Positions 1-64,000 of a stretch of 64,000 nt of DNA are shown piece after piece. The position numbers were made by a program, and so were the translations under genes. The notes beneath the pieces are model-generated. The model was not told the origin of the DNA. It made no database searches and saw nothing but the letters and a program-made list of their open reading frames with translations. The stretch comes from Skermanella pratensis (GTDB lineage: Bacteria; Pseudomonadota; Alphaproteobacteria; Azospirillales; Azospirillaceae): the NCBI RefSeq assembly GCF_008843145.1, contig NZ_CP030265.1, forward strand, positions 4,146,501 to 4,210,500. The letters run 5' to 3'. Each line of letters opens with the position of its first letter. Position 1 is the stretch's first letter.

Positions 1-2
1 TC

Positions 3-719
3 CTGCGGAAGCTGGCGCAGCAGTGCGGCATGAACCTGGTCGGCGTGCCCAAGACGATCGACAACGACCTTGGCCTGACCGAGGTATCGGTCGGCTACGA
101 CACCGCCGTCGCGGTCGCGACCGAGGCGTTGGACCGGCTCCAGCCGACGGCGGCCAGCCATGCCCGCGTCATGGTGCTGGAGGTGATGGGCCGCGACGCC
201 GGGCACATCGCGCTGGCGGCCGGCATCGCCGGCGGCGCGGACGTGATCCTGATCCCGGAGATCCCGTTCCGGATGGACCGCATCGCCGACAAGATCCGGC
301 AGGTCCGCAACCAGGGCCGCAACTTCGCGCTGGTCGTGGTGTCGGAGGCCGTGAAGACCACCGAGGGCAAGGAAATCCAGAAGGAATACCAGGGCGGCGA
401 GAAGCGTTTCGGCGGCATCGGCAACTATATCGGCGAGCAGATCGCGGCCGCCACGGGCGCCGAGACTCGCGTGACGGTGCTGGGCCATGTCCAGCGCGGC
501 AGCATGCCCAGCCCGCGCGACCGGCTGATCGCCTCGGCCTTCGGGGTCCATGCGGTCGACCTGATCGCCGAGGGCAAGTTCGACCGCATGGTCGCCTGGT
601 CGAACCGCGAGGTGATCGACGTCTCGATCGAGGATGCCATCGCCCGCTACCAGGCGGTCGAGCTGGACGGCGCGCTGGTCAAGACCGCGCGCGGCCTGGG
701 CATATGCCTTGGTGACTGA
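3..719 (+). CDS. 6-phosphofructokinase (ATP- or PPi-dependent), 3' part
   Basis: Phosphorylates fructose 6-phosphate in the cytoplasm. The reading frame is open from base 3, so the N-terminal part lies upstream of the window and the ATG at 30 is internal. The visible protein starts just before the substrate-binding motif VPKTIDNDL, followed by MGRDAGH and a late GHVQRGS, all typical of the PfkA superfamily. The residue before TIDND is lysine, where E. coli ATP-PFK has Gly124. Lysine there marks PPi-dependent enzymes and the mixed group III enzymes. The second diagnostic residue (Gly/Asp104) is outside the window, so the phosphoryl donor cannot be decided. The stop overlaps the GTG of the next gene by 8 nt. 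Confidence 0.93.
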   Translation: MRKLAQQCGMNLVGVPKTIDNDLGLTEVSVGYDTAVAVATEALDRLQPTAASHARVMVLEVMGRDAGHIALAAGIAGGADVILIPEIPFRMDRIADKIRQVRNQGRNFALVVVSEAVKTTEGKEIQKEYQGGEKRFGGIGNYIGEQIAAATGAETRVTVLGHVQRGSMPSPRDRLIASAFGVHAVDLIAEGKFDRMVAWSNREVIDVSIEDAIARYQAVELDGALVKTARGLGICLGD

Positions 720-1239
720 CGGCGGAGAGAGCCCGGCGGCGGAACTTTGGCGTTTCGCGCTGGCGCTCTATGGCCGGCCGGGCGTGTCCGAGCATTGCCT
801 GATGCTCCAGGACCGGCACGGATGCGACGTGACGGTCCTGCTGTTCGCGGCGTGGGCTGGAGCCGCGCGCGGCATCGCCCTGTCGGCGCAGGACCTGGCG
901 GCGGCCCGGGCGGCGGTCGAAGCCTGGCACGGCGAGGTGGTCCGCCCGCTGCGGGCGGTCAGGCGCCGATTGAAGCAGGGTCCGCCGCCGGCCCCGACCG
1001 GGCGGACGGGGGAACTGCGCGCCAGGATCCAGGCGATCGAGATCGAGGCGGAGCGGATCGAGCTGGAAGAACTGGCCGGCCGCCTGCCCGGCCCCGCGAA
1101 GTTCCGGGGGCGGGCCACGCCGGAGCTGGTGCTCGCCAACCTGGAGCTTGTGGCGCCGGGCCTGGAGGAGGAAAGCCGGGCAGTACTGCACGCCGTTGCC
1201 GGGACAGCATATTCAATTGGTGTCGCCATCGAACTTTAG
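712..1239 (+). CDS. TIGR02444 family protein, 3' end altered by IS-like sequence
   Basis: A 175-aa protein read from GTG 712, overlapping the phosphofructokinase stop. The N-terminal half (LWRFALALYGRPGVSEHCL, LQDRHGCDVTVLLF) matches my memory of the TIGR02444 family, which has no known biochemical role. The middle is a charged, probably helical region. I chose GTG 712 because the conserved region begins about 12 residues later and no better in-frame start exists. The last six codons and the stop lie inside an 18-bp direct repeat (1220-1256) that looks like an insertion-sequence end, so the native C-terminus may have been replaced. Function is unknown. Confidence 0.75.
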   Translation: MTDGGESPAAELWRFALALYGRPGVSEHCLMLQDRHGCDVTVLLFAAWAGAARGIALSAQDLAAARAAVEAWHGEVVRPLRAVRRRLKQGPPPAPTGRTGELRARIQAIEIEAERIELEELAGRLPGPAKFRGRATPELVLANLELVAPGLEEESRAVLHAVAGTAYSIGVAIEL

Positions 1240-1256
1240 TGTCGCCATCGAACTTT
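1220..1256. repeat. Tandem 18-bp direct repeat, IS21-like terminus or scar
   Basis: GTGTCGCCATCGAACTTT occurs at 1220-1237 and again at 1239-1256, separated by one base and followed by GG. Close tandem copies of a TGTCGCC-type motif resemble the multiple terminal repeats of IS21-family elements; that assignment is inference from memory. No transposase gene is next to it, so it would be a remnant. It overlaps the 3' end of the TIGR02444 gene. Confidence 0.5.
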
Positions 1257-1364
1257 GGGCTCGCCAAAGAGTTTCCTGAAGATATCGAAGCCGTAGCGTC
1301 TATCCTGTCAAGGAACTGCAATGGATGCGGGCGGGCCGATTTCTTCAGAGAAAGCACCGGCGCG

Positions 1365-1667
1365 ATGATGGAACTCATATTCACACTCAAAGGCTGCACT
1401 CCGACCGTCGAGGAACGCGCCCGGCGCCTGCTGAAGTTCGAACTGGGATACGAGGCGGCGGGATCTACGGTGACGGTGGCGACGCTGTTCGGCCGCTGCC
1501 ACGTGGACCCCGGCGAGACCGCCCAGCACCTGATGCGCATCCCGCCGCGCGACGCGCTCGATCACCTGGCTGAATGGATCCAAAGCTTCCAGATCGACGG
1601 CGAGTTCTGCCCGGAGCCCAAGGCCCTGGCCCGCGCGGCGCTTCGCCACGCCGGACGGGCGGTATAG
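1365..1667 (+). CDS. Hypothetical protein (100 aa)
   Basis: Read from ATG 1365, one codon before a second ATG, with a purine-rich stretch (AGAGAAAG) about 15 nt upstream. The product is about 100 aa, probably cytosolic, with no signal peptide or membrane segment. It begins MMELIFTLKG and has a Cys-containing strand-like region near residue 43 (FGRCHVDPGE) and an amphipathic C-terminal helix. I do not recognise the family. It lies between the IS-like repeat and ubiX, which is convergent. The in-frame ORF extends far upstream, but that part reads antisense-like compositional sequence and the repeat, so only this segment is credible. Confidence 0.5.
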   Translation: MMELIFTLKGCTPTVEERARRLLKFELGYEAAGSTVTVATLFGRCHVDPGETAQHLMRIPPRDALDHLAEWIQSFQIDGEFCPEPKALARAALRHAGRAV

Positions 1668-1701
1668 GCAGCGCTCCCCGCGATCCGGAGCAGACCGCCG
1701 T

Positions 1702-2328
1702 TCAGGGCGCGGGTGACCGCCCGCGCCTGACTCCGCCCTCCTCCACCGGTTCGCCCCAGCGGCGGACGAGGCCGGCATCCAGGTCGAACATGTCGAGGAC
1801 CCGGCCCACGGTGTGGTCGATCAGGGCGTCCACCGAGTCCGGGCGGGCATAGAGGGCCGGGACCGGTGGGGCGATGACGGCGCCCATCTCGGCGAGCGAC
1901 ACCAGGGTGCGCAGATGGCCGAGATGGAGCGGCGTTTCCCGGACCATCAGGACGAGGCGGCGGCGCTCCTTCAGGACGACGTCCGCCGCCCGGGTCAGCA
2001 GCGTCGAGGTGACGCCGGTGGCGATCTCGCTCATGGTCCGGATCGAGCACGGCGCGACCACCATGCCCAAGGTCCGGAAACTGCCGCTGGATATCGCGGC
2101 GCCGATGTCCTGGATGGGATAGGCGACGGTCGCGAGGGCGCGGACGTCGGCGACCTTCAAGTCCGTCTCGCAGGCCAGGGTGACTTCCGCCGACCGGCTC
2201 ATCACCAGGTGGGACTCGACTCCGAGCCGGTTCAGCGCCTCCAACAGGCGGACGCCGTACATCACGCCGGACGCTCCGCTGATTCCGACGATGAGGCGGA
2301 GCGGCCGGCCGGCGGCGATGTCATCCAT
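1702..2328 (-). CDS. ubiX: Flavin prenyltransferase UbiX
   Basis: Makes prenylated FMN, the cofactor of the UbiD decarboxylase in ubiquinone synthesis. The 208-aa protein has the N-terminal flavoprotein motif GISGASG at residues 15-21, the conserved S-rich segment (AAISSGSFRT), VVAPCSIRTMSEIATG, and the RETPLHLGHLRT signature, all expected of UbiX/Pad1. Length is normal. It starts 6 nt after the trcR stop and is probably co-transcribed with it. No ubiD is visible in the window. The C-terminal 15 residues are Arg-rich and less conserved. Confidence 0.95.
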   Translation of the reverse strand: MDDIAAGRPLRLIVGISGASGVMYGVRLLEALNRLGVESHLVMSRSAEVTLACETDLKVADVRALATVAYPIQDIGAAISSGSFRTLGMVVAPCSIRTMSEIATGVTSTLLTRAADVVLKERRRLVLMVRETPLHLGHLRTLVSLAEMGAVIAPPVPALYARPDSVDALIDHTVGRVLDMFDLDAGLVRRWGEPVEEGGVRRGRSPAP

Positions 2329-2334
2329 GGCGGA

Positions 2335-3039
2335 TCAGTCTACCGTCTCGTCCAGGTCGGAACCGTAGCCGCCGGCATACTTGTCGCGGCCGCGGTCGTG
2401 ATCGTCGTCATCGTGCCCGGCGGCAGCGGTCTCGTCGGTGAAGCCGGAGGCGGCACCGCCTTCGCCCTCGTACTCCTGATCCTCGCCCTCCTCGTCCGCC
2501 ATGGCCACCGGGGCGCCGCCCGGACGGCGGATGGTGGCGATCGCCTCCTCCAGCTCGCGCTGGGTGCACAGGCCCAGGAGCACGGGGCTGCGCGGCTTGA
2601 TGTTGGGCGTGTTCCAGTGGGTCCGGTCGCGCACGGCGGCGATGGTCGGCTTGGTCGTGCCGATCAGGCGGCTGACCTGGGCGTCGGATAGATCGGGGAA
2701 CTGCTTGACGATCCAGGCGATGGCGTCCGGCTTGTCGCCGCGCTTGGTCACCGGGGTGTAGCGGGGTCCCTTGGAGCGGGAAACCGGCTGCGGCAGATCC
2801 TGGACCAGCAGCCGGAGCTTGGCGTCGGGGTCCTTCTCGCACCGCTCGATCTCTTCCTTGGAGAGCTGGCCGTTGGCGATCGGGTCGAGCCCGACCATGC
2901 CGACCGCCACCTCGCCATCGGCGATCGCCTTGATCTCCAGCGAATGAAGGCCGCAGAAGGCTGCGATCTGCTGGAAGGTGAGCGCGGTATTCTCGACCAG
3001 CCAGACGGCGGTCGCTTTCGGCATCAATGGCAGGGGCAT
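2335..3039 (-). CDS. trcR: Cell-cycle transcriptional regulator TrcR (DUF1013)
   Basis: A 234-aa DUF1013 protein. The family is widespread in alphaproteobacteria, and in Caulobacter TrcR is described as an RNA-polymerase-associated cell-cycle regulator; that role is transferred from the family. The N-terminal 60 residues contain a helix-turn-helix-like segment (TFQQIAAFCGLHSLEIKAIA), and a second one (LSDAQVSRLIGTTKPTI) lies near residues 117-133. The tail from about residue 178 is very acidic (Glu/Asp/Gly rich) and looks disordered. It lies immediately upstream of ubiX in the same direction. Confidence 0.85.
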   Translation of the reverse strand: MPLPLMPKATAVWLVENTALTFQQIAAFCGLHSLEIKAIADGEVAVGMVGLDPIANGQLSKEEIERCEKDPDAKLRLLVQDLPQPVSRSKGPRYTPVTKRGDKPDAIAWIVKQFPDLSDAQVSRLIGTTKPTIAAVRDRTHWNTPNIKPRSPVLLGLCTQRELEEAIATIRRPGGAPVAMADEEGEDQEYEGEGGAASGFTDETAAAGHDDDDHDRGRDKYAGGYGSDLDETVD

Positions 3040-3183
3040 CGGTCCTCCGGAAACTCTCTGGCTGGCTCGTCGTTACGCAAGCGCGACCCTTGATAAAGAA
3101 TATAGGGGGTCGGGACAGCGTCGGCGAGCAGATTGGTCGTCGATGGTCTATATCTGTACTTGGGGCGCGTCCGGCGCTTCAAC

Positions 3184-4191
3184 TCAGGCGTCGAAGGTCA
3201 GGACGATCTTGCCGATATGGCTGCTGGTCTCCATCAGCGCGTGGGCCGCCGCCGCCTCGCGGAACGGGTAGGTCCGGTGGATCAGCGGCTTGACCTTGCC
3301 CGCCTCGATCAGCGGCCAGACCTTCTCCAGCAGGGACGCGGCGATCCGGCCCTTGTCCGCCACCGTGCGCGGCCGCAGGGTCGAGCCGGTCAGGGTCAGG
3401 CGCTTGATCATCACGGGCGTCATGTTCAGCGTGACCTTGGAGCCGCCCAGGAAGGCGATGCTGACATGCCGGCCGTCGGGCGCCATGCAGTCTATGTCGC
3501 GCTGGACATAATCGCCGCCGACCATGTCAAGGACGACGTCGACGCCCTTGCCGCCGGTCAGCTCCTTGACCACGGCGGCATAGTCCTCGGTCTTGTAGTT
3601 GATCGCCCGGTCGGCGCCCAGCCGTTCGCACGCCTGGCACTTGTCGGCGCTGCCGGCGGTCGCGAAGACCCGCGCGCCGAACGCCCTGCCCAGCTGGATG
3701 GCCGTCGTCCCGATGCCGCTGGAGCCCCCGTGGATCAGCAGGGATTCGCCCTCCGCGAGGCGCCCGCGGTCGAACACGTTGGTCCAGACGGTGAAGTAGG
3801 TTTCCGGCACGCCGCCGGCCTCGGTCAGGCTCAGCCCCTTGGGAATGGGCAGCACCTGGGGAGCGGGCGTCACACAGAATTCCGCATAGCCGCCGCCCGG
3901 CGTCAGGGCGCAGACCTGCTGGCCGACCTGGAATTCCGTCACGCCTGAGCCGACCGCCGCCACCTCGCCGGCCACTTCCAGGCCGGGCAGGTCGGAGGCG
4001 CCGGGCGGCGGCGGATAGGCCCCCTGGCGCTGGAGCACGTCCGGGCGGTTGACGCCGGCCGCCGAGACACGGATCAGCACCTCGCCCGGTCCGGGCTGGG
4101 GAACCGGTCGGGTCGTCGGTCGCAGCACGTCGGGACCGCCGGGGGCGGTAATCTCGATCGCGGTCATGGTGTGCGGCAGGGCGGAGGCCAT
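3184..4191 (-). CDS. NAD(P)H-quinone oxidoreductase (zinc-free MDR, PIG3/QOR type)
   Basis: A cytosolic 335-aa medium-chain reductase that moves electrons from NAD(P)H to quinones. It has the N-terminal GroES-like domain (ending near residue 120, with ALTPGGGYAEF) and a Rossmann domain with the nucleotide motif GGSSGIG at residues 155-161. The zinc-binding cysteines of alcohol dehydrogenases are absent, as in quinone oxidoreductases. I chose ATG 4191 (MASALPHTMTAIEI). The reading frame stays open to 4326, but the extra residues do not look like family sequence. MTAIEI at 4167 is an alternative start. Divergent from the DUF1192 gene. Confidence 0.88.
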   Translation of the reverse strand: MASALPHTMTAIEITAPGGPDVLRPTTRPVPQPGPGEVLIRVSAAGVNRPDVLQRQGAYPPPPGASDLPGLEVAGEVAAVGSGVTEFQVGQQVCALTPGGGYAEFCVTPAPQVLPIPKGLSLTEAGGVPETYFTVWTNVFDRGRLAEGESLLIHGGSSGIGTTAIQLGRAFGARVFATAGSADKCQACERLGADRAINYKTEDYAAVVKELTGGKGVDVVLDMVGGDYVQRDIDCMAPDGRHVSIAFLGGSKVTLNMTPVMIKRLTLTGSTLRPRTVADKGRIAASLLEKVWPLIEAGKVKPLIHRTYPFREAAAAHALMETSSHIGKIVLTFDA

Positions 4192-4346
4192 GGGCTTCCT
4201 CTTGTAGGCTTCGATCGATTGCGGGATAGATTGCACATGTACCCCTCGGGGAAGGTCGTTACAAGCGGACTCGGGAGTGGCGCATCCTGATTTACCCCGG
4301 ACCGCCCCCGGGCGCCCCTGGACCAAGCGAAGCGGGAGGACGAGCG

Positions 4347-4529
4347 ATGAACCTGGAAGACCTGGAGCCGGCGAAGAAACCGGTGGCCAAGAAGGACCTG
4401 ACGGTGATGTCCGTCGACGAACTGCGCGACTACATCGCCATGTTGCAGGGCGAGATCGAGCGGGCCGAAGGCGCCATCTCCGCCAAGCAGGCGCACCGCA
4501 GCGGCGCCGAGGCCTTCTTCAAGAAGTAG
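4347..4529 (+). CDS. DUF1192 family protein
   Basis: A 60-aa protein with a good ribosome binding site (GGGAGGA 7 nt before ATG). DUF1192 proteins are small alphaproteobacterial proteins of unknown function. The sequence has the typical pattern: an acidic/proline-rich start (NLEDLEPAKKP), the MSVDELRDYIAMLQGEIERAE helix that looks like a short coiled coil, and a lysine-rich end AEAFFKK. It is divergent from the quinone oxidoreductase gene. Confidence 0.85.
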   Translation: MNLEDLEPAKKPVAKKDLTVMSVDELRDYIAMLQGEIERAEGAISAKQAHRSGAEAFFKK

Positions 4530-4590
4530 GCGCGCCTGCGGCCGGCCAATCGGACGCATTGCGGCGGACCGGAGATCGCTGTATCCCAGC

Positions 4591-5450
4591 GTGATGAGCG
4601 ACTCGGATCCCCAAGGCCCCAAGGGCCCACTGCGCGCCCGGGCATTCGGACTCGGCGGCGCTATCGGCGTGCTGGGCGGACTGATCGGCCTGGGTGGCGC
4701 GGAGTTCCGGCTCCCGGTCCTTCATGGCCTGTTCGCCTTCCCGATCCATCAGGCCGTCCGGTTCAACCTGCTGATCAGCCTGGCGACGGTGATCGTGTCC
4801 CTGGCGGCCCGGTTCGCCTTCGCGTCGTTCCCGGCGCTCGGTCCGCTGACGGGGGAGATCCTGGCGGTGGCGGCCGGGGCCGTGGCGGCGGCCTGGTTCG
4901 GCACGGGCCTGCTCGGCCGGCTTTCCGAGCGATCCCTGATCCTTCTGGTCAGCGGTCTCCTGGCCGGCATCGCCGCGCTGCTGCTGGTCGAGGCGGTGCT
5001 TCCCGTCGGATTTTCGGTCGGGCTCCCGGATGTCGCCCCGCTGCGGATCGCGACCGGCATCGCCGCCGGGGTCGCCATCGGCATGGTCAGCAGCCTGCTC
5101 GGGTGGCCGGCGGCGAGTTGATCATACCCACCTTCATCTTCGTCTTCGGTGCTGACGTGAAGACGGCAGGCACCGCCAGCCTGATCATCAGCCTGCCCAC
5201 CGTGCTGGTCGGGGTGGTCCGGTACTGGCGCCAGGGAGCCTACCGGAGCCGCGACCCCCTGGTGGACGTCGCCGCTCCCATGGCGGCCGGGTCGGCTGTC
5301 GGCGCCGTCGCCGGCGCCGGACTGGTCGGTATCCTGCCTGCCGGGATGCTCAAGCTGGCGCTGGGGCTGATCCTGGCGGTTTCCTCGATCAAGATGCTGA
5401 GAGGCGTGGCGAAAAGGTCGGCGGTGCCGCTCCGGCCCGAGAACCGGTGA
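4591..5450 (+). pseudogene. Sulfite exporter TauE/SafE family permease, frameshifted
   Basis: Polytopic inner-membrane permease of the TauE/SafE family, proposed to export sulfite or organosulfonates. The first part (GTG 4591 or ATG 4594 to about 5103) has the glycine-rich family repeat GGLIGLGGAEFRLP. The second part continues one frame back from about 5103 with the second repeat, AGGELIIPTFIF. The two join as SSLLG[V]AGGEL if one G is added to the GGG at 5101-5103. As written, the first frame ends at 5121 after a missense tail (WPAAS). Together they give about 286 aa, a normal family length. Either a real pseudogene or a homopolymer sequencing error. Confidence 0.88.
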
Positions 5451-5462
5451 TCCGCCGCGCAT

Positions 5463-6179
5463 CTAATGCCCGTCCCCGTCCTGAAGTTTCTCGGCGTGGC
5501 GGTGCATCGCGCCGAAGGTCCGGGAGATGAACTGGCGGCGAAGCAGGATCATGACGACCCACAGGGTGGCGGCCATGAAAAGGTACGGACCGATGAACCA
5601 GGTCAGCGCCGCCAGCGCGAAGTAATAGGCCCGCAGCCCGCCGTTGAAGCTGGCGCCGGCCAGGCTCAGGACGGTGCCGATCTCCTCCGCATAGGCGTCG
5701 CGGTCGACCGTGGCCAGCGGCGGCATGGGCGCGCTGCCAATCATGGCGCAGCAGTAGTTGTACTGGCGGATCGCCCAGGTGAACTTCATGAAGCCGAAGA
5801 TGAAGATGCCGAACAGCAGCAGGATCTTCAACTCGAAGAACTCGCGACTGACCGGGCTGGCGAAGCTGAACTGGCTGAGCATGCCATGCGCCGCGTCGAC
5901 CGAGCCGAGCAACCCGACGAGGCCGGCCAGCACCAGCATCGAGGTGGAGGCGAAGAAGGTCACGGAATGGATGGTGTGCCCGACCAGGGCGGTGTCCATG
6001 ATCCGGTTCTCGCGGTCCAGCATCCGGCGCATCCACTCGCCCCGGAGCAGCTTGAGGTGCTGGTTGACGCCCCAGAGGCTGCTGGCGAGATGGTCCATGA
6101 CCAGGGTGTAGCCGCACCACGCGGTCAGGAACAGGCCTAATGCGGCGAAGTCGAGCATCGAGACGTCTTGCGGCATCAT
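5463..6179 (-). CDS. DUF599 family integral membrane protein
   Basis: About 238 aa from ATG 6179 (MMPQDVSM). It matches the DUF599 family of uncharacterised membrane proteins: an N-terminal membrane helix (ALGLFLTAWCGYTLVMDH), a conserved RENRIMDTALVGH segment, two central hydrophobic helices, then GASFNGGLRAYYFALAALTW and a final helix before a charged tail. I count four to five membrane segments. The start overlaps the stop of the ribbon-helix-helix gene (ATGA), so the two are probably translated together. Function is unknown. Confidence 0.87.
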   Translation of the reverse strand: MMPQDVSMLDFAALGLFLTAWCGYTLVMDHLASSLWGVNQHLKLLRGEWMRRMLDRENRIMDTALVGHTIHSVTFFASTSMLVLAGLVGLLGSVDAAHGMLSQFSFASPVSREFFELKILLLFGIFIFGFMKFTWAIRQYNYCCAMIGSAPMPPLATVDRDAYAEEIGTVLSLAGASFNGGLRAYYFALAALTWFIGPYLFMAATLWVVMILLRRQFISRTFGAMHRHAEKLQDGDGH

Positions 6180-6424
6180 TGCCCTTCGAGGAGCCGGGAC
6201 CCATCGGGAAGCCGGGGCCTGGAGATTTCGGCGAGGACGAAGACCCGGATGGCGCTGGACAGGTTGCCGGAACGGCCCTCGTCGATCGCTTCGATCAGGG
6301 CGTTGACCGAAACGCCCCGGTCGGCCGCGATGTCCTTGAGCGCGTCCCAGAAGGCGGCTTCGAGCGAAACGCTGGTCGAATGCCCGGCGATGGTGACCGA
6401 ACGTTTCCTGATCGCGCTGTCCAT
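6176..6424 (-). CDS. Ribbon-helix-helix domain protein
   Basis: An 82-aa protein. It opens with a basic beta strand (RKRSVTIAGHSTSVSLE) followed by two helices (EAAFWDALKDIAADRG, SVNALIEAIDEGR), the pattern of the RHH_4 family of small DNA-binding proteins related to aryl-sulfate sulfotransferase-associated regulators. It may be a dimeric repressor; its target is unknown. The stop overlaps the start of the DUF599 gene by 4 nt, which suggests the two act together or that it controls its own operon. Confidence 0.82.
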   Translation of the reverse strand: MDSAIRKRSVTIAGHSTSVSLEAAFWDALKDIAADRGVSVNALIEAIDEGRSGNLSSAIRVFVLAEISRPRLPDGSRLLEGQ

Positions 6425-6439
6425 GAACCTTCCAGGATT

Positions 6440-6470
6440 GCCGGCCAGGGATGCCGGCCAGGGATGCCGG
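6440..6470. repeat. 2.4 tandem copies of a 13-bp unit
   Basis: GCCGGCCAGGGAT is repeated at 6440-6452 and 6453-6465, and a third partial copy (GCCGG) follows at 6466. It lies between the 3' end of fumC and the start of the ribbon-helix-helix gene. This may be a simple slippage product; no function is evident. Confidence 0.6.
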
Positions 6471-6475
6471 AGGGT

Positions 6476-6524
6476 GCCGCCCGCCGGCCCCCTCCCCTGT
6501 CCTGAGGAGACGCCGGCGGGCGGC
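6476..6524 (-). terminator. GC-rich hairpin downstream of fumC
   Basis: A perfect 13-bp inverted repeat, GCCGCCCGCCGGC (6476-6488) with its complement at 6512-6524, begins 12 nt beyond the fumC stop. There is no T-run after it on the minus strand, so it is not a canonical intrinsic terminator. It may serve as a 3' end stabiliser or a Rho-region hairpin. Confidence 0.35.
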
Positions 6525-6535
6525 TGGAAGTGCCG

Positions 6536-7935
6536 TCAGCGCGGGCCGATCATGTCCAGCGGGCGGACCCACTGGTCGAACTGCTCCGGCGTCAGCAGGC
6601 CGAGCGCCACGCCGGCCTCGACCAGGGTGGTGCCTTCCTTGTGCGCCTTCTTGGCGATCTTGGCGGCGTTGTCGTAGCCGATATGCGGGTTGAGCGCGGT
6701 CACCAGCATCAGCGACTCGTTCATCAGCTTGGTCACGCGGTCGATGTTGACCTCGATCCCGATCACGCAGTTGTCGGTGAAGCTGCGCGCCGCGTCGGCC
6801 AGCAGGCGGACCGACTGCAGGAAGTTGTAGATGATGACCGGCTTGAAGACGTTCAGCTCGAAATGGCCGTTGGCGCCGGCGAAGGTGACCGCGGTGTGGT
6901 TGCCCATGACGTGGGCGCAGACCATGGTCATGGCTTCGGACTGGGTCGGGTTGACCTTGCCCGGCATGATGGACGAGCCGGGCTCGTTCTCCGGCAGGCT
7001 GATCTCGCCGATGCCGCAGCGCGGGCCGGACCCCAGCAGGCGGATGTCGTTGGCGATCTTGAACAGCGACACCGCGACGGTGTTGAGGGCGCCCGAGCCT
7101 TCCACCAGCGCGTCGTGGGCGGCCAGCGCCTCGAACTTATTCGGCGCGGTGACGAAGGGCAGGCCGGTGATCTGCTCCACGTTCTTCGCGAAATCCTCGG
7201 CGAAGCCCTTCTTGGCGTTCAGGCCGGTGCCGACCGCGGTACCGCCCTGGGCCAGCTGCAGCAGGCGCGGCAGCATGGCCTTGACCCGCTCGATGCCGTA
7301 GGCGACCTGGGTCGCGTAGCCCGAGAATTCCTGGCCGAGGGTCAGCGGCGTCGCGTCCTGGAGGTGGGTGCGGCCGATCTTGACGATCTCCGCGAATTCC
7401 TTCGCCTTGGCGTCGAGGGCCGAATGCAGGTGCTCCAGCGACGGCACCAGCTCGTGGTGGACCTGCTCGACCGCGGCGATGTGCATGGCGGTCGGGAAGC
7501 TGTCGTTGGACGACTGGCCCATGTTGACGTGGTCGTTGGGATGGACCGGCTTCTTGGAGCCCATCTCGCCGCCCAGGATCTCGATCGCGCGGTTCGAGAT
7601 CACCTCGTTGGCGTTCATGTTGGTCTGGGTGCCGGAGCCGGTCTGCCAGACGACCAGCGGGAAATGGTCGATCAGCGTGCCGTCGATCACCTCCTCCGCC
7701 GCGTCGAGCATGGCTTGGCCGATCTTGGCGTCCAGCACGCCGAGCGACATGTTGGCCATCGCCGCGGCCTTCTTCTGGATGCCCAGGGCCCGGACCAAGG
7801 GAGCCGGCATGCGCTCGCCGCCGATCTTGAAGTTCTGCAGCGACCGCTGGGTCTGCGCCCCCAGTAGCGGTCGGCCGGTACTTCGATGGGACCGAAACTG
7901 TCGGATTCGGTGCGAAACGCTGGCTTGTCGGCCAT
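6536..7935 (-). pseudogene. fumC: Fumarate hydratase class II, frameshifted near N-terminus
   Basis: Converts fumarate to L-malate in the TCA cycle. The main frame (from about 7862 leftward to 6536) carries [16 protein letters not shown], the substrate-site region [14 protein letters not shown] and the family signature [11 protein letters not shown]. The true N-terminus ([18 protein letters not shown] 7935) is in another frame. The two join at YWG[A]QTQR if one G is added to the run of five (C-run 7858-7862 on the plus strand). Restored length is about 466 aa, normal for FumC. Because the gene is metabolically central, a sequencing indel is more likely than a real null allele. Confidence 0.93.
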
Positions 7936-8271
7936 GGACTGGTTCCCCCGGGAGATGGTGTCGTCGATTGACCGGGGTTTTACCACAGCCTCGCCCCGGA
8001 ACAAGCGGCGAGGGAGCGGCGGCGGGGCCGGGTCAGCTTATGCCGCACCCGGGCGGTTGGGCTGTCACCAGTTTGAGATTGACAGTATGCTGGTAGATCT
8101 ATCTCGGCTTCGGCCTTTTGAGGTACCATCGCGCTCGGCACGGGGGCGCCAAGCGGAAGGAGCAGACGCTCGGACTGCCCGAGCGGCGATTCACCGGCTG
8201 GGCTTCCAATCTCCGGCGGTTCATTATCCCGCAATCGACCATCGAGCAGTTCCGGGGCAAACCTGCAGAAG
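7936..8271. other. 336-bp spacer between fumC and the hybrid kinase gene
   Basis: No credible gene. The spacer separates divergent fumC and the kinase. A perfect TTGACA hexamer lies at 8079-8084 on the plus strand, but nothing close to TATAAT follows at 16-18 bp, so a kinase promoter is only possible. No tRNA, riboswitch or terminator was recognised. Confidence 0.5.
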
Positions 8272-11200
8272 ATGCATACCTTAGAGTCGAAAGATCCGCA
8301 GAACGGCATCGCTCCCGACGAGAGGCATTATGCGCGCCTGCTCCAGGGCATGCTCGACAGCGCGTTCATCGGACTGATGGCTTTCCGCTCCGTCCGGGAC
8401 CCGGCGGGACGCATCGTCGATTTCGAGTGGGTACTGGTCAATGCCGCGGCGGAAGCGATGATCGGCCGGCCGGCCCTCGACCTGATCGGCCGGCTCCTCC
8501 TGGAGAAGATGCCGGGCAACCGCGCCGACGGGCTGTTCGACGCCTATGTCGGCGTGGTGGAGAGCGGCGAGCCCTGGGAAGGCGAACGCTGGTATGACCA
8601 TGACGGCATCCGGCGCTGGTTCACGATCCGGGCGGCGCGGCTGGAGGACGGCTTCGCCGTGACCTTCGCCGACATCACGGAGGCCAAGCGGGTCGAGCGC
8701 GAGCTGCTGGACAGCCGGGAATTGCTGACCCTGGCCCTCCAGGCCGGCCGCGACGGCATCTGGGACTGGGACTTGCGGACCGGGCGGATCTGGTTCTCCC
8801 CCCAGTGGAAGGCTCAGCTCGGCTATGGGGACCACGAGATCCCGAACACGCTCGAGGCCTGGGGCGATCTGATCCTGCCCGAGGACAAGGCGGAAGCGCT
8901 CCGGCTGGTCGAGGACTACAATTCCGGCCGCGTGGACGGCTTCGAGGCGGTCCAGCGGTTCCGGCACAAGCGCGGGCACATCGTCTATATCTACAGCCGG
9001 GCGATCCATGTGCTCGATGCCGGCGGCAAGGCCGTGCGCATGGTCGGCGCGCACACCGACATCACCCAGCAGAAATGTTCGGAGGAGACGGCGCGGCAGG
9101 CCGAGCAGCGCCTGCGCGAGGCGATCGACGCGATCCCCGACGGCTTCGTCCTGTTCGACGCCGACGACAGGATGGTGATCTGCAACGAACGCTACTGCAC
9201 CATCTACGGCATGCCGCCGGATGCCTTCCAGCCCGGCATGAGCTTCGCCGAGATCCTGAGGCTCTATACCGAGGAGGTCCGGCCGGACGAGGCGACCGGG
9301 CATCCCGGCGGCATCGACGGCTGGATCCGGGACCGGCTGGAAGCCCACGAGAACCCCGGCACCCGGATCGAGCGCCGGCTGGGCGACGGCCGCTGGCTGC
9401 GGATCGAGGAGCGCCGCACGCGCGACGGCGGCATCGTCGGGACCCGAAGCGACATCACCTGGATGAAGGACCAGGAGCGCAGGCTGCGCGAGCAGGCGCA
9501 GCTTACGGAAGCGATCCTCGACGCGATCCCGGTGAACGTCTTCGTCAAGGACGAGGCGCGGCGCTTCGTTCTGTTCAACCGGCATTTCGCCAACTACATC
9601 CAGCGCGAGAAGGACTCGCTGATCGGCCGGACGGCCCATGACATATTCGACCGGCAGACCGCCGACCGGCTCGACGCGGAGGACCGGCAGGTGCTCCAGG
9701 AAGGCGCCCTGCTGAACTCGGTGATCGACCTGGAGGTCGGCGGAAGGACCCGCACCCTGCTGGCCCACAAGCATGTCGAGGAACTGGGCGACCGCCGCCT
9801 GCTGATCGGCTCGTCGGTCGACATCACGCACCGGCGGGAAGCGGAAAAGGCCCTGGCGGAGAGCGAGGCCCGCTTCCGCGACCTGATCGAGGGATCGATC
9901 CAGGGCATCGTGATCCACCGCGGCTTCCGCCCCCTGTTCGTCAACGGGGCCTTCGCGCGGATGCACGGCTACCCATCGGCCGACGAGGTCATGGCCCTGC
10001 CCTCGCTGCTGGCCCTGCTGACGGAGGAGCGCCGGGCCGTGGCCGCGGCGGGCCTCGGGGACCTGATGAACTGTTCCGACCCCGACGCGATGGCCTGCCG
10101 CGAGCCGCACCTGCGCAAGGACGGCGCCCTGATATGGGTAGACGTCCAGGGCCGCGTGGTCGACTGGATGGGGGAGCCGGCGCTCCAGGTCACCGTGATC
10201 GACGTGACCGACCGCAAGCGGTTCGAGGACGAGCTGGAGCGCGCCCGGCGCGACGCGGACGAGCAGCGCGAGCGGGCGGAGGCGGCCAACCTGGCGAAGT
10301 CCCAGTTCCTGGCGATGATGAGCCACGAGCTTCGGACCCCCATGACGGGCGTTCTGGGGATGATCGACCTGCTGCTGGGCGGCGACCTGCCGGAGGAGCA
10401 GCAGGGCTTCGTCGAGGTGCTGCGCACGTCGGCCGGCACGCTGATGAACATCCTGAACGACATCCTCGACTTCTCGAAGATCGAGGCCGGCCAGCTCCGG
10501 CTGGAGACGATCGAGTACCGGCCCCGCGAGGTGATCGACGAGGTGGTCCGGCTGTTCGCGGCGCGGGCGTCGGCGAAGGGCGTCGGGCTGCAGGTGACGG
10601 TGGGCAGCAGGATGCCGGCCGTTGTCCGGGGCGACCCGACGCGGCTGCGCCAGGTGCTGTTCAACCTGGTCGGCAACGCGATCAAGTTCACGGAGCGCGG
10701 GCGGATCACCTTGCTGGCCGACCGGGAGGGCACGTCCGAGAGCGGCTTCGGGACCATGCTGTCCTTCGAAGTCGTCGATACCGGCATCGGCATGACGCAG
10801 GAGGAGCAGGCGCGCCTGTTCGAGGCGTTCGTCCAGGCCGACAGCTCGACCACCCGGCGCTTCGGCGGGACCGGCCTGGGCCTCGCGATCTGCCGCCGCC
10901 TGGTCACGGCCATGGGCGGAGAGATCGGGGTCCGGAGCACGCCCGGCGGCGGCTCCTCGTTCCGGTTCACCATCCGGGCGGAAGCCGCGGTCCTGCCGGA
11001 GGCGTCCCCGCGGCCGTCGCGGACGGTGCCGGAAGCGTCGCGGGCCTGCCGGGTGCTGCTGGCCGAGGACAGCGACATCAACAGGATGATGATCTCGACC
11101 GGGCTCCAGCGCATGGGCCATTCGGTCGAGGCGGTCGCGAACGGCCAGCTGGCACTGGAAGCGGCGGCGCGCGAGCGGTTCGACATCGTGCTTATGGACA

Positions 11201-11847
11201 TGCAGATGCCGGTGATGGACGGCCCGGCGGCGGCGCGGGCGATCCGCGAGCTGGACCCGCCGTTCCGGTCGGTGCCGATCGTGGCGCTGACCGCGGATGC
11301 TATGCCGGAGAGCCGCGAAGCCTACGCCGCGGCCGGGCTGGACGGGTTCCTCACCAAGCCGATCGAGTGGGCCAGGCTTTCCGCCGTGATCGTGGATCTG
11401 GTCGACCGCTGCGAGTCGGCGTCGCCGGCGCCGGCCGAGGAAACCGCCGGGACGGCCGGCATGGCGGCGAAGCTGAGCGAGCTCGCCCGGGCGGTCGGCC
11501 GGGAGAACCTGGACGCGATGCTGGCGGTGGTTCCCGACGCGGCGCGGCGCGAGCTGGCGCGCCTGCGCGCGGCCGGCGACAACCGCGCCGAGGCCGTGAG
11601 CGCGGCCCACAGCCTTCACGGCCTCGCCGCCAATTTTGGCCTGGAGCGGCTGCGCCGGCTGGCGGAGGCGGTGGAGTCCGGACAGACGCCGGCTAACGGC
11701 GCCGAGGCTCAGATCGCGGAGGCGATCGATGAATGCGAGGCGACGATCGCCGGATGGCGGGACGGCTTCCGGGTCGCCTCACAGGGTTTCGCCGGCGCCG
11801 ACGACCGGCGCTCCCTCAGACCCGGATCACCTTGCCCGGGTTCATGA
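8272..11847 (+). CDS. Multi-PAS hybrid sensor histidine kinase with REC and HPt domains
   Basis: A 1191-aa protein without a signal peptide or membrane helix, so probably a cytosolic sensor. I see five PAS-type segments at about residues 20-135, 145-265, 280-395, 405-520 and 530-650, several ending in DIT/DVT plus a basic linker. Then come a coiled coil, HisKA with the phospho-acceptor His685 (MMSHELRTP), an HATPase domain with N-box [10 protein letters not shown] and G-boxes DTGIGM and GGTGLGL, a receiver domain with Asp976 ([11 protein letters not shown]), and an HPt domain with His1113 ([12 protein letters not shown]). This gives a complete internal phosphorelay, yet no response-regulator gene is adjacent. 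The last residues overlap the convergent dehydrogenase gene by 32 nt. Confidence 0.92.
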
Positions 11848-13228
11848 TGTTCTTCGGGTCGAGCGACTGCTTGATCATGCGCATGACGCTGACCGCCTCG
11901 CCGTGCTCGGCGGGCAGGAAGTGCATCTTGCCGTAGCCGACCCCGTGCTCGCCGGTGCAGGTGCCGCCCATGGCGAGCGCGCGCATCACCATGCGCTCGT
12001 TCAGCTCGGCGGCTTCCGCGAGCTCGGCCGGGTTGGCGGGATCGACCAGGTATACCAGGTGGAAGTTGCCGTCGCCGACATGGCCGACCAGGGGCGCCGT
12101 CAGGCTGGACGACGCGATGTCGGCCTTGGTATCGACGATGCACTCGGCGAGGCGGGAGATCGGCACGCAGACGTCGGTCGGCCAGCCTTTGGAGCCGGGG
12201 CGGAGCGCCAGCGCCGCGTAATAGGCCTCGTGCCGGGCCTGCCACAGGCGGGAGCGGTCCTCGGGGCGGGCCGCCCACTGGAAATCGACGCCGCCGTACT
12301 CCTCCGCGATGGCGGAGACCATCTCGGCCTGTTCCTTGACGCCGGCCTCGGTCCCGTGGAACTCGAAGAACAGGGTCGGGGCGACCTTGTAGTCCAGTTT
12401 GCTGTAGGCGACGACCGCGCTCATCTGGACCTCGTCCAGCAGCTCGATCCGAGCCACGGGAATGCCGGACTGGATCGTCGCGATGACGGTATCCACCGCG
12501 TCCTTGATGGTCGGGAACGGGCAGACCGCGGCGGAGACCGCCTCCGGGATGCCGTAGAGGCGCAGGGTCACCTCGGTGATGACGCCCAGCGTACCCTCGG
12601 CACCGACGAACAGGCGGGTCAGGTCGTAGCCGGCGGCCGACTTGCGGGCGCGTCCGCCGGTCCTGATGATGCGGCCGTCGGCCATCACCACGGTCAGGCC
12701 CAGCACGTTCTCGCGCATCGTGCCGTAGCGCACCGCGTTGGTGCCGCTGGCCCGGGTCGAGGCCATGCCGCCCAGGGAGGCGTCGGCGCCGGGATCGATC
12801 GGGAAGAACAGGCCGGTGTCGCGCAGGTGCTCGTTGAGCTGCTTGCGGGTCACGCCGGCCTGGACCGTGACGTCCAGGTCTTCCGGGCTGACCCGCAGCA
12901 CGGCGTTCATGCCGGAGAGATCGATGCAGACGCCGCCCTGCAGGGCCGCGACGCCTCCTTCCAGCGAAGTGCCGGTGCCGAACGGGACGACCGCGGTGTC
13001 GTAGCGGGCGCAGGCCGCGACGACTGCCGCGACCTCCTCCGTGCTCCGGACGAAGGCGACCGCGTCGGGCGGGACGACGGGGTGGTAGGATTCGTCCTTG
13101 CCATGATGATCCCGGACCGCGGCCGAGGTGCTCAGCCGGTCGCCGAGCAGGGTTCGAAGCTCGTCGATCAGGGCTGCGTCGGCGGGAGCGCGGGATTCCA
13201 CGGCATGCACGGTCGCGGGGGCGGTCAT
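11816..13228 (-). CDS. FAD-linked oxidase, GlcD/D-lactate dehydrogenase type
   Basis: A 470-aa flavoprotein of the GlcD/DLD family that oxidises D-2-hydroxy acids such as D-lactate or glycolate. The FAD_binding_4 domain (about residues 50-225) has [11 protein letters not shown] and [19 protein letters not shown]. The C-terminal FAD-oxidase domain contains [11 protein letters not shown] and ends with GEHGVGYGK and the [11 protein letters not shown] motif. No GlcE or GlcF subunit gene is nearby, so a single-subunit D-lactate (cytochrome) dehydrogenase is more likely than glycolate oxidase. A cytochrome c gene follows at 13324 in the same orientation, a plausible electron acceptor. Confidence 0.9.
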
Positions 13229-13323
13229 GGCGATTTCCTCAAGCTGGCGTTTTCCGGCAGCCTAAGGGAGCGGGCCTGCCGCCGCAAGGTCGTGTGGTGA
13301 TACCAATTCCGCAGGCCTGCCCG

Positions 13324-13629
13324 TCACGGACCGGGCGTCAGACCTTCGTAATAGGCTGCCAGCGCCTCGATCTCCGCATCGGTCAGTGACTTGGCGACGA
13401 CGTTCATCACCTCGCTCTTGCGCGCCCCACTGCGGAAAAGCTCCAGCTGCTGGACCATGTAGAGGGATTTCTGACCGGCCAGGTTGGGAAACACCGGGGA
13501 GGTACCGATACCGTCACGGCCGTGGCAGGTGACGCAGGTGCCCAGCTTGGGAACGTTCGGCGCCTGGGCGGCGGCGGCGAGGGGAATGAGCGCGATGGCG
13601 GAGGCCAGCGCGGCGGCAGGCAACTTCAT
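13324..13629 (-). CDS. Class I cytochrome c, periplasmic
   Basis: A 101-aa protein with a signal peptide (hydrophobic stretch to residue 20, cleavage probably after AAAA near residue 21). The single heme site CVTCH is at residues 32-36, and Met75 is a plausible distal ligand. It resembles small soluble c-type cytochromes of the c4/c553 group. Together with the PQQ-type dehydrogenase gene just upstream in transcription (13696-14946), it looks like a dehydrogenase/electron-acceptor pair. Confidence 0.92.
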   Translation of the reverse strand: MKLPAAALASAIALIPLAAAAQAPNVPKLGTCVTCHGRDGIGTSPVFPNLAGQKSLYMVQQLELFRSGARKSEVMNVVAKSLTDAEIEALAAYYEGLTPGP

Positions 13630-13695
13630 GACGACCCCGGAAACTGCTTCAGGAAATCCCGGGGCGCGGACGGGCGCGCCCCGGGTTGGCAGGCG

Positions 13696-14946
13696 TTACT
13701 GGCCTTCGTAGGAGATGCGGTAGATCGCTCCGGCCGTGTCGTCGGAAATCAGGAGGGAGCCGTCCAGGTATTGCTGGACGTCGACCGGGCGGCCGAGATA
13801 TTCGCCGGTCTCCTCGTCCAGCCAGCCCGACGCGAACACTTCCGTGCCCGCCGCCTTGCCGTCCGCACCGACCCGGGTGAACATGATCCGGGCGCCGATC
13901 GGCGTGGTGCGGTTCCAGGAGCCGTGCTGGGCGCTGAAGATGCCGCCCCTGTACTGCGCCGGGAACATCCTGCCGTTATAGAAGGTCAGGCCGAGGTCGG
14001 CCGCGTGGGCGTCCATCTCGACCTCGGGGAAGACGAGGTCGGCCGGCGGCTCGTCCTTCGACCAGTCCTCCGTGCGCACCTTGCCGCCGCCGTACCAGGG
14101 ATGGCCGAAATTCTGGCCGGCCTGGGTGATGCGGTTGATCTCGCCCGGCGGGATGTCGTCGCCCATGCCGTCCACCTGGTTGTCGGTGAACCAGAGCAGC
14201 TTGTCGGCGGGATTGAAGGCGATGCCGACCGAGTTCCGGATGCCCCGGGCATAGGTCTCCTGCCCGGTACCGTCCCGGTTCATGCGCTGGATGGTGCCGT
14301 AGGGGTCCATGTTCGACCCCTTCTCGTTGGGCCACACGTTGTAGGGCTGCCCCAGCGAGACGTAGAGCTTGTTGTCGGGACCGATGGTGCAGACGCGGGC
14401 GCCGTGGTTGAAGTGCTCCTCCTCCTTGGGCAGGAACTGGTCCTTGACGACCTGCACGGCGACGTCGGGGCCTTCGTAGAAGAACTCGACCGCCGGGAAG
14501 GCCAGCACGCGGTTGTGCTCGGCGACATAGAGGATGCCGTCGGGGCTCATGCACATGCCGTTGGGGATCTTGAAGTTTACGCTGGGGGCGAAGCGCTTGA
14601 CCTCCTCGGCGTGGCGGTCCTTGTCGCGGTCGGTCACCGCCCAGACGTCGGTCTTGCGGGTGCCGACATAGACGGCACCGACATTGCGGCCGACCGCCAT
14701 GTGCCGGGCGTCGGGCACGATCGCGTAGACGTCGATCTTGAATCCGGGAGGAAGCTTGATCCTCTCCAGGTTCTTGCGGAGCTGGGCCAGCTTCGCCGGG
14801 TCCTGGGGCACCGTCTTCAGCGTCAGGTCGGTTCCCGTGGTCCGGAAATCCTGCAGGCGGTTCAGATTTTCCTGCGCCAGGGCGGGCGCCCCGGCAAGGC
14901 AGGTTCCAAGCAGAAGGCAGCCGACGAAAGTCCTCAGACCAGGCAT
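13696..14946 (-). CDS. PQQ-dependent sugar dehydrogenase (sorbosone dehydrogenase family)
   Basis: A 416-aa exported beta-propeller protein with a clear signal peptide ending at PALAQ near residue 25. Repeated blade motifs are visible (MSPDGILYVAEHNRVL, IGPDNKLYVSLGQP, GIRNSVGIAFNPADKLLWF, SQ/SISYEG at the end), as in soluble aldose/sorbosone dehydrogenases that use pyrroloquinoline quinone. The catalytic-histidine-type segments HFNHGARV and FSAQHGSWNR fit this family. The actual substrate cannot be told. It lies 66 nt upstream of the cytochrome c gene, probably in one operon. Confidence 0.88.
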   Translation of the reverse strand: MPGLRTFVGCLLLGTCLAGAPALAQENLNRLQDFRTTGTDLTLKTVPQDPAKLAQLRKNLERIKLPPGFKIDVYAIVPDARHMAVGRNVGAVYVGTRKTDVWAVTDRDKDRHAEEVKRFAPSVNFKIPNGMCMSPDGILYVAEHNRVLAFPAVEFFYEGPDVAVQVVKDQFLPKEEEHFNHGARVCTIGPDNKLYVSLGQPYNVWPNEKGSNMDPYGTIQRMNRDGTGQETYARGIRNSVGIAFNPADKLLWFTDNQVDGMGDDIPPGEINRITQAGQNFGHPWYGGGKVRTEDWSKDEPPADLVFPEVEMDAHAADLGLTFYNGRMFPAQYRGGIFSAQHGSWNRTTPIGARIMFTRVGADGKAAGTEVFASGWLDEETGEYLGRPVDVQQYLDGSLLISDDTAGAIYRISYEGQ

Positions 14947-15081
14947 GTATTTTTCCTCCCGATTGTTTCACCTGGAACTTCTTGCGAGTCCCATGGCTTG
15001 CTTGAACTTAAATCCAAGAGTACTTGGTCAAGGGCCTGCCGGGCGGGCGCGCAAGTGGTAATACCAGCGAGCGGCCAGGTC

Positions 15082-18000
15082 TCACCCTGCCCGCCCGAAG
15101 CCTCCGCCGCTGGGCGTCTCGATCACCATCACGTCGCCGGCATGCATTTCGACCTTCTCGGTCGGTCCGAGGGTCTGGACGGAGCCGTCGGTGCGCTCGA
15201 CGCGGGCGCTGCCCGGTTCGCCCGGCTCCCCGCCGTCCATGCCGAACGGGGGCACCACGCGGTGGTTGGACAGGATCGCGGCGGTCATGGGCTCCAGGAA
15301 ACGCATGCGCCGGACGGTGCCGTCGCCGCCCCGGTGCCGCCCCCGGCCGCCGGAGCCCCTGCGGATCCGGAACGACTCCAGCAGGACCGGGAAGCGCCAT
15401 TCCAGCACCTCCGGGTCGGTCAGGCGGGAGTTGGTCATGTGGGTGTGAACGGCGTCGGTGCCGTCGAAATCCGGCCCGGCGCCCGACCCGCCGCAGATCG
15501 TCTCGTAATATTGGTAGCGTTCGTCGCCGAAGGTGAAGTTGTTCATGGTGCCCTGGGCCGCGGCCATCACGCCGAGCGCCCCGTACAGCGCATCGGTGAC
15601 GCATTGCGAGGTCTCGACATTGCCGGCGACCACGGCGGCCGGATACCGCGGAGCCAGCATGGAGCCTTCGGGAATGACGATGCGCAGCGGCTTGAGGCAG
15701 CCGTCGTTCATCGGGATGTCGTCGTCCACCAGGGTGCGGAAGACGTAGAGCACGGCGGCCCGGCAGACGGCGGAGGGAGCGTTGAAGTTGTCGTCGAGCT
15801 GGGGGCTGGTGCCGGTGAAGTCGATGACGGCGCTGCGCGCCTCCCGGTCGATGGAGATCCGGACATGGATCTCGGCGCCGTTGTCGAGGCGCTGGACGAA
15901 GCTGCCGTCCTTCAGCACGCCGAGCACGCGGCGGACCTGCTCCTCCGCGTTGTCCTGGACATGGCCCATATAGGCGGTCACCGTTTCCAGTCCGAAATGA
16001 TCCACCATCCGGCGAAGTTCCTGAACGCCCTTCTCGTTGGCGGCGAGCTGCGCCTTGAGGTCGCCGACATTCTGGACCGTGTTGCGGACGGGATGGGGGC
16101 CGGAGGTCAGGAGTTCGTGCAGGGCCTCCTCCCGGAAGGTGCCGCCGTCGACCAGCATGAAATTGTCGATCAGCACCCCCTCCTCGTCGATCCTCCGGCT
16201 GTCGGGCGGCATCGAGCCGGGGGTGATGCCGCCGACATCGGCATGGTGGCCGCGCGAGGCGACGTAGAACAGCACGTCGCGGCCGGCATCGTCGAACACG
16301 GGGGTGACCACCGTGATGTCCGGCAGGTGGGTTCCGCCGTTGTAGGGATCGTTCAGCATGAAGGCATCGCCCGGCTTCATGCCTGCCGCTCCCGGTACGC
16401 CGCGGCGGCGGATGATCGCGCGGACGCTCTCGCCCATCGATCCCAGATGCACCGGCATGTGGGGCGCGTTGGCGATCAGGCCGCCCTCCGCGTCGAACAA
16501 TGCGCAGGAGAAGTCGAGGCGTTCCTTGATATTGACCGAATAGGCGGTGTTCTCCAGCGTCACGCCCATCTGTTCCGCGATCGACATGAACAGGTTGTTG
16601 AACACTTCCAGCATGACCGGGTCGACGCGGGTGCCGACCGCGACGCGCGACGGCAGCGCCTCGACGCGGGCCATGACGAGATGGTCGCGATTGGTGACCT
16701 CGGCGCGCCAGCCGGGCTCGACCACGGTGGTGGCGTTGGTCTCCCGCAGGATCGCGGGGCCGTCGATCCGGTCGCCGGGGCGAAGCGCGGTCCGGTCGAA
16801 CACGGGAGTGCCGTTCAGGCTGGCGAGCGGCTGGAGCGGGGACCAGCGAGGTCCGGGCGCCAGTTCCGGGTCGTCCGCCGTCGCGGTGGAGCCGATCACC
16901 TCGACCGACACGGCCTCGACCACCAGGGGCTTGCCGGCCATGGCGAAACCGTAGCGCTGGCGGTGCGCGGTCTCGAATGCGTAGTGGATGGTTTCGACGT
17001 CGCCGAAGTCGACGGCCAGGGCGGTGTCGGTGCCCTGGTACTTCAGGTGGACCGTCCTGACCACGCGGATATCGGCGCCGCCCAGATCCTGGACCGAAAG
17101 CTCATGGCGGCCGTCGGCCTCCAGCTCGTCCAGGGTGGTGGACAAGGCCGGGACCAGGCCCGGTTCCAGCAGGGCCTCCACCGCCCGCTCGCGGATCGTC
17201 ACCGTGTCGGCCAGCCCCATGCCGTAGGCGGACAGGACGCCGGCATGGGGATGGATGAACACCCGCTTCATGCCCAGCGCATCGGCCACAAGGCAGGCAT
17301 GCTGCCCGCCGGCCCCGCCGAAGCAGGTCAGGGTATATCCGGTGACGTCGTAGCCGCGCTGGACCGAGATCTGCTTGATGGCGTTGGCCATGTTCTCGAC
17401 CGCGATTTTCAGGAAGCCTTCGGCGACCTCCTCCGGCGTGCGGGTGTCGCCGGTGGCCCGCCGGATCTCCTCCGCCAGCGCCGCGAACTTCTTCCGCACC
17501 ACCTCGGCGTCGAGCGGCTGGTCGGCGTCCGGCCCGAAGACCCGGGGGAAGAAATCCGGGTGGAGCTTGCCGAGCATGACATTGCAGTCGGTCACCGTCA
17601 GCGGGCCGCCCCGGCGGTAGCAGGCGGGGCCGGGGTTGGCGCCGGCGCTTTCCGGTCCGACCCGGTAACGGCTGCCGTCGAACACGCAGATCGAGCCGCC
17701 GCCGGCGGCGACGGTGTTGATCCGCATCATCGGAGCCCGCATCCGGACGCCGGCCACCTGCGTCTCGAAGGTGCGCTCGAACTCGCCGGCATAGTGGGAC
17801 ACGTCGGTCGAGGTGCCGCCCATGTCGAAGCCGATGATGCGGTCGAACCCGGCCATGGTGGATGTCCGGACGGCGCCGACGATGCCGCCGGCCGGGCCGG
17901 AGAGGATGGAATCCTTGCCGTGGAACAGGCGGGCGTCGGTCAAGCCGCCGTTCGACTGCATGAACATCAGCCGGGTATCGCCCAGCTGGGCCGCCACCTG

Positions 18001-18672
18001 ATCGACATAGCGGCGCAGGATCGGCGACAGGTAGGCATCGACCACGGTGGTGTCGCCCCGGCCGACCAGCTTCATCAGCGGGCTGACCTCGTGACTGACG
18101 GAGACCTGGGTGAAGCCGATCGAGCGGGCGACGTCGGCGACGGCGCGCTCGTGCTCCGGATAGCGGTACCCGTGCATGAAGACGACGGCGCAGGAACGGA
18201 TGCCGGCCTCGAAGGCGCGCGCCAGCCCGGCCCGCGCGGCGGCGAGGTCGACCGGGACCAGCGTGCGGCCGTCGGCGCCCATGCGCTCCGGAACCTCGAC
18301 CGTGTGGGCGTAGAGCTGTTCCGGCAGGACGATGTGGCGGGCGAAGATCTTCGGCCGCGCCTGGTACCCGATGCGCAGCGCGTCGGCGAAGCCCCTGGTG
18401 GTGACCAGGACGGTGGGTTCCCCCTTCCGCTCCAGCAGGGCGTTGGTGGCGACCGTGGTCCCCATCTTGACCGCGTCGATGCGGTCGGCCGGGATCGGCG
18501 CTCCGGCCGGGACGCCGAGCAGGTCGCGGATGCCCTGGAGGGCGGCGTCGGCGTATCGTTCCGGATTGTCGGACAGCAGCTTGTGCGTAACGACCGCGCC
18601 GTCCGGCTTTCTCGCCACCACGTCGGTGAAGGTGCCGCCGCGATCGATCCAGAATTGCCACTTGCCGGTCAT
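15082..18672 (-). CDS. 5-oxoprolinase/hydantoinase, fused HyuA-HyuB
   Basis: A 1196-aa ATP-dependent amidohydrolase that opens 5-oxoproline or hydantoin-type rings. The N-terminal HyuA half begins with [12 protein letters not shown] and contains the ATPase-like [12 protein letters not shown] and the [16 protein letters not shown] segment. The C-terminal HyuB half starts around residue 680 ([16 protein letters not shown]) and includes [16 protein letters not shown]. Fusion in one chain matches eukaryotic and many bacterial OPLAH enzymes. I chose ATG 18672 ([13 protein letters not shown]); the frame extends to 18750, but the family N-terminus begins here. No PxpABC genes are near. Confidence 0.92.
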
Positions 18673-18773
18673 GCCCTGCCCGCTCCCCTGATTTCCGAAT
18701 TGGTTTCGCACCGCAACATTATTGAGGCACACCCGCTTGGAATGTGCCACCCCAGCGGATTATCTTCTATGTC

Positions 18774-19577
18774 ATGAAAGCCATGATCGTTTCGATGGCG
18801 GTCCTGTTGTTTCTGCTGACCGGCCCGATGCTGGTGGTAGCGATGGGAACCGTGACGCTGGGGGGGCATTGGTCCACCGCCAGCCGACAATCCTCCAACC
18901 AGGCTCCCGATCCGGCGACGACACCCGAAGCGGTCGTGCAGGTCTATGCCGCGCGCGCCTTCTCGTGGCGGGGAGCCTTCGGCACCCATCCCTGGTTCGC
19001 CGTCAAGGCGGCCGGCGCCCCGGATTATACCGTGTACGAGAAAATCGGCTGGCGCGTCATGCGGGGCCTGCCGGCGATCTCGATTGCCCGGCGGACGCCC
19101 GATGGCTACTGGTTCGGCCAGAAGCCGACGATCCTGGCGGAACTGCGCGGCCCGGCCGCCGAGGCCGCCATCGCCAAGCTGGACGCCGCCGCCAAGGCGT
19201 ACCCGTACAACGGCACCTACCGGATCTGGCCGGGTCCCAACAGCAACACCTTCGCCGCCTTTGTCGGCCGGGCGGTGCCGGAACTGCGCCTCGACCTGCC
19301 GCCCACCGCCCTGGGCAAGGATTACCTGGCGCCGTGGAGCCTGTTCGCGTCGGCGCCCAGCGGGACCGGCTGGCAGCTGTCGATATTCGGCGTGGCCGGC
19401 GTGCTGGTCGCGGTGGAGGAAGGCATCGAGCTCAACGTGCTGGGCCTGACCGTCGGCATCGACCCCCTGGACCTCGCGATCAAGCTGCCGGGCCTGGGAC
19501 GGCTGGGACCGGGCCGGGGCGCGGAGGTGGACGAGGAGATCCTGGAGCGCGGCCGGGACCGCCAACCGCCGGAATGA
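18774..19577 (+). CDS. DUF3750 domain protein, membrane-anchored
   Basis: A 267-aa protein from ATG 18774 (GTG 18744 is possible and would add ten residues). The N-terminus is one hydrophobic segment (VSMAVLLFLLTGPMLVVAMG), an anchor or signal. The conserved core runs from TTPEAVVQVYAARAFSWRG through HPWFAVKAAGAPDYTVYEKIGW to a C-terminal region rich in Gly/Leu. This is the DUF3750 pattern, of unknown function. It is divergent from the oxoprolinase gene and followed by REP hairpins. Confidence 0.85.
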   Translation: MKAMIVSMAVLLFLLTGPMLVVAMGTVTLGGHWSTASRQSSNQAPDPATTPEAVVQVYAARAFSWRGAFGTHPWFAVKAAGAPDYTVYEKIGWRVMRGLPAISIARRTPDGYWFGQKPTILAELRGPAAEAAIAKLDAAAKAYPYNGTYRIWPGPNSNTFAAFVGRAVPELRLDLPPTALGKDYLAPWSLFASAPSGTGWQLSIFGVAGVLVAVEEGIELNVLGLTVGIDPLDLAIKLPGLGRLGPGRGAEVDEEILERGRDRQPPE

Positions 19578-19596
19578 GGCTTCCCAGGGTTGGAAC

Positions 19597-19631
19597 GTAG
19601 GTCGGCCTTGGCCCGAAGGGCCAACGCCGAC
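19597..19631 (+). repeat. REP-like hairpin, copy 1
   Basis: Begins GTAGGTCGGC, then a GC-rich palindrome (CTTGGCCC, loop GAA, GGGCCAA) and ends CGCCGAC. Same conserved ends as copy 2 at 19659-19691 but in the opposite orientation. It lies upstream of a REP-associated transposase gene, as expected for a REP/BIME unit. Confidence 0.75.
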
Positions 19632-19658
19632 ATGTCGGCCGGAACGTCGGCGTAAGAA

Positions 19659-19691
19659 GTCGGCGTTCGCCTTCGGCGAAGGCCGACCTAC
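19659..19691 (-). repeat. REP-like hairpin, copy 2 (inverted)
   Basis: Reading the minus strand it starts GTAGGTCGGC and ends AACGCCGAC, with a palindrome centred on CTTCGCC/GGCGAA. The ends match copy 1 while the stem sequence differs, so the pair looks like a BIME made from two REP variants in inverted orientation. Confidence 0.75.
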
Positions 19692-19754
19692 GGCTGCTGA
19701 GCTTCAGCAAGAATGTCGCGGAGCAAGCATTCGGCCGCATGCTATCGTGAACGC

Positions 19755-20288
19755 ATGAGATACCGACGCGACCGCACCGCGGGCGGAACCTACTTCTTCA
19801 CCGTGGTCACACACGAACGGCTGCCGATTCTCGCCAGTCCGGAGGCGGTCGATGCCTTGCGGTCGGCTTTTCGCAAGGTTCGTAGCGACCGCCCTTTCGT
19901 GATCAAAGCGATCGTCGTCCTGCCGGACCACCTGCATACCTTATGGACGCTGCCGGAAGGTGACGCCGACTATTCCATGCGGTGGCGGCTGATCAAACGT
20001 AGCTTCTCGGCGGCTGTCGACGCTCGGTCACGTGTCTGGCAGAACCGCTTCTGGGAACATCGGGTTCGTGACGAGACCGACTGGTGCCGTCACATCGACT
20101 ATATCCACTGGAATCCGGTCAAGCACGGTATCGTGAATGAAGCTTGGGAATGGCCTTATTCGAGCTTCAACACCCATGTGCAGCGTGGCACCTATCCAGC
20201 GGATTGGCACCCGATCATCGAACCGGCCCTCACGCCGCCGCGGGTTCCGGGTCCGGGGCACCCTGCCACTGCTCGAGCACGCCGTTGA
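19755..20288 (+). CDS. REP-associated tyrosine transposase (RAYT, TnpA-REP)
   Basis: A 177-aa Y1/HUH single-strand transposase of the IS200-like superfamily, the RAYT group thought to cut and move REP hairpins. It starts MRYRRDRTAGGTYFFTVV and has the HUH motif HLH at residues 59-61 (LPDHLHTLW) and the catalytic tyrosine at about residue 116 within DYIHWNP. Its neighbours support the call: two REP-like hairpins lie 64-158 nt upstream. None is visible downstream, where the last 59 nt overlap the convergent GNAT gene, so the final ~20 residues (Pro/Arg-rich) are antisense to GNAT and are probably an acquired tail. Confidence 0.9.
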   Translation: MRYRRDRTAGGTYFFTVVTHERLPILASPEAVDALRSAFRKVRSDRPFVIKAIVVLPDHLHTLWTLPEGDADYSMRWRLIKRSFSAAVDARSRVWQNRFWEHRVRDETDWCRHIDYIHWNPVKHGIVNEAWEWPYSSFNTHVQRGTYPADWHPIIEPALTPPRVPGPGHPATARARR

Positions 20289-20796
20289 CCATGGCCGTGC
20301 CGCCGTCGAGCGCTTCCTGGAGCAGGCTCACCTGGTCGGGCCAGGGCAGTTCGAGGCGGCCGGTGACCTCGCCGCAGTCGCTTTCCAGATTGCCGAGGAA
20401 CTTGCGGACGATCGCCTGCATTCGGCGGTTGCTGATCAGGCAGATCAGCACGAGGCGGCGAATCGTCCGGTTGCGCGCGACGGTCAGGATGCGGCGCATC
20501 ACGCCCGACCCGAAGCCCTGGTTCTGGAAGCCCGGCTCGACGCTGACCGCCAGTTCGCCCTCGCCCGGCCAGACCTTCGGCTCGGTGCGCAGTTCGGCGA
20601 CCGCGCGCAGTTCGCCGCGCACGAAGCAGCCGACCATGATGGTGAAGCGCCAGTCTATGCCGCGGCAATAGCCGGCGATCGCCTCATCGGACTTGAAGCC
20701 GCAGAAGCGGGAATAGCGATCGTTCGCCGAGAGCCGGAGAAGGTGATCGCGATAGGTGTTCAGGTCGGTGGGAAGGAGCTTGCGATAGACCGTCAT
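20230..20796 (-). CDS. GNAT family N-acetyltransferase
   Basis: A 188-aa acetyltransferase. The fold is recognised from the acetyl-CoA loop motif QNQGFGSGVM near residues 91-100, preceded by strand ELAVSVEP and followed by the helix and strand (RRLVLICLISNRRMQAIVRKF) typical of GNAT enzymes. The substrate is unknown. Its 3' end overlaps the convergent RAYT gene by 59 nt. Confidence 0.88.
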   Translation of the reverse strand: MTVYRKLLPTDLNTYRDHLLRLSANDRYSRFCGFKSDEAIAGYCRGIDWRFTIMVGCFVRGELRAVAELRTEPKVWPGEGELAVSVEPGFQNQGFGSGVMRRILTVARNRTIRRLVLICLISNRRMQAIVRKFLGNLESDCGEVTGRLELPWPDQVSLLQEALDGGTAMVNGVLEQWQGAPDPEPAAA

Positions 20797-21057
20797 GGAC
20801 GTGGTGCTTCCGTGGAATAACTGCCGTTGACGCCTTCATTCCTGGAGCTTCCTTCCCTCGGCCGCGTGTCGCGCCCGTTTCCGGCCGATCGATACGACCT
20901 CTACCCTTATGTTGCACTGCAGCAAACGGTTTAGAAGGGGGGATGGTTGCCGCGTCGAGAAAAAACAGCGGCTGGTAACGTCCATGTCACAGTTGGCGAT
21001 GGCGAAATCGGTGGCTATGCTCGGCACGTCGCCACTGCCGGACCTGTTGCAAGAATC

Positions 21058-21795
21058 ATGAGTATCTGGGGAAAATTTCTGGGCGGAGCCGCGGGCTTCG
21101 CCATCGGCGGCCCGATCGGGGGTCTTCTCGGGGCGGTCGCCGGCCACGCCGTAGACCTGTACCGCGAGGAGGAGGGGGAAACCGACGCGACCCAGCAGAT
21201 CGCCTTCACCATCGGCGTGATCGCGCTCGGCGCCAAGATGGCCAAGGTGGACGGCGTGGTGACCCGCCACGAGGTCGACGCCTTCAAGCAGGTGTTCAAG
21301 ATCCCGTCGGAAGAGATGAAGAATGTCGGGCGCATCTTCGACATGGCGCGCCGCGACAGCCAGGGCTGGGAACCCTATGCCAAACAGATCGCCAAGCTGC
21401 TGGCCGACCGTCCCGCCGTGCTGGAAGACCTGCTTGACGGTCTGTTCCACATCGCGCGGGCCGACGGCGAGCTGCGCGAGGCCGAGATCGGCTACCTGGA
21501 AGGCATCTCGAAGGTGTTCGGCTTCTCCGACCGGGACTTCCTGCGCATCCGGGCGAGCAACGGCTGCGCGCCCAAGGACGACCCCTACGCCGTGCTCGGC
21601 CTGACCCCGGACGCCACCGACGAGGAGATCAAGGCGGCGCACCGCGGCCTGGTGCGCGACCATCATCCCGACCGCCTGATCGCCCAGGGCTTGCCGCAGG
21701 ATTTCGTCGACATCGCCAACGACAAGCTGGCGTCGATCAATGCCGCCCACGACCGCATCCGCAAGGAACGCGGCGCCGTGATGGAGACCGCGTGA
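21058..21795 (+). CDS. DjlA-like co-chaperone (TerB + J domain)
   Basis: A 245-aa protein. A glycine-zipper-like hydrophobic stretch at residues 8-30 (GGAAGFAIGGPIGGLLGAVAG) may insert in the membrane. A TerB-like helical domain follows at about residues 45-165, then a C-terminal J domain starting near DPYAVLGLTPDATDEEIK with the HPD tripeptide at residues 203-205. This layout matches DjlA, a DnaK co-chaperone. I chose ATG 21058 because it directly precedes the membrane segment; the frame is open to 20947. Confidence 0.88.
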   Translation: MSIWGKFLGGAAGFAIGGPIGGLLGAVAGHAVDLYREEEGETDATQQIAFTIGVIALGAKMAKVDGVVTRHEVDAFKQVFKIPSEEMKNVGRIFDMARRDSQGWEPYAKQIAKLLADRPAVLEDLLDGLFHIARADGELREAEIGYLEGISKVFGFSDRDFLRIRASNGCAPKDDPYAVLGLTPDATDEEIKAAHRGLVRDHHPDRLIAQGLPQDFVDIANDKLASINAAHDRIRKERGAVMETA

Positions 21796-21854
21796 CCGCC
21801 TTGCGGAGTTAGCGCTTGCCGAGACCGGGGGGATCTCCTTTATAGCTTCGGATC

Positions 21855-23678
21855 ATGGCACCTAACCCTCCCCTGGTCGCGCTGATGGGCGCCACGGTCA
21901 CTTTCGGCGGTCTGCCGGTGTTCGAGAAGATCGATCTCGGCATCGCGCGGGGCGACAAGGTGTGCCTGGTCGGACGCAACGGCAGCGGCAAATCCACCCT
22001 CATGAAGCTCTTGTCCGGACAGATCGCGCCGGACGACGGCGAACGTTTTCTCCAACCCGGCGCGCGCGTGGCCTATCTGGCGCAGGAACCCTCGTTCGAT
22101 GGCTATGCGACGGTCCACGACTTCGTCGCCGAAGGGCTGCCGCCCGACGACCAGGACGCCCTGCACCGGGTCGACGCGGTGCTCGACCGGCTGAGCTTGG
22201 CGGTCGACCGGTCGCCCGCCAGCCTGTCCGGCGGCGAGGCGCGCCGCGCGGCACTGGGACGGGCGCTGGTCTCCGCCCCCGACGTCCTGCTGCTGGACGA
22301 GCCGACCAACCATCTGGACCTGCCGACGATCGAATGGCTGGAAGGCGAGCTGCAGTCCTATCGCGGCGGGCTGCTGCTGATCAGCCACGACCGTGCCTTC
22401 CTGTCCAAGCTGTCGCGTCGGACCCTGTGGCTCGACCGCGGCGGCATCCGCGAGACCGAGCGCGGCTTCGCGGAGTTCGAAGCCTGGCAGCAGGAGGTCT
22501 TCGCGTCGGAGGAGATCGCGGCCCACAAGCTGGACCGCAAGATCGCCGCCGAGACCCAGTGGATGCGGGAGGGCATCAGCGCCCGCCGGACCCGCAACAT
22601 GGGCCGTGTGCGCGCCCTGCAGCAGCTTCGCACCGATCGCGCCGAACGGGTGCGCGGCGGCCAGCAGGTCAAGCTGGGTGTCGCCGAGGGCGAGGCCAGC
22701 GGGCGCATGGTGATCGAGGCGGAGCATGTCGCCAAGGGCTTCGACGCGTCGGACGGTCGGCGGGAGGTCGCGAAGGATTTCTCCACCCGCATCCTGCGCG
22801 GCGACCGGGTCGGCCTGATCGGCCCGAACGGCGCCGGCAAGACCACGCTGCTCAAGCTCCTGACCGGCCAGATGCCGCCCGATTCGGGGACGGTGCGGCT
22901 GGGCGTCAACCTTCAGCCGGTCTATTTCGACCAGCGACGCGCCTCGCTCGATCCGAACGCCACGATCCACCAGACGCTCTGCCCGTTCGGCGGCGACAGC
23001 GTCTCGGTCGGCGGCCAGTCCCGGCACGTCGCGTCCTACATGCGGGACTTCCTGTTCGACCCGAAGCTGAAGGATACGCCGACCCGGGCGCTGTCCGGCG
23101 GCGAGCGGAACCGGCTGCTGCTGGCGACCCTGTTCGCCCGGCCGTCGAACCTGATGATCCTGGACGAGCCGACCAACGACCTGGACATGGACACGCTCGA
23201 CCTGCTGGAAGAGGTCCTGAGCGACTATGACGGCACGCTGCTGCTGGTCAGCCACGACCGCGACTTCCTGGACCGGCTGGTGACCTCGGTAATCGCGGTG
23301 GAGGGGGCCGGCGAGGTCCAGGAGTATGTCGGCGGCTACTCGGACTACGTCACCCAGCGCCCGGACCGCGGCGCGACGGAAGCGTCCAAGGCCCGGAAGA
23401 AGGACGCATCACCGCCCGCCGAGGCCAAGCAGCGCCGCAAGCTGAGCTACCAGCAGCAGCGCGAGCTTGACCAGCTGCCGGGGCGGATGGATGAGCTGGG
23501 CGGCAGGATCAGGGCGGCGGAGGCGAGGCTGGCCGACGCCGACTTCTTCAGCCGGGACCCCGCCGGGTTCCAGAAGACCAGCGAGGGCCTGGGCAAGCTT
23601 CAGGCGGAGCTGGAAGCGGCGGAGGAACGCTGGCTCGAGCTGGAGGCATTGCGGGAAGAACTGGAAGCCTCCTCTTGA
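21855..23678 (+). CDS. ABC-F family ATPase
   Basis: A 607-aa soluble protein with two ABC ATPase domains and no membrane segments, so an ABC-F factor of the Uup/EttA kind that acts on ribosomes or DNA. The first domain has GRNGSGKST, LSGGEARRAALGRAL and LLLDEPTNHLDL. The second has GPNGAGKTT, LSGGERNRLLL and LDEPTNDLDMD. A linker lies between them and a coiled-coil C-terminal domain covers about residues 530-607, which is typical of Uup. The stop overlaps the TTG start of the EamA gene. Confidence 0.93.
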   Translation: MAPNPPLVALMGATVTFGGLPVFEKIDLGIARGDKVCLVGRNGSGKSTLMKLLSGQIAPDDGERFLQPGARVAYLAQEPSFDGYATVHDFVAEGLPPDDQDALHRVDAVLDRLSLAVDRSPASLSGGEARRAALGRALVSAPDVLLLDEPTNHLDLPTIEWLEGELQSYRGGLLLISHDRAFLSKLSRRTLWLDRGGIRETERGFAEFEAWQQEVFASEEIAAHKLDRKIAAETQWMREGISARRTRNMGRVRALQQLRTDRAERVRGGQQVKLGVAEGEASGRMVIEAEHVAKGFDASDGRREVAKDFSTRILRGDRVGLIGPNGAGKTTLLKLLTGQMPPDSGTVRLGVNLQPVYFDQRRASLDPNATIHQTLCPFGGDSVSVGGQSRHVASYMRDFLFDPKLKDTPTRALSGGERNRLLLATLFARPSNLMILDEPTNDLDMDTLDLLEEVLSDYDGTLLLVSHDRDFLDRLVTSVIAVEGAGEVQEYVGGYSDYVTQRPDRGATEASKARKKDASPPAEAKQRRKLSYQQQRELDQLPGRMDELGGRIRAAEARLADADFFSRDPAGFQKTSEGLGKLQAELEAAEERWLELEALREELEASS

Positions 23679-24550
23679 GCTCCCGCGACATCGCCGCCGC
23701 CCTGGTCGTCATGGTGATCTGGGGCCTCAACTTCGCCGTGGCCAAGTACGGCTTGCGCGACTTTTCGCCCATGCTGCTGATGAGCCTGCGGTTCGCCATG
23801 GTGGCGGTGATGCTCCTGCCGTTCGTGGCGGTGCCGTGGGGGCGCATGAAGGAGATCTTCGTGCTGTCGGTGCTGCTGGGCGGCCTGCACTTCCCGCTGA
23901 TGTTCACCGGGCTGACCAGGGTGGACGCGGCGGCCGCCTCGATCGCGATCCAGCTCCAGGTGCCGTTCTCCTCCATCCTCGCGGCGATCCTCTACAAGGA
24001 CAAGCTGGGCTGGCGGCGCGGGCTGGGCATGGCGATCTCGTTCGGCGGCGTGATCGTGATCGCCGGCGAACCCCGGGCCATGGACGGAAGCTGGTATCTG
24101 GGGCTGGTGGTGGTGGCCGCGCTGATCTTCTCCATCGTCAATATCCAGATCCGCCGGATCGGCTCGATCAACGGCTTCTCGCTGAATGCCTGGATGTCCG
24201 TGATGGCGGCGCCCCAGCTGCTGGCCGTCTCGCTGCTGATGGAGACCGGGCAGGTCGAGCAGATCAGGGCGGCGTCGTGGCTCGGCTGGGGCAGCATCGC
24301 CTACATGGCGATCATGGTCACCATCGTGTCCTACGCGTTCTGGTATCCTCTGGTGCGCCGCTACCCGGTCAACCAGACCATGCCGTGGACGCTGCTGGTG
24401 CCGGTGTTCGGCGTGCTGTCCGGCGTGCTGCTGCTGGGCGAGCCGCTGACGCCCGCCATGGTGGTCGGCGGATCGCTGACGCTGGTAGGCGTCGCGGTGA
24501 TCATGATCCGGAAGGCTCCGAAGCAGAACCAGAACCAGTCGGCGACATGA
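23675..24550 (+). CDS. EamA/DMT family permease
   Basis: A 291-aa inner-membrane transporter with about ten predicted helices arranged as two EamA repeats (first starts ALVVMVIWGLNFAVAKYGLR, second around GLVVVAALIFSIVNIQIRR). The start is a TTG at 23675 that overlaps the ABC-F stop by 4 nt, so translation is probably coupled. The stop in turn overlaps the amidase ATG. The substrate is unknown; the family includes amino-acid and metabolite exporters. Confidence 0.9.
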   Translation: MSSRDIAAALVVMVIWGLNFAVAKYGLRDFSPMLLMSLRFAMVAVMLLPFVAVPWGRMKEIFVLSVLLGGLHFPLMFTGLTRVDAAAASIAIQLQVPFSSILAAILYKDKLGWRRGLGMAISFGGVIVIAGEPRAMDGSWYLGLVVVAALIFSIVNIQIRRIGSINGFSLNAWMSVMAAPQLLAVSLLMETGQVEQIRAASWLGWGSIAYMAIMVTIVSYAFWYPLVRRYPVNQTMPWTLLVPVFGVLSGVLLLGEPLTPAMVVGGSLTLVGVAVIMIRKAPKQNQNQSAT

Positions 24551-25275
24551 CGCTCTCCCCGATCCCGCGACCTTCGCCGAACCAGGAACCGCGCCCGGAC
24601 GGCGTGCCGGTCGACATCCTGCTGGTCCACTACACCGGCATGCCGACGGGCGCCGGGGCCCTGGAGCGGCTGTGCGACCGGGATTCCCGGGTCAGCGCGC
24701 ATTATCTGGTGGACGAGGACGGGACGGTGTTCGCCCTGGTGCCGGAGGAGCGGCGGGCCTGGCATGCCGGCGTCGGCTTCTGGCAGGGCGAGCGCGACAT
24801 CAACAGCCGCTCGATCGGCGTGGAGCTGGCGAACCCCGGGCACGAGTGGGGCTACCGCCCGTTCCCGCCGGCCCAGATGGAGGCATTCGCCGTCCTGGCG
24901 CGCGGCATCCTGGATCGGCATGGGATCTTGCCCCACCGGGTGCTCGCCCACTCCGACGTGGCGCCGGCCCGCAAGGAGGATCCCGGCGAACTGTTCGGCT
25001 GGCAGGGGCTTGCGGCACGGGGCATCGGGATGTGGCCGGAACCGGAAGCGCTGGACGACGGGCCGGGCTACGCGGTGGCGGAGGCCCAGGACCTGCTGGG
25101 CCGGTTCGGCTACGAGGTCGCGGCGTCGGGCGTGCTGGACGCCCCGACCCGCATCGCGGCGACGGCTTTTCAGCGCCATTTCGTCCCCGACCGGGTGGCA
25201 TTCGGCCTGGACCGGACCTTCATGCGGGTGCTCCGGGCGGCGGTCCGGCAGGCGGAAGCGCCCGTTTCCCGCTGA
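24547..25275 (+). CDS. N-acetylmuramoyl-L-alanine amidase (AmpD family) with PG-binding domain
   Basis: A 242-aa zinc amidase that cleaves anhydro-muropeptides or peptidoglycan stems. The amidase_2 domain has the expected ligands: His28 (LLVHYTG), His135 and Asp145 (AHSDVAPARKEDPG), plus GVELANPGHEWG in the middle. A small C-terminal peptidoglycan-binding-like domain (about residues 175-230) includes YAVAEAQDLLGRFGY. No signal peptide is present, so a cytosolic recycling role is likely. The start overlaps the EamA stop (ATGA). Confidence 0.92.
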   Translation: MTLSPIPRPSPNQEPRPDGVPVDILLVHYTGMPTGAGALERLCDRDSRVSAHYLVDEDGTVFALVPEERRAWHAGVGFWQGERDINSRSIGVELANPGHEWGYRPFPPAQMEAFAVLARGILDRHGILPHRVLAHSDVAPARKEDPGELFGWQGLAARGIGMWPEPEALDDGPGYAVAEAQDLLGRFGYEVAASGVLDAPTRIAATAFQRHFVPDRVAFGLDRTFMRVLRAAVRQAEAPVSR

Positions 25276-25311
25276 TTCCGCCCTCTTCCCGCCTTCGGCA
25301 TTGCAATTGTG

Positions 25312-25340
25312 TTGCATCGCACCCGTCCAGTGCCTAAGTT
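25312..25340 (+). promoter_or_regulatory. Candidate rnpB promoter
   Basis: TTGCAT at 25312-25317 and TAAGTT at 25335-25340 are separated by 17 bp. This places transcription start near 25347, where the P1 helix of the RNase P RNA begins. The -10 match to consensus is weak, but the position fits well. Confidence 0.45.
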
Positions 25341-25345
25341 CCCGG

Positions 25346-25768
<423 letters not shown>

Positions 25769-25929
25769 CTTAATTAAGATTTTTCTAATTCAACTTTCAG
25801 GATGTTCCTGGCGGTCATGGGTTTTCATGGGCCGGAAGCTGGGACAATGATGGGACGTATCGGGATAATCCTGTGGACAAGCTGTTAGTGACTATTCCGC
25901 TAGATTTCCGAAGCCGGTTTTTCCAATCC

Positions 25930-25954
25930 GAGTCGGTCAATGATTCAAGGACTC
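25930..25954. promoter_or_regulatory. Cluster of three GANTC (CcrM-type) methylation sites
   Basis: GAGTC at 25930-25934, GATTC at 25942-25946 and GACTC at 25950-25954. GANTC is the target of CcrM, and methylation at such promoters affects GcrA-dependent transcription in other alphaproteobacteria. Action on the dcw operon here is inference. Confidence 0.45.
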
Positions 25955-26136
25955 ATCATTTGAATTCGCCCGATCGTTATAGGAACGAATAGTGAACGAA
26001 CTTCAGAAACGCTCTTAAGATTAACTTGATGTTTAGGTTCTCGCTAAAAAGCGTTGCATCCACAATCCAACCTTGAGGAAAGACGAACGCAGCCGCGAAA
26101 TTTCTTGATTCCAAAGGCCAATTACTGGCAACGGCA

Positions 26137-26166
26137 TTGACGGCCCATGAAATCCCATGTTATCCC
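26137..26166 (+). promoter_or_regulatory. Candidate mraZ (dcw operon) promoter
   Basis: TTGACG at 26137-26142 followed after 18 bp by TATCCC at 26161-26166. The MraZ boxes lie between and over these elements, an arrangement that fits autorepression. The -10 match is weak. Confidence 0.4.
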
Positions 26167-26168
26167 AT
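26143..26168 (-). promoter_or_regulatory. MraZ-binding repeats (three boxes)
   Basis: On the minus strand, TGGGA, TGGGA and TGGGC recur with exact 10-bp spacing (complement CCCA at 26144, 26154 and 26164). Known MraZ sites are TGGGN repeats separated by five bases upstream of mraZ, so this is a strong match. It predicts MraZ feedback on the operon. Confidence 0.75.
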
Positions 26169-26280
26169 ACTCATCCAAGCTGCTGGGACGGTACCCTTAA
26201 GGTCTAACTCAGGGGGAGAACCTAACCAAGGCGAAGGTGGTGCGGGGCCGATGGCTCGGACCGCAGGGCTTGAGGGTTAA

Positions 26281-26781
26281 ATGGCCATCTTCTTGTCCTC
26301 TTTCTTGAATAAGGTAGACAAGAAGGGCCGCGTGTCGGTGCCGGCGTCATTTCGTGGCGTGCTGGCCAAGGACTCCCCCGAAGGCGTTGCGTCCAGCGTG
26401 ATCGTGTTCCGCTCCCTACAGTTTTCTGCACTCGAAGCGTGTAGTCCGGAGCATATGGACAGGCTGGCCGAAACACTGGATCAAATGGATATTCCGCCGG
26501 AGGAGAAGGACCTCTTCCAGGCGACGATCTTCGCCGGCTCGATCCAGCTCGGGATCGACGCCGAGGGCCGGATCCTGATCCCCCAGGACATGCTGGATTA
26601 TGCCGGGATCACCGAGCAGGCCTCGTTCGTGGCCAACAACAAGACTTTCCAGATCTGGGAGCCGGCCGCCCACGCCGCCCGGATGGAAGAGGCGCGCAAG
26701 CTCAGCCGCGCCGCAGGGCTGTCGCTCAGCAGCATCAGCCTGTCGGGCCGCCGGCCAGCCGCCGCCCCGGCGAAGGAATAG
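26281..26781 (+). CDS. mraZ: Transcriptional regulator MraZ
   Basis: A 166-aa first gene of the dcw cluster. It has two AbrB-like MraZ motifs: VDKKGRVSVPASFR near residues 12-25 and DAEGRILIPQDML near residues 92-104. Rings of this protein bind TGGG repeats in the operon promoter, which are present at 26143-26168. A GAGGG ribosome binding site precedes the ATG. The C-terminal 20 residues are Ser/Pro/Ala rich. The next gene begins 9 nt after the stop. Confidence 0.96.
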   Translation: MAIFLSSFLNKVDKKGRVSVPASFRGVLAKDSPEGVASSVIVFRSLQFSALEACSPEHMDRLAETLDQMDIPPEEKDLFQATIFAGSIQLGIDAEGRILIPQDMLDYAGITEQASFVANNKTFQIWEPAAHAARMEEARKLSRAAGLSLSSISLSGRRPAAAPAKE

Positions 26782-26790
26782 GAGGGCGGC

Positions 26791-27750
26791 ATGGCATCGA
26801 CCAACGAACATGTCCCCGTCCTGCTGGAAGAGGTGGTGGCGGCCCTGGCTCCCCGGGACGGCGGCGTCTATGTGGACGGGACCTTCGGCCGCGGCGGCTA
26901 TGCCCGCGCGATCCTGGCCGCCGCGGACTGCACCGTCTGGGGGATCGACCGCGACCCCGCGGCGGTCGCCGCGGGCTCGGTCATGGCTGAGGAATTCCCC
27001 CATCGGTTGAACGTCATCGAAGGCCCGTTCGGCCGGATGGACGCGCTGCTGCGCGAGGCCGGGGTCGAGGGCGTCGACGGCGTCACGCTGGACCTGGGCG
27101 TCTCGTCGCCGCAGATCGACGACCCGGCGCGCGGTTTCTCGTTCCGCGCCGACGGGCCGCTCGACATGCGCATGGGAAATCATGGGATGACGGCCGCCGA
27201 CGCGGTCAATTCCCTGGGCGAGACCGAACTGGCCGACGTGATCTACCGCCTGGGCGAGGAGCGGATGTCCCGCCGGGTCGCCCGCGCGATCGTGGCCGCC
27301 CGCGCCGAACAGCCGATCGAGCGGACCGGCCGGCTGGCCGAGATCGTCCGGCGGGTGGTTCCGAAGAGCCGCGACGGCATCGATCCGGCGACCCGGACCT
27401 TCCAGGCGCTCCGGCTCTACGTCAACGACGAGCTGGGCGAGCTGGACCGCGGCCTCGCCGCCTCCGAGCGGCTGCTGCGCCCCGGCGGGCGGCTGGCGGT
27501 GGTCTCGTTCCACTCGCTGGAGGACCGCCAGGTCAAGGAATTCCTGCGCCGGCGGTCGGGCAACAGCCCGGCCCCGTCGCGTCACGCACCGGTGGAACGG
27601 ACGGCCGAAGCGGCGCCGACGTTCCGCCTGATCTCCCGCAAGCCGGTGACGCCCGGCGACACGGAACTCGTCAACAATCCCCGCGCCCGGTCAGCCCGGC
27701 TGCGCGCGGCCGAACGCACGAAGGCACCGGCCTTCGAGGAGGCAGCATGA
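26791..27750 (+). CDS. rsmH: 16S rRNA (cytosine(1402)-N(4))-methyltransferase
   Basis: A 319-aa SAM-dependent methyltransferase that modifies C1402 in 16S rRNA. It starts [12 protein letters not shown] and has the SAM motif [16 protein letters not shown] (residues 30-45), [16 protein letters not shown], and the late [14 protein letters not shown] motif typical of MraW/RsmH. A ribosome binding site (GGAGGG) is just upstream. The stop overlaps the ftsL start by 4 nt (ATGA). Confidence 0.97.
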
Positions 27751-28172
27751 TCAGCAAGTCCACGGTGATCTGGCTCGGTCTGGCGGGCCTGGCGAGCGGG
27801 GCATTGTTCCACACGAGCTATCGGGTGCAGGCGCTCGGCGAGGACTTGGCCGGGCTGAACCGCGCGATCATCCACGAACAGGAAGCCATTCAGATCCTGA
27901 AGGCCGAGTGGAGCTACATGAACGATCCGACCCGGATCGAGGAAATGGCGCGCCGCCACCTGGTGCTCGGCCCGACCGCAGCCGGGCAGATGATCGCCTC
28001 GGTCGAGACCATCCCGGCACGGCTGCATCCGGCCGACCCCAACGCGCCGCAGGGCCCCGCGCTGGTCGCCGGAACGGTTCCGATGCCGTCGCGCAAGCCG
28101 AGCGCCGGCAGCCTGCAGGCAAGCGCGCCGGCCGGTACCGTCGTGCTCGCCACCTACAAGGTGACGCGATGA
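27747..28172 (+). CDS. ftsL: Cell division protein FtsL
   Basis: A 141-aa bitopic protein of the FtsQLB complex. One N-terminal membrane helix ([19 protein letters not shown]) is followed by a coiled-coil/heptad stretch (about residues 28-60) and a variable periplasmic Pro/Ala-rich tail. FtsL is weakly conserved; the assignment rests on size, topology, the [19 protein letters not shown]-like segment and position between rsmH and ftsI. Overlaps both neighbours by 4 nt. Confidence 0.88.
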
Positions 28173-29923
28173 CCGACATCCACGCGTCACGCCACTGGCA
28201 CACCGACCGCGCCCAGGCGGCGACGGCGGCCGGCGACCACACCGCCGAGCGGCGCACGGCCGGTCGGGCCGCGCAGGCGCTGGAACAGGCGCGCAGCCGG
28301 CTGATGGTGACCGTCGCGATCTTCGCGCTCGCCTTCGGCGCTGTCGGCGTCAAGCTGGTCGACGCCACCGTGATGAGCCAGGGGGGTGACACGGGGCTGG
28401 CGCAGGCCGCCTCCGCCAATGCCATCCCGGCCAGCCGCGCCGACATCGTGGACCGCAACGGCGTGCTGCTGGCGAGCTCGCTGGCGACGGCGTCGCTGCA
28501 TGCCGACCCCAAGCTGGTGATCAACCCGCTGGAGGCGACGCAGAAGCTGACCTCCGTCCTGACCGACCTGGACTACCAGGACACCCTGGCCAAGCTGAAG
28601 AGCGACAAGCGGTTCGTCTGGATCCGACGGAACCTGTCGCCGCGCGAGCATTACGAGGTCAACCGGCTCGGCATCCCCGGCCTCTATTTCCAGCGCGAGG
28701 AGCGCCGGGTCTACCCGAACGCCAACCTGACCGCCCATGTCGTGGGCTTCACCGGCGTCGACAACAACGGCCTGATGGGGGTCGAGCAGTCGTTCGACAG
28801 CCGCCTGAGGTCGTCGAGCGAACCGGTCCAGCTCTCCCTGGACGTGCGCCTCCAGCACCTGGTCAAGCGGGAGCTCCAGAGTGCCGTGGACGAGTTCCAG
28901 GCCCTGGGCGGCGCCGGCATGATCATGGACGTCAAGACCGGCGAGGTCCTGGCGATGGTCTCGCTGCCGGACTTCGACCCCCACGTCCCGACCAACGACG
29001 AGAACGCGCGCTTCAACCGCAACACGCTCGGCGTGTACGAGATGGGCTCGACGTTCAAGATCTTCAATTCGGCCCTCGCCCTGGAATCGGGCAAGATCCG
29101 CATGGGCGACAGCTTCGACGCGACCAAGTCCGTCCGCGTCGGACGCTTCACGATCAGCGACTACCATGGCAAGAACCGCTGGCTGACCGTTCCCGAAGTC
29201 TTCATGTACTCGTCCAACATCGGCTCGGTCCGGATGGCGATGGAGGTCGGCACGCCGGGCCAGCGGGCGCTGATGGACAAGCTGGGCCTGCTCAGGCGGT
29301 CGCCGGTCGAGATCCCCGAGGTGGGGATGCCGATGGTGCCCCACCCGTGGCGCGAAGCCAGCACCATGACGATCTCCTTCGGGCACGGCCTGTCGGTCAG
29401 CCCGATCCAGATGGCCTCGGCCACCGCCGCAACGGTCAACGGCGGCCTGCTGCACCCGCCCACCCTGCTGAAGCGCAACCCCGGCGATCCGGTACCCGCG
29501 GAGCGCGTAATTTCGCCACAAACCTCCGACCAAATCCGCCGTCTGATGCGCCTGGTCGTGACCCAGGGCACGGCGACCGGAGCCGCCGCCCCCGGCTACG
29601 TGGTCGGCGGCAAGACGGGTACCGCGGAGAAGACCAGTGGGCGTGGCTATGCGAAGAAGGCTCTGTTGTCGTCGTTCATCGGCGCGTTCCCGATCCAGGA
29701 CCCCCGCTATCTGGTGATGGCGATGGTCGACGAGCCGAAGGGCAACAAGCGCACCTACGGCTACGCCACCGGCGGCTGGGTCGCGGCACCGCTGGCGGGC
29801 AGGATCATCCAGCAGATGGGGCCGCTGATGGGCATCAACCCGATCGACGAGAACCGGCCCGACATCCGCACGGCCACGGAAATCCATCTCAATCCCCGGG
29901 GAAGTACCCTTGCGTCTTACTGA
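28169..29923 (+). CDS. ftsI: Division-specific peptidoglycan transpeptidase FtsI (PBP3)
   Basis: A 584-aa septal transpeptidase anchored by one N-terminal membrane helix (about residues 46-66). The dimerisation domain carries RADIVDRNGVLLASS. The penicillin-binding domain has all three active-site motifs: Ser294 in STFK, SSN at 348-350 and KTGT at 482-485. ATG 28169 overlaps the ftsL stop. The 3' end overlaps the TTG start of murE by 14 nt. Confidence 0.97.
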   Translation: MTDIHASRHWHTDRAQAATAAGDHTAERRTAGRAAQALEQARSRLMVTVAIFALAFGAVGVKLVDATVMSQGGDTGLAQAASANAIPASRADIVDRNGVLLASSLATASLHADPKLVINPLEATQKLTSVLTDLDYQDTLAKLKSDKRFVWIRRNLSPREHYEVNRLGIPGLYFQREERRVYPNANLTAHVVGFTGVDNNGLMGVEQSFDSRLRSSSEPVQLSLDVRLQHLVKRELQSAVDEFQALGGAGMIMDVKTGEVLAMVSLPDFDPHVPTNDENARFNRNTLGVYEMGSTFKIFNSALALESGKIRMGDSFDATKSVRVGRFTISDYHGKNRWLTVPEVFMYSSNIGSVRMAMEVGTPGQRALMDKLGLLRRSPVEIPEVGMPMVPHPWREASTMTISFGHGLSVSPIQMASATAATVNGGLLHPPTLLKRNPGDPVPAERVISPQTSDQIRRLMRLVVTQGTATGAAAPGYVVGGKTGTAEKTSGRGYAKKALLSSFIGAFPIQDPRYLVMAMVDEPKGNKRTYGYATGGWVAAPLAGRIIQQMGPLMGINPIDENRPDIRTATEIHLNPRGSTLASY

Positions 29924-31382
29924 CCTCGCCTCCTCAGAGACCACCCCGGCCGCGCCGCTCCAGGCCCGCGATCCCCTGATCGCGGGCCTGACGAGCGATT
30001 CGCGTGCGGTGAAGCCGGGTTTTCTGTTCGCGGCCCTGCCGGGGAGCCGGGCCGACGGGCGGGCCTTCGTGGCCGACGCGGTGGCGCGCGGCGCGGTGGC
30101 GGTGCTGGGTCCGCCCGGCACGGTGCTGCCGGACGGGACGCCCGACGGCGTGGCGTTGATCGAGGACGAGAACCCCCGGCGCCGGCTGGCGCTGATGGCG
30201 GCCCGCTTCCACGGGCGCCAGCCGGCCCACGTGGCGGCAGTGACCGGTACCAACGGCAAGACCTCCACCGTGCAGTTCGCGCGCCAGCTCTGGGCCCTTC
30301 TGGGCCATCGGGCGGCCAGCCTGGGAACGCTCGGCATCACGGCGCCGGGGCTGGAGCGTTACGGCTCGCTGACCACGCCGGACACGGTGTCCCTGCACCA
30401 GGCGCTCGCCGAGCTTGCCGATGCCGGGATCGACCATCTCGCCATGGAGGCATCGAGCCACGGACTCGACCAGTACCGCCTGGACGGCGTGGCGATCGAA
30501 ACCGCAGGTTTCACAAATTTGTCACGCGACCATCTGGATTACCACGGCAGTATGGAAGCTTACCTCGCGGCCAAGTCGATGCTGTTCGACCGCATCCTGC
30601 CTCCCGGCGGGACGGCGGTGCTGAACGCGGACGCGCCCGAGTTCACCCATCTGTCAGAGCTGTGTTCGCGGCGTGGTCATCGCCTGATCGGCTATGGCAC
30701 ACAGGCGAAGGAGCTTGTCTTGCGCGACCTGATCCCCCTGCCCCACGGACAGCGCCTGAAGCTGACCGTGCTCGGCCGGGACCACGACATCGGCCTGCCG
30801 CTGGCCGGACGCTTCCAGTGCATGAACGCCCTGTGCGCGCTGGGCATGGCGATCGGCACCGGCACCGACGCCGACGAGGCGGCGGCGGCGCTCGAACGGC
30901 TGGGCGGCGTCCGCGGCCGGCTGGAGCTGGTCGCCCGCCACCCCTCGGGCGCCCCGATCTATGTGGACTACGCCCACACGCCCGACGCGCTGGAGACGGT
31001 GCTGAGGGCCCTGCGCCCCCACGCGGCGGAGCGGCTGGTGGCGGTGTTCGGCTGCGGCGGCGACCGCGACCGGGGCAAGCGGCCGGTCATGGGCGAGCTG
31101 GCGGACCGGCTGGCCGACCGGGCCATCGTGACCGACGACAATCCCAGGACCGAGGCGGCGGAGGCGATCCGGCGCGAGATCATGGCCGGCTGCCCGGGCG
31201 CCGAGGAGATCGGCGACCGCGCCGCGGCGATCCGCGCCGCCGTCCGGGACCTGGCCGAGGGCGACGTGCTGGTGATCGCCGGCAAGGGCCACGAGCAGGG
31301 CCAGATCGTCGGCACCGAGGTGCGGCCGTTCGACGACGCCGAAGAAGCGCGCGCCGCCCTGCGGGAGGCCCCGGTCCGATGA
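29910..31382 (+). CDS. murE: UDP-MurNAc-tripeptide synthetase MurE
   Basis: A 490-aa ATP-dependent ligase that adds the third stem residue. The ATP motif GTNGKTS is at residues 113-119. The DNPR motif at 410-413 is the mark of meso-diaminopimelate specificity, so the peptidoglycan is of the DAP type. The start is a TTG inside the end of ftsI; no in-frame ATG fits better before the conserved N-terminus. The stop overlaps the murF ATG by 4 nt. Confidence 0.96.
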   Translation: MRLTDLASSETTPAAPLQARDPLIAGLTSDSRAVKPGFLFAALPGSRADGRAFVADAVARGAVAVLGPPGTVLPDGTPDGVALIEDENPRRRLALMAARFHGRQPAHVAAVTGTNGKTSTVQFARQLWALLGHRAASLGTLGITAPGLERYGSLTTPDTVSLHQALAELADAGIDHLAMEASSHGLDQYRLDGVAIETAGFTNLSRDHLDYHGSMEAYLAAKSMLFDRILPPGGTAVLNADAPEFTHLSELCSRRGHRLIGYGTQAKELVLRDLIPLPHGQRLKLTVLGRDHDIGLPLAGRFQCMNALCALGMAIGTGTDADEAAAALERLGGVRGRLELVARHPSGAPIYVDYAHTPDALETVLRALRPHAAERLVAVFGCGGDRDRGKRPVMGELADRLADRAIVTDDNPRTEAAEAIRREIMAGCPGAEEIGDRAAAIRAAVRDLAEGDVLVIAGKGHEQGQIVGTEVRPFDDAEEARAALREAPVR

Positions 31383-32899
31383 CCCAAGCTCCGATGATCC
31401 AAGCCCCCGTCCTCTGGACCGCCGGCGATGTCGCGGCGGCGACCAACGGCACCCTGCACGGCCCCGCCGGCGCACCGGTCTGGCAGGCGACCGGCGTGTC
31501 GATCGACAGCCGCACGATCCGGCCGGGCGACCTGTTCATCGCGCTGAAGGGGCCGAACTTCGACGGCCACCGCTACGTGGCGCAGAGCCTGGCGGCCGGC
31601 GCCGCGGCCGCCCTGGTGTCGCACCGCCCGGACGGCGTCGGGCCGGACGCACCGCTGGTCATGGTCGAGGACACCTTCGCCGCCCTCCAGGACCTGGGCT
31701 CGGTGGCGCGGCTGCGCACCGACGCGAAGATCGTCGCGGTGACCGGGTCGGTCGGCAAGACCAGCACCAAGGAGGCGCTGGGCACCTGCCTGTCGGCATT
31801 GGCGCCGACCTTCGCCACGGCGGGAAGCCTGAACAACCATTGGGGCGTGCCGCTGAGCCTGGCGCGCATGCCGGCCGACTGCACCTACGCGGTGTTCGAG
31901 CTGGGCATGAACCATGCCGGCGAGATCGGGCCGCTGTCCCGCCAGGTCCGCCCCGACGTCGCCGTGATCACGACCGTGGAGGCCGTCCACCTGGAGCACT
32001 TCCCCTCGGTCGAGGCGATCGCCGACGCCAAGGCGGAGATCTTCGAGGGCATGGCGCCCAACGGCGCCGTGGTCCTGAACCGCGACAACCCCCATTACGC
32101 CCGGCTGGTCGCCGCCGCCCGCACCCGCGGCCTGTCGCGCATCCTGGGCTTCGGCAAGGCCGACGACGCCAGCGCCCGGCTGACCGACTGCTCGATCCAC
32201 GCGACCTGCAGCGCGGTCAACGCGGTGATCAAGGGCGAGGCGCTGCAGTATTGCCTGGCGCTTCCCGGCCGCCACCACGTGATGAACAGCCTGGCCGTGC
32301 TGCTGGCGGTCCGCGCGCTGGGCGGCGACGTCGCCGCGGCGGCGCGGGCGATGGCGACGCTGAAGCCGATCAAGGGACGGGGGGCCCGCCGGCGCGTGCA
32401 GCTGGCCCAGGGCGCCCTGACCGTGATCGACGAGAGCTACAACGCCAGCCCGGTCTCCATGGAGGCGAGCTTCCAGGTGCTGGCCAAAGGGGACCCGGGC
32501 GTCGGCGGGCGGCGCATCGCCGTGCTGGGCGACATGCTGGAACTGGGCGAGCGCTCGCCCCTGCTGCACGCGGCCCTGGCCGAACCGCTGAAGGCCGCCT
32601 CGGTGGACCTGGCGTTCTGCGCCGGCCCCGACATGAAGCACCTGTTCGACAAGCTGCCGGCCCCGATGCGCGGCGCCTGGGCGCCGGACAGCGCGGCGCT
32701 GGCCCCCCTGGTGGCCGGGGCGGTGCGCGCCGGCGACGTCCTGATGGTCAAGGGGTCGGCCGGCAGCCGCATGGCCACCGTGGTCGAAGCGGTCGCGGCG
32801 CTGGATGCCGGTGCCGACGCCCATTCCGATCCAACCTCCCGAACGACTCCCGACGAAATTCCCGACGACAAGGCGCAACGCGCCGCACGGCAGGGCTGA
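31379..32899 (+). CDS. murF: UDP-MurNAc-pentapeptide synthetase MurF
   Basis: A 506-aa ligase that adds D-Ala-D-Ala to UDP-MurNAc-tripeptide. It shows the Mur ligase layout: N-terminal UDP domain (GVSIDSRTIRPGDLFIAL), the ATP motif GSVGKTS at 123-129, FELGMNHAGEI, and the C-terminal DESYNASPVSM and LGDMLELG segments. Length is slightly above E. coli (452 aa) because of a hydrophilic C-terminal tail. It lies 12 nt before mraY. Confidence 0.96.
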   Translation: MTQAPMIQAPVLWTAGDVAAATNGTLHGPAGAPVWQATGVSIDSRTIRPGDLFIALKGPNFDGHRYVAQSLAAGAAAALVSHRPDGVGPDAPLVMVEDTFAALQDLGSVARLRTDAKIVAVTGSVGKTSTKEALGTCLSALAPTFATAGSLNNHWGVPLSLARMPADCTYAVFELGMNHAGEIGPLSRQVRPDVAVITTVEAVHLEHFPSVEAIADAKAEIFEGMAPNGAVVLNRDNPHYARLVAAARTRGLSRILGFGKADDASARLTDCSIHATCSAVNAVIKGEALQYCLALPGRHHVMNSLAVLLAVRALGGDVAAAARAMATLKPIKGRGARRRVQLAQGALTVIDESYNASPVSMEASFQVLAKGDPGVGGRRIAVLGDMLELGERSPLLHAALAEPLKAASVDLAFCAGPDMKHLFDKLPAPMRGAWAPDSAALAPLVAGAVRAGDVLMVKGSAGSRMATVVEAVAALDAGADAHSDPTSRTTPDEIPDDKAQRAARQG

Positions 32900-32911
32900 G
32901 GCGATTCCACG

Positions 32912-33997
32912 ATGCTTTATCACCTGCTGTTTCCCCTGGCGGATGAGTTCATCATCTTCAATCTGTTCCGGTACATCACGTTCCGGACGGGCGGAGCGAT
33001 CCTGACCGCGTCGGTGATCAGCTTCGTCTTCTTCCCGACCCTGATCCGCTGGCTGAAGTCCAAGCAGGGCGAGGGGCAGCCGATCCGCAGCGACGGGCCG
33101 GAAACCCATCAGAAGAAGAAGGGCACGCCGACCATGGGCGGCCTGATGATCCTGATCGCGGTGATGATCAGCACGCTGCTGTGGGCCGACCTGACCAACC
33201 TGTTCGTCTGGGTCGTCCTGCTGGTGACCATAGGGTTCGGCCTGATCGGCTTCGGCGACGACTTCCTGAAGCTGACCAAGCGCAACACCAAGGGCCTGTC
33301 GGGCAAGCTGAAGCTGGCCGGACAGATCGGCACCGGCGGCGCCGCGGCCCTGATCATCGCGGTGTTCGGGCAGGACACCGTGTCCCATGGGCTGGCCATC
33401 CCCTTCATGAAGGACCTGCTGATCGACCTCGGCTGGTTCTTCGTGCCGATGGCGGTGTTCGTCATGGTGGGGGCCAGCAACGCGGTCAACCTGACCGACG
33501 GGCTCGACGGGCTGGCGATCGTGCCGGTGATGATCGCGGCGAGCTGCTTCGGCCTGATCGCGTACCTGGTCGGCAACACGGTCTTCGCCAACTACCTGCA
33601 GATCCACCACGTGCCGGGAACCGGCGAACTGGCGGTGTTCTGCGGCGCCATGGTGGGAGCCGGCCTGGGCTTCCTGTGGTTCAACGCGCCGCCGGCGATG
33701 GTCTTCATGGGCGACACGGGTTCGCTGTCGATCGGCGGCGCGCTCGGCGCCATCAGCGTCATCACCAAGCATGAGCTGGTGCTGGCGATCATCGGCGGCC
33801 TGTTCGTGCTGGAGACCGTGTCGGTCATCGTCCAGGTCGCCTCCTACAAGCTGACCGGCAAGCGGGTCTTCCGCATGGCGCCGCTGCACCATCACTTCGA
33901 GAAGAAGGGCTGGGCCGAGCCGACCGTCGTGATCCGATTCTGGATCATCGCCGTGGTGCTGGCGCTGGTCGGCCTGTCCACCCTGAAGCTGCGGTGA
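32912..33997 (+). CDS. mraY: Phospho-MurNAc-pentapeptide transferase MraY
   Basis: A 361-aa integral membrane enzyme that makes lipid I on undecaprenyl phosphate. About ten membrane helices are visible. Signature segments are [12 protein letters not shown], the Asp-rich loop [24 protein letters not shown] and [12 protein letters not shown], and the cytoplasmic HHHFEKKGW motif. Length is normal. The stop overlaps the murD GTG by 4 nt. Confidence 0.97.
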
Positions 33998-35400
33998 CGC
34001 CATTGATCGACCTCAAGCACCTCCGGGGAAAGCGCTACGCGGTCATGGGCCTCGCCAAATCGGGACTGGCCACGGCAAGGGCGCTGATGGACGCCGGCGT
34101 GGAGATCCTGGCCTGGGACGACGGCGAGGCCGGCCGCGCCGCCGCGGCCGCCGCCGGCATCCCGCTGACCGACCTGAATACGGCCGACCTTTCCGGGGTC
34201 GAGGCGCTGGTGCTGTCCCCCGGCATCCCCCACACCTTCCCGAAGCCCAACGCGGTCGCTGCGCGGGCGAAGGATGCCGGCCTGCCCATCGTCGGCGACA
34301 TCGAGCTGCTGTACCGGGCGCAGCCCAAGGCGGCCTATGTCGGCATCACCGGGACCAACGGCAAATCCACCACGACGGCGCTGATCGGGCACATCCTGGC
34401 GCTCGCCGGCCGGAAGATCCAGGTCGGCGGCAATCTCGGAACGCCGGTCCTGAGCTTCGAGCCCCTGGGCGAGGACGGCATTTACGTGCTGGAGATGTCC
34501 TCGTACCAGCTGGAGCTGGTGCCCTCCGTCGGGTTCAACGTCGCGATCCTGCTCAACGTCACCCCCGACCATCTGGACCGCCACGGCGGCATGGACGGCT
34601 ACGTCGCCGCCAAGCGCCGGATCTTCCAGCACCCGAAGCGCTCGCACACCGCCATCGTCGGCGTGGACGACGCGCAGTGCCGGGCCGTGTTCGACGGGAT
34701 GGAGCATACCGTCCCCTGCGCCGTGATTCCCGTCTCGGCGGAGCGGCCGGCCAAGGGGATCTACGTCCTGGACGGCAAGCTGTTCGACGGCGGCGCGGAC
34801 CCGGTCATCGACCTCTCGGGGATCGCCGCCTTGCCCGGCCGGCACAACTGGCAGAACGCCGCGGCGGCCTTCGCGGCGGCCCGCGCCTGCGGCGTGCCGC
34901 TCGACACCATCCTGGAGGGGCTGCGCAGCTTTCCCGGCCTGGCGCACCGCCAGCAGATGGTGGCGGTGCGCGACGGCGTCCGGTTCGTCAACGACAGCAA
35001 GGCGACCAATGCCGATGCCGCGGCCAAGGCGCTGGCCTGCTACGACCCGGTCTACTGGATCATCGGCGGTCAGCCCAAGGAGGGCGGCCTGGACGGCCTG
35101 GAATCCTTCATGCCGCGCATCCGCCACGCCTTCCTGATCGGGCAGGCGATGGAGCGATTCGCCGCGTGGCTCGACGGCCGGGGCGTCGCCTATACCCGGT
35201 GCGGAACCCTGGAAGCCGCCGTGCCGGCCGCGGCGGCGATGGCGCGGGAAGAGGCGCTGCCGGGCGCCGCGGTGCTGCTGTCGCCGGCCTGCGCCTCCTG
35301 GGACCAGTTCAGGAGCTTCGAACACCGCGGCGAGGTTTTCGCGGCCCTGGTCGCGGCATTGGTGAGTGACGTATCGGTGAAGAAGGAAGTCGCGGGATGA
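33994..35400 (+). CDS. murD: UDP-MurNAc-L-alanine:D-glutamate ligase MurD
   Basis: A 468-aa ligase adding D-Glu. The N-terminal Rossmann-like domain begins [14 protein letters not shown]. The ATP motif [11 protein letters not shown] is near residues 114-124, followed by [26 protein letters not shown] and the C-terminal [12 protein letters not shown] and [13 protein letters not shown] start overlaps the mraY stop; its own stop overlaps the ftsW ATG. Confidence 0.97.
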
Positions 35401-36521
35401 CCGCTTTCGCCCGGACCGACCATTCCATATTCGGCAAGTGGTGGTGGACGGTGGACCGCTGGACGCTGGCGGTGCTGGCGGTCCTGATGGGCCTCGGCAT
35501 CGTGCTGGTCCAGGCGGCGAGCCCGGCCGTCGCCGAACGCATCGGGCTGGACAATTTCCACTTCGTCCAGCGCCATATCCTGATGCTGCTGCCGGCCTGC
35601 ATGGTGATGGTCGGCGTGTCGCTCCTGAGCCTGCGCGGGGTCCGCCGGACCGCCGTGGTGGCCTTCATCTTCTTCACGATCCTGCTGGCGCTGACCATGG
35701 TCATCGGGTTCGAGATCAAGGGTGCCCGCCGCTGGATCCATGTCCCGGGCCTGTCGATCCAGCCGTCGGAGTTCGTCAAGCCGGCCTTCGCGGTGGTCGC
35801 CGCCTGGCTGTTCGCCCACGGCAAGACCAGCGCGCGGTTCCCCGGCGCGGTCATCTCGATCATGCTGTACCTGATGATCGTCGGGCTGCTGATGATGCAG
35901 CCGGACCTGGGCATGACCTTCGTGGTCTCGGTGGTGTGGTTCTGCCAGTTCTTCCTGGCGGGGCTGCCGATCGTGCTGGTCGCCATCCTGGGCGTGCTGG
36001 GCATCACCGGCCTGGTCGGCGCCTACATGCTGTTCCCGCACGTGTCCAGCCGCATCGACCGCTTCCTAGACCCGGCGGCCGGCGACAACTACCAGGTGAC
36101 CCGGTCGCTGGAGGCGTTCCAGAACGGCGGCGCCTTCGGCACGGGCCCCGGCCAGGGCAGCATCAAGATGATGCTTCCGGACGCCCATGCCGACTTCATC
36201 TTCGCGGTCGCAGGCGAGGAACTGGGTCTGTTCTGGTGCCTCGTCTTGATCGCGCTGTTCGCCTTCATCGTGATCCGCGGCTTCCTGCGGGTGATGCGCG
36301 ACGACAACCTGTTCGTCGTGCTGGCGGTCACCGGACTGCTGACCCAGTTCGGCCTCCAGGCCTGGATCAACATGGCGTCGAGCCTGCACATGATGCCGAC
36401 CAAGGGAATGACGCTGCCTTTCATCAGCTACGGCGGGTCGTCGCTGCTGGCCCTGGGCTTCGGCATGGGAATGGTGCTGGCGCTGACCCGCAAGCGCTTC
36501 GGCGGAGGAGACGGGGCATGA
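35397..36521 (+). CDS. ftsW: Peptidoglycan glycosyltransferase FtsW
   Basis: A 374-aa SEDS polymerase of the division machinery with about ten membrane helices. Signature segments are GARRWIHVPGLSIQPSEFVK, LLMMQPDLGMT, the RSLEAFQNGGAFGTGPGQG loop and the C-terminal PTKGMTLPFISYGGSS. It works with FtsI to build septal wall from lipid II. The stop overlaps the murG start by 4 nt. Confidence 0.97.
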   Translation: MTAFARTDHSIFGKWWWTVDRWTLAVLAVLMGLGIVLVQAASPAVAERIGLDNFHFVQRHILMLLPACMVMVGVSLLSLRGVRRTAVVAFIFFTILLALTMVIGFEIKGARRWIHVPGLSIQPSEFVKPAFAVVAAWLFAHGKTSARFPGAVISIMLYLMIVGLLMMQPDLGMTFVVSVVWFCQFFLAGLPIVLVAILGVLGITGLVGAYMLFPHVSSRIDRFLDPAAGDNYQVTRSLEAFQNGGAFGTGPGQGSIKMMLPDAHADFIFAVAGEELGLFWCLVLIALFAFIVIRGFLRVMRDDNLFVVLAVTGLLTQFGLQAWINMASSLHMMPTKGMTLPFISYGGSSLLALGFGMGMVLALTRKRFGGGDGA

Positions 36522-37693
36522 CCATGACCGATGCGACACCAGGCCCCGTCGTCCTGGCCGCCGGTGGCACCGGCGGGCACATGTTCCCGGCGGAAGCGCT
36601 GGCCCGCGAGCTGCTGGCGCGCGGCCACCGGGTGGTCCTGGTCACCGACCGGCGCGGCAAGGCGTTCGGCGACGCCCTGCCGGAGGTCGAGGTCCATCGC
36701 ATCCGCGCGTCGAGCTTCGGCAGCGGCGTGATGGGCAAGCTGCGCGGCGCCTTCGAGTTGGGCCTGGGGGCGATCCAGGCGCGCCGCCTGATCGCGGCGC
36801 TGCGGCCTTCCGTCGTGGTGGGCTTCGGCGGGTATCCCTCGGTTCCGACGGTCTTGATGGCGCAGCGGGCTGGCGTGCCCACCGTGCTGCACGAGCAGAA
36901 CGCCGTGCTCGGCCGGGCCAACCGTATGCTGGCCCCCGGCGCCGCGCGGATCGCCACCTCGTTCGCTGCCGTGTCGGCGGTCAAGCCGGCCGACCGGGCG
37001 AAGCTGGTACCGACCGGCAACCCGGTGCGCCCGGGTGTCACGGCCGTGCGCGACCTGCCCTATCCGGCGCTGGAGCCGGGCGGCGAGCTCCGGCTGCTGG
37101 TGGTCGGCGGCAGCCAGGGAGCCCGGATCTTCAGCGAGATCGTGCCCGCGGCCCTGGCGCTGCTGCCGGACGTGCTGCGGCGGCGCATCCGCATCGCCCA
37201 GCAGTGCCGGCCCGAGGATCTGGAGGCGGCGAAGGCCGCGTTCGCCGAAGCGGGTGTCGATGCCGAGCTGTCCAGCTTCTTCCGCGACGTGCCGGACCGG
37301 CTGGCGGCCTGCCATCTCGCCGTCTGCCGGTCGGGCGCCTCGACCGTCGCCGAGCTGGCCGCTGCCGGCCGGCCGGCCGTGCTGGTGCCTTACCCGTTCG
37401 CCATGGACGACCACCAGACCGCCAATGCCCAGGCCGTCGCCGATGCCGGCGGCGCCTGGCTGATGCCCCAGCCGGCCTTCACGCCGAAGGCGCTGGCGGA
37501 CCGGCTGGAAGCGCTGCTCGACCTGCCCGCCACCCTGGGCAAGGCGGCCGAGGCGGCCCGAGCGCGCGGCGCCGCGGACGCCGCCTCGCGCCTGGCGGAC
37601 ATCGTCATCGGCGCCGCGAAGGGCGCCGCTTCACCCCAAAGCGACCGGGCCAATGCCGGCGCCGACCGTTACTCCACCGAGGCCGCTGAATAA
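36518..37693 (+). CDS. murG: UDP-GlcNAc:lipid I N-acetylglucosaminyltransferase MurG
   Basis: A 391-aa peripheral membrane glycosyltransferase that makes lipid II. It has the N-terminal glycine-rich loop [37 protein letters not shown], and the C-terminal donor site with [11 protein letters not shown] and [20 protein letters not shown] 36518 overlaps the ftsW stop; ATG 36524 is an alternative. It shares one base with the murC start. Confidence 0.97.
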
Positions 37694-39123
37694 TGAGAGC
37701 CCTGCCCCTGTCCATCGGGACGATCCACTTCGTCGGTATCGGCGGGATCGGCATGAGCGGCATCGCCGAGGTGCTGCGGAACCTGGGCTATTCCGTCCGC
37801 GGGTCGGACATCGCCGACAGCGCCAACGTCAAGCGCCTCCGCGCCCTGGGGATTCCGGTCGAGATCGGCCATCGCGGCGAGAATCTGGCCGACGCCTCGG
37901 TCGTGGTGATCTCCTCCGCGGTCAAGAAGGACAATCCCGAGGTCGTCGCGGCCAGGAACGCCCTGATCCCGGTGGTCCGCCGGGCCGAAATGCTGGGCGA
38001 GCTGATGCGGCTGAAATGGTCGATCGCGATCGGCGGCACCCACGGCAAGACCACGACCACCAGCATGGTCGGCACCCTGCTGGAAGGCGCCGGGCTGGAC
38101 CCGACCGTGATCAACGGCGGCATCATCAACGCCTACGGCACCAACACCCGCCTGGGCGCCGGCGACTGGATGGTGGTCGAGGCGGACGAGAGCGACGGCA
38201 CCTTCACCAAGCTGCCGGCGCTGATCACCGTCGTGACCAACATCGACCCCGAGCATCTGGACCACTACGGCACCTTCGACGGGGTGCGCTCGGCATTCGA
38301 CAGCTTCGTCCAGAACATCCCGTTCTACGGCTTCGCGGCGCTGTGCATCGACCATCCCGAGGTTCAGGCGATGATCCCGCGCGTCGCCGACCGCCGGATC
38401 GTGACCTACGGCTTCAGCCCGCAGGCGGACGTGCGCGCGGTGGACGTAGTGACCGGGACCGACGGCGCCCGCTTCAACGTCGCCCTGAGTGACCGCGTCG
38501 TCGGGGAGCCGCGGACGATCGAAGGCATCCACCTGCCGATGTTCGGGCTGCACAACGTGCAGAACAGCCTGGCCGCCATCGCGGTCGGCAACGAGATGGG
38601 CATCGACGGCGACAAGATCCGGTCCAGCTTCGCCCGTTTCTCGGGTGTCAAGCGGCGCTTCACCAAGACGGGGGAGAGCAACGGCGTGACCGTGATCGAC
38701 GATTACGGCCACCATCCGGTGGAGATCGCCGCCGTGCTGAAGGCGGCCCGGACCGCCGGGACCGGCCGGACCATCGCGGTGGTCCAGCCGCACCGCTACA
38801 GCCGCCTGCACAGCCTGTTCGAGGATTTCTGCGCCTGCTTCAACGACGCCGACACCGTCCTGGTCGCCGACGTCTATGCCGCCGGCGAGCAGCCGGTCGA
38901 GGGCGCCGACCGGGACGGCCTGGTCGAGGGGCTGCGCATGCGCGGCCACCGCCAGGTGCTGCCGCTGCCGTCGCCGGAAGCCCTGCCGTCCATGGTCCGC
39001 GACTTGGCCCAGCCCGGCGACTTCGTCGTCTGCCTGGGCGCCGGCAACATCACCGCGTGGGCCAATGCCCTGCCGGGCGAGCTGGACAAGCTCTACGGCA
39101 CCGAGGGAGGCAAGAAACGATGA
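37693..39123 (+). CDS. murC: UDP-N-acetylmuramate:L-alanine ligase MurC
   Basis: A 476-aa ligase that adds the first stem residue. It opens [17 protein letters not shown], then has the ATP motif [13 protein letters not shown] near residues 114-126, [23 protein letters not shown], and the late [10 protein letters not shown] and FQPHRYSR-type (VQPHRYSR) motifs. Length is normal. The stop overlaps the murB ATG by 4 nt. Confidence 0.97.
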
Positions 39124-40094
39124 CGGCGGTCGCTCCCATGCACCATCACGCGCCCCACCTGATCGACCGCCTGCCGGCTGTGCGCGGACGGCTGACCGCG
39201 AACGCGCCGCTGGCGAACGTCACCTGGTTCCGCGTCGGCGGCCCGGCGGAGGTGATGTTCAAGCCGGCCGATGCCGACGACCTGGCCGCGTTCCTGGCAG
39301 GCTGCCCGGCCGACGTGCCGGTGACCGTGATCGGCGTCGCGTCGAACCTGCTGGTGCGCGACGGCGGCGTGCCCGGCGTCGTGGTCCGGCTCGGACGCGC
39401 CTTCGCCGAAGCAGTGGCGGACGGCCTGGAGATCCGCGCCGGTGCCGCGGCGCTGGATCTGAACGTCGCCGGGGCGGCGCGTGACGCCGGCATCGCCGGG
39501 CTGGAGTTCCTGTCGGGCATTCCCGGCACGATCGGCGGCGCGCTCCGCATGAATGGCGGCGCCTATGGCCGCGAGTTGTCCGATGTGGTGGTCTCCGCCA
39601 CCGCCCTCGACCGGCAAGGGCGGGAGCACGTGCTGGACCGCGAGGCGCTCGGCCTGACCTACCGGCACTGCGCCGTTCCGGAGGACTGGATCTTCACCGG
39701 CGCCACCCTGCGCGGGCATCCCGGCGATCCCGCCGGAATCGGCCGGCGCATGCACGAGATCTCCTCGGCGCGGGCGGAAAGCCAGCCGGTGCGGGCACGG
39801 ACCGGCGGCTCGACCTTCGCCAACCCGCCGGGCGAGAAGGCCTGGGCGCTGATCGACCGCGCCGGCTGCCGGGCCCTGATGATCGGCGGCGCGCAGGTGT
39901 CGGAAAAGCACTGCAACTTCCTGCTCAACCTGGGGGCCGCCACGGCGGACGACCTGGAGTCCCTGGGCGAGGAGGTGCGGCGACGCGTCTACGAAACGTC
40001 GGGCATAGAACTGCGCTGGGAGATCCGGCGGATCGGCGTCCCGGCACCGGGCAAATCCATACCGGGGAGCCCCTTCCTGGGGAGAACGCCATGA
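39120..40094 (+). CDS. murB: UDP-N-acetylenolpyruvoylglucosamine reductase MurB
   Basis: A 324-aa FAD enzyme that completes UDP-MurNAc. FAD-binding segments are [29 protein letters not shown] and [19 protein letters not shown]. The active-site region includes [12 protein letters not shown] and the C-terminal [18 protein letters not shown] 39120 overlaps the murC stop; the preceding open frame is out of family. The stop overlaps the ddlB start by 4 nt. Confidence 0.96.
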
Positions 40095-41035
40095 ACGCGC
40101 CCCTGAACAAACCGAAGCCGCAGCATGTCGCCGTCCTGCTGGGCGGCTGGTCGGCCGAACGGGAGGTCTCCCTGGTCAGCGGCGCCGCCGCGGCCCGGGC
40201 GCTGCGGGAGCGCGGCTACCGGGTGACCGAGATCGACGTCTCCCGCGACCTGAACGCGCTGATGGCGGCCCTGACCCCGCGCCCCGACGTGGTTTTCAAT
40301 GCGCTGCACGGGCGCGGCGGCGAGGACGGGACGATCCAGGGCGTGCTCGACATCCTGGGCCTGCGCTACACCCATTCCGGCATGGTGGCCTCCGCCGTCG
40401 CCATGGACAAGACGCTGACCAAGCGGCTGCTGGAGAGCGTCGGCATCCGCTCGCCCAAGGGGATGGTGGCGACGCGGCAGCAGGTGCTGGACGGCGACAT
40501 CATGCCCGCCCCCTATGTGCTGAAGCCCAACAACGAAGGGTCGAGCGTCGGCATCCGGATCGTCCGGCCGGGCGACAACCGCGACCCGGTCGACGCCGAG
40601 AGCTGGAACCACGGCGAGACGGTCCTGATCGAGCAATACATTCCCGGCCGGGACCTTACAGTCGCGGTGATGGGCGACCGCGCCCTGACCGTGACCGAGA
40701 TCCGGCCCCATTCCGGCTTCTATGACTATTCGGCGAAGTACACCGACGGTCGGGCTACGCATCTCGTCCCGGCTCCCGCCCCGCAGGCCGTTCTGGACGA
40801 GGCCATGCGGATGGCCCTGCTCGCGCACCGGACTTTGGGCTGTGCCGGAGTGAGCCGCAGCGACTTCCGTTGGGACGATGCAATTAAGGATAACGCGGGA
40901 GTTTATTTCCTGGAAATTAACACACAGCCCGGTATGACCCCCCTGTCTTTGGTACCCGAACAGGCGGCGTATCTGGGTATACCGTTTGCCGATCTGGTCG
41001 TCTGGATGGTGGAGAACGCCGCATGTCACGTGTGA
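40091..41035 (+). CDS. ddlB: D-alanine:D-alanine ligase
   Basis: A 314-aa ATP-grasp enzyme that supplies D-Ala-D-Ala for MurF. Segments seen are [16 protein letters not shown] at the N-terminus, [27 protein letters not shown], and the metal-binding [11 protein letters not shown] near the C-terminus. Length is typical of DdlB. The last 13 nt overlap ftsQ. Confidence 0.96.
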
Positions 41036-41931
41036 ACAAGCCGACCCTCTGCGCGCCCCGCGACCTCCGCGCCCGCACGGCGGAACGCGCGCGCAGCGCG
41101 ACCCAGAAGGCCACGGAAAAGGCGAACCGCCGCCGTTCCTGGCCGCGCTGGACCGAGAAGGCGATGCGCCTGGGACTGATCGCGTTCCCGATCCTGCTGG
41201 CCGGCAGCGCCGGGACCTGGGCGTACCAGACCGGGTGGTTCGGCACGATGGCGGACCGGACGACCGCCGCCCTGATCGACCTGACGGTGGATGCCGGGCT
41301 GGAGGTCCAGGAGGTGCTGGTCGAAGGCCGGGTCGAGACCGACCGCAGCGCCGTGATGGCGGCGATCCAGGTCAAGCGCGGCGACCCGATCCTGCAATTC
41401 GACCCGGAGGCGGCGCGCGCCGGCCTGGAGCGGCTGCGCTGGGTCGCCACGGCCACCGTCGAGCGGCGGCTTCCCGACACCGTGTTCGTCAAGCTGGACG
41501 AGCGCCGGCCGATGGCGCTGTGGCAGCGCGACGGCAAGCTGGCGCTGATCGACCGCGACGGCGAGGTGCTGACCGAGCGCGAGCTGGGCCGCTACAACAA
41601 CCTGCTCCAGATCATCGGCGCCGATGCGCCGAAGCACGCGCCGGAACTGCTGGGGCACCTGGCGACCGTCCCGGCGCTGTACGAACGGGTCAATGCCGCC
41701 AGCCGCGTCGGCGGCCGGCGCTGGGACCTGCATCTGGCCAACGGCGTCGTGGTCCGCCTGCCGGAGAGCGACATCGGCGGCGCCCTGAGGCATCTGGCCG
41801 AACAGGAGTCGAAACAACCGGTGCTTGACCGCGACATCGTCGCCGTCGACCTCCGCCTGCCGGACCGTCTGGTGATCCAGACTTCGACGGCAGCGGCACA
41901 ACGTCGCCGTGTGCCCGAGGAAAAGATCTAA
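41023..41931 (+). CDS. ftsQ: Cell division protein FtsQ
   Basis: A 302-aa bitopic divisome protein. The basic cytoplasmic N-terminus is rich in Arg/Lys, with one membrane helix around residues 50-66 (GLIAFPILLAGSAGTWAY). A POTRA domain begins near residue 90 (LEVQEVLVEGRVETDRSAVM), followed by the FtsQ domain (WVATATVERRLPDTVFVKLDERRP). It overlaps the end of ddlB by 13 nt. A 135-bp gap separates it from ftsA. Confidence 0.94.
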   Translation: MSRVNKPTLCAPRDLRARTAERARSATQKATEKANRRRSWPRWTEKAMRLGLIAFPILLAGSAGTWAYQTGWFGTMADRTTAALIDLTVDAGLEVQEVLVEGRVETDRSAVMAAIQVKRGDPILQFDPEAARAGLERLRWVATATVERRLPDTVFVKLDERRPMALWQRDGKLALIDRDGEVLTERELGRYNNLLQIIGADAPKHAPELLGHLATVPALYERVNAASRVGGRRWDLHLANGVVVRLPESDIGGALRHLAEQESKQPVLDRDIVAVDLRLPDRLVIQTSTAAAQRRRVPEEKI

Positions 41932-41991
41932 ATCGGTAACAGACTAACCGAAATAGGTAATACATACCAAATGCAGTAAGGCAATCGCCGT

Positions 41992-42019
41992 TTGAAATAC
42001 TGTATCTTGGGATGATAAA
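41992..42019 (+). promoter_or_regulatory. Candidate ftsA promoter
   Basis: TTGAAA at 41992-41997 and GATAAA at 42014-42019, separated by 16 bp, in the 135-bp ftsQ-ftsA gap. This gap is AT-rich, while nearly all upstream gene pairs overlap, so an extra promoter for ftsA-ftsZ is plausible. Confidence 0.4.
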
Positions 42020-42066
42020 GTGATTACTGCGTTAGGCCGAGGCCTGAAGGGACTGCGAGCGAAACG

Positions 42067-43335
42067 ATGGCCTTCAACGGGAGCAAGAGAGTGAAGCGAC
42101 CGGTGCGCGGTGGGGTAATCGCCGCGCTGGACGTCGGCACAACCAAGATCTGCTGCTTCATCGCGCGGGTCGAGGACGGCGGCGCCTTGCGGATCGTCGG
42201 GATCGGCCATCAGGTTTCACGCGGCCTCCGGGCCGGCACCATCGTCGACATGGACGCGGCGGAACAGGCGATCGGCACGACCGTCCATGCCGCGGAGCAG
42301 ATGGCGGGCGAGACGATCCGCGAAGTGCTGGTCAACATCTCCGGCGGCCAGCCGATCTCCCAGACGACCAATGTCGAAATCCCGATCGGCGGGCACGAGG
42401 TCGCGGACGCCGACGTGCGCCGGGCCCTGGCCCAGGCGCGGCAGTTCCAGGGCAGCGCCGACCAGGAGCTGATCCACTCCATCGCGGTCGGCTATTCGAT
42501 GGACGGCAACCGCGGCATCCGCGACCCGCGCGGCATGTTCGGCGAGAAGCTGGGCGTTCAGCTCCACACCGTGACGGCCGGGTCGAGCGCGGTGCGCAAC
42601 CTCGCCACCTGCGTCGCCCGCTGCCACCTGGATATCGAGAGCTTCGTCGTCTCCCCCTTCGCCAGCGGCTTGGCGGCCCTGGTCGAAGACGAGATGGAGC
42701 TGGGTTGCACGCTGATCGACATGGGCGGCGGCACCACGACCATCTCGGTCTTCTTCGACGGCAAATGCGTCTATACCGACTGCGTGCCGGTCGGCGGCAG
42801 CCACGTGACCAACGACATCGCGCGCGGCCTGACCACGCCCGTGGCCCATGCCGAGCGGATGAAGACCCTGTACGGCAGCGCCATCGCCAACGTCGCCGAC
42901 GAGCGCGAGATCATCGACGTGCCCCAGGTCGGCGAGGACGAGCCGGCCCAGGCCAACCACGTGCCGAAATCCCTTCTGGTCGGCATCATCCAGCCGCGGC
43001 TGGAAGAGATCTTCGAGCTGGTCCGCGCCCGCCTGGAAGTCAGCGGCATGGGCAAGGTGGCCGGCCGCCGGGTCGTGCTGACGGGCGGAGCCAGCCAGCT
43101 GCCGGGCACGCGCGAGCTGGCCCAGCTGATCCTGGACAAGCAGGTCCGGCTCGGCCGGCCGATGCGGATCGACGGGCTGGCGGAAGCCACCGGCGGTCCC
43201 GCCTTCTCGACGGCGGCGGGGCTGCTGGCCTTCGCGGTGCAGAGCCACGCGGAGCTGCCGGGCTTCAGCGCCGAGGCGGAGCCGCCGAAACATCTTTGGG
43301 GACGCGTGAGCCTCTGGCTGAAGGAGAACCTATGA
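42067..43335 (+). CDS. ftsA: Cell division protein FtsA
   Basis: A 422-aa actin-like ATPase that tethers FtsZ to the membrane. The phosphate-1 motif is AALDVGTTKICCFIARV near the N-terminus, followed by VLVNISGGQPISQTTNVEI, the phosphate-2 motif LIDMGGGTTTISVF, and the adenosine motif VVLTGGASQLPGTREL. A C-terminal amphipathic helix ([13 protein letters not shown]) is present for membrane binding. The TGA overlaps a possible 52-aa ORF. Confidence 0.97.
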   Translation: MAFNGSKRVKRPVRGGVIAALDVGTTKICCFIARVEDGGALRIVGIGHQVSRGLRAGTIVDMDAAEQAIGTTVHAAEQMAGETIREVLVNISGGQPISQTTNVEIPIGGHEVADADVRRALAQARQFQGSADQELIHSIAVGYSMDGNRGIRDPRGMFGEKLGVQLHTVTAGSSAVRNLATCVARCHLDIESFVVSPFASGLAALVEDEMELGCTLIDMGGGTTTISVFFDGKCVYTDCVPVGGSHVTNDIARGLTTPVAHAERMKTLYGSAIANVADEREIIDVPQVGEDEPAQANHVPKSLLVGIIQPRLEEIFELVRARLEVSGMGKVAGRRVVLTGGASQLPGTRELAQLILDKQVRLGRPMRIDGLAEATGGPAFSTAAGLLAFAVQSHAELPGFSAEAEPPKHLWGRVSLWLKENL

Positions 43336-43490
43336 GCCGGGGCCAGGAACAGTCGACAAAGCGGAACAGCGCGCCGCGCGGATGCCGGGATAGAGACGCC
43401 CGGCCCCGTGAAAGCGACCGGACACGACGGGCGATATGCAGGCCGGCAATGACCGGCGGCCTGAAAACCAACATGAATTCATGGAATTGA
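43332..43490 (+). CDS. Possible small ORF between ftsA and ftsZ (52 aa)
   Basis: An ATG at 43332 overlaps the ftsA TGA (ATGA), the same coupling used throughout this operon, and opens a 52-codon frame that ends 35 nt before ftsZ. The predicted peptide is very basic (many Arg) and has no recognisable domain. It may be a chance reading of a leader or regulatory spacer. Confidence 0.22.
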
Positions 43491-43504
43491 ATTCGGGCGA
43501 ATTC
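43472..43504. promoter_or_regulatory. Clustered GAATT motifs upstream of ftsZ
   Basis: Four GAATT motifs occur in 30 bp (43475, 43484, 43489, 43499), starting with the perfect palindrome CATGAATTCATG (43472-43483). They lie 21 nt before the ftsZ start. They may be an operator or RNA element; no regulator is assigned. Confidence 0.3.
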
Positions 43505-43524
43505 GAAGGGAACTGGAGGCTGTC

Positions 43525-45342
43525 ATGATCAATCTCAGCATGCCGGAAATCGAAGTGGATCTGCGGCCGCACATCACGGTGTTCGGCGTCGGCGGCGCTG
43601 GCGGCAATGCCGTCAACAACATGATCAAGTCCAACCTGGAAGGCGTCGAGTTCGTCGTCGCCAACACCGACGCGCAGGCGCTCAAGGGCGCCCTGGCGGA
43701 AAAGCGCCTCCAGCTCGGCACCACGATAACGCGCGGACTGGGCGCGGGTTCCCGGCCGGATGTCGGCCGCGCCGCGGCGGAAGAGCAGCTCGCCGAGATC
43801 ATGGGGTACCTGGAAGGGGCCAACATGGTCTTCATCACCGCCGGCATGGGCGGCGGCACCGGCACCGGTGCGGCACCCGTGATCGCGCGGGCGGCCCGGG
43901 AGCAGGGCATCCTGACCGTCGGCGTGGTGACCAAGCCGTTCCACTTCGAAGGCGCGCACCGCATGCGCCTGGCCGAGACCGGCATCAACGAGCTCCAGCA
44001 GTTCGTCGACACCCTGATCATCATCCCGAACCAGAACCTGTTCCGCATCGCCAACGAGAAGACCACGTTCGCCGACGCCTTCAAGATGGCCGACGACGTG
44101 CTGCATTCCGGCGTGCGCGGCGTGACCGACCTGATGGTGATGCCGGGCCTGATCAACCTCGACTTCGCCGACATCCGGTCGGTGATGACCGAGATGGGCA
44201 AGGCCATGATGGGCACCGGCGAAGCGTCCGGCGAGCGCCGGGCGATCGACGCGGCCGAGGCCGCGATCAGCAACCCGCTGCTGGACGACGTGTCCATGAA
44301 GGGTGCGCGCGGCGTGCTGATCAACATCACCGGCGGCATGGACATGACGCTGTTCGAGGTCGATGAGGCGGCCAACCGCATCCGCGACGAGGTCGATCCC
44401 GACGCCAACATCATCTTCGGCTCGACCTTCGACCAGGACCTCGACGGCCGCATGCGCGTCTCGGTGGTCGCCACCGGCATCGAGGCGGAGAAGATCGCCC
44501 ATCCCCGCCCGGCCACGGCGACCAACGGCCTGAGCGTGGTCAGCGGCGGCCGCAAGACCGTCTCGCCGGCTCCCGGACCCGCGGGCCTCGTCGCGCGCGC
44601 CGACCAGGCGCGCCAGCCGACCGACTACCACCACACGCTGGTCGCCGCCCCGCTGCATCCGGGCGCCGCCCAGGGCCATGCCGGCCAGGGGCACCCCGGC
44701 CAGGGCGGTTCCCAGGGCTACGCCCCCCAGGTCCATGCCCCCCAGGGCCACGCCGCGGTCGGCAACACCGTCCGGACGTTCATCCCCGAAACGCAGCAGT
44801 ACCAGCATCCCGAAGCGGCACCCTCCGTCTATGCGTCCCCGGCCGAACCGGCCGCATCCCCGGCCCCGCAGCAGATGGAAGCCCAGCCGGCCCATCATCA
44901 GTCGGAGCTGACGGCCCAGCCGCGCGGCCGCGAGCCCGAGCGGGTCAGCGGCCCGCTGCGCGGCCAGAACCAGGACGGCGTCTTCATCGCCCCGCGTCCG
45001 GCCGATTCGGGTCCGCGTCCGCAGAGCCAGAACCTCAACACGGAACGCTATCTCGCCCCGACGGCGGCTCTGCCCGAGGCGGCCCCGAAGAAGCGCGGCA
45101 GCTCCCTGTTCGAGCGGGTCACCGGCTTGGGCCGGCGGATCATGGAGGGCTCGGAGCCCGAGCAGCAGGCCCGTCAGGCGCCTCAGCCGCCGGCCCCGCC
45201 GGTCGGGATCAAGCAGGCTCCGGGCGGTGCCCCGCAGGCGCCGCGCCCGGCATCCGAGCCGATGGACCGTCCGACCAAGATGAGCCATGCGGAAGAGGAA
45301 ATGCTGGATATCCCGGCCTTCCTGCGCCGCCAGGCCAACTGA
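43525..45342 (+). CDS. ftsZ: Cell division protein FtsZ, long linker
   Basis: A 605-aa tubulin-like GTPase that forms the division ring. The GTPase core (residues 1 to about 320) has [12 protein letters not shown], the tubulin signature [13 protein letters not shown] and the T7 loop [12 protein letters not shown] linker of about 270 residues follows, rich in Gly/Gln/Pro/His/Ala, with short repeats ([20 protein letters not shown]). The conserved C-terminal peptide DIPAFLRRQ ends the protein. It is much longer than E. coli FtsZ (383 aa), as often seen in alphaproteobacteria. A GGAGG-like site precedes ATG 43525. Confidence 0.97.
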
Positions 45343-45407
45343 CCCGCGCGCCATGGGTCCGAACCGGTCGCGGCGCCCCGCGCGCCGCCGGCCCACCTGC
45401 TGAGACA

Positions 45408-45439
45408 AGCTCCCGGCCCTTGCGGCCGGGAGCTTTTTT
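45408..45439 (+). terminator. Intrinsic terminator of the dcw operon
   Basis: Perfect 11-bp stem AGCTCCCGGCC (45408-45418) and GGCCGGGAGCT (45424-45434) with a 5-base loop, followed by a six-T run. It lies 65 nt after the ftsZ stop. Confidence 0.93.
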
Positions 45440-45508
45440 CTTGGCTCAATGCTTTGAAGAAGAAGACCCTGGTGTGACGACGATCACTCGATGACTATCC
45501 CGCACATG

Positions 45509-45526
45509 CGTAACAATCCGTAACAA
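45509..45526 (+). repeat. CGTAACAA direct repeats upstream of lpxC
   Basis: CGTAACAA at 45509-45516 and 45519-45526, one helical turn apart (10 bp). This is a plausible binding site for a dimeric regulator, just upstream of the presumed lpxC promoter. Confidence 0.4.
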
Positions 45527-45638
45527 AGAGTGATTTGAGCTATGGCGTGGGACTTGTTAGGTATTAGCCGTGGGTAACGCCCACGACAGTAGAGTGCTTA
45601 TCGAAGTATTGCCCACACGACGCATAGCAGGTAATCAA

Positions 45639-46583
45639 GTGTCCGAGCAAAGCCAGAGTAACGAGACGAAATTTCAGCAGACGCTGAAGAGCCCGATAAA
45701 TTGCACCGGCATCGGTCTGCATTCCGGGTCCAAGGTCTCCATGCGCCTGATGCCGTCGGATGTGAATACCGGCATCGTGTTCCTACGGACCGACCAGCCG
45801 GCCGACCGCGCAACTGTTCGGGCGAATTGGGACCGGGTGACCGATACCAAGCTCTGCACCGTGATCTCCAACGACGCCGGGGTGTCGATCGGCACGATCG
45901 AGCACCTGATGGCGGCGCTGCGCGGCTGCGGCATCGACAATGCGGTGGTCGAGCTGAACGGCCCGGAAGTGCCGATCATGGACGGCAGCTCCGCTCCCTT
46001 CGTGTTCCTGATAGAGTGCGCCGGCATCCGGCAGCAGGACAAGCCGCGCCGCCTGATCAAGATCCTCAAGCAGGTCACCGTCGGCGACCAGACCCGCTTC
46101 GCCAGCCTGACACCGTCGCCGCTGACCGGTTTCAGCTTCGAGATCGATTTCGCCAGCGCCGCGATCGCCCGGCAGGAAACCTACGTCAATCTCGGCAACG
46201 ACACCTTCAAGGCTGAACTGGCGCGGGCCCGCACCTTCGGCTTCCTGCACGAGGTCGACCAGATGCGGAAGCTGGGGCTGGCGCGCGGCGGCTCGCTGGA
46301 CAACGCCATCGTCATCAACGGCGACAAGGTGCTGAACGAGGGCGGCCTGCGCTACTCGGACGAGTTCGTGCGCCACAAGATCCTGGACAGCATCGGCGAC
46401 CTGTATCTTGCCGGCGCGCCGATCGTCGGCCATTTTCACGGCTGCCGCTCGGGCCATGCGCTGAACAACCAGTTGCTGCGCGCCGTGTTCGCCGACCAGA
46501 GCGCCTGGTGCCACGTCGATGCCGACGAGGTCGGCGCCACGCCGGCCGAGTGGGCCCGGGAGAAGATCGCCGCCGTCGCCTGA
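45639..46583 (+). CDS. lpxC: UDP-3-O-acyl-N-acetylglucosamine deacetylase LpxC
   Basis: A 314-aa zinc enzyme performing the committed step of lipid A synthesis. Zinc-ligand regions are seen in [17 protein letters not shown] (His) and [12 protein letters not shown] (His and Asp); the catalytic [13 protein letters not shown] follows. The N-terminus begins [18 protein letters not shown] chose GTG 45639 because it gives the usual length; GTG 45570 would add 23 residues not seen in the family. It has its own terminator at 46615. Confidence 0.96.
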
Positions 46584-46614
46584 CCGGCGGCCATAGTGCG
46601 GGCGGACCGCAGCG

Positions 46615-46650
46615 AAAGGCATCGGAGGGCTTCCCTTCCGGTGCCTTTTT
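46615..46650 (+). terminator. Intrinsic terminator of lpxC
   Basis: A 15-bp stem (AAAGGCATCGGAGGG with CCTTCCGGTGCCTTT, two wobble pairs) with a 4-base loop, ending in a T-run at 46646-46650. It lies 31 nt after the lpxC stop. Confidence 0.88.
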
Positions 46651-46698
46651 CGTTCCGGCCCCTCTCGGGAACAGTATCCTCGACCGTCGGCGCTTCGG

Positions 46699-47643
46699 TC
46701 AGGGGTTCGCGGCCAGAAGCCCGCGCGCCGTCTCCGCATCGGTCAGGATCTGCTGCTTCAGCACGTCGAAACTCTCGAACTTCCGTTCCGGCCGGATGAA
46801 GTCGATCATCTGCACCCGCAGGTGCCTGCCGTAGAGATCGCCGGTGAAGTCGAACAGGTGGACCTCCAGCAGTTCCTTGAGGCCGTCAACCGTCGGCCGC
46901 CGGCCAAGATTGGCGACGCCGTCCGTCCAGACCGTCTGTGCGCCCTGGTCTATGCCGGCGCGCACGGCGTAGACGCCGTAGCGGGGCCGCAGGTATTCGC
47001 CCAGTTCCAGGTTGGCGGTCGGGAAGCCGATGGTGCGGCCGCGCTGGTCGCCGTGCTCGACCCTGCCTTCCAGCTCCCACGGGCGCCCCAGCACCGCGGC
47101 GGCCTCCCGGGGATTTCCGGCGGCCAGGAGGTCGCGCACGCGGGTGGATGAGAAGACACCGCCGGCGGCGTCGGCCGCGGGCTTCACCTCGGTCACGCCG
47201 AAACCGGCGGTCCGTGCCGCCTGATAGAGATAGCCGACGTCGCCGCCGCGCTTGTGGCCGAACACGAAATCATAGCCGGCGACCACGTGGCTGGCGCCCA
47301 ATCCTGCCACCAGCACCTCGTCGACGAACTGCTGCGCCGTCTTGCAGGAGAAAGCCTGGTCGAAATGGATGACGAACAGGAGGTCGACCCCGAGTTCCTC
47401 GATATGGCGGGCCTTGGTGCGGAACGGCGTGAGGCGGAACGGCTCGTCGGCCGGCCGGAACAGACTGCGGGGGTGCGGTTCGAAGGTGAGCACGGCGAGC
47501 GGCTTGCCGGTGGCTCTGGCAGTATCGGCGGCGGTGCCGATCACGATACGGTGACCGCTATGGACGCCATCGAAATTGCCCAGCGCCACCACGGCGCCGC
47601 GCGCGTCTTCCGGCAGGTCTGTATAGTGTCTGAATAGTCTCAT
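46699..47643 (-). CDS. ribF: Bifunctional riboflavin kinase/FAD synthetase RibF
   Basis: A 314-aa enzyme that makes FMN and FAD. The N-terminal nucleotidyltransferase domain starts VVALGNFDGVHSGHRIVIG and carries the FSSTRVRDLL segment near residue 160. The C-terminal flavokinase domain has GRTIGFPTANLEL and YGVYAVR. I chose ATG 47643 (MRLFRHYTDLP); GTG 47652 is an alternative. It converges on lpxC. Confidence 0.96.
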   Translation of the reverse strand: MRLFRHYTDLPEDARGAVVALGNFDGVHSGHRIVIGTAADTARATGKPLAVLTFEPHPRSLFRPADEPFRLTPFRTKARHIEELGVDLLFVIHFDQAFSCKTAQQFVDEVLVAGLGASHVVAGYDFVFGHKRGGDVGYLYQAARTAGFGVTEVKPAADAAGGVFSSTRVRDLLAAGNPREAAAVLGRPWELEGRVEHGDQRGRTIGFPTANLELGEYLRPRYGVYAVRAGIDQGAQTVWTDGVANLGRRPTVDGLKELLEVHLFDFTGDLYGRHLRVQMIDFIRPERKFESFDVLKQQILTDAETARGLLAANP

Positions 47644-47704
47644 ACCGGGCACCCCCTTGCCGCCCGGATCTCGATTAGCTCAAAAAAACAAGGATGTATA
47701 TAGG

Positions 47705-47739
47705 CCGCGATCGGCACACGGTAAGCACGCCGATCGCGG
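47705..47739 (-). terminator. Hairpin downstream of the MaoC gene
   Basis: Perfect 10-bp inverted repeat CCGCGATCGG (47705-47714) and CCGATCGCGG (47730-47739), about 38 nt past the MaoC stop on the minus strand. Only a distant T-run follows (about 47683-47689), so terminator function is uncertain. Confidence 0.4.
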
Positions 47740-47777
47740 AGTCCCGCTGCGCCCGGGGAAACCGGACGCTGCGCCCG

Positions 47778-48227
47778 TCACATCCGGGAAGGGACCATCA
47801 GCAGGGCGTCGCCGTCGATCACCACGTTGCCGGCCACGGTGCAAACCGTCTTGACCGCCACCCGGCGCTTCTCGGCGAAGATCTCGGTCACCGTGACGCG
47901 CGCCTGGACGGTGTCGCCCGGCTTCACCGGCGCCCTGAACTTCAAATTCTGGCTCAGATAGATGCAGCCCGGGCCGGGCAGCTTGGTGCCGAGCACGGTC
48001 GAGATCAGGCTGGCGGTCAGCATGCCGTGGGCGATACGCCCCTGGAACATGGTCGTGCTGGCGAATTCCTGATTGAGGTGCACCGGGTTGGTGTCGCCCG
48101 ACACGCCGGCATAGAGAACGATGTCGGCGTCGGTCACGGTCCGGCCATACACGGCGGTCTGGCCGACGAAGAGGTCCTCGAGAAAAAAACCGGTCAGGCC
48201 ATCGTTGGCGCTGCGCACATCATCCAT
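47778..48227 (-). CDS. MaoC family (R)-specific enoyl-CoA hydratase
   Basis: A 149-aa hot-dog hydratase, PhaJ-like. The hydratase motif YAGVSGDTNPVHLNQEFA (about residues 40-57) holds the catalytic Asp and His, followed by GRIAHGMLTASLIS. Such enzymes hydrate enoyl-CoA, feeding polyhydroxyalkanoate synthesis or beta-oxidation. A good AGGAAGAGG site precedes ATG 48227; the longer open frame to 48317 is not needed. Confidence 0.9.
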   Translation of the reverse strand: MDDVRSANDGLTGFFLEDLFVGQTAVYGRTVTDADIVLYAGVSGDTNPVHLNQEFASTTMFQGRIAHGMLTASLISTVLGTKLPGPGCIYLSQNLKFRAPVKPGDTVQARVTVTEIFAEKRRVAVKTVCTVAGNVVIDGDALLMVPSRM

Positions 48228-48464
48228 AATCCGACCTCTTCCTGTTCCAATGCACACGGATTGTGCATCGCAAAGCCCTTTTTTTGCAATGCGGCATAAC
48301 CGCGCCCAGGTCACCATCCCATAAGACCTATGAAGGAGAGGTTAGTTCCGGACGCCTGTTGAATTGTCCCGAAGAGTTTGACTTTCCGGACACCCGAGCA
48401 ACCGTCTATCGGGCCTGCCGCAGTGTTCGGCACGGGTTTTCGGCATTTCAAGGGATAGCACAGC

Positions 48465-49268
48465 ATGAGTCACGGCTTCGCCCTCATCACCGGCGGCACC
48501 ACCGGCATCGGCGCCGCCTTCGCCAAGCTCCTACCGGAAAGCACCAGCCTGCTGCTCGTCGCGCGCAACGAGGAGAAGCTCGCCGAACGTCGCGCCGAAC
48601 TGGAACGGCCGGGCCGGACGGTGGAGACGGTCGCCGCCGACCTTTCCACGCGGGAAGGCCGCGACAAGGTTCTGGACAAGGCGGCCGAGTGCGAGATCGA
48701 CCTGCTGATCAACAATGCGGGCGCCGGCCGATTCGCCCGCGTCCTGGACAACGCCCCCGACGACGAACTGGCGACGGTGGAACTGAACGTCGTAGCCCCC
48801 ACCGTGCTGACCCGCGCGCTGCTGCCGGGCATGATCGAGCGCGCCCGGCGCGACCGCCGGCGGTGCGGGCTGATCCTGGTGTCGAGCACGACGGCCTTCC
48901 AGCCGATCCCGTTGCTGACCACCTATTCCGCGACCAAATCATTCGTGCTGGCCTATGGCGAGGGCCTGCGGGAGGAGACGCGACGAGACCCGCTGGACCT
49001 GCTGGTGCTCTGCCCCGGCGCCACGCGGACAGAGTTCAGCGAGCGCTCCGGTTTCGACCTGGGCAGCATCCCCGGTGCCGACGACCCCATGAAGGTGGCG
49101 CGCGAGGGACTGGAGAACCTGGGCCATTGCACCGTCCATGTGGTCGGAATGGGAACCCGGGCGGCGCTGACCCCGTTCCTGATCCCGCGCCGTATCGCCA
49201 CGACGGGGGCCGGCGCGATCATGTCGATCCTGGGCAAGGTCAACCGCCTGAAGCCGCGCCAGATGTGA
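48465..49268 (+). CDS. Short-chain dehydrogenase/reductase (SDR)
   Basis: A 267-aa NAD(P)-dependent oxidoreductase. The nucleotide motif TGGTTGIGAAFA starts at residue 8, the NNAGAGRF element (NNAG) lies near residue 84, and the catalytic YSATKSF (YxxxK) lies near residues 154-160, preceded by a Ser (VSSTTAF). The substrate is unknown. It resembles the DltE/YqjQ-type classical SDRs. Divergent from the MaoC gene, with 237 bp between them. Confidence 0.9.
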   Translation: MSHGFALITGGTTGIGAAFAKLLPESTSLLLVARNEEKLAERRAELERPGRTVETVAADLSTREGRDKVLDKAAECEIDLLINNAGAGRFARVLDNAPDDELATVELNVVAPTVLTRALLPGMIERARRDRRRCGLILVSSTTAFQPIPLLTTYSATKSFVLAYGEGLREETRRDPLDLLVLCPGATRTEFSERSGFDLGSIPGADDPMKVAREGLENLGHCTVHVVGMGTRAALTPFLIPRRIATTGAGAIMSILGKVNRLKPRQM

Positions 49269-49280
49269 TGCAAGGCGGCA

Positions 49281-49904
49281 TCACCCGGCGCGCAGGGCGT
49301 GCCACAGGGTGCTGACCGCGAAGCCGATGAACATCACGCCGGTCGCGCGGATGATCCAGACCTCCCCCGACCGGTACAGGCGGCGCAGCGGCGGCGTTCC
49401 GACCAGCCAGATCAGGATGACGTCCGCGACCAGGAATCCGGCGAACACCGCGCCCAGCAGGAGCGGCGCGTTGGCGGCGGTCAGGGAGTCCAGGTCCTGG
49501 GCCAGCAGGGCCGTGAAGACGGACAGGGTGACAGGGTAGCTCTTGGGATTGGTGACCCCGAACATCAGGCCGCGGGCCAGAGGCCGCCGCACGGAGGTCG
49601 AGACCTGCCCCGCGGCATCGCGCCGGACCAGCACGGCGCGGCCCCCGAGATAGAGCAGGTACGCCCCGCAGACCAGCGCCAGCACCTGGAACACGACAGG
49701 CGCTATGACCTTGGCGCCGATCAGCGCGGTCAGCGCCAGCATCGCCCACAGGGTGTCGCCGACCAGATGCCCGGCCAGGAAGCCAGCCCCGGCCCGCCGC
49801 CCCTGGGACGCGCCGATACCCAGCAGGGCCAGCACGGCGGGTCCGGGTGTCAGGACGACGATGGCGCCCGCCATCGCGGCTGCCAGCAGGATCGACGCTT
49901 CCAT
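49281..49904 (-). CDS. LysE family amino-acid exporter
   Basis: A 207-aa membrane protein with about six helices. The N-terminus (ILLAAAMAGAIVVLTPGPAVLALLG) has the TPGP motif of LysE/RhtB exporters, and FGVTNPKSYPVTLSVF matches the conserved NPK region. I chose ATG 49904 (MEASILL); ATG 49931 is possible but adds hydrophilic residues. Substrate unknown. Convergent with the SDR gene, 12 nt between stops. Confidence 0.9.
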   Translation of the reverse strand: MEASILLAAAMAGAIVVLTPGPAVLALLGIGASQGRRAGAGFLAGHLVGDTLWAMLALTALIGAKVIAPVVFQVLALVCGAYLLYLGGRAVLVRRDAAGQVSTSVRRPLARGLMFGVTNPKSYPVTLSVFTALLAQDLDSLTAANAPLLLGAVFAGFLVADVILIWLVGTPPLRRLYRSGEVWIIRATGVMFIGFAVSTLWHALRAG

Positions 49905-50073
49905 AGTGCTTCGCTTGTCCGTCCAGTGCATCGGGCTTCAAGGGTGGCGGCATCCTGGAGCGACGGAGGATCGCGGGCAAGGGTCTAGAATGCCCGGCGT
50001 CGGCCTTTTTAGGCAATTGCCTGCGCCCGCCGATGATGGCATTCAAAATGTCTCGTCTTCATCGGAGCTCCCC

Positions 50074-51108
50074 GTGCCGGACCTCGCCGCACCCGCCTCA
50101 TCCCCAGCCGATCTGGCGGCAGCAGCGCCCATTCGCCCGGAGCCGCCGCCGGCCATCGGCTGGCTGACCTTGCCCGACGGGGCGGTCGTCCGCCACGCCT
50201 GCTGGGAACCGGACGCGGCGCCCCGCGCGACGCTGCTGATGCTGAACGGTCGGTCCGAGTTCATCGAGAAGTACGAAGAGCTGGCGCGGGACTGGAACGC
50301 CCGGGGGTTCCGCGTCTTCAGCCTGGACTGGCGCGGCCAGGGACTTTCAACCCGGCCGCTGCCGCCGCCGCGCCAGCAGCGCCATTACCTGACCGACTTC
50401 GCGATCCTGGAGGAAGACCTGCAGGTCTTCCTGGAACGGGTCGTGGTGCCGCGCCAGGCCGGGCCGCTGGTGCTCTATGCCCACTCCATGGGAGGGCATG
50501 TCGCGGCGCGGTATCTCACGTCCGGCTGGCACCATTTCGCCGCCGCCGTGCTGTCGGCCCCCATGGCGGACATAAGCACCCAGGGGTTCCCGCGCCCTTT
50601 GGTCCGGGCGCTGGCGGCGCTGATGAGTTTCGCCGGGTTCGGCACCGCCTATGCCTTGGGCCATGGCGACTATGATCCGGACCGGCAGGATTTCGCGACC
50701 AACCCGGTTTCCCGCGACGTCAGGCGCTGGGCGATCCATCACCAGTGGTTCCGGGCGCATCCGGAACTGCGGGTCGGCGGAGTCACCTGGGCCTGGCTGC
50801 ACGCGACCTTCCGCTCCGTGGACCTGCTGGCCCGGCCGGAGACAAGCGCCGCCGTCGACCTGCCCATGCTGGTGCTGAGCCCGGTTCAGGACCCGCTGAT
50901 CCCTCCCGACGCCCACCGGGACCTGTGCCGGCGCTATCACAAGTGCCGGCTGGTGCGCTACCCCGAGGCCCGGCACGAGATCATGATGGAGACCGACGAT
51001 CTGCGCGCGCGGGCCTGGGCCGATATCGACGGCTTCCTCGCCGAGGTGCTGCCGGCCGCGCCCGCCTTACGAGGAGGGGTACTCGGCGACGCCGCCATGG
51101 GCGCCTGA
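50074..51108 (+). CDS. Alpha/beta hydrolase, lysophospholipase type
   Basis: A 344-aa serine hydrolase of the Hydrolase_4/PldB group. The oxyanion region is [18 protein letters not shown], the nucleophile is Ser138 in AHSMGGH, and a late Asp (PVQDPLIPP) and His (EARHEIMME) complete a likely triad. I chose GTG 50074 because a GGAG site lies 6 nt upstream and the preceding segment has non-coding composition; ATG 49990 is an in-frame alternative. The last 42 nt overlap the convergent pyrE. Confidence 0.88.
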
Positions 51109-51780
51109 CCACTCCACCGGGTTGTTCAGGAACTTCTCGACCTCGCCCAGGGTGTGGGTGTCGAAATAGTTGTTGTCCTTGGCGACGCGCAGCACGTCCC
51201 ACCAGGTCGCCAGCGCATGCAGGCGCACGCCCATGTTGGCCATGTTGGTGCGGCTCTGCGGGAAGATCCCGTAGTGGAAGACCACGAAGGTGTCGGACAC
51301 CCGGGCGCCGGCGTCGCGAAGCGCCTGGACGAAGTTGATCTTGCTCTTGCCGTCGGTGGTCAGGTCCTCGACCAGCAGGGTGCGGGCTCCCTCCACCACG
51401 TCGCCCTCGATCTGGGCGTTGCGTCCGAAGCCTTTGGGCTTCTTCCGGATGTACTGCATCGGCAGGGCCAGGCGGTCGGCGATCCAGGCGGCGAACGGGA
51501 TGCCTGCGGTCTCGCCGCCGGCGACGATGTCGATCGATTCGAACCCGATCTCGCGGGCCAGGGTGGCCGTCGCGAAATCGATCACCGCGCCGCGGGCGCG
51601 CGGATAGGAGATGATCTTGCGGCAGTCGATATAGACCGGGCTTGCCCAGCCCGAGGTGAAGATGAACGGCTTGTCGCCGTTGAAATGCACGGCCTTGATC
51701 TCGATCAGCATCTTGGCGGTGAGCGTGGCGATGAAGTCCGGATCGTATGTCGCGCTGAGCGAGGTCTGGGGCGAGGTCAT
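51067..51780 (-). CDS. pyrE: Orotate phosphoribosyltransferase
   Basis: A 237-aa enzyme that converts orotate and PRPP to orotidine 5'-phosphate. It has [15 protein letters not shown] at the orotate site, [15 protein letters not shown], and the PRPP motif [13 protein letters not shown] near residues 137-149. Slightly longer than E. coli PyrE (213 aa), as in other alphaproteobacteria. It follows pyrC (28 nt between them) in the same direction. Confidence 0.95.
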
Positions 51781-51808
51781 GGGCGGGATCCGTGGCAGGA
51801 GTCAGAAG

Positions 51809-52867
51809 TCAGGATTCGGGAACGAGGCGCCAGTCCAGGCGCTCGCCGCTCTGGAAGGGAAGCACGGCGTCGCCGTCGGCGGACAGGACGATGTCCGGCA
51901 CGGTCTGGCCGCTCCGTTCCAGCGTGACCGTGTCGGGGTTGGGGTCCAGGCCGTAGAAGCGGGGGCCGTTCAGGCTGGCGAAGGCCTCGAACCGGTCGAG
52001 CGCTCCCTCTTCCGCGAAGACCTGGGCATAGACCTCCACCGCGGTCGGCGCCGTGAAGACGCCGGCGCAGCCGCAGGCGCTTTCCTTGGCGGTGACGGGA
52101 TGGGGGGCCGAGTCGGTGCCGAGGAAGAACGGTGCCGCTCCCGACGTGGCGGCGCGGCGCAGTGCCAGCCGGTGGCGTTCGCGCTTGGCGATCGGCAGGC
52201 AGTAGAGGTGCGGCCGGATGCCGCCCGCGAAGATGTGGCTCCGGTTGATCACCAGATGATGGGCGGTGATGGTGGCGCCCAGCCGGCCGCTCGCGTCGGC
52301 CGAGACGAAGTCCGCCGCCTCCTCCGTGGTGATGTGCTCGAACACCACCTTCAGCTCCGGATAGCGCTTCAGCAGCGGCGCCAGCACGCGGTCGATGAAC
52401 ACGGCCTCGCGGTCGAAGATGTCCACGTCCTGGTCGGTCACCTCGCCGTGGACCAGCAGCGGCATGCCGATGCGCTGCATCCGCTCCAGCACGCCTGCGA
52501 CCTTGTCGAGGCCGGTCACGCCGTGGGCCGAGTTGGTGGTGGCGTGCGCAGGGTACAGCTTGACCGCGGTGAAGACGCCTTCCGCATGGCCGCGCGCGAT
52601 CTCCTCCGGATCGGCGCCATCGGTCAGGTAGCAGGTCATCAGCGGCTGGAAAGCCGAGCCTTCCGGCAGGGCGTCGCGGATCGCGGCGGCGTAGCTCTTC
52701 GCCTGCTCCACCGTGGTGACCGGCGGCTTCAGGTTGGGCATGATGATGGCGCGGCCGAACTGCCGGGCGGTGAAGGGCAGCACCGCCTTCAGCATGGCGC
52801 CGTCGCGCAGATGCAGGTGCCAGTCGTCGGGACGGCGTATGGTGAGGCTGTTCGGCGTGTCTGGCAT
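51809..52867 (-). CDS. pyrC: Dihydroorotase (class II)
   Basis: A 352-aa zinc hydrolase acting two steps before OMP. It has the HxH metal site [13 protein letters not shown] near residues 15-27, the carboxylated-lysine segment [12 protein letters not shown] near residue 100, and further His ligands in LVHGEV and [11 protein letters not shown]. The length matches E. coli PyrC. I chose ATG 52867 ([13 protein letters not shown]); ATG 52903 is also in frame. Same direction as pyrE, so a pyrC-pyrE pyrimidine operon. Confidence 0.95.
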
Positions 52868-53046
52868 CGCATGCGGTCCGCTGACGGGGGGCTCTTCAGG
52901 CATTCGCCTCAGCGGGTTTTAGAGACTTTGCCGTCCCGGCTCAACCGGCATGGTCGGTGGTCTGGTTTGCGTAGGGCATCGGAAGCCGCTAGATTGCCGG
53001 CCCTGTTGAAGCTCCCCGAAAAATCCGGCCCCCGAAGAAAACCGAC

Positions 53047-54396
53047 ATGAGCCTGATCCAAGCCAAGACCCCGCCGGGCGTGATGGAACTGCTGCCCAAG
53101 GACCAGGTCGCTTTCCAGCGCTTCCTGGACACAATCCGGCGCGGATACGAGCGCTTCGGCTTCCTGCCGGTGGAAACCCCGGTGTTCGAAACGGTGGACG
53201 TGCTGCTGACCAAGACCGGCGGCGAGACCGAGAAGCAGGTCTATTTCGTCCAGTCCACCGGCGCGCGCCAGCAGGGCAAGGACGCCGAACTGGCGCTGCG
53301 CTTCGACCTGACCGTGCCGCTGGCCCGCTATGTGGCCGAGCACGAGCACGACCTGGCCTTCCCGTTCCGCCGGTACCAGATGCAGCGGGTCTATCGCGGC
53401 GAGCGGGCCCAGAAGGGTCGGTTCCGCGAATTCTACCAGTGCGACATCGACGTGATCGGCAAGGACAGCTTGGCCGTCGCCTATGACGCCGAGATGCCGG
53501 CGGTGATCTACCACGTCTTCCGCGAGCTGAACGTCGGCGGCTTCACCATCAACTTCAACAATCGCAAGATGCTGGCCGGCCTGTTCGAGACCTTCTCGAT
53601 CGAGGACGGCGAGCGGCGCAAGCTGGCGCTTCGCGAGATCGACAAGCTGGACAAGATCGGCCGGGACAAGGTGATCGAGAGCCTGTCCGGCGACGGGATC
53701 GGGCTGGACCGCGAGCTTGCGACGCGGCTTCTGGACGCCATCGGCCTGACCGGCACCAATGCCGAGATCATGTCGGCCCTGGGCGCCATGGCGGGCAGGA
53801 GCGAGCTGTTCGCCCAGGGACTGGCGGAGCTGGAAGCCGTGCTGGCCGGCCTGAAGGCGCTGAAGGTGCCGGAGGAGTTCTACCGGATCAACCCGGCCAT
53901 CGCGCGCGGGTTGGACTATTACACCGGCACTGTCTACGAGACCTTCCTGAACGACTTCCCCGGGATCGGCAGCGTCTGCTCGGGCGGGCGCTACGACAAT
54001 CTGGCCAGCCACTACACCAAGTCGAGGCTGCCGGGCGTCGGCATCTCGATCGGCGCCACCCGCCTGTTCTACCAGCTGAAGGAAGCCGGCGTCATCAAGG
54101 GCGACGGCAGCACCAGCGCCGTCCTGGTGACCCAGCTGGATCCGGCATTGTCCGCCGATTACCTCGCCATCGCCGCCGAGCTGCGCGATACCGGGATCAA
54201 CACGGAGGTGCAGTTCGAGGCCTCCAAGATCGCCAAGCAGCTCAAATACGCCGACCGCGCCGGTATCCGCTTCGCCGTCCTGATGGGCACCGACGAGCAG
54301 GCGCGCGGCACGGTGACGCTGAAGGACCTGGGCAAGGGCGAGCAGCACGACGTGCCGCGGGCGGAACTGGCGGAGCGGATCCGCAGCCTGCTTTAG
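53047..54396 (+). CDS. hisS: Histidyl-tRNA synthetase
   Basis: A 449-aa class II synthetase. Motif 1 lies around the first 80 residues, [16 protein letters not shown] and [16 protein letters not shown] form motif 2, and the histidine-specific [12 protein letters not shown] and GGRYDNL segments lie near residues 290-320. The C-terminal anticodon domain starts near residue 355 (SAVLVTQLD). Divergent from pyrC. Confidence 0.96.
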
Positions 54397-54513
54397 GGCC
54401 ACAGATGACGGCGATGATCGGGGCGGCATCTCCAATCGTCGCCTTTCATCTTTAGCGAGATGCTTGCCTGGTCCGCAGGTCGGATAGAGCGAAGCGGCAC
54501 CCGACTTACAAGA

Positions 54514-55208
<695 letters not shown>

Positions 55209-55212
<4 letters not shown>

Positions 55213-56459
55213 GCCGCACCCCGGATGATGTCCACCGGGTTCGCCCCCGCCGCCCGGCGCGCCGGTAACCAGGCGGCCACTCCCGAAGCCGCCAGGGAGA
55301 ACAGCCCGCCGATCCAATAGTGGGTCAGCGACCATTCCAGGAAGAAGCGGTCGTTCCGGACCATGCCGCCGACATCGAAGCGGATGCTGGCGAGCAGCGA
55401 CGTCAGCCCGAAGCCGATCAGCCAGCCGAGCACCGCGCCGATGACGCCGATCATCAGTCCCTGCATCAGGAAGGTCCGGCGAATATCGGCCTCGGTCAGG
55501 CCGATGCTCTTCAGGATCGCGATGTCCCGCGACTTCTCGTACACGACGGTCGAGATGATATTGAAGATGCCGAAGGCGGCGACCACCATGATGGCGCCGA
55601 CGGTGGAGTACATGATCGCGTTCTGGATCCTGAAGACGCCGAAGACCCCTTCGTTCGCCTCCTGCCAGCTTTCGGCCCGGTAGCCATAGAGCGCCTCGAT
55701 CCGGGACGCCACCTCGCGCGCCTCGTCCACCCGGTCGAGGCGGACGCGGATCTGGTTGATCACGTTGGCCCTGGATTGCAGGATCTGGGACTTCTTCAGC
55801 AGGATATAGGCCTGCCCCTCGTCGAGGTTGACGATGCCGGTGCGGAACAGCCCGACCAGCTTGACCCGCAGGATCACGCCGGCCGGCGAGATCGCGTTCA
55901 GGCTGTCGCCCATCCCGGCACCCAGCTTGTCCGCCAGACCCACCCCCAGGACGATGCCGTTGGCGGCGCTGGACAGGTCGGCCAATCGGCCCTCGACCAT
56001 ATCCTGCTCCAGCTGGGTGACGCGGACCTCGCGCTCCGGCACGATGCCGATCAGGCTGGCGCTCTGGTCGGCGCTGCCGTAGCGCAGGATCACCTGCCCG
56101 CTGAGCGACGGCGCCACCGACAGTCCCGGCCATTCCGACAGGGCCGCCACGAGGGTGCCGGCTTTGCGAATGCCGCGGATCTCGTTCCGCGGCTTCAGCC
56201 CGTGCAGCACCACGGCGCCGCCGGGAAAGGCCGCGGAGACCGGTTGGACCGCCGGCTGGCGGAACTGGTCGCGCACGGTGATGTGGGGCGACGCATTGAT
56301 AACGGTATCGACGAAATAGCTCTGGAAGCCCTGCATCAGCGCCGCCATGGCGATGAAGAACCCCACGCCCAGCGCCACGCCCATGACAGACACGATCGTC
56401 TGCCGCTTGCGGCCCAGGATATGGGTCAAAGCGAGATCGAGAAGGAGCGGGCGCGGCAT
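55209..56459 (-). CDS. ABC exporter permease, FtsX/MacB type
   Basis: A 416-aa permease with an N-terminal helix (IVSVMGVALGVGFFIAMAALMQGF), a long periplasmic MacB-type domain (about residues 50-280), and three C-terminal helices in the FtsX domain (VGAIMVVAAFGIFNIISTVVYEK, MIGVIGAVLGWLIGFGLTSLL). Its partners are the ATPase gene (overlap 4 nt) and the HlyD gene (10 nt upstream in transcription). The substrate is unknown. Confidence 0.92.
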
Positions 56460-56468
56460 GGCGGCACC

Positions 56469-57488
56469 TCAGGATCGCTGCTGCTTCGGCCGGACGGCCG
56501 AACCGTCGGCCAGCCCCTGCGGCGGGTCGAGCACGACGGTTTCTCCTTCCGCCAAGCCATCCCGGATCTCCACGACGCCCTGCCCGACCACGCCCATGAC
56601 GACGGGCCGCCGCTCCGCGCGTCCGTCCCGCATCACGAAGACATGGCCGGCGGACAGGGCGGACTGGGGCACCAACAGGGCGGCGTCCTCCCGTCGCACC
56701 AAGATGTTGGTCTCCACCGTCATCCCGATCATCAGCGGCGTGTCCGGCGGCAGGGCGATCCTGACCCGATAGCTCTTGTTGACGGGATCGCCCTTCGGCG
56801 TGATGTCGGCGACGATGCCCTCCAGCACCCGGCCGGCGAAGGCGTCGGCCTTGATCAGGGCCGGCTGCCCCGAGGATATCTGGGGGATGTCTTCCTCGTC
56901 CACCTCGGCCTCGATTCGCAAGGGGGTGGGTTGGCCGATCCAGAAAAGGACGTCCTCGGGCCGGGCGATCTCGCCGATCTCGCCGTCGCGGCGCAGGACC
57001 ATGCCGTCCATGGGCGCCCTCAGCCTGTGGTCCTCGACCCGCTGGCGAGCCGCGTTGAGGTTGGCGGCGGCTTGGTCGAGCTGGCTGCGGGCGCGCTCCT
57101 CCACCTGGGTCGTCGTCACGCCCCGCCGCGCCAGCTCGGAGACCCGGTCCAGCTCGGACCGCAGGAAGCGCAGTTCGGCTTCGAGCTGGGCGACCGCGGC
57201 CCGGTGCTCGCGGTCGTCCAGGCGCATCAGGATCTGGCCGGTCTTGACCGCGTCGCCCTCGAACGCCTCGACCGAGGCGATCCGGCCGGTGCCGAGCGGC
57301 TGGACCTTGGCCCAGGAGACCGGCTCCACCGTGCCGCTGGCATAGACCGCCTCGACCGCCGGTCCGCGGCCGACCGTCGCCGTCGCGACCGCGGGAACCC
57401 CGTAGAGATGCTGGAACAGACCCAGGGCGAGGATGGTGCAGGCCAGGAGGAAGGTGGTAATGAGGAAGCCGCGCCTGATCCTGTGCAT
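56469..57488 (-). CDS. Periplasmic adaptor subunit (HlyD/RND-MFP type)
   Basis: A 339-aa membrane fusion protein with an N-terminal membrane anchor (ITTFLLACTILALGLFQHLYG). A biotinyl-lipoyl-like first half (VKTGQILMRLDD), a coiled-coil hairpin of about 60 residues (near residues 95-150), the second lipoyl half (RAPMDGMVLRRDGEIGE) and a beta-barrel region follow. It is the first gene of the leftward exporter operon and would link the permease to an outer-membrane channel not seen here. Confidence 0.92.
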   Translation of the reverse strand: MHRIRRGFLITTFLLACTILALGLFQHLYGVPAVATATVGRGPAVEAVYASGTVEPVSWAKVQPLGTGRIASVEAFEGDAVKTGQILMRLDDREHRAAVAQLEAELRFLRSELDRVSELARRGVTTTQVEERARSQLDQAAANLNAARQRVEDHRLRAPMDGMVLRRDGEIGEIARPEDVLFWIGQPTPLRIEAEVDEEDIPQISSGQPALIKADAFAGRVLEGIVADITPKGDPVNKSYRVRIALPPDTPLMIGMTVETNILVRREDAALLVPQSALSAGHVFVMRDGRAERRPVVMGVVGQGVVEIRDGLAEGETVVLDPPQGLADGSAVRPKQQRS

Positions 57489-57602
57489 CTATCCGCCGAC
57501 ATGGTCGTTCAAGCCTCGGGCATCCTCCTATATAGGAAGGGGAAGTGCCAACCCTCCCATTCTTGGGGCGAACCGGCGGGCAGCCTCTTGATCCTTTCTC
57601 CC

Positions 57603-58025
57603 GTGCCGTCCCTCTCCGTTCCCCCGGCCGTCCTCGTCCACGGCATCGACGGCCTGCGCGCCGCCCTGGCCGCCGCGGCAAGCCTCGGGCGCCCGCTTAC
57701 TGTGGTGAGCTTCCCGGGGGCAGCCGGGTCCGCCGGGGCATCCTGGTTCCATGCCCTGGTGCGGGCGGGATCGGCGGAACATCCGGAGGTGCCGCTGACC
57801 GCGGTGCTTGACTGCGGCGAACAGCCCGGCCATGCGCTGGCGGCGCTGCGGGTGGGAGTCGGCCATCTGCTGCTGGCCGACTCGGTGCCGGCTTGGCCGC
57901 GCGTCCAGGCGATCGCGGAGGCCGCCGGGGCCACGCTGTACGGCTCGGCCGGCCCGGTCTTCGATCCGCGCTTCTTCCGCGATCCCATCCGGGAATGCCG
58001 CGAATGGCTCGCGGTAAACCCATAG
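57603..58025 (+). CDS. Hypothetical protein upstream of the class I aldolase
   Basis: A 140-aa protein from GTG 57603. It is Ala/Val rich and looks like an alternating strand/helix fold (VLVHGIDGLRAALAAAASLG, LTVVSFPGAAGSAG, LTAVLDCGEQPGHALAALRVG), possibly a partial TIM-barrel or Rossmann-like protein. I do not recognise the family. It ends 86 nt before the aldolase gene. The reading frame extends far upstream, but that part is antisense to the exporter operon. Confidence 0.65.
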   Translation: MPSLSVPPAVLVHGIDGLRAALAAAASLGRPLTVVSFPGAAGSAGASWFHALVRAGSAEHPEVPLTAVLDCGEQPGHALAALRVGVGHLLLADSVPAWPRVQAIAEAAGATLYGSAGPVFDPRFFRDPIRECREWLAVNP

Positions 58026-58111
58026 GGCGAACCGACGCAGCGTTGCAAATGGTGCCCCGAACGGCTATGCAAAGCCGCATTTCCGACAGAAAACAAATCG
58101 GGACCTGGACC

Positions 58112-59041
58112 ATGAAGATCACGCGCCGCGTCAAAGAGATCCTCGCCAATTACGAGAGCGACAATCCGGGAACCAAGGGCAACCTCGCCCGAATCCTGAT
58201 GGAAGGCCGTCTCGGCGGTACCGGCAAGCTGATCATCCTGCCGGTGGACCAGGGCTTCGAGCATGGCCCGGCGCGCAGCTTCGCGCCCAATGCCGCCGGC
58301 TACGACCCGCACTACCACTACCAGATGGCGATCGATGCCGGCCTGAGCGCCTATGCGGCTCCGCTGGGGCCGCTGGAGGCCGGTGCCGACACCTTCGCAG
58401 GCGCCATCCCGACCATCCTGAAGATGAACAGCGCCAACAGCCTGTCGCGCCAGAAGGAAGCGGCGGACCAGGCGGTGACCGCCAGCGTCAAGGACGCGCT
58501 GCGGCTGGGCTGCACGGCCATCGGCTTCACGATTTATCCCGGCTCCGACGCCATGTACCAGCAGTACGAGGAGATCCGGGAACTGAGCGCCGAAGCCAAG
58601 AGCTACGGCATCCCGACGGTCCTGTGGTCCTATCCCCGCGGCGGCCCCATCACCAAGGACGGCGAGTTGGCGGTCGATGTGATCGCCTATGCCGCCCACA
58701 TGGCGGCCCTGCTCGGCGCCCACATCATCAAGGTCAAGCTGCCGACCGATTATCTTGAGAACGTCGAGGCCAAGAAGGTCTACCAGGAGCGCCAGATCCC
58801 GATCGGCACCCTGCCCGAGCGGGTGCGCCACGTGATGCAGTCCTGCTTCAACGGCCGGCGCATCGTGGTGTTCTCGGGCGGCGCCCACAAGGGCGAGGAC
58901 GCCATCTTCGAGGACGCGCGGGCGATCCGCGACGGCGGCGGCAACGGCTCGATCATCGGCCGCAACAGCTTCCAGCGGTCCCGCGAAGACGCGCTGGCGC
59001 TGCTCGACCGGTTGATGAAGATCTATCTCGGGAAGGAATAA
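58112..59041 (+). CDS. fbaB: Class I fructose-bisphosphate aldolase (FbaB/DhnA type)
   Basis: A 309-aa archaeal-type class I aldolase that splits fructose 1,6-bisphosphate through a Schiff base. It has LPVDQGFEHGPARSF near residue 44, GFTIYPGSDAMYQQYEEI, LWSYPRGG, the Schiff-base strand HIIKVKLPTDY, and the phosphate-binding VFSGGAHKGEDA and NGSIIGRNSFQR near the end. ATG 58112 is preceded by GGACC. A terminator follows at 59055. Confidence 0.93.
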   Translation: MKITRRVKEILANYESDNPGTKGNLARILMEGRLGGTGKLIILPVDQGFEHGPARSFAPNAAGYDPHYHYQMAIDAGLSAYAAPLGPLEAGADTFAGAIPTILKMNSANSLSRQKEAADQAVTASVKDALRLGCTAIGFTIYPGSDAMYQQYEEIRELSAEAKSYGIPTVLWSYPRGGPITKDGELAVDVIAYAAHMAALLGAHIIKVKLPTDYLENVEAKKVYQERQIPIGTLPERVRHVMQSCFNGRRIVVFSGGAHKGEDAIFEDARAIRDGGGNGSIIGRNSFQRSREDALALLDRLMKIYLGKE

Positions 59042-59054
59042 CTCCCGGGCTTTC

Positions 59055-59102
59055 CGCTCCTCCGGGCCGGGCACCTGTGCCCCGGGTCCGGGGGAGCGTT
59101 TT
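59055..59102 (+). terminator. Intrinsic terminator after fbaB
   Basis: CGCTCC at 59055-59060 pairs with GGAGCG at 59093-59098, with inner CCGG and CCGGG pairings, and TTTT follows at 59099-59102. The stem is imperfect but long and GC-rich. Confidence 0.75.
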
Positions 59103-59125
59103 CATTTCTGGCGGAGTTTTCTTCC

Positions 59126-59758
59126 ATGGCGGACTGCCGCCTCTATCTCTGCACGCCGCCGGCGCTCGACCCGGCCGTGTTCGCCGACCAGCTGGCGCAA
59201 GCCCTGGATGCCGGAGACGTCGCCTGCGTCCAGGTCAGGCTGAAGGACGTGGACGACGACACCGTGCGCCGCGCCGTCGACGCGCTGCGGCCGATCTCGC
59301 AATCGCGCGGCGTCGCCTTGATCCTGAACGACCGGCCGGACCTGGCGGCGGAGACGGGGTGCGACGGTGTGCATGTCGGCCAGAGCGACTGGCCCTATGC
59401 AAAGGCGCGGAAGGCCGTGGGAGCCGACGCGATCGTGGGCGTGACCTGCCACGACAGCCGGCACCTGGCGATGGAAGCGGCGGAGGCCGGCGCCGACTAT
59501 GTCGCGTTCGGCGCGTTCTATCCGACAACGACCAAGCCGTCCCACTACCGGCCGGAGCCCGACCTGCTGCAATGGTGGTCGGAGATGATGGAAGTCCCCT
59601 GCGTGGCGATCGGCGGCATCACGCCCGGGAACTGTGCTCCGCTGGTCCAGGCCGGCGCCGACTTCATCTGTGTCGTCACGGCGGTGTGGAACCACCCGGA
59701 GGGTCCTGGCGCCGGGGTCAAGGCATTCAACGCGGCGATCGAGGCGGCGGCAGGCTGA
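59126..59758 (+). CDS. thiE: Thiamine phosphate synthase
   Basis: A 210-aa TIM-barrel enzyme joining HMP-PP and thiazole phosphate. It has [11 protein letters not shown] near residue 33, [22 protein letters not shown]-type segments (the pyrophosphate-binding NDRPDLA and HVGQSDW), [16 protein letters not shown] and [10 protein letters not shown]. The usual Gln-Xaa-Arg-Xaa-Lys (QVRLK) is present. It lies just past the fbaB terminator, with no recognisable TPP riboswitch. It converges on the aminotransferase gene. Confidence 0.92.
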
Positions 59759-59777
59759 GCCTGCCGCCGTATCATTC

Positions 59778-61043
<1,266 letters not shown>

Positions 61044-61204
61044 CTACGCCCGCAGCCTGCGGCACGCAAGCGGCACGGCCGGTGGAGACAAGGCATCCGG
61101 CCGCCCGCATCGCGCGCAGGAAAGCGCAGGGGTGTCGACCGGCGCTTGCCGTCTATGCTAAAGTAGCGGCCCTACTCCACTTTCGTTGATGGAGCCGTAC
61201 GGCG

Positions 61205-61926
61205 GTGCACGCTATAGACCTCACCCAATTGCTGGTCTACAGCGCGTTCATCGTGCTGGGCATGGCCGTGCTGTACGCGTTCAGGCCACCGCCCCCGCCG
61301 AAGGTCAAGGGACAGCGGATCACGCTCCGCAGGATCATCGACAAACTGAACCATCCCAGCCTGCACGACGTCCGCATCATCGACAAGCAGGGCCGCATCG
61401 TCTGCATCGAGCACATCATCCGCTTGCCGGCGAGCATCGTGCTGATCGGGACGGTGGCCGCCTTCGCCAAGGGCGAGGTGACCGGCAGCGAGTTCTCCCG
61501 GACCTGGAAGATCTCCAACCGGGGCGGAACGACGACCTGCGTCAACCCGCTGCTGGAACTGCACCCCCTGAACCTCGCCTTCAAGCGCCGCTTCCCCCTG
61601 CTGCGGATACGCGGTCTCGTGGTGTTTCCCGACACCATCACTTTCCCGAACGGTGCGCCCAAAGGTGCGGTCTGCGCCTCCGACTTCGAGCGGTGGATCG
61701 AGGAGGTCATGAAGATGGACGGCACCGTCAGTTCCGCGACCGAACAGGCCTGGCCCGCGATCACCGCCATGGTGGCGTCGGCCAGGCCCGCATCGAGCAG
61801 GCGCGGGCCAAGGGCCTGCTGGGCGGGCAGGACGCGGGCACGGGCGGCGGCGGCAAGGCGAAGGGTGCCAAGAAGACCCTCGGCCCGATGCCCGCGCGCG
61901 CCGCGGCGGCATCCCGCGGACGCTGA
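61205..61926 (+). pseudogene. NERD-like membrane protein, frameshifted near C-terminus
   Basis: From GTG 61205: one membrane helix ([18 protein letters not shown]), a Pro-rich linker, then a region resembling a nuclease-related domain (NERD) from about residue 45 to 165, with [33 protein letters not shown] and [11 protein letters not shown]. The usual catalytic Asp and E-x-K appear to be replaced, so nuclease activity is doubtful. The frame shifts near 61776-61780: adding one G after GTCG restores the C-terminus [17 protein letters not shown], which ends at 61926. Without that base, the frame runs into uvrB and creates a false fusion. Confidence 0.7.
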
Positions 61927-62005
61927 TGCCGGACGCGACCATTTGGTGAACGGATTCGCCCGAGGGGACTGGCAGCGGGTGTCCGCGTTGAATATCTTAC
62001 CAGCC

Positions 62006-64000
62006 ATGACAATGCCCATGCTGATGCCGAAAGCCGCCGCCCTGCCGAAGCTGGAGGGGGGCAAGCGGCTTGAAATCGTGTCCGATTACAAGCCCGCCGG
62101 CGACCAGCCGCGCGCGATCGGGGAACTGCTGAACGGTATCCAGCAGGGCGAGCGCGAGCAGGTGCTGCTGGGCGTCACCGGGTCGGGCAAGACCTTCACC
62201 ATGGCCCACGTGATCCAGGAGATCCAGCGCCCCGCCCTGGTGCTGGCGCCGAACAAGACCCTGGCCGCCCAGCTCTACGGCGAGATGAAAAGCTTCTTCC
62301 CGAACAACGCGGTGGAGTATTTCGTCTCCTACTACGACTACTACACGCCGGAAGCCTACGTCCCGCGCACCGACACCTATATCGAGAAGGAAAGCTCGAT
62401 CAACGAGCAGATCGAGCGGATGCGCCACGCGGCCACCCGGTCGCTGCTGGAGCGCGACGACGTGATCATCGTGGCGTCGGTGTCGTGCATCTATGGTATC
62501 GGCTCGGTCGAGACCTATTCCGAGATGACGCTGGGCCTCCAGACCGGGATGATGGTCAACCGGTCGGAGCTGCTGTCCCGCCTGATCGACCTGCAATACA
62601 AGCGCAACGACCTTGGTTTCGGCCGCGGAACGTTCCGGGTGCGGGGCGATACCGTCGAGCTGTTCCCCGCCCACATGGAGGACCGCGCCTGGCGGTTCTC
62701 GCTGTTCGGCGACGAGCTGGAGGGGATCTTCGAGATCGACCCGCTGACCGGCGAGAAGCTGATGGCGCTCCAGGCGGTCAAGATCTATCCCAACAGCCAC
62801 TACGTGACGCCCAAGCCGACGCTGCACCAGGCGATCAAGCAGATCCAGCACGACCTGAAGGTCCGGCTGGCCGAGTTCGAGGCGGAGGGCAAGCTGCTGG
62901 AGCCCAGCGGCTGGAGCAGCGGACCCAGTTCGACATCGAGATGATGCTGGCGACCGGAAGCTGCGCCGGCATCGAGAACTATTCCCGCTACCTCTCCGGC
63001 CGCCAGCCGGGCGAGCCGCCGCCGACGCTGTTCGAGTACCTGCCGAAGAACGCGCTGCTGATCGTGGACGAGAGCCACGTGATGGTGCCGCAGGTCGGCG
63101 GCATGTACCGCGGCGACTTCATGCGGAAATCGACGCTGTCGGACTTCGGCTTCCGCCTGCCGTCCTGCAAGGACAACCGGCCGCTGAAGTTCGAGGAATG
63201 GGACGAGATGCGGCCGCAGAGCGTGTTCGTCTCGGCGACTCCCGGCCCGTGGGAGATGGAGCGGACCGGTGGCGTCTTCGTCGAGCAGGTCGTCCGCCCG
63301 ACCGGCCTGACCGACCCGCCGGTGATCATCCGCCCGACCGAGACCCAGGTGGACGACCTGATCGCCGAGTGCAAGGACTGCGCGGCCAAGGGCCAGCGCG
63401 TGCTGGTCACCACCCTGACCAAGAAGATGGCCGAGGCGCTGACCGAATACATGCACGAGGCCGGCATCAAGGTCCGCTACATCCATTCCGACGTGGAGAC
63501 GCTGGAGCGGATCGAGATCATCCGCGACCTGCGGCTGGGCGCCTACGACGTGCTGATCGGCATCAACCTGCTGCGCGAGGGCCTGGACATTCCGGAATGC
63601 GGGCTGGTGGCGATCCTGGACGCCGACAAGGAAGGCTATCTGCGCTCCCGCACCTCGCTGATCCAGACCATCGGCCGGGCGGCGCGGAACGTGGACGGAA
63701 GGGCGATCCTGTACGCCGACCGGATGACCAACAGCCTCCAGGCCGCGATCGAGGAGACCAACCGGCGCCGGGAGAAGCAGAAGGCCTACAACGAGGCCAA
63801 CGGCATCACGCCGGAGTCGGTCCGCAAGCAGATCTCCGACATCATGGAGAGCGTCTACGAGCGCGGCGACCGGGTGACGGTGAAGACCGGCGACGCCGAC
63901 CGCAACAACATGATCGGCCACAACCTCAAGTCCTACATGGCCGACCTGGAACGCCGCATGAAGACCGCCGCCGCCGACCTGGAGTTCGAGGAAGCGGCCC
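62006..64000 (+). pseudogene. uvrB: Excinuclease ABC subunit B, frameshifted and cut by window end
   Basis: Helicase-like subunit of nucleotide excision repair. From ATG 62006 it has Walker A GVTGSGKT at residues 56-63, [13 protein letters not shown] (the beta-hairpin region) and [11 protein letters not shown]. The frame breaks at about 62902: CTGGAGCCCAG should be CTGGAGGCCCAG. After that, frame 1 continues with [18 protein letters not shown], the helicase motif [22 protein letters not shown], and QTIGRAARN, and is still open at base 64000. Restoring one G gives a normal UvrB, so an indel error is likely. As written, the first part stops at 62944. Confidence 0.93.

Follow-up and report, generated by a model that had tools for sequence, protein, structure and literature searches.

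A GANTC cluster and a LexA-type box upstream of mraZ and the division genes of Skermanella pratensis

MraZ autoregulates the division and cell-wall (dcw) gene cluster in E. coli and other bacteria. Control of division genes through GANTC sites has been described in Caulobacter and its relatives, and the papers concerned report that GANTC is depleted in CcrM bacteria and that genes with a conserved promoter GANTC are likelier to be misregulated when CcrM is absent (PMC3973325), that GcrA prefers methylated sites, with methylation-dependent binding in Caulobacter, and that GANTC changes cut the activity of several Caulobacter promoters by 60-80% (PMC3667746), and that GcrA is hypothesised to activate at an extended motif, YGAKTCK (PMC7987155). 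In the last paper, no preference for the extended motif was found in Brevundimonas, and the timing of division genes by CcrM/GcrA, known in Caulobacterales, is described as not conserved beyond them, as are the division targets of GcrA. Promoters under CcrM/GcrA control have their site near a transcription start, often in the interval from -35 to -10. A Caulobacter study of transcription start sites counted GANTC only up to 50 bp upstream of the start; those lying between -10 and -35 followed a timing of their own (PMC4287350). In S. meliloti, a CtrA site lies upstream of mraZ (PMC4414408). The Caulobacter LexA motif is GTTC-N7-GTTC (PMC12700426).

Here, we analysed a window (the whole stretch of 64,000 nucleotides of S. 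pratensis DNA) for which a preliminary description, pointing to CcrM/GcrA control in Caulobacter, had suggested that three clustered GANTC sites may tie the dcw cluster to replication timing through methylation. Both ccrM and gcrA were found in the genome, so the proposal does not founder on a missing ccrM: ccrM is a 385 aa ORF with N6_N4_Mtase and RAMA domains that, among NCBIfam models, scores highest with CcrM (609 bits, under that model's cut-off of 830), and gcrA is a 128 aa ORF matching Pfam GcrA at 158 bits (cut-off 26.9) and NCBIfam GcrA at 158 bits (below the cut-off of 280). The genome also encodes lexA, recA, and a DUF1153 protein, of the family that we take to be SciP. The trcR gene, correctly placed in the window by that description (2335-3039, minus strand; PF06242, 3e-62), belongs to a cell-cycle regulator family and, at 23 kb distance, is no evidence for control of the mraZ promoter. 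A 191 aa ORF elsewhere in the window (19713-20288, plus strand) has, by eye, the look of a REP-associated transposase. On balance, we lean toward reading the DNA before mraZ (Table 1) as a composite mraZ/dcw control region, in which operators for LexA and MraZ would act together with a CcrM/GcrA site.

Table 1 Features of the rnpB-mraZ region and the dcw cluster, in positions of the window
Feature	Position	Strand	Remarks
rnpB, RNase P RNA	25349..25767	+	Rfam RF00010, 307 bits; upstream border of the regulatory gap
Distal MraZ-box-like pair, TGGG-N6-TGGG	25818..25831	+	Pattern scan; in 3/5 Skermanella; after rnpB
DnaA-box-like TTGTCCACA, 1 mismatch to TTATCCACA	25872..25880	-	In a block invariant in 5 Skermanella
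GANTC site 1, GAGTC in CGAGTCG	25930..25934	.	351 bp before mraZ ATG
GANTC site 2, GATTC in TGATTCA	25942..25946	.	339 bp before mraZ ATG
GANTC site 3, GACTC in GGACTCA	25950..25954	.	331 bp before mraZ ATG
TTATAG, possible -10	25977..25982	+	Touches the LexA-type box; inferred from sequence/alignment
LexA-type operator, GAAC-GAATAGT-GAAC	25983..25997	+	Sole exact one in the window; in 5/5 Skermanella
CtrA-box-like TTAA-N7-TTTA	26021..26035	+	Invariant in 5 Skermanella
Fourth GANTC (TTGATTCC)	26107..26111	.	Invariant in 5/5 Skermanella
Likely mraZ promoter, TTGACG-N17-TTATCC	26137..26165	+	Inferred from sequence reading and conservation
MraZ-type operator, CCCA every 10 bp (26144, 26154, 26164)	26144..26167	-	Overlaps the likely mraZ promoter
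mraZ, first dcw gene	26281..26781	+	PF02381 above cut-off; ATG at 26281
dcw cluster	26791..45342	+	rsmH, ftsL-like, ftsI-like PBP, murE, murF, mraY, murD, ftsW, murG, murC, murB, ddl, ftsQ, ftsA, ftsZ

Some of these assignments carry qualifications. NCBIfam MraZ models are the best for mraZ yet score under their cut-offs, ftsL takes its name from a DivIC match under the cut-off, and ftsL, murF, and murG were named partly by gene order. The DnaA-box consensus TTATCCACA, the MraZ-box consensus applied at 25818..25831 and 26144..26167, and the CtrA consensus TTAA-N7-TTAA are those that we take to be standard. The CtrA consensus is also quoted in PMC4287350. Of 64 regions examined (49 from the class, 15 from the family), 63 have at least one CCCA-N6-CCCA between the LexA-type box and mraZ. 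Many family genomes also carry a second MraZ-box-like pair, in either orientation, far upstream of the mraZ promoter, which could permit looping. Upstream of that promoter, at 26105-26127 and at family loci of several genera, a TTGA-type motif stands by eye ~11 bp before TTACT/ATACT, a spacing that does not suit a normal -35/-10 pair.

The gap between rnpB and mraZ, 513 bp long with 48% GC, holds all four GANTC sites. A promoter scan made no call at the likely mraZ promoter and, at the GANTC sites, detected neither a -35/-10 pair nor a standard promoter, a result that, like the 50 bp limit in the Caulobacter start-site study, we count against the composite region; its one promoter-like match (25841-25869) lies before the GANTC sites. 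The TTATA of TTATAG is invariant in five Skermanella genomes and has no good -35. Several other candidates for the gap were rejected: no rnpB terminator was found at the GANTC sites; no known RNA matched up to E = 1 except the end of RNase P; and a small LexA-controlled ORF between box and mraZ found no support, the longest ORFs across 64 regions having a mean of 28.5 codons, less than the 35.2 obtained after base shuffling, with no peptide common beyond close relatives when the ORFs of those regions were inspected by eye. Likewise, a shared -10 at a fixed distance after site 1, suggested by eye in the largest genus, was rejected, with no column reaching 70% in 16 diverged copies.

The GANTC cluster before mraZ is real and unusual. 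A pattern scan placed the three sites exactly where they had been described, with starts at 25930, 25942, and 25950 and hence spacings of 12 and 8 bp, and bore out that GANTC is uncommon, the window holding 73 against 294 expected from dinucleotide shuffles (~four-fold depletion). The cluster does lie in the gap before mraZ, but ~180 bp upstream of the likely promoter and thus further from the division operon than the heading of the preliminary description implied. Three sites within 25 bp arose in 19 of 5000 dinucleotide shuffles of the rnpB-mraZ gap; four or more anywhere in it are ordinary (1245 of 5000). In a sample from elsewhere on the chromosome (40 stretches, 790 kb unmasked, 1211 GANTC), no triple within 25 bp was seen, and the three found within 40 bp were all copies of one repeated sequence; at the sampled density of ~1.5 GANTC per kb, ~0.05 triples are expected per 64 kb. 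The repeat copies (L099, L123, and L133) hold three GANTC within 37 bp and are probably part of a mobile element. Because the local frequency is ~0.004 before allowing for the search across the window, clustering alone is only moderately unusual.

Conservation separates the three sites. A search for related loci gave five; a Clostridia MAG (L013) and two distant MAGs (L011 and L012) were excluded from the counts. Among five Skermanella genomes, all three GANTC stand at the same positions in four. S. stibiiresistens retains each of the 12 defining bases, between flanks that are identical at only 22/40 (before) and 15/28 (after) positions. In S. aerolata, site 1 is kept, sites 2 and 3 are lost, and another GANTC lies 18 bp upstream of site 1, so that 9/12 defining bases remain, no better than the flanks (23/40 and 17/28) except at site 1. 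Site 1 (CGAGTCG) fits YGAKTCK and sites 2 (TGATTCA) and 3 (GGACTCA) do not, which, with their loss in S. aerolata, counts against the composite region. Sites 2 and 3 were added at the level of the genus; the expected conservation before mraZ holds for the triple among close relatives, while family-wide just one site is kept.

The GAAC-N7-GAAC box beside the cluster is the complement of the Caulobacter motif and, going by its sequence and distribution, is probably a site for the SOS repressor LexA. The same GAAC/GTTC-N7 repeat stands upstream of lexA (GAACCAAACTAGAAC) and recA (GTTCCCTTTATGTTC) in S. pratensis, 21 such repeats occurring in all in the 790 kb sample, and one class genome (L155) carries before mraZ the exact complement of the S. 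pratensis recA box. Beyond the family, we searched 87 regions of the class out of 163 non-family matches, not a random sample, made up of 27 search-given loci, whose positions assume a full 1500-base flank, and 60 hand-picked ones, mostly from larger genomes. The box was present in 51 of the 87, compared with 0-5 for nine other spacings (N3 to N12) and 0-3 for eleven control words at N7, and 52 of 54 class boxes fell between -420 and -230. Within the family, GAAC-N7 was found in 56/81 genomes, other spacings in 0-2, and control words in 0-10 (AACG 10/81, ACAG 6/81). Among the papers listed in one open-access library, no title or abstract start reports a LexA-type site before mraZ, though earlier LexA-regulon papers may list it; the Caulobacter SOS study (PMC12700426) uses neither mraZ nor rnpB as a term in its main text.

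Within the family, box and GANTC keep a fixed distance. The family search returned 82 genomes (as did an order-level search, the same 82), of which 81 were used, G067 having no mraZ match. The box, with at most one mismatch and at about -255 to -365, was found in 69 of 81 and was exact in 56; a GANTC started 51-53 bp before it in 54 of the 69, representing 7/12 genera, and for exact boxes in 49/56 genomes and 5/9 genera. Site 1 of the S. pratensis window starts 53 bp before its box. By genus, the pair occurred in 5/5 genomes of g1, 1/1 of g2, 44/45 of g3 (which alone supplies 45 of the 69 boxed genomes), 1/4 of g4, 1/2 of g5, 1/1 of g6, and 1/1 of g9. It was absent from g12 (six boxed genomes) and from four genera represented by a single boxed genome (g7, g8, g10, and g13), and g11 (six genomes) had no box; these 6 of 13 genera without the pair count against the composite region. 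The -53 to -51 interval was picked after looking, and the control palindromes were given equal freedom: weighted by genus, GANTC scored 5.7 and the highest-scoring of the seven controls 2.0, and the best windows of these controls took in at most 17 genomes (TCNGA), then 14 (GTNAC and AGNCT), and at most three genera. In 23 of the 45 g3 genomes (L062 and others), two facing DnaA-type boxes (e.g., TGTGGATAACTTTATCCACA) stand directly downstream of the LexA-type box, ~285-296 bp before mraZ; the Skermanella window, unlike these, has a single DnaA-like box, upstream.

An alternative that we regard as unlikely, although it deserves serious weight, is that the LexA operator does the work, with the GANTC sites for the most part passengers, tolerated in the intergenic DNA of CcrM bacteria, with a triple produced by drift in an AT-rich gap. 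The base composition of the gap, whose shuffles average 2.6 GANTC, favors it, as does the box being far commoner than the pair: of the 51 regions with a box outside the family, only four had a GANTC 48-56 bp ahead of it (three at 51-53 bp, two of those from one genus), a rarity that also counts against the composite region. GANTC is itself frequent before mraZ in the family, missing from the 900 bp examined in one gap (G070) of 81 and averaging 5.4 per kb over genera in the nearest 500 bp, the highest of eight same-composition palindromes (TCNGA 4.3). Against passengers stand the fixed spacing and the extended motif shared by seven genera, with no comparable signal from the seven control palindromes, and the retention of all sites amid diverged flanks in S. 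stibiiresistens.

The extended motif raises a second alternative, in our judgment quite improbable, that a different regulator binds CGAGTCG/CGATTCG, a sequence that contains GANTC by chance, methylation being incidental or blocking. Conserved bases do reach past GANTC: in 16 diverged copies, whose agreement at GANTC itself follows by construction from their being chosen for the pair, G follows the site in 13 and N is only T or G. This extension is, however, near that described for GcrA-activated sites in PMC7987155, and YGAKTCK fits 50 of the 54 paired family sites compared with 289 of 1211 GANTC (24%) in the sampled genome. The 39 bp between site and box share 28% identity among the 16 copies, which is chance level, so the spacing is kept without the intervening sequence. 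Upstream of recA in S. pratensis (L140), TGATTCG, which fits YGAKTCK, lies directly against the LexA-type box, and the neighborhood of GcrA-type site and SOS box may therefore extend beyond mraZ.

At the Caulobacter replication origin, GANTC, DnaA, and CtrA sites cluster. That the AT-rich rnpB-mraZ gap, with its DnaA-box-like and CtrA-box-like sequences, is itself an origin is scarcely credible, as the four parS-like sites detected are all located at 5.64-5.67 Mb, ~1.5 Mb from the gap, and the GC skew accumulated over the sampled stretches, although weak, has its minimum at the last stretch (5.72 Mb) and not at 4.17 Mb.

The composite control region that we prefer builds on what is observed, namely the sites, the way they are conserved and spaced, and a genome that carries ccrM, gcrA, and lexA. 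From there, methylation, binding, a distal promoter, and the direction of regulation can be predicted as follows. CcrM would methylate site 1, which GcrA with sigma-70 would use as an activating mark at a distal promoter near 25977-25997, whose transcript would run into mraZ. The predicted LexA operator would keep this promoter down until DNA damage, and MraZ would repress the proximal promoter near 26137-26165 via its own operator. Replication of the locus would leave GANTC hemimethylated, and passage of the fork would thereby alter output; the chromosome measures 5.87 Mb and the locus lies ~1.5 Mb from parS, so replication would reach it well after initiation, and it would be fully methylated until then. 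The two GANTC added in Skermanella would make the same element more dependent on methylation. Such an arrangement suggests that the division genes may listen to both chromosome replication and DNA damage. More tentatively, and with somewhat more doubt than confidence, we propose that a LexA operator before mraZ is ancestral and widespread in Alphaproteobacteria, so that damage would act directly on the division and cell-wall cluster, and that the Azospirillaceae coupled it, at fixed spacing, with a CcrM/GcrA site, one promoter reading both replication state (methylation) and DNA damage (LexA). What PMC7987155 says of GcrA targets and Brevundimonas we count against the model. The preliminary CcrM/GcrA reading of the dcw cluster is upheld as far as ccrM, gcrA, and conservation in close relatives go; its triple proved genus-level, and it left the LexA-type box unmentioned.

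Compared with known systems, the locus combines familiar parts in an unfamiliar place. Like the CcrM/GcrA division promoters of Caulobacter (ftsZ, mipZ, and ftsN; PMC3973325 and PMC3667746), it has CcrM and GcrA in the genome, conserved GANTC before division genes, and YGAKTCK at site 1; unlike them, its site precedes mraZ, lies 350 bp from the start codon, and is paired with a LexA-type operator. If much of another family has a GcrA-type site ahead of its entire dcw cluster, this would be a counter-example to timing confined to Caulobacterales. The box has the same direct repeat and spacing as alphaproteobacterial LexA operators (PMC12700426), and differs from the usual ones in preceding a division cluster and not a repair gene. 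A LexA operator there in more than half of the class genomes examined would link SOS to division at the operon level, beside inhibitors such as SidA. The regularly spaced CCCA repeats over the likely mraZ promoter resemble known MraZ autoregulation, from which many family members differ in the distal repeat described above. The GANTC triple seems less novel than the LexA part, and the chief interest is the widespread LexA-type box before mraZ and, within the family, the GcrA-type site paired with it at a fixed distance.
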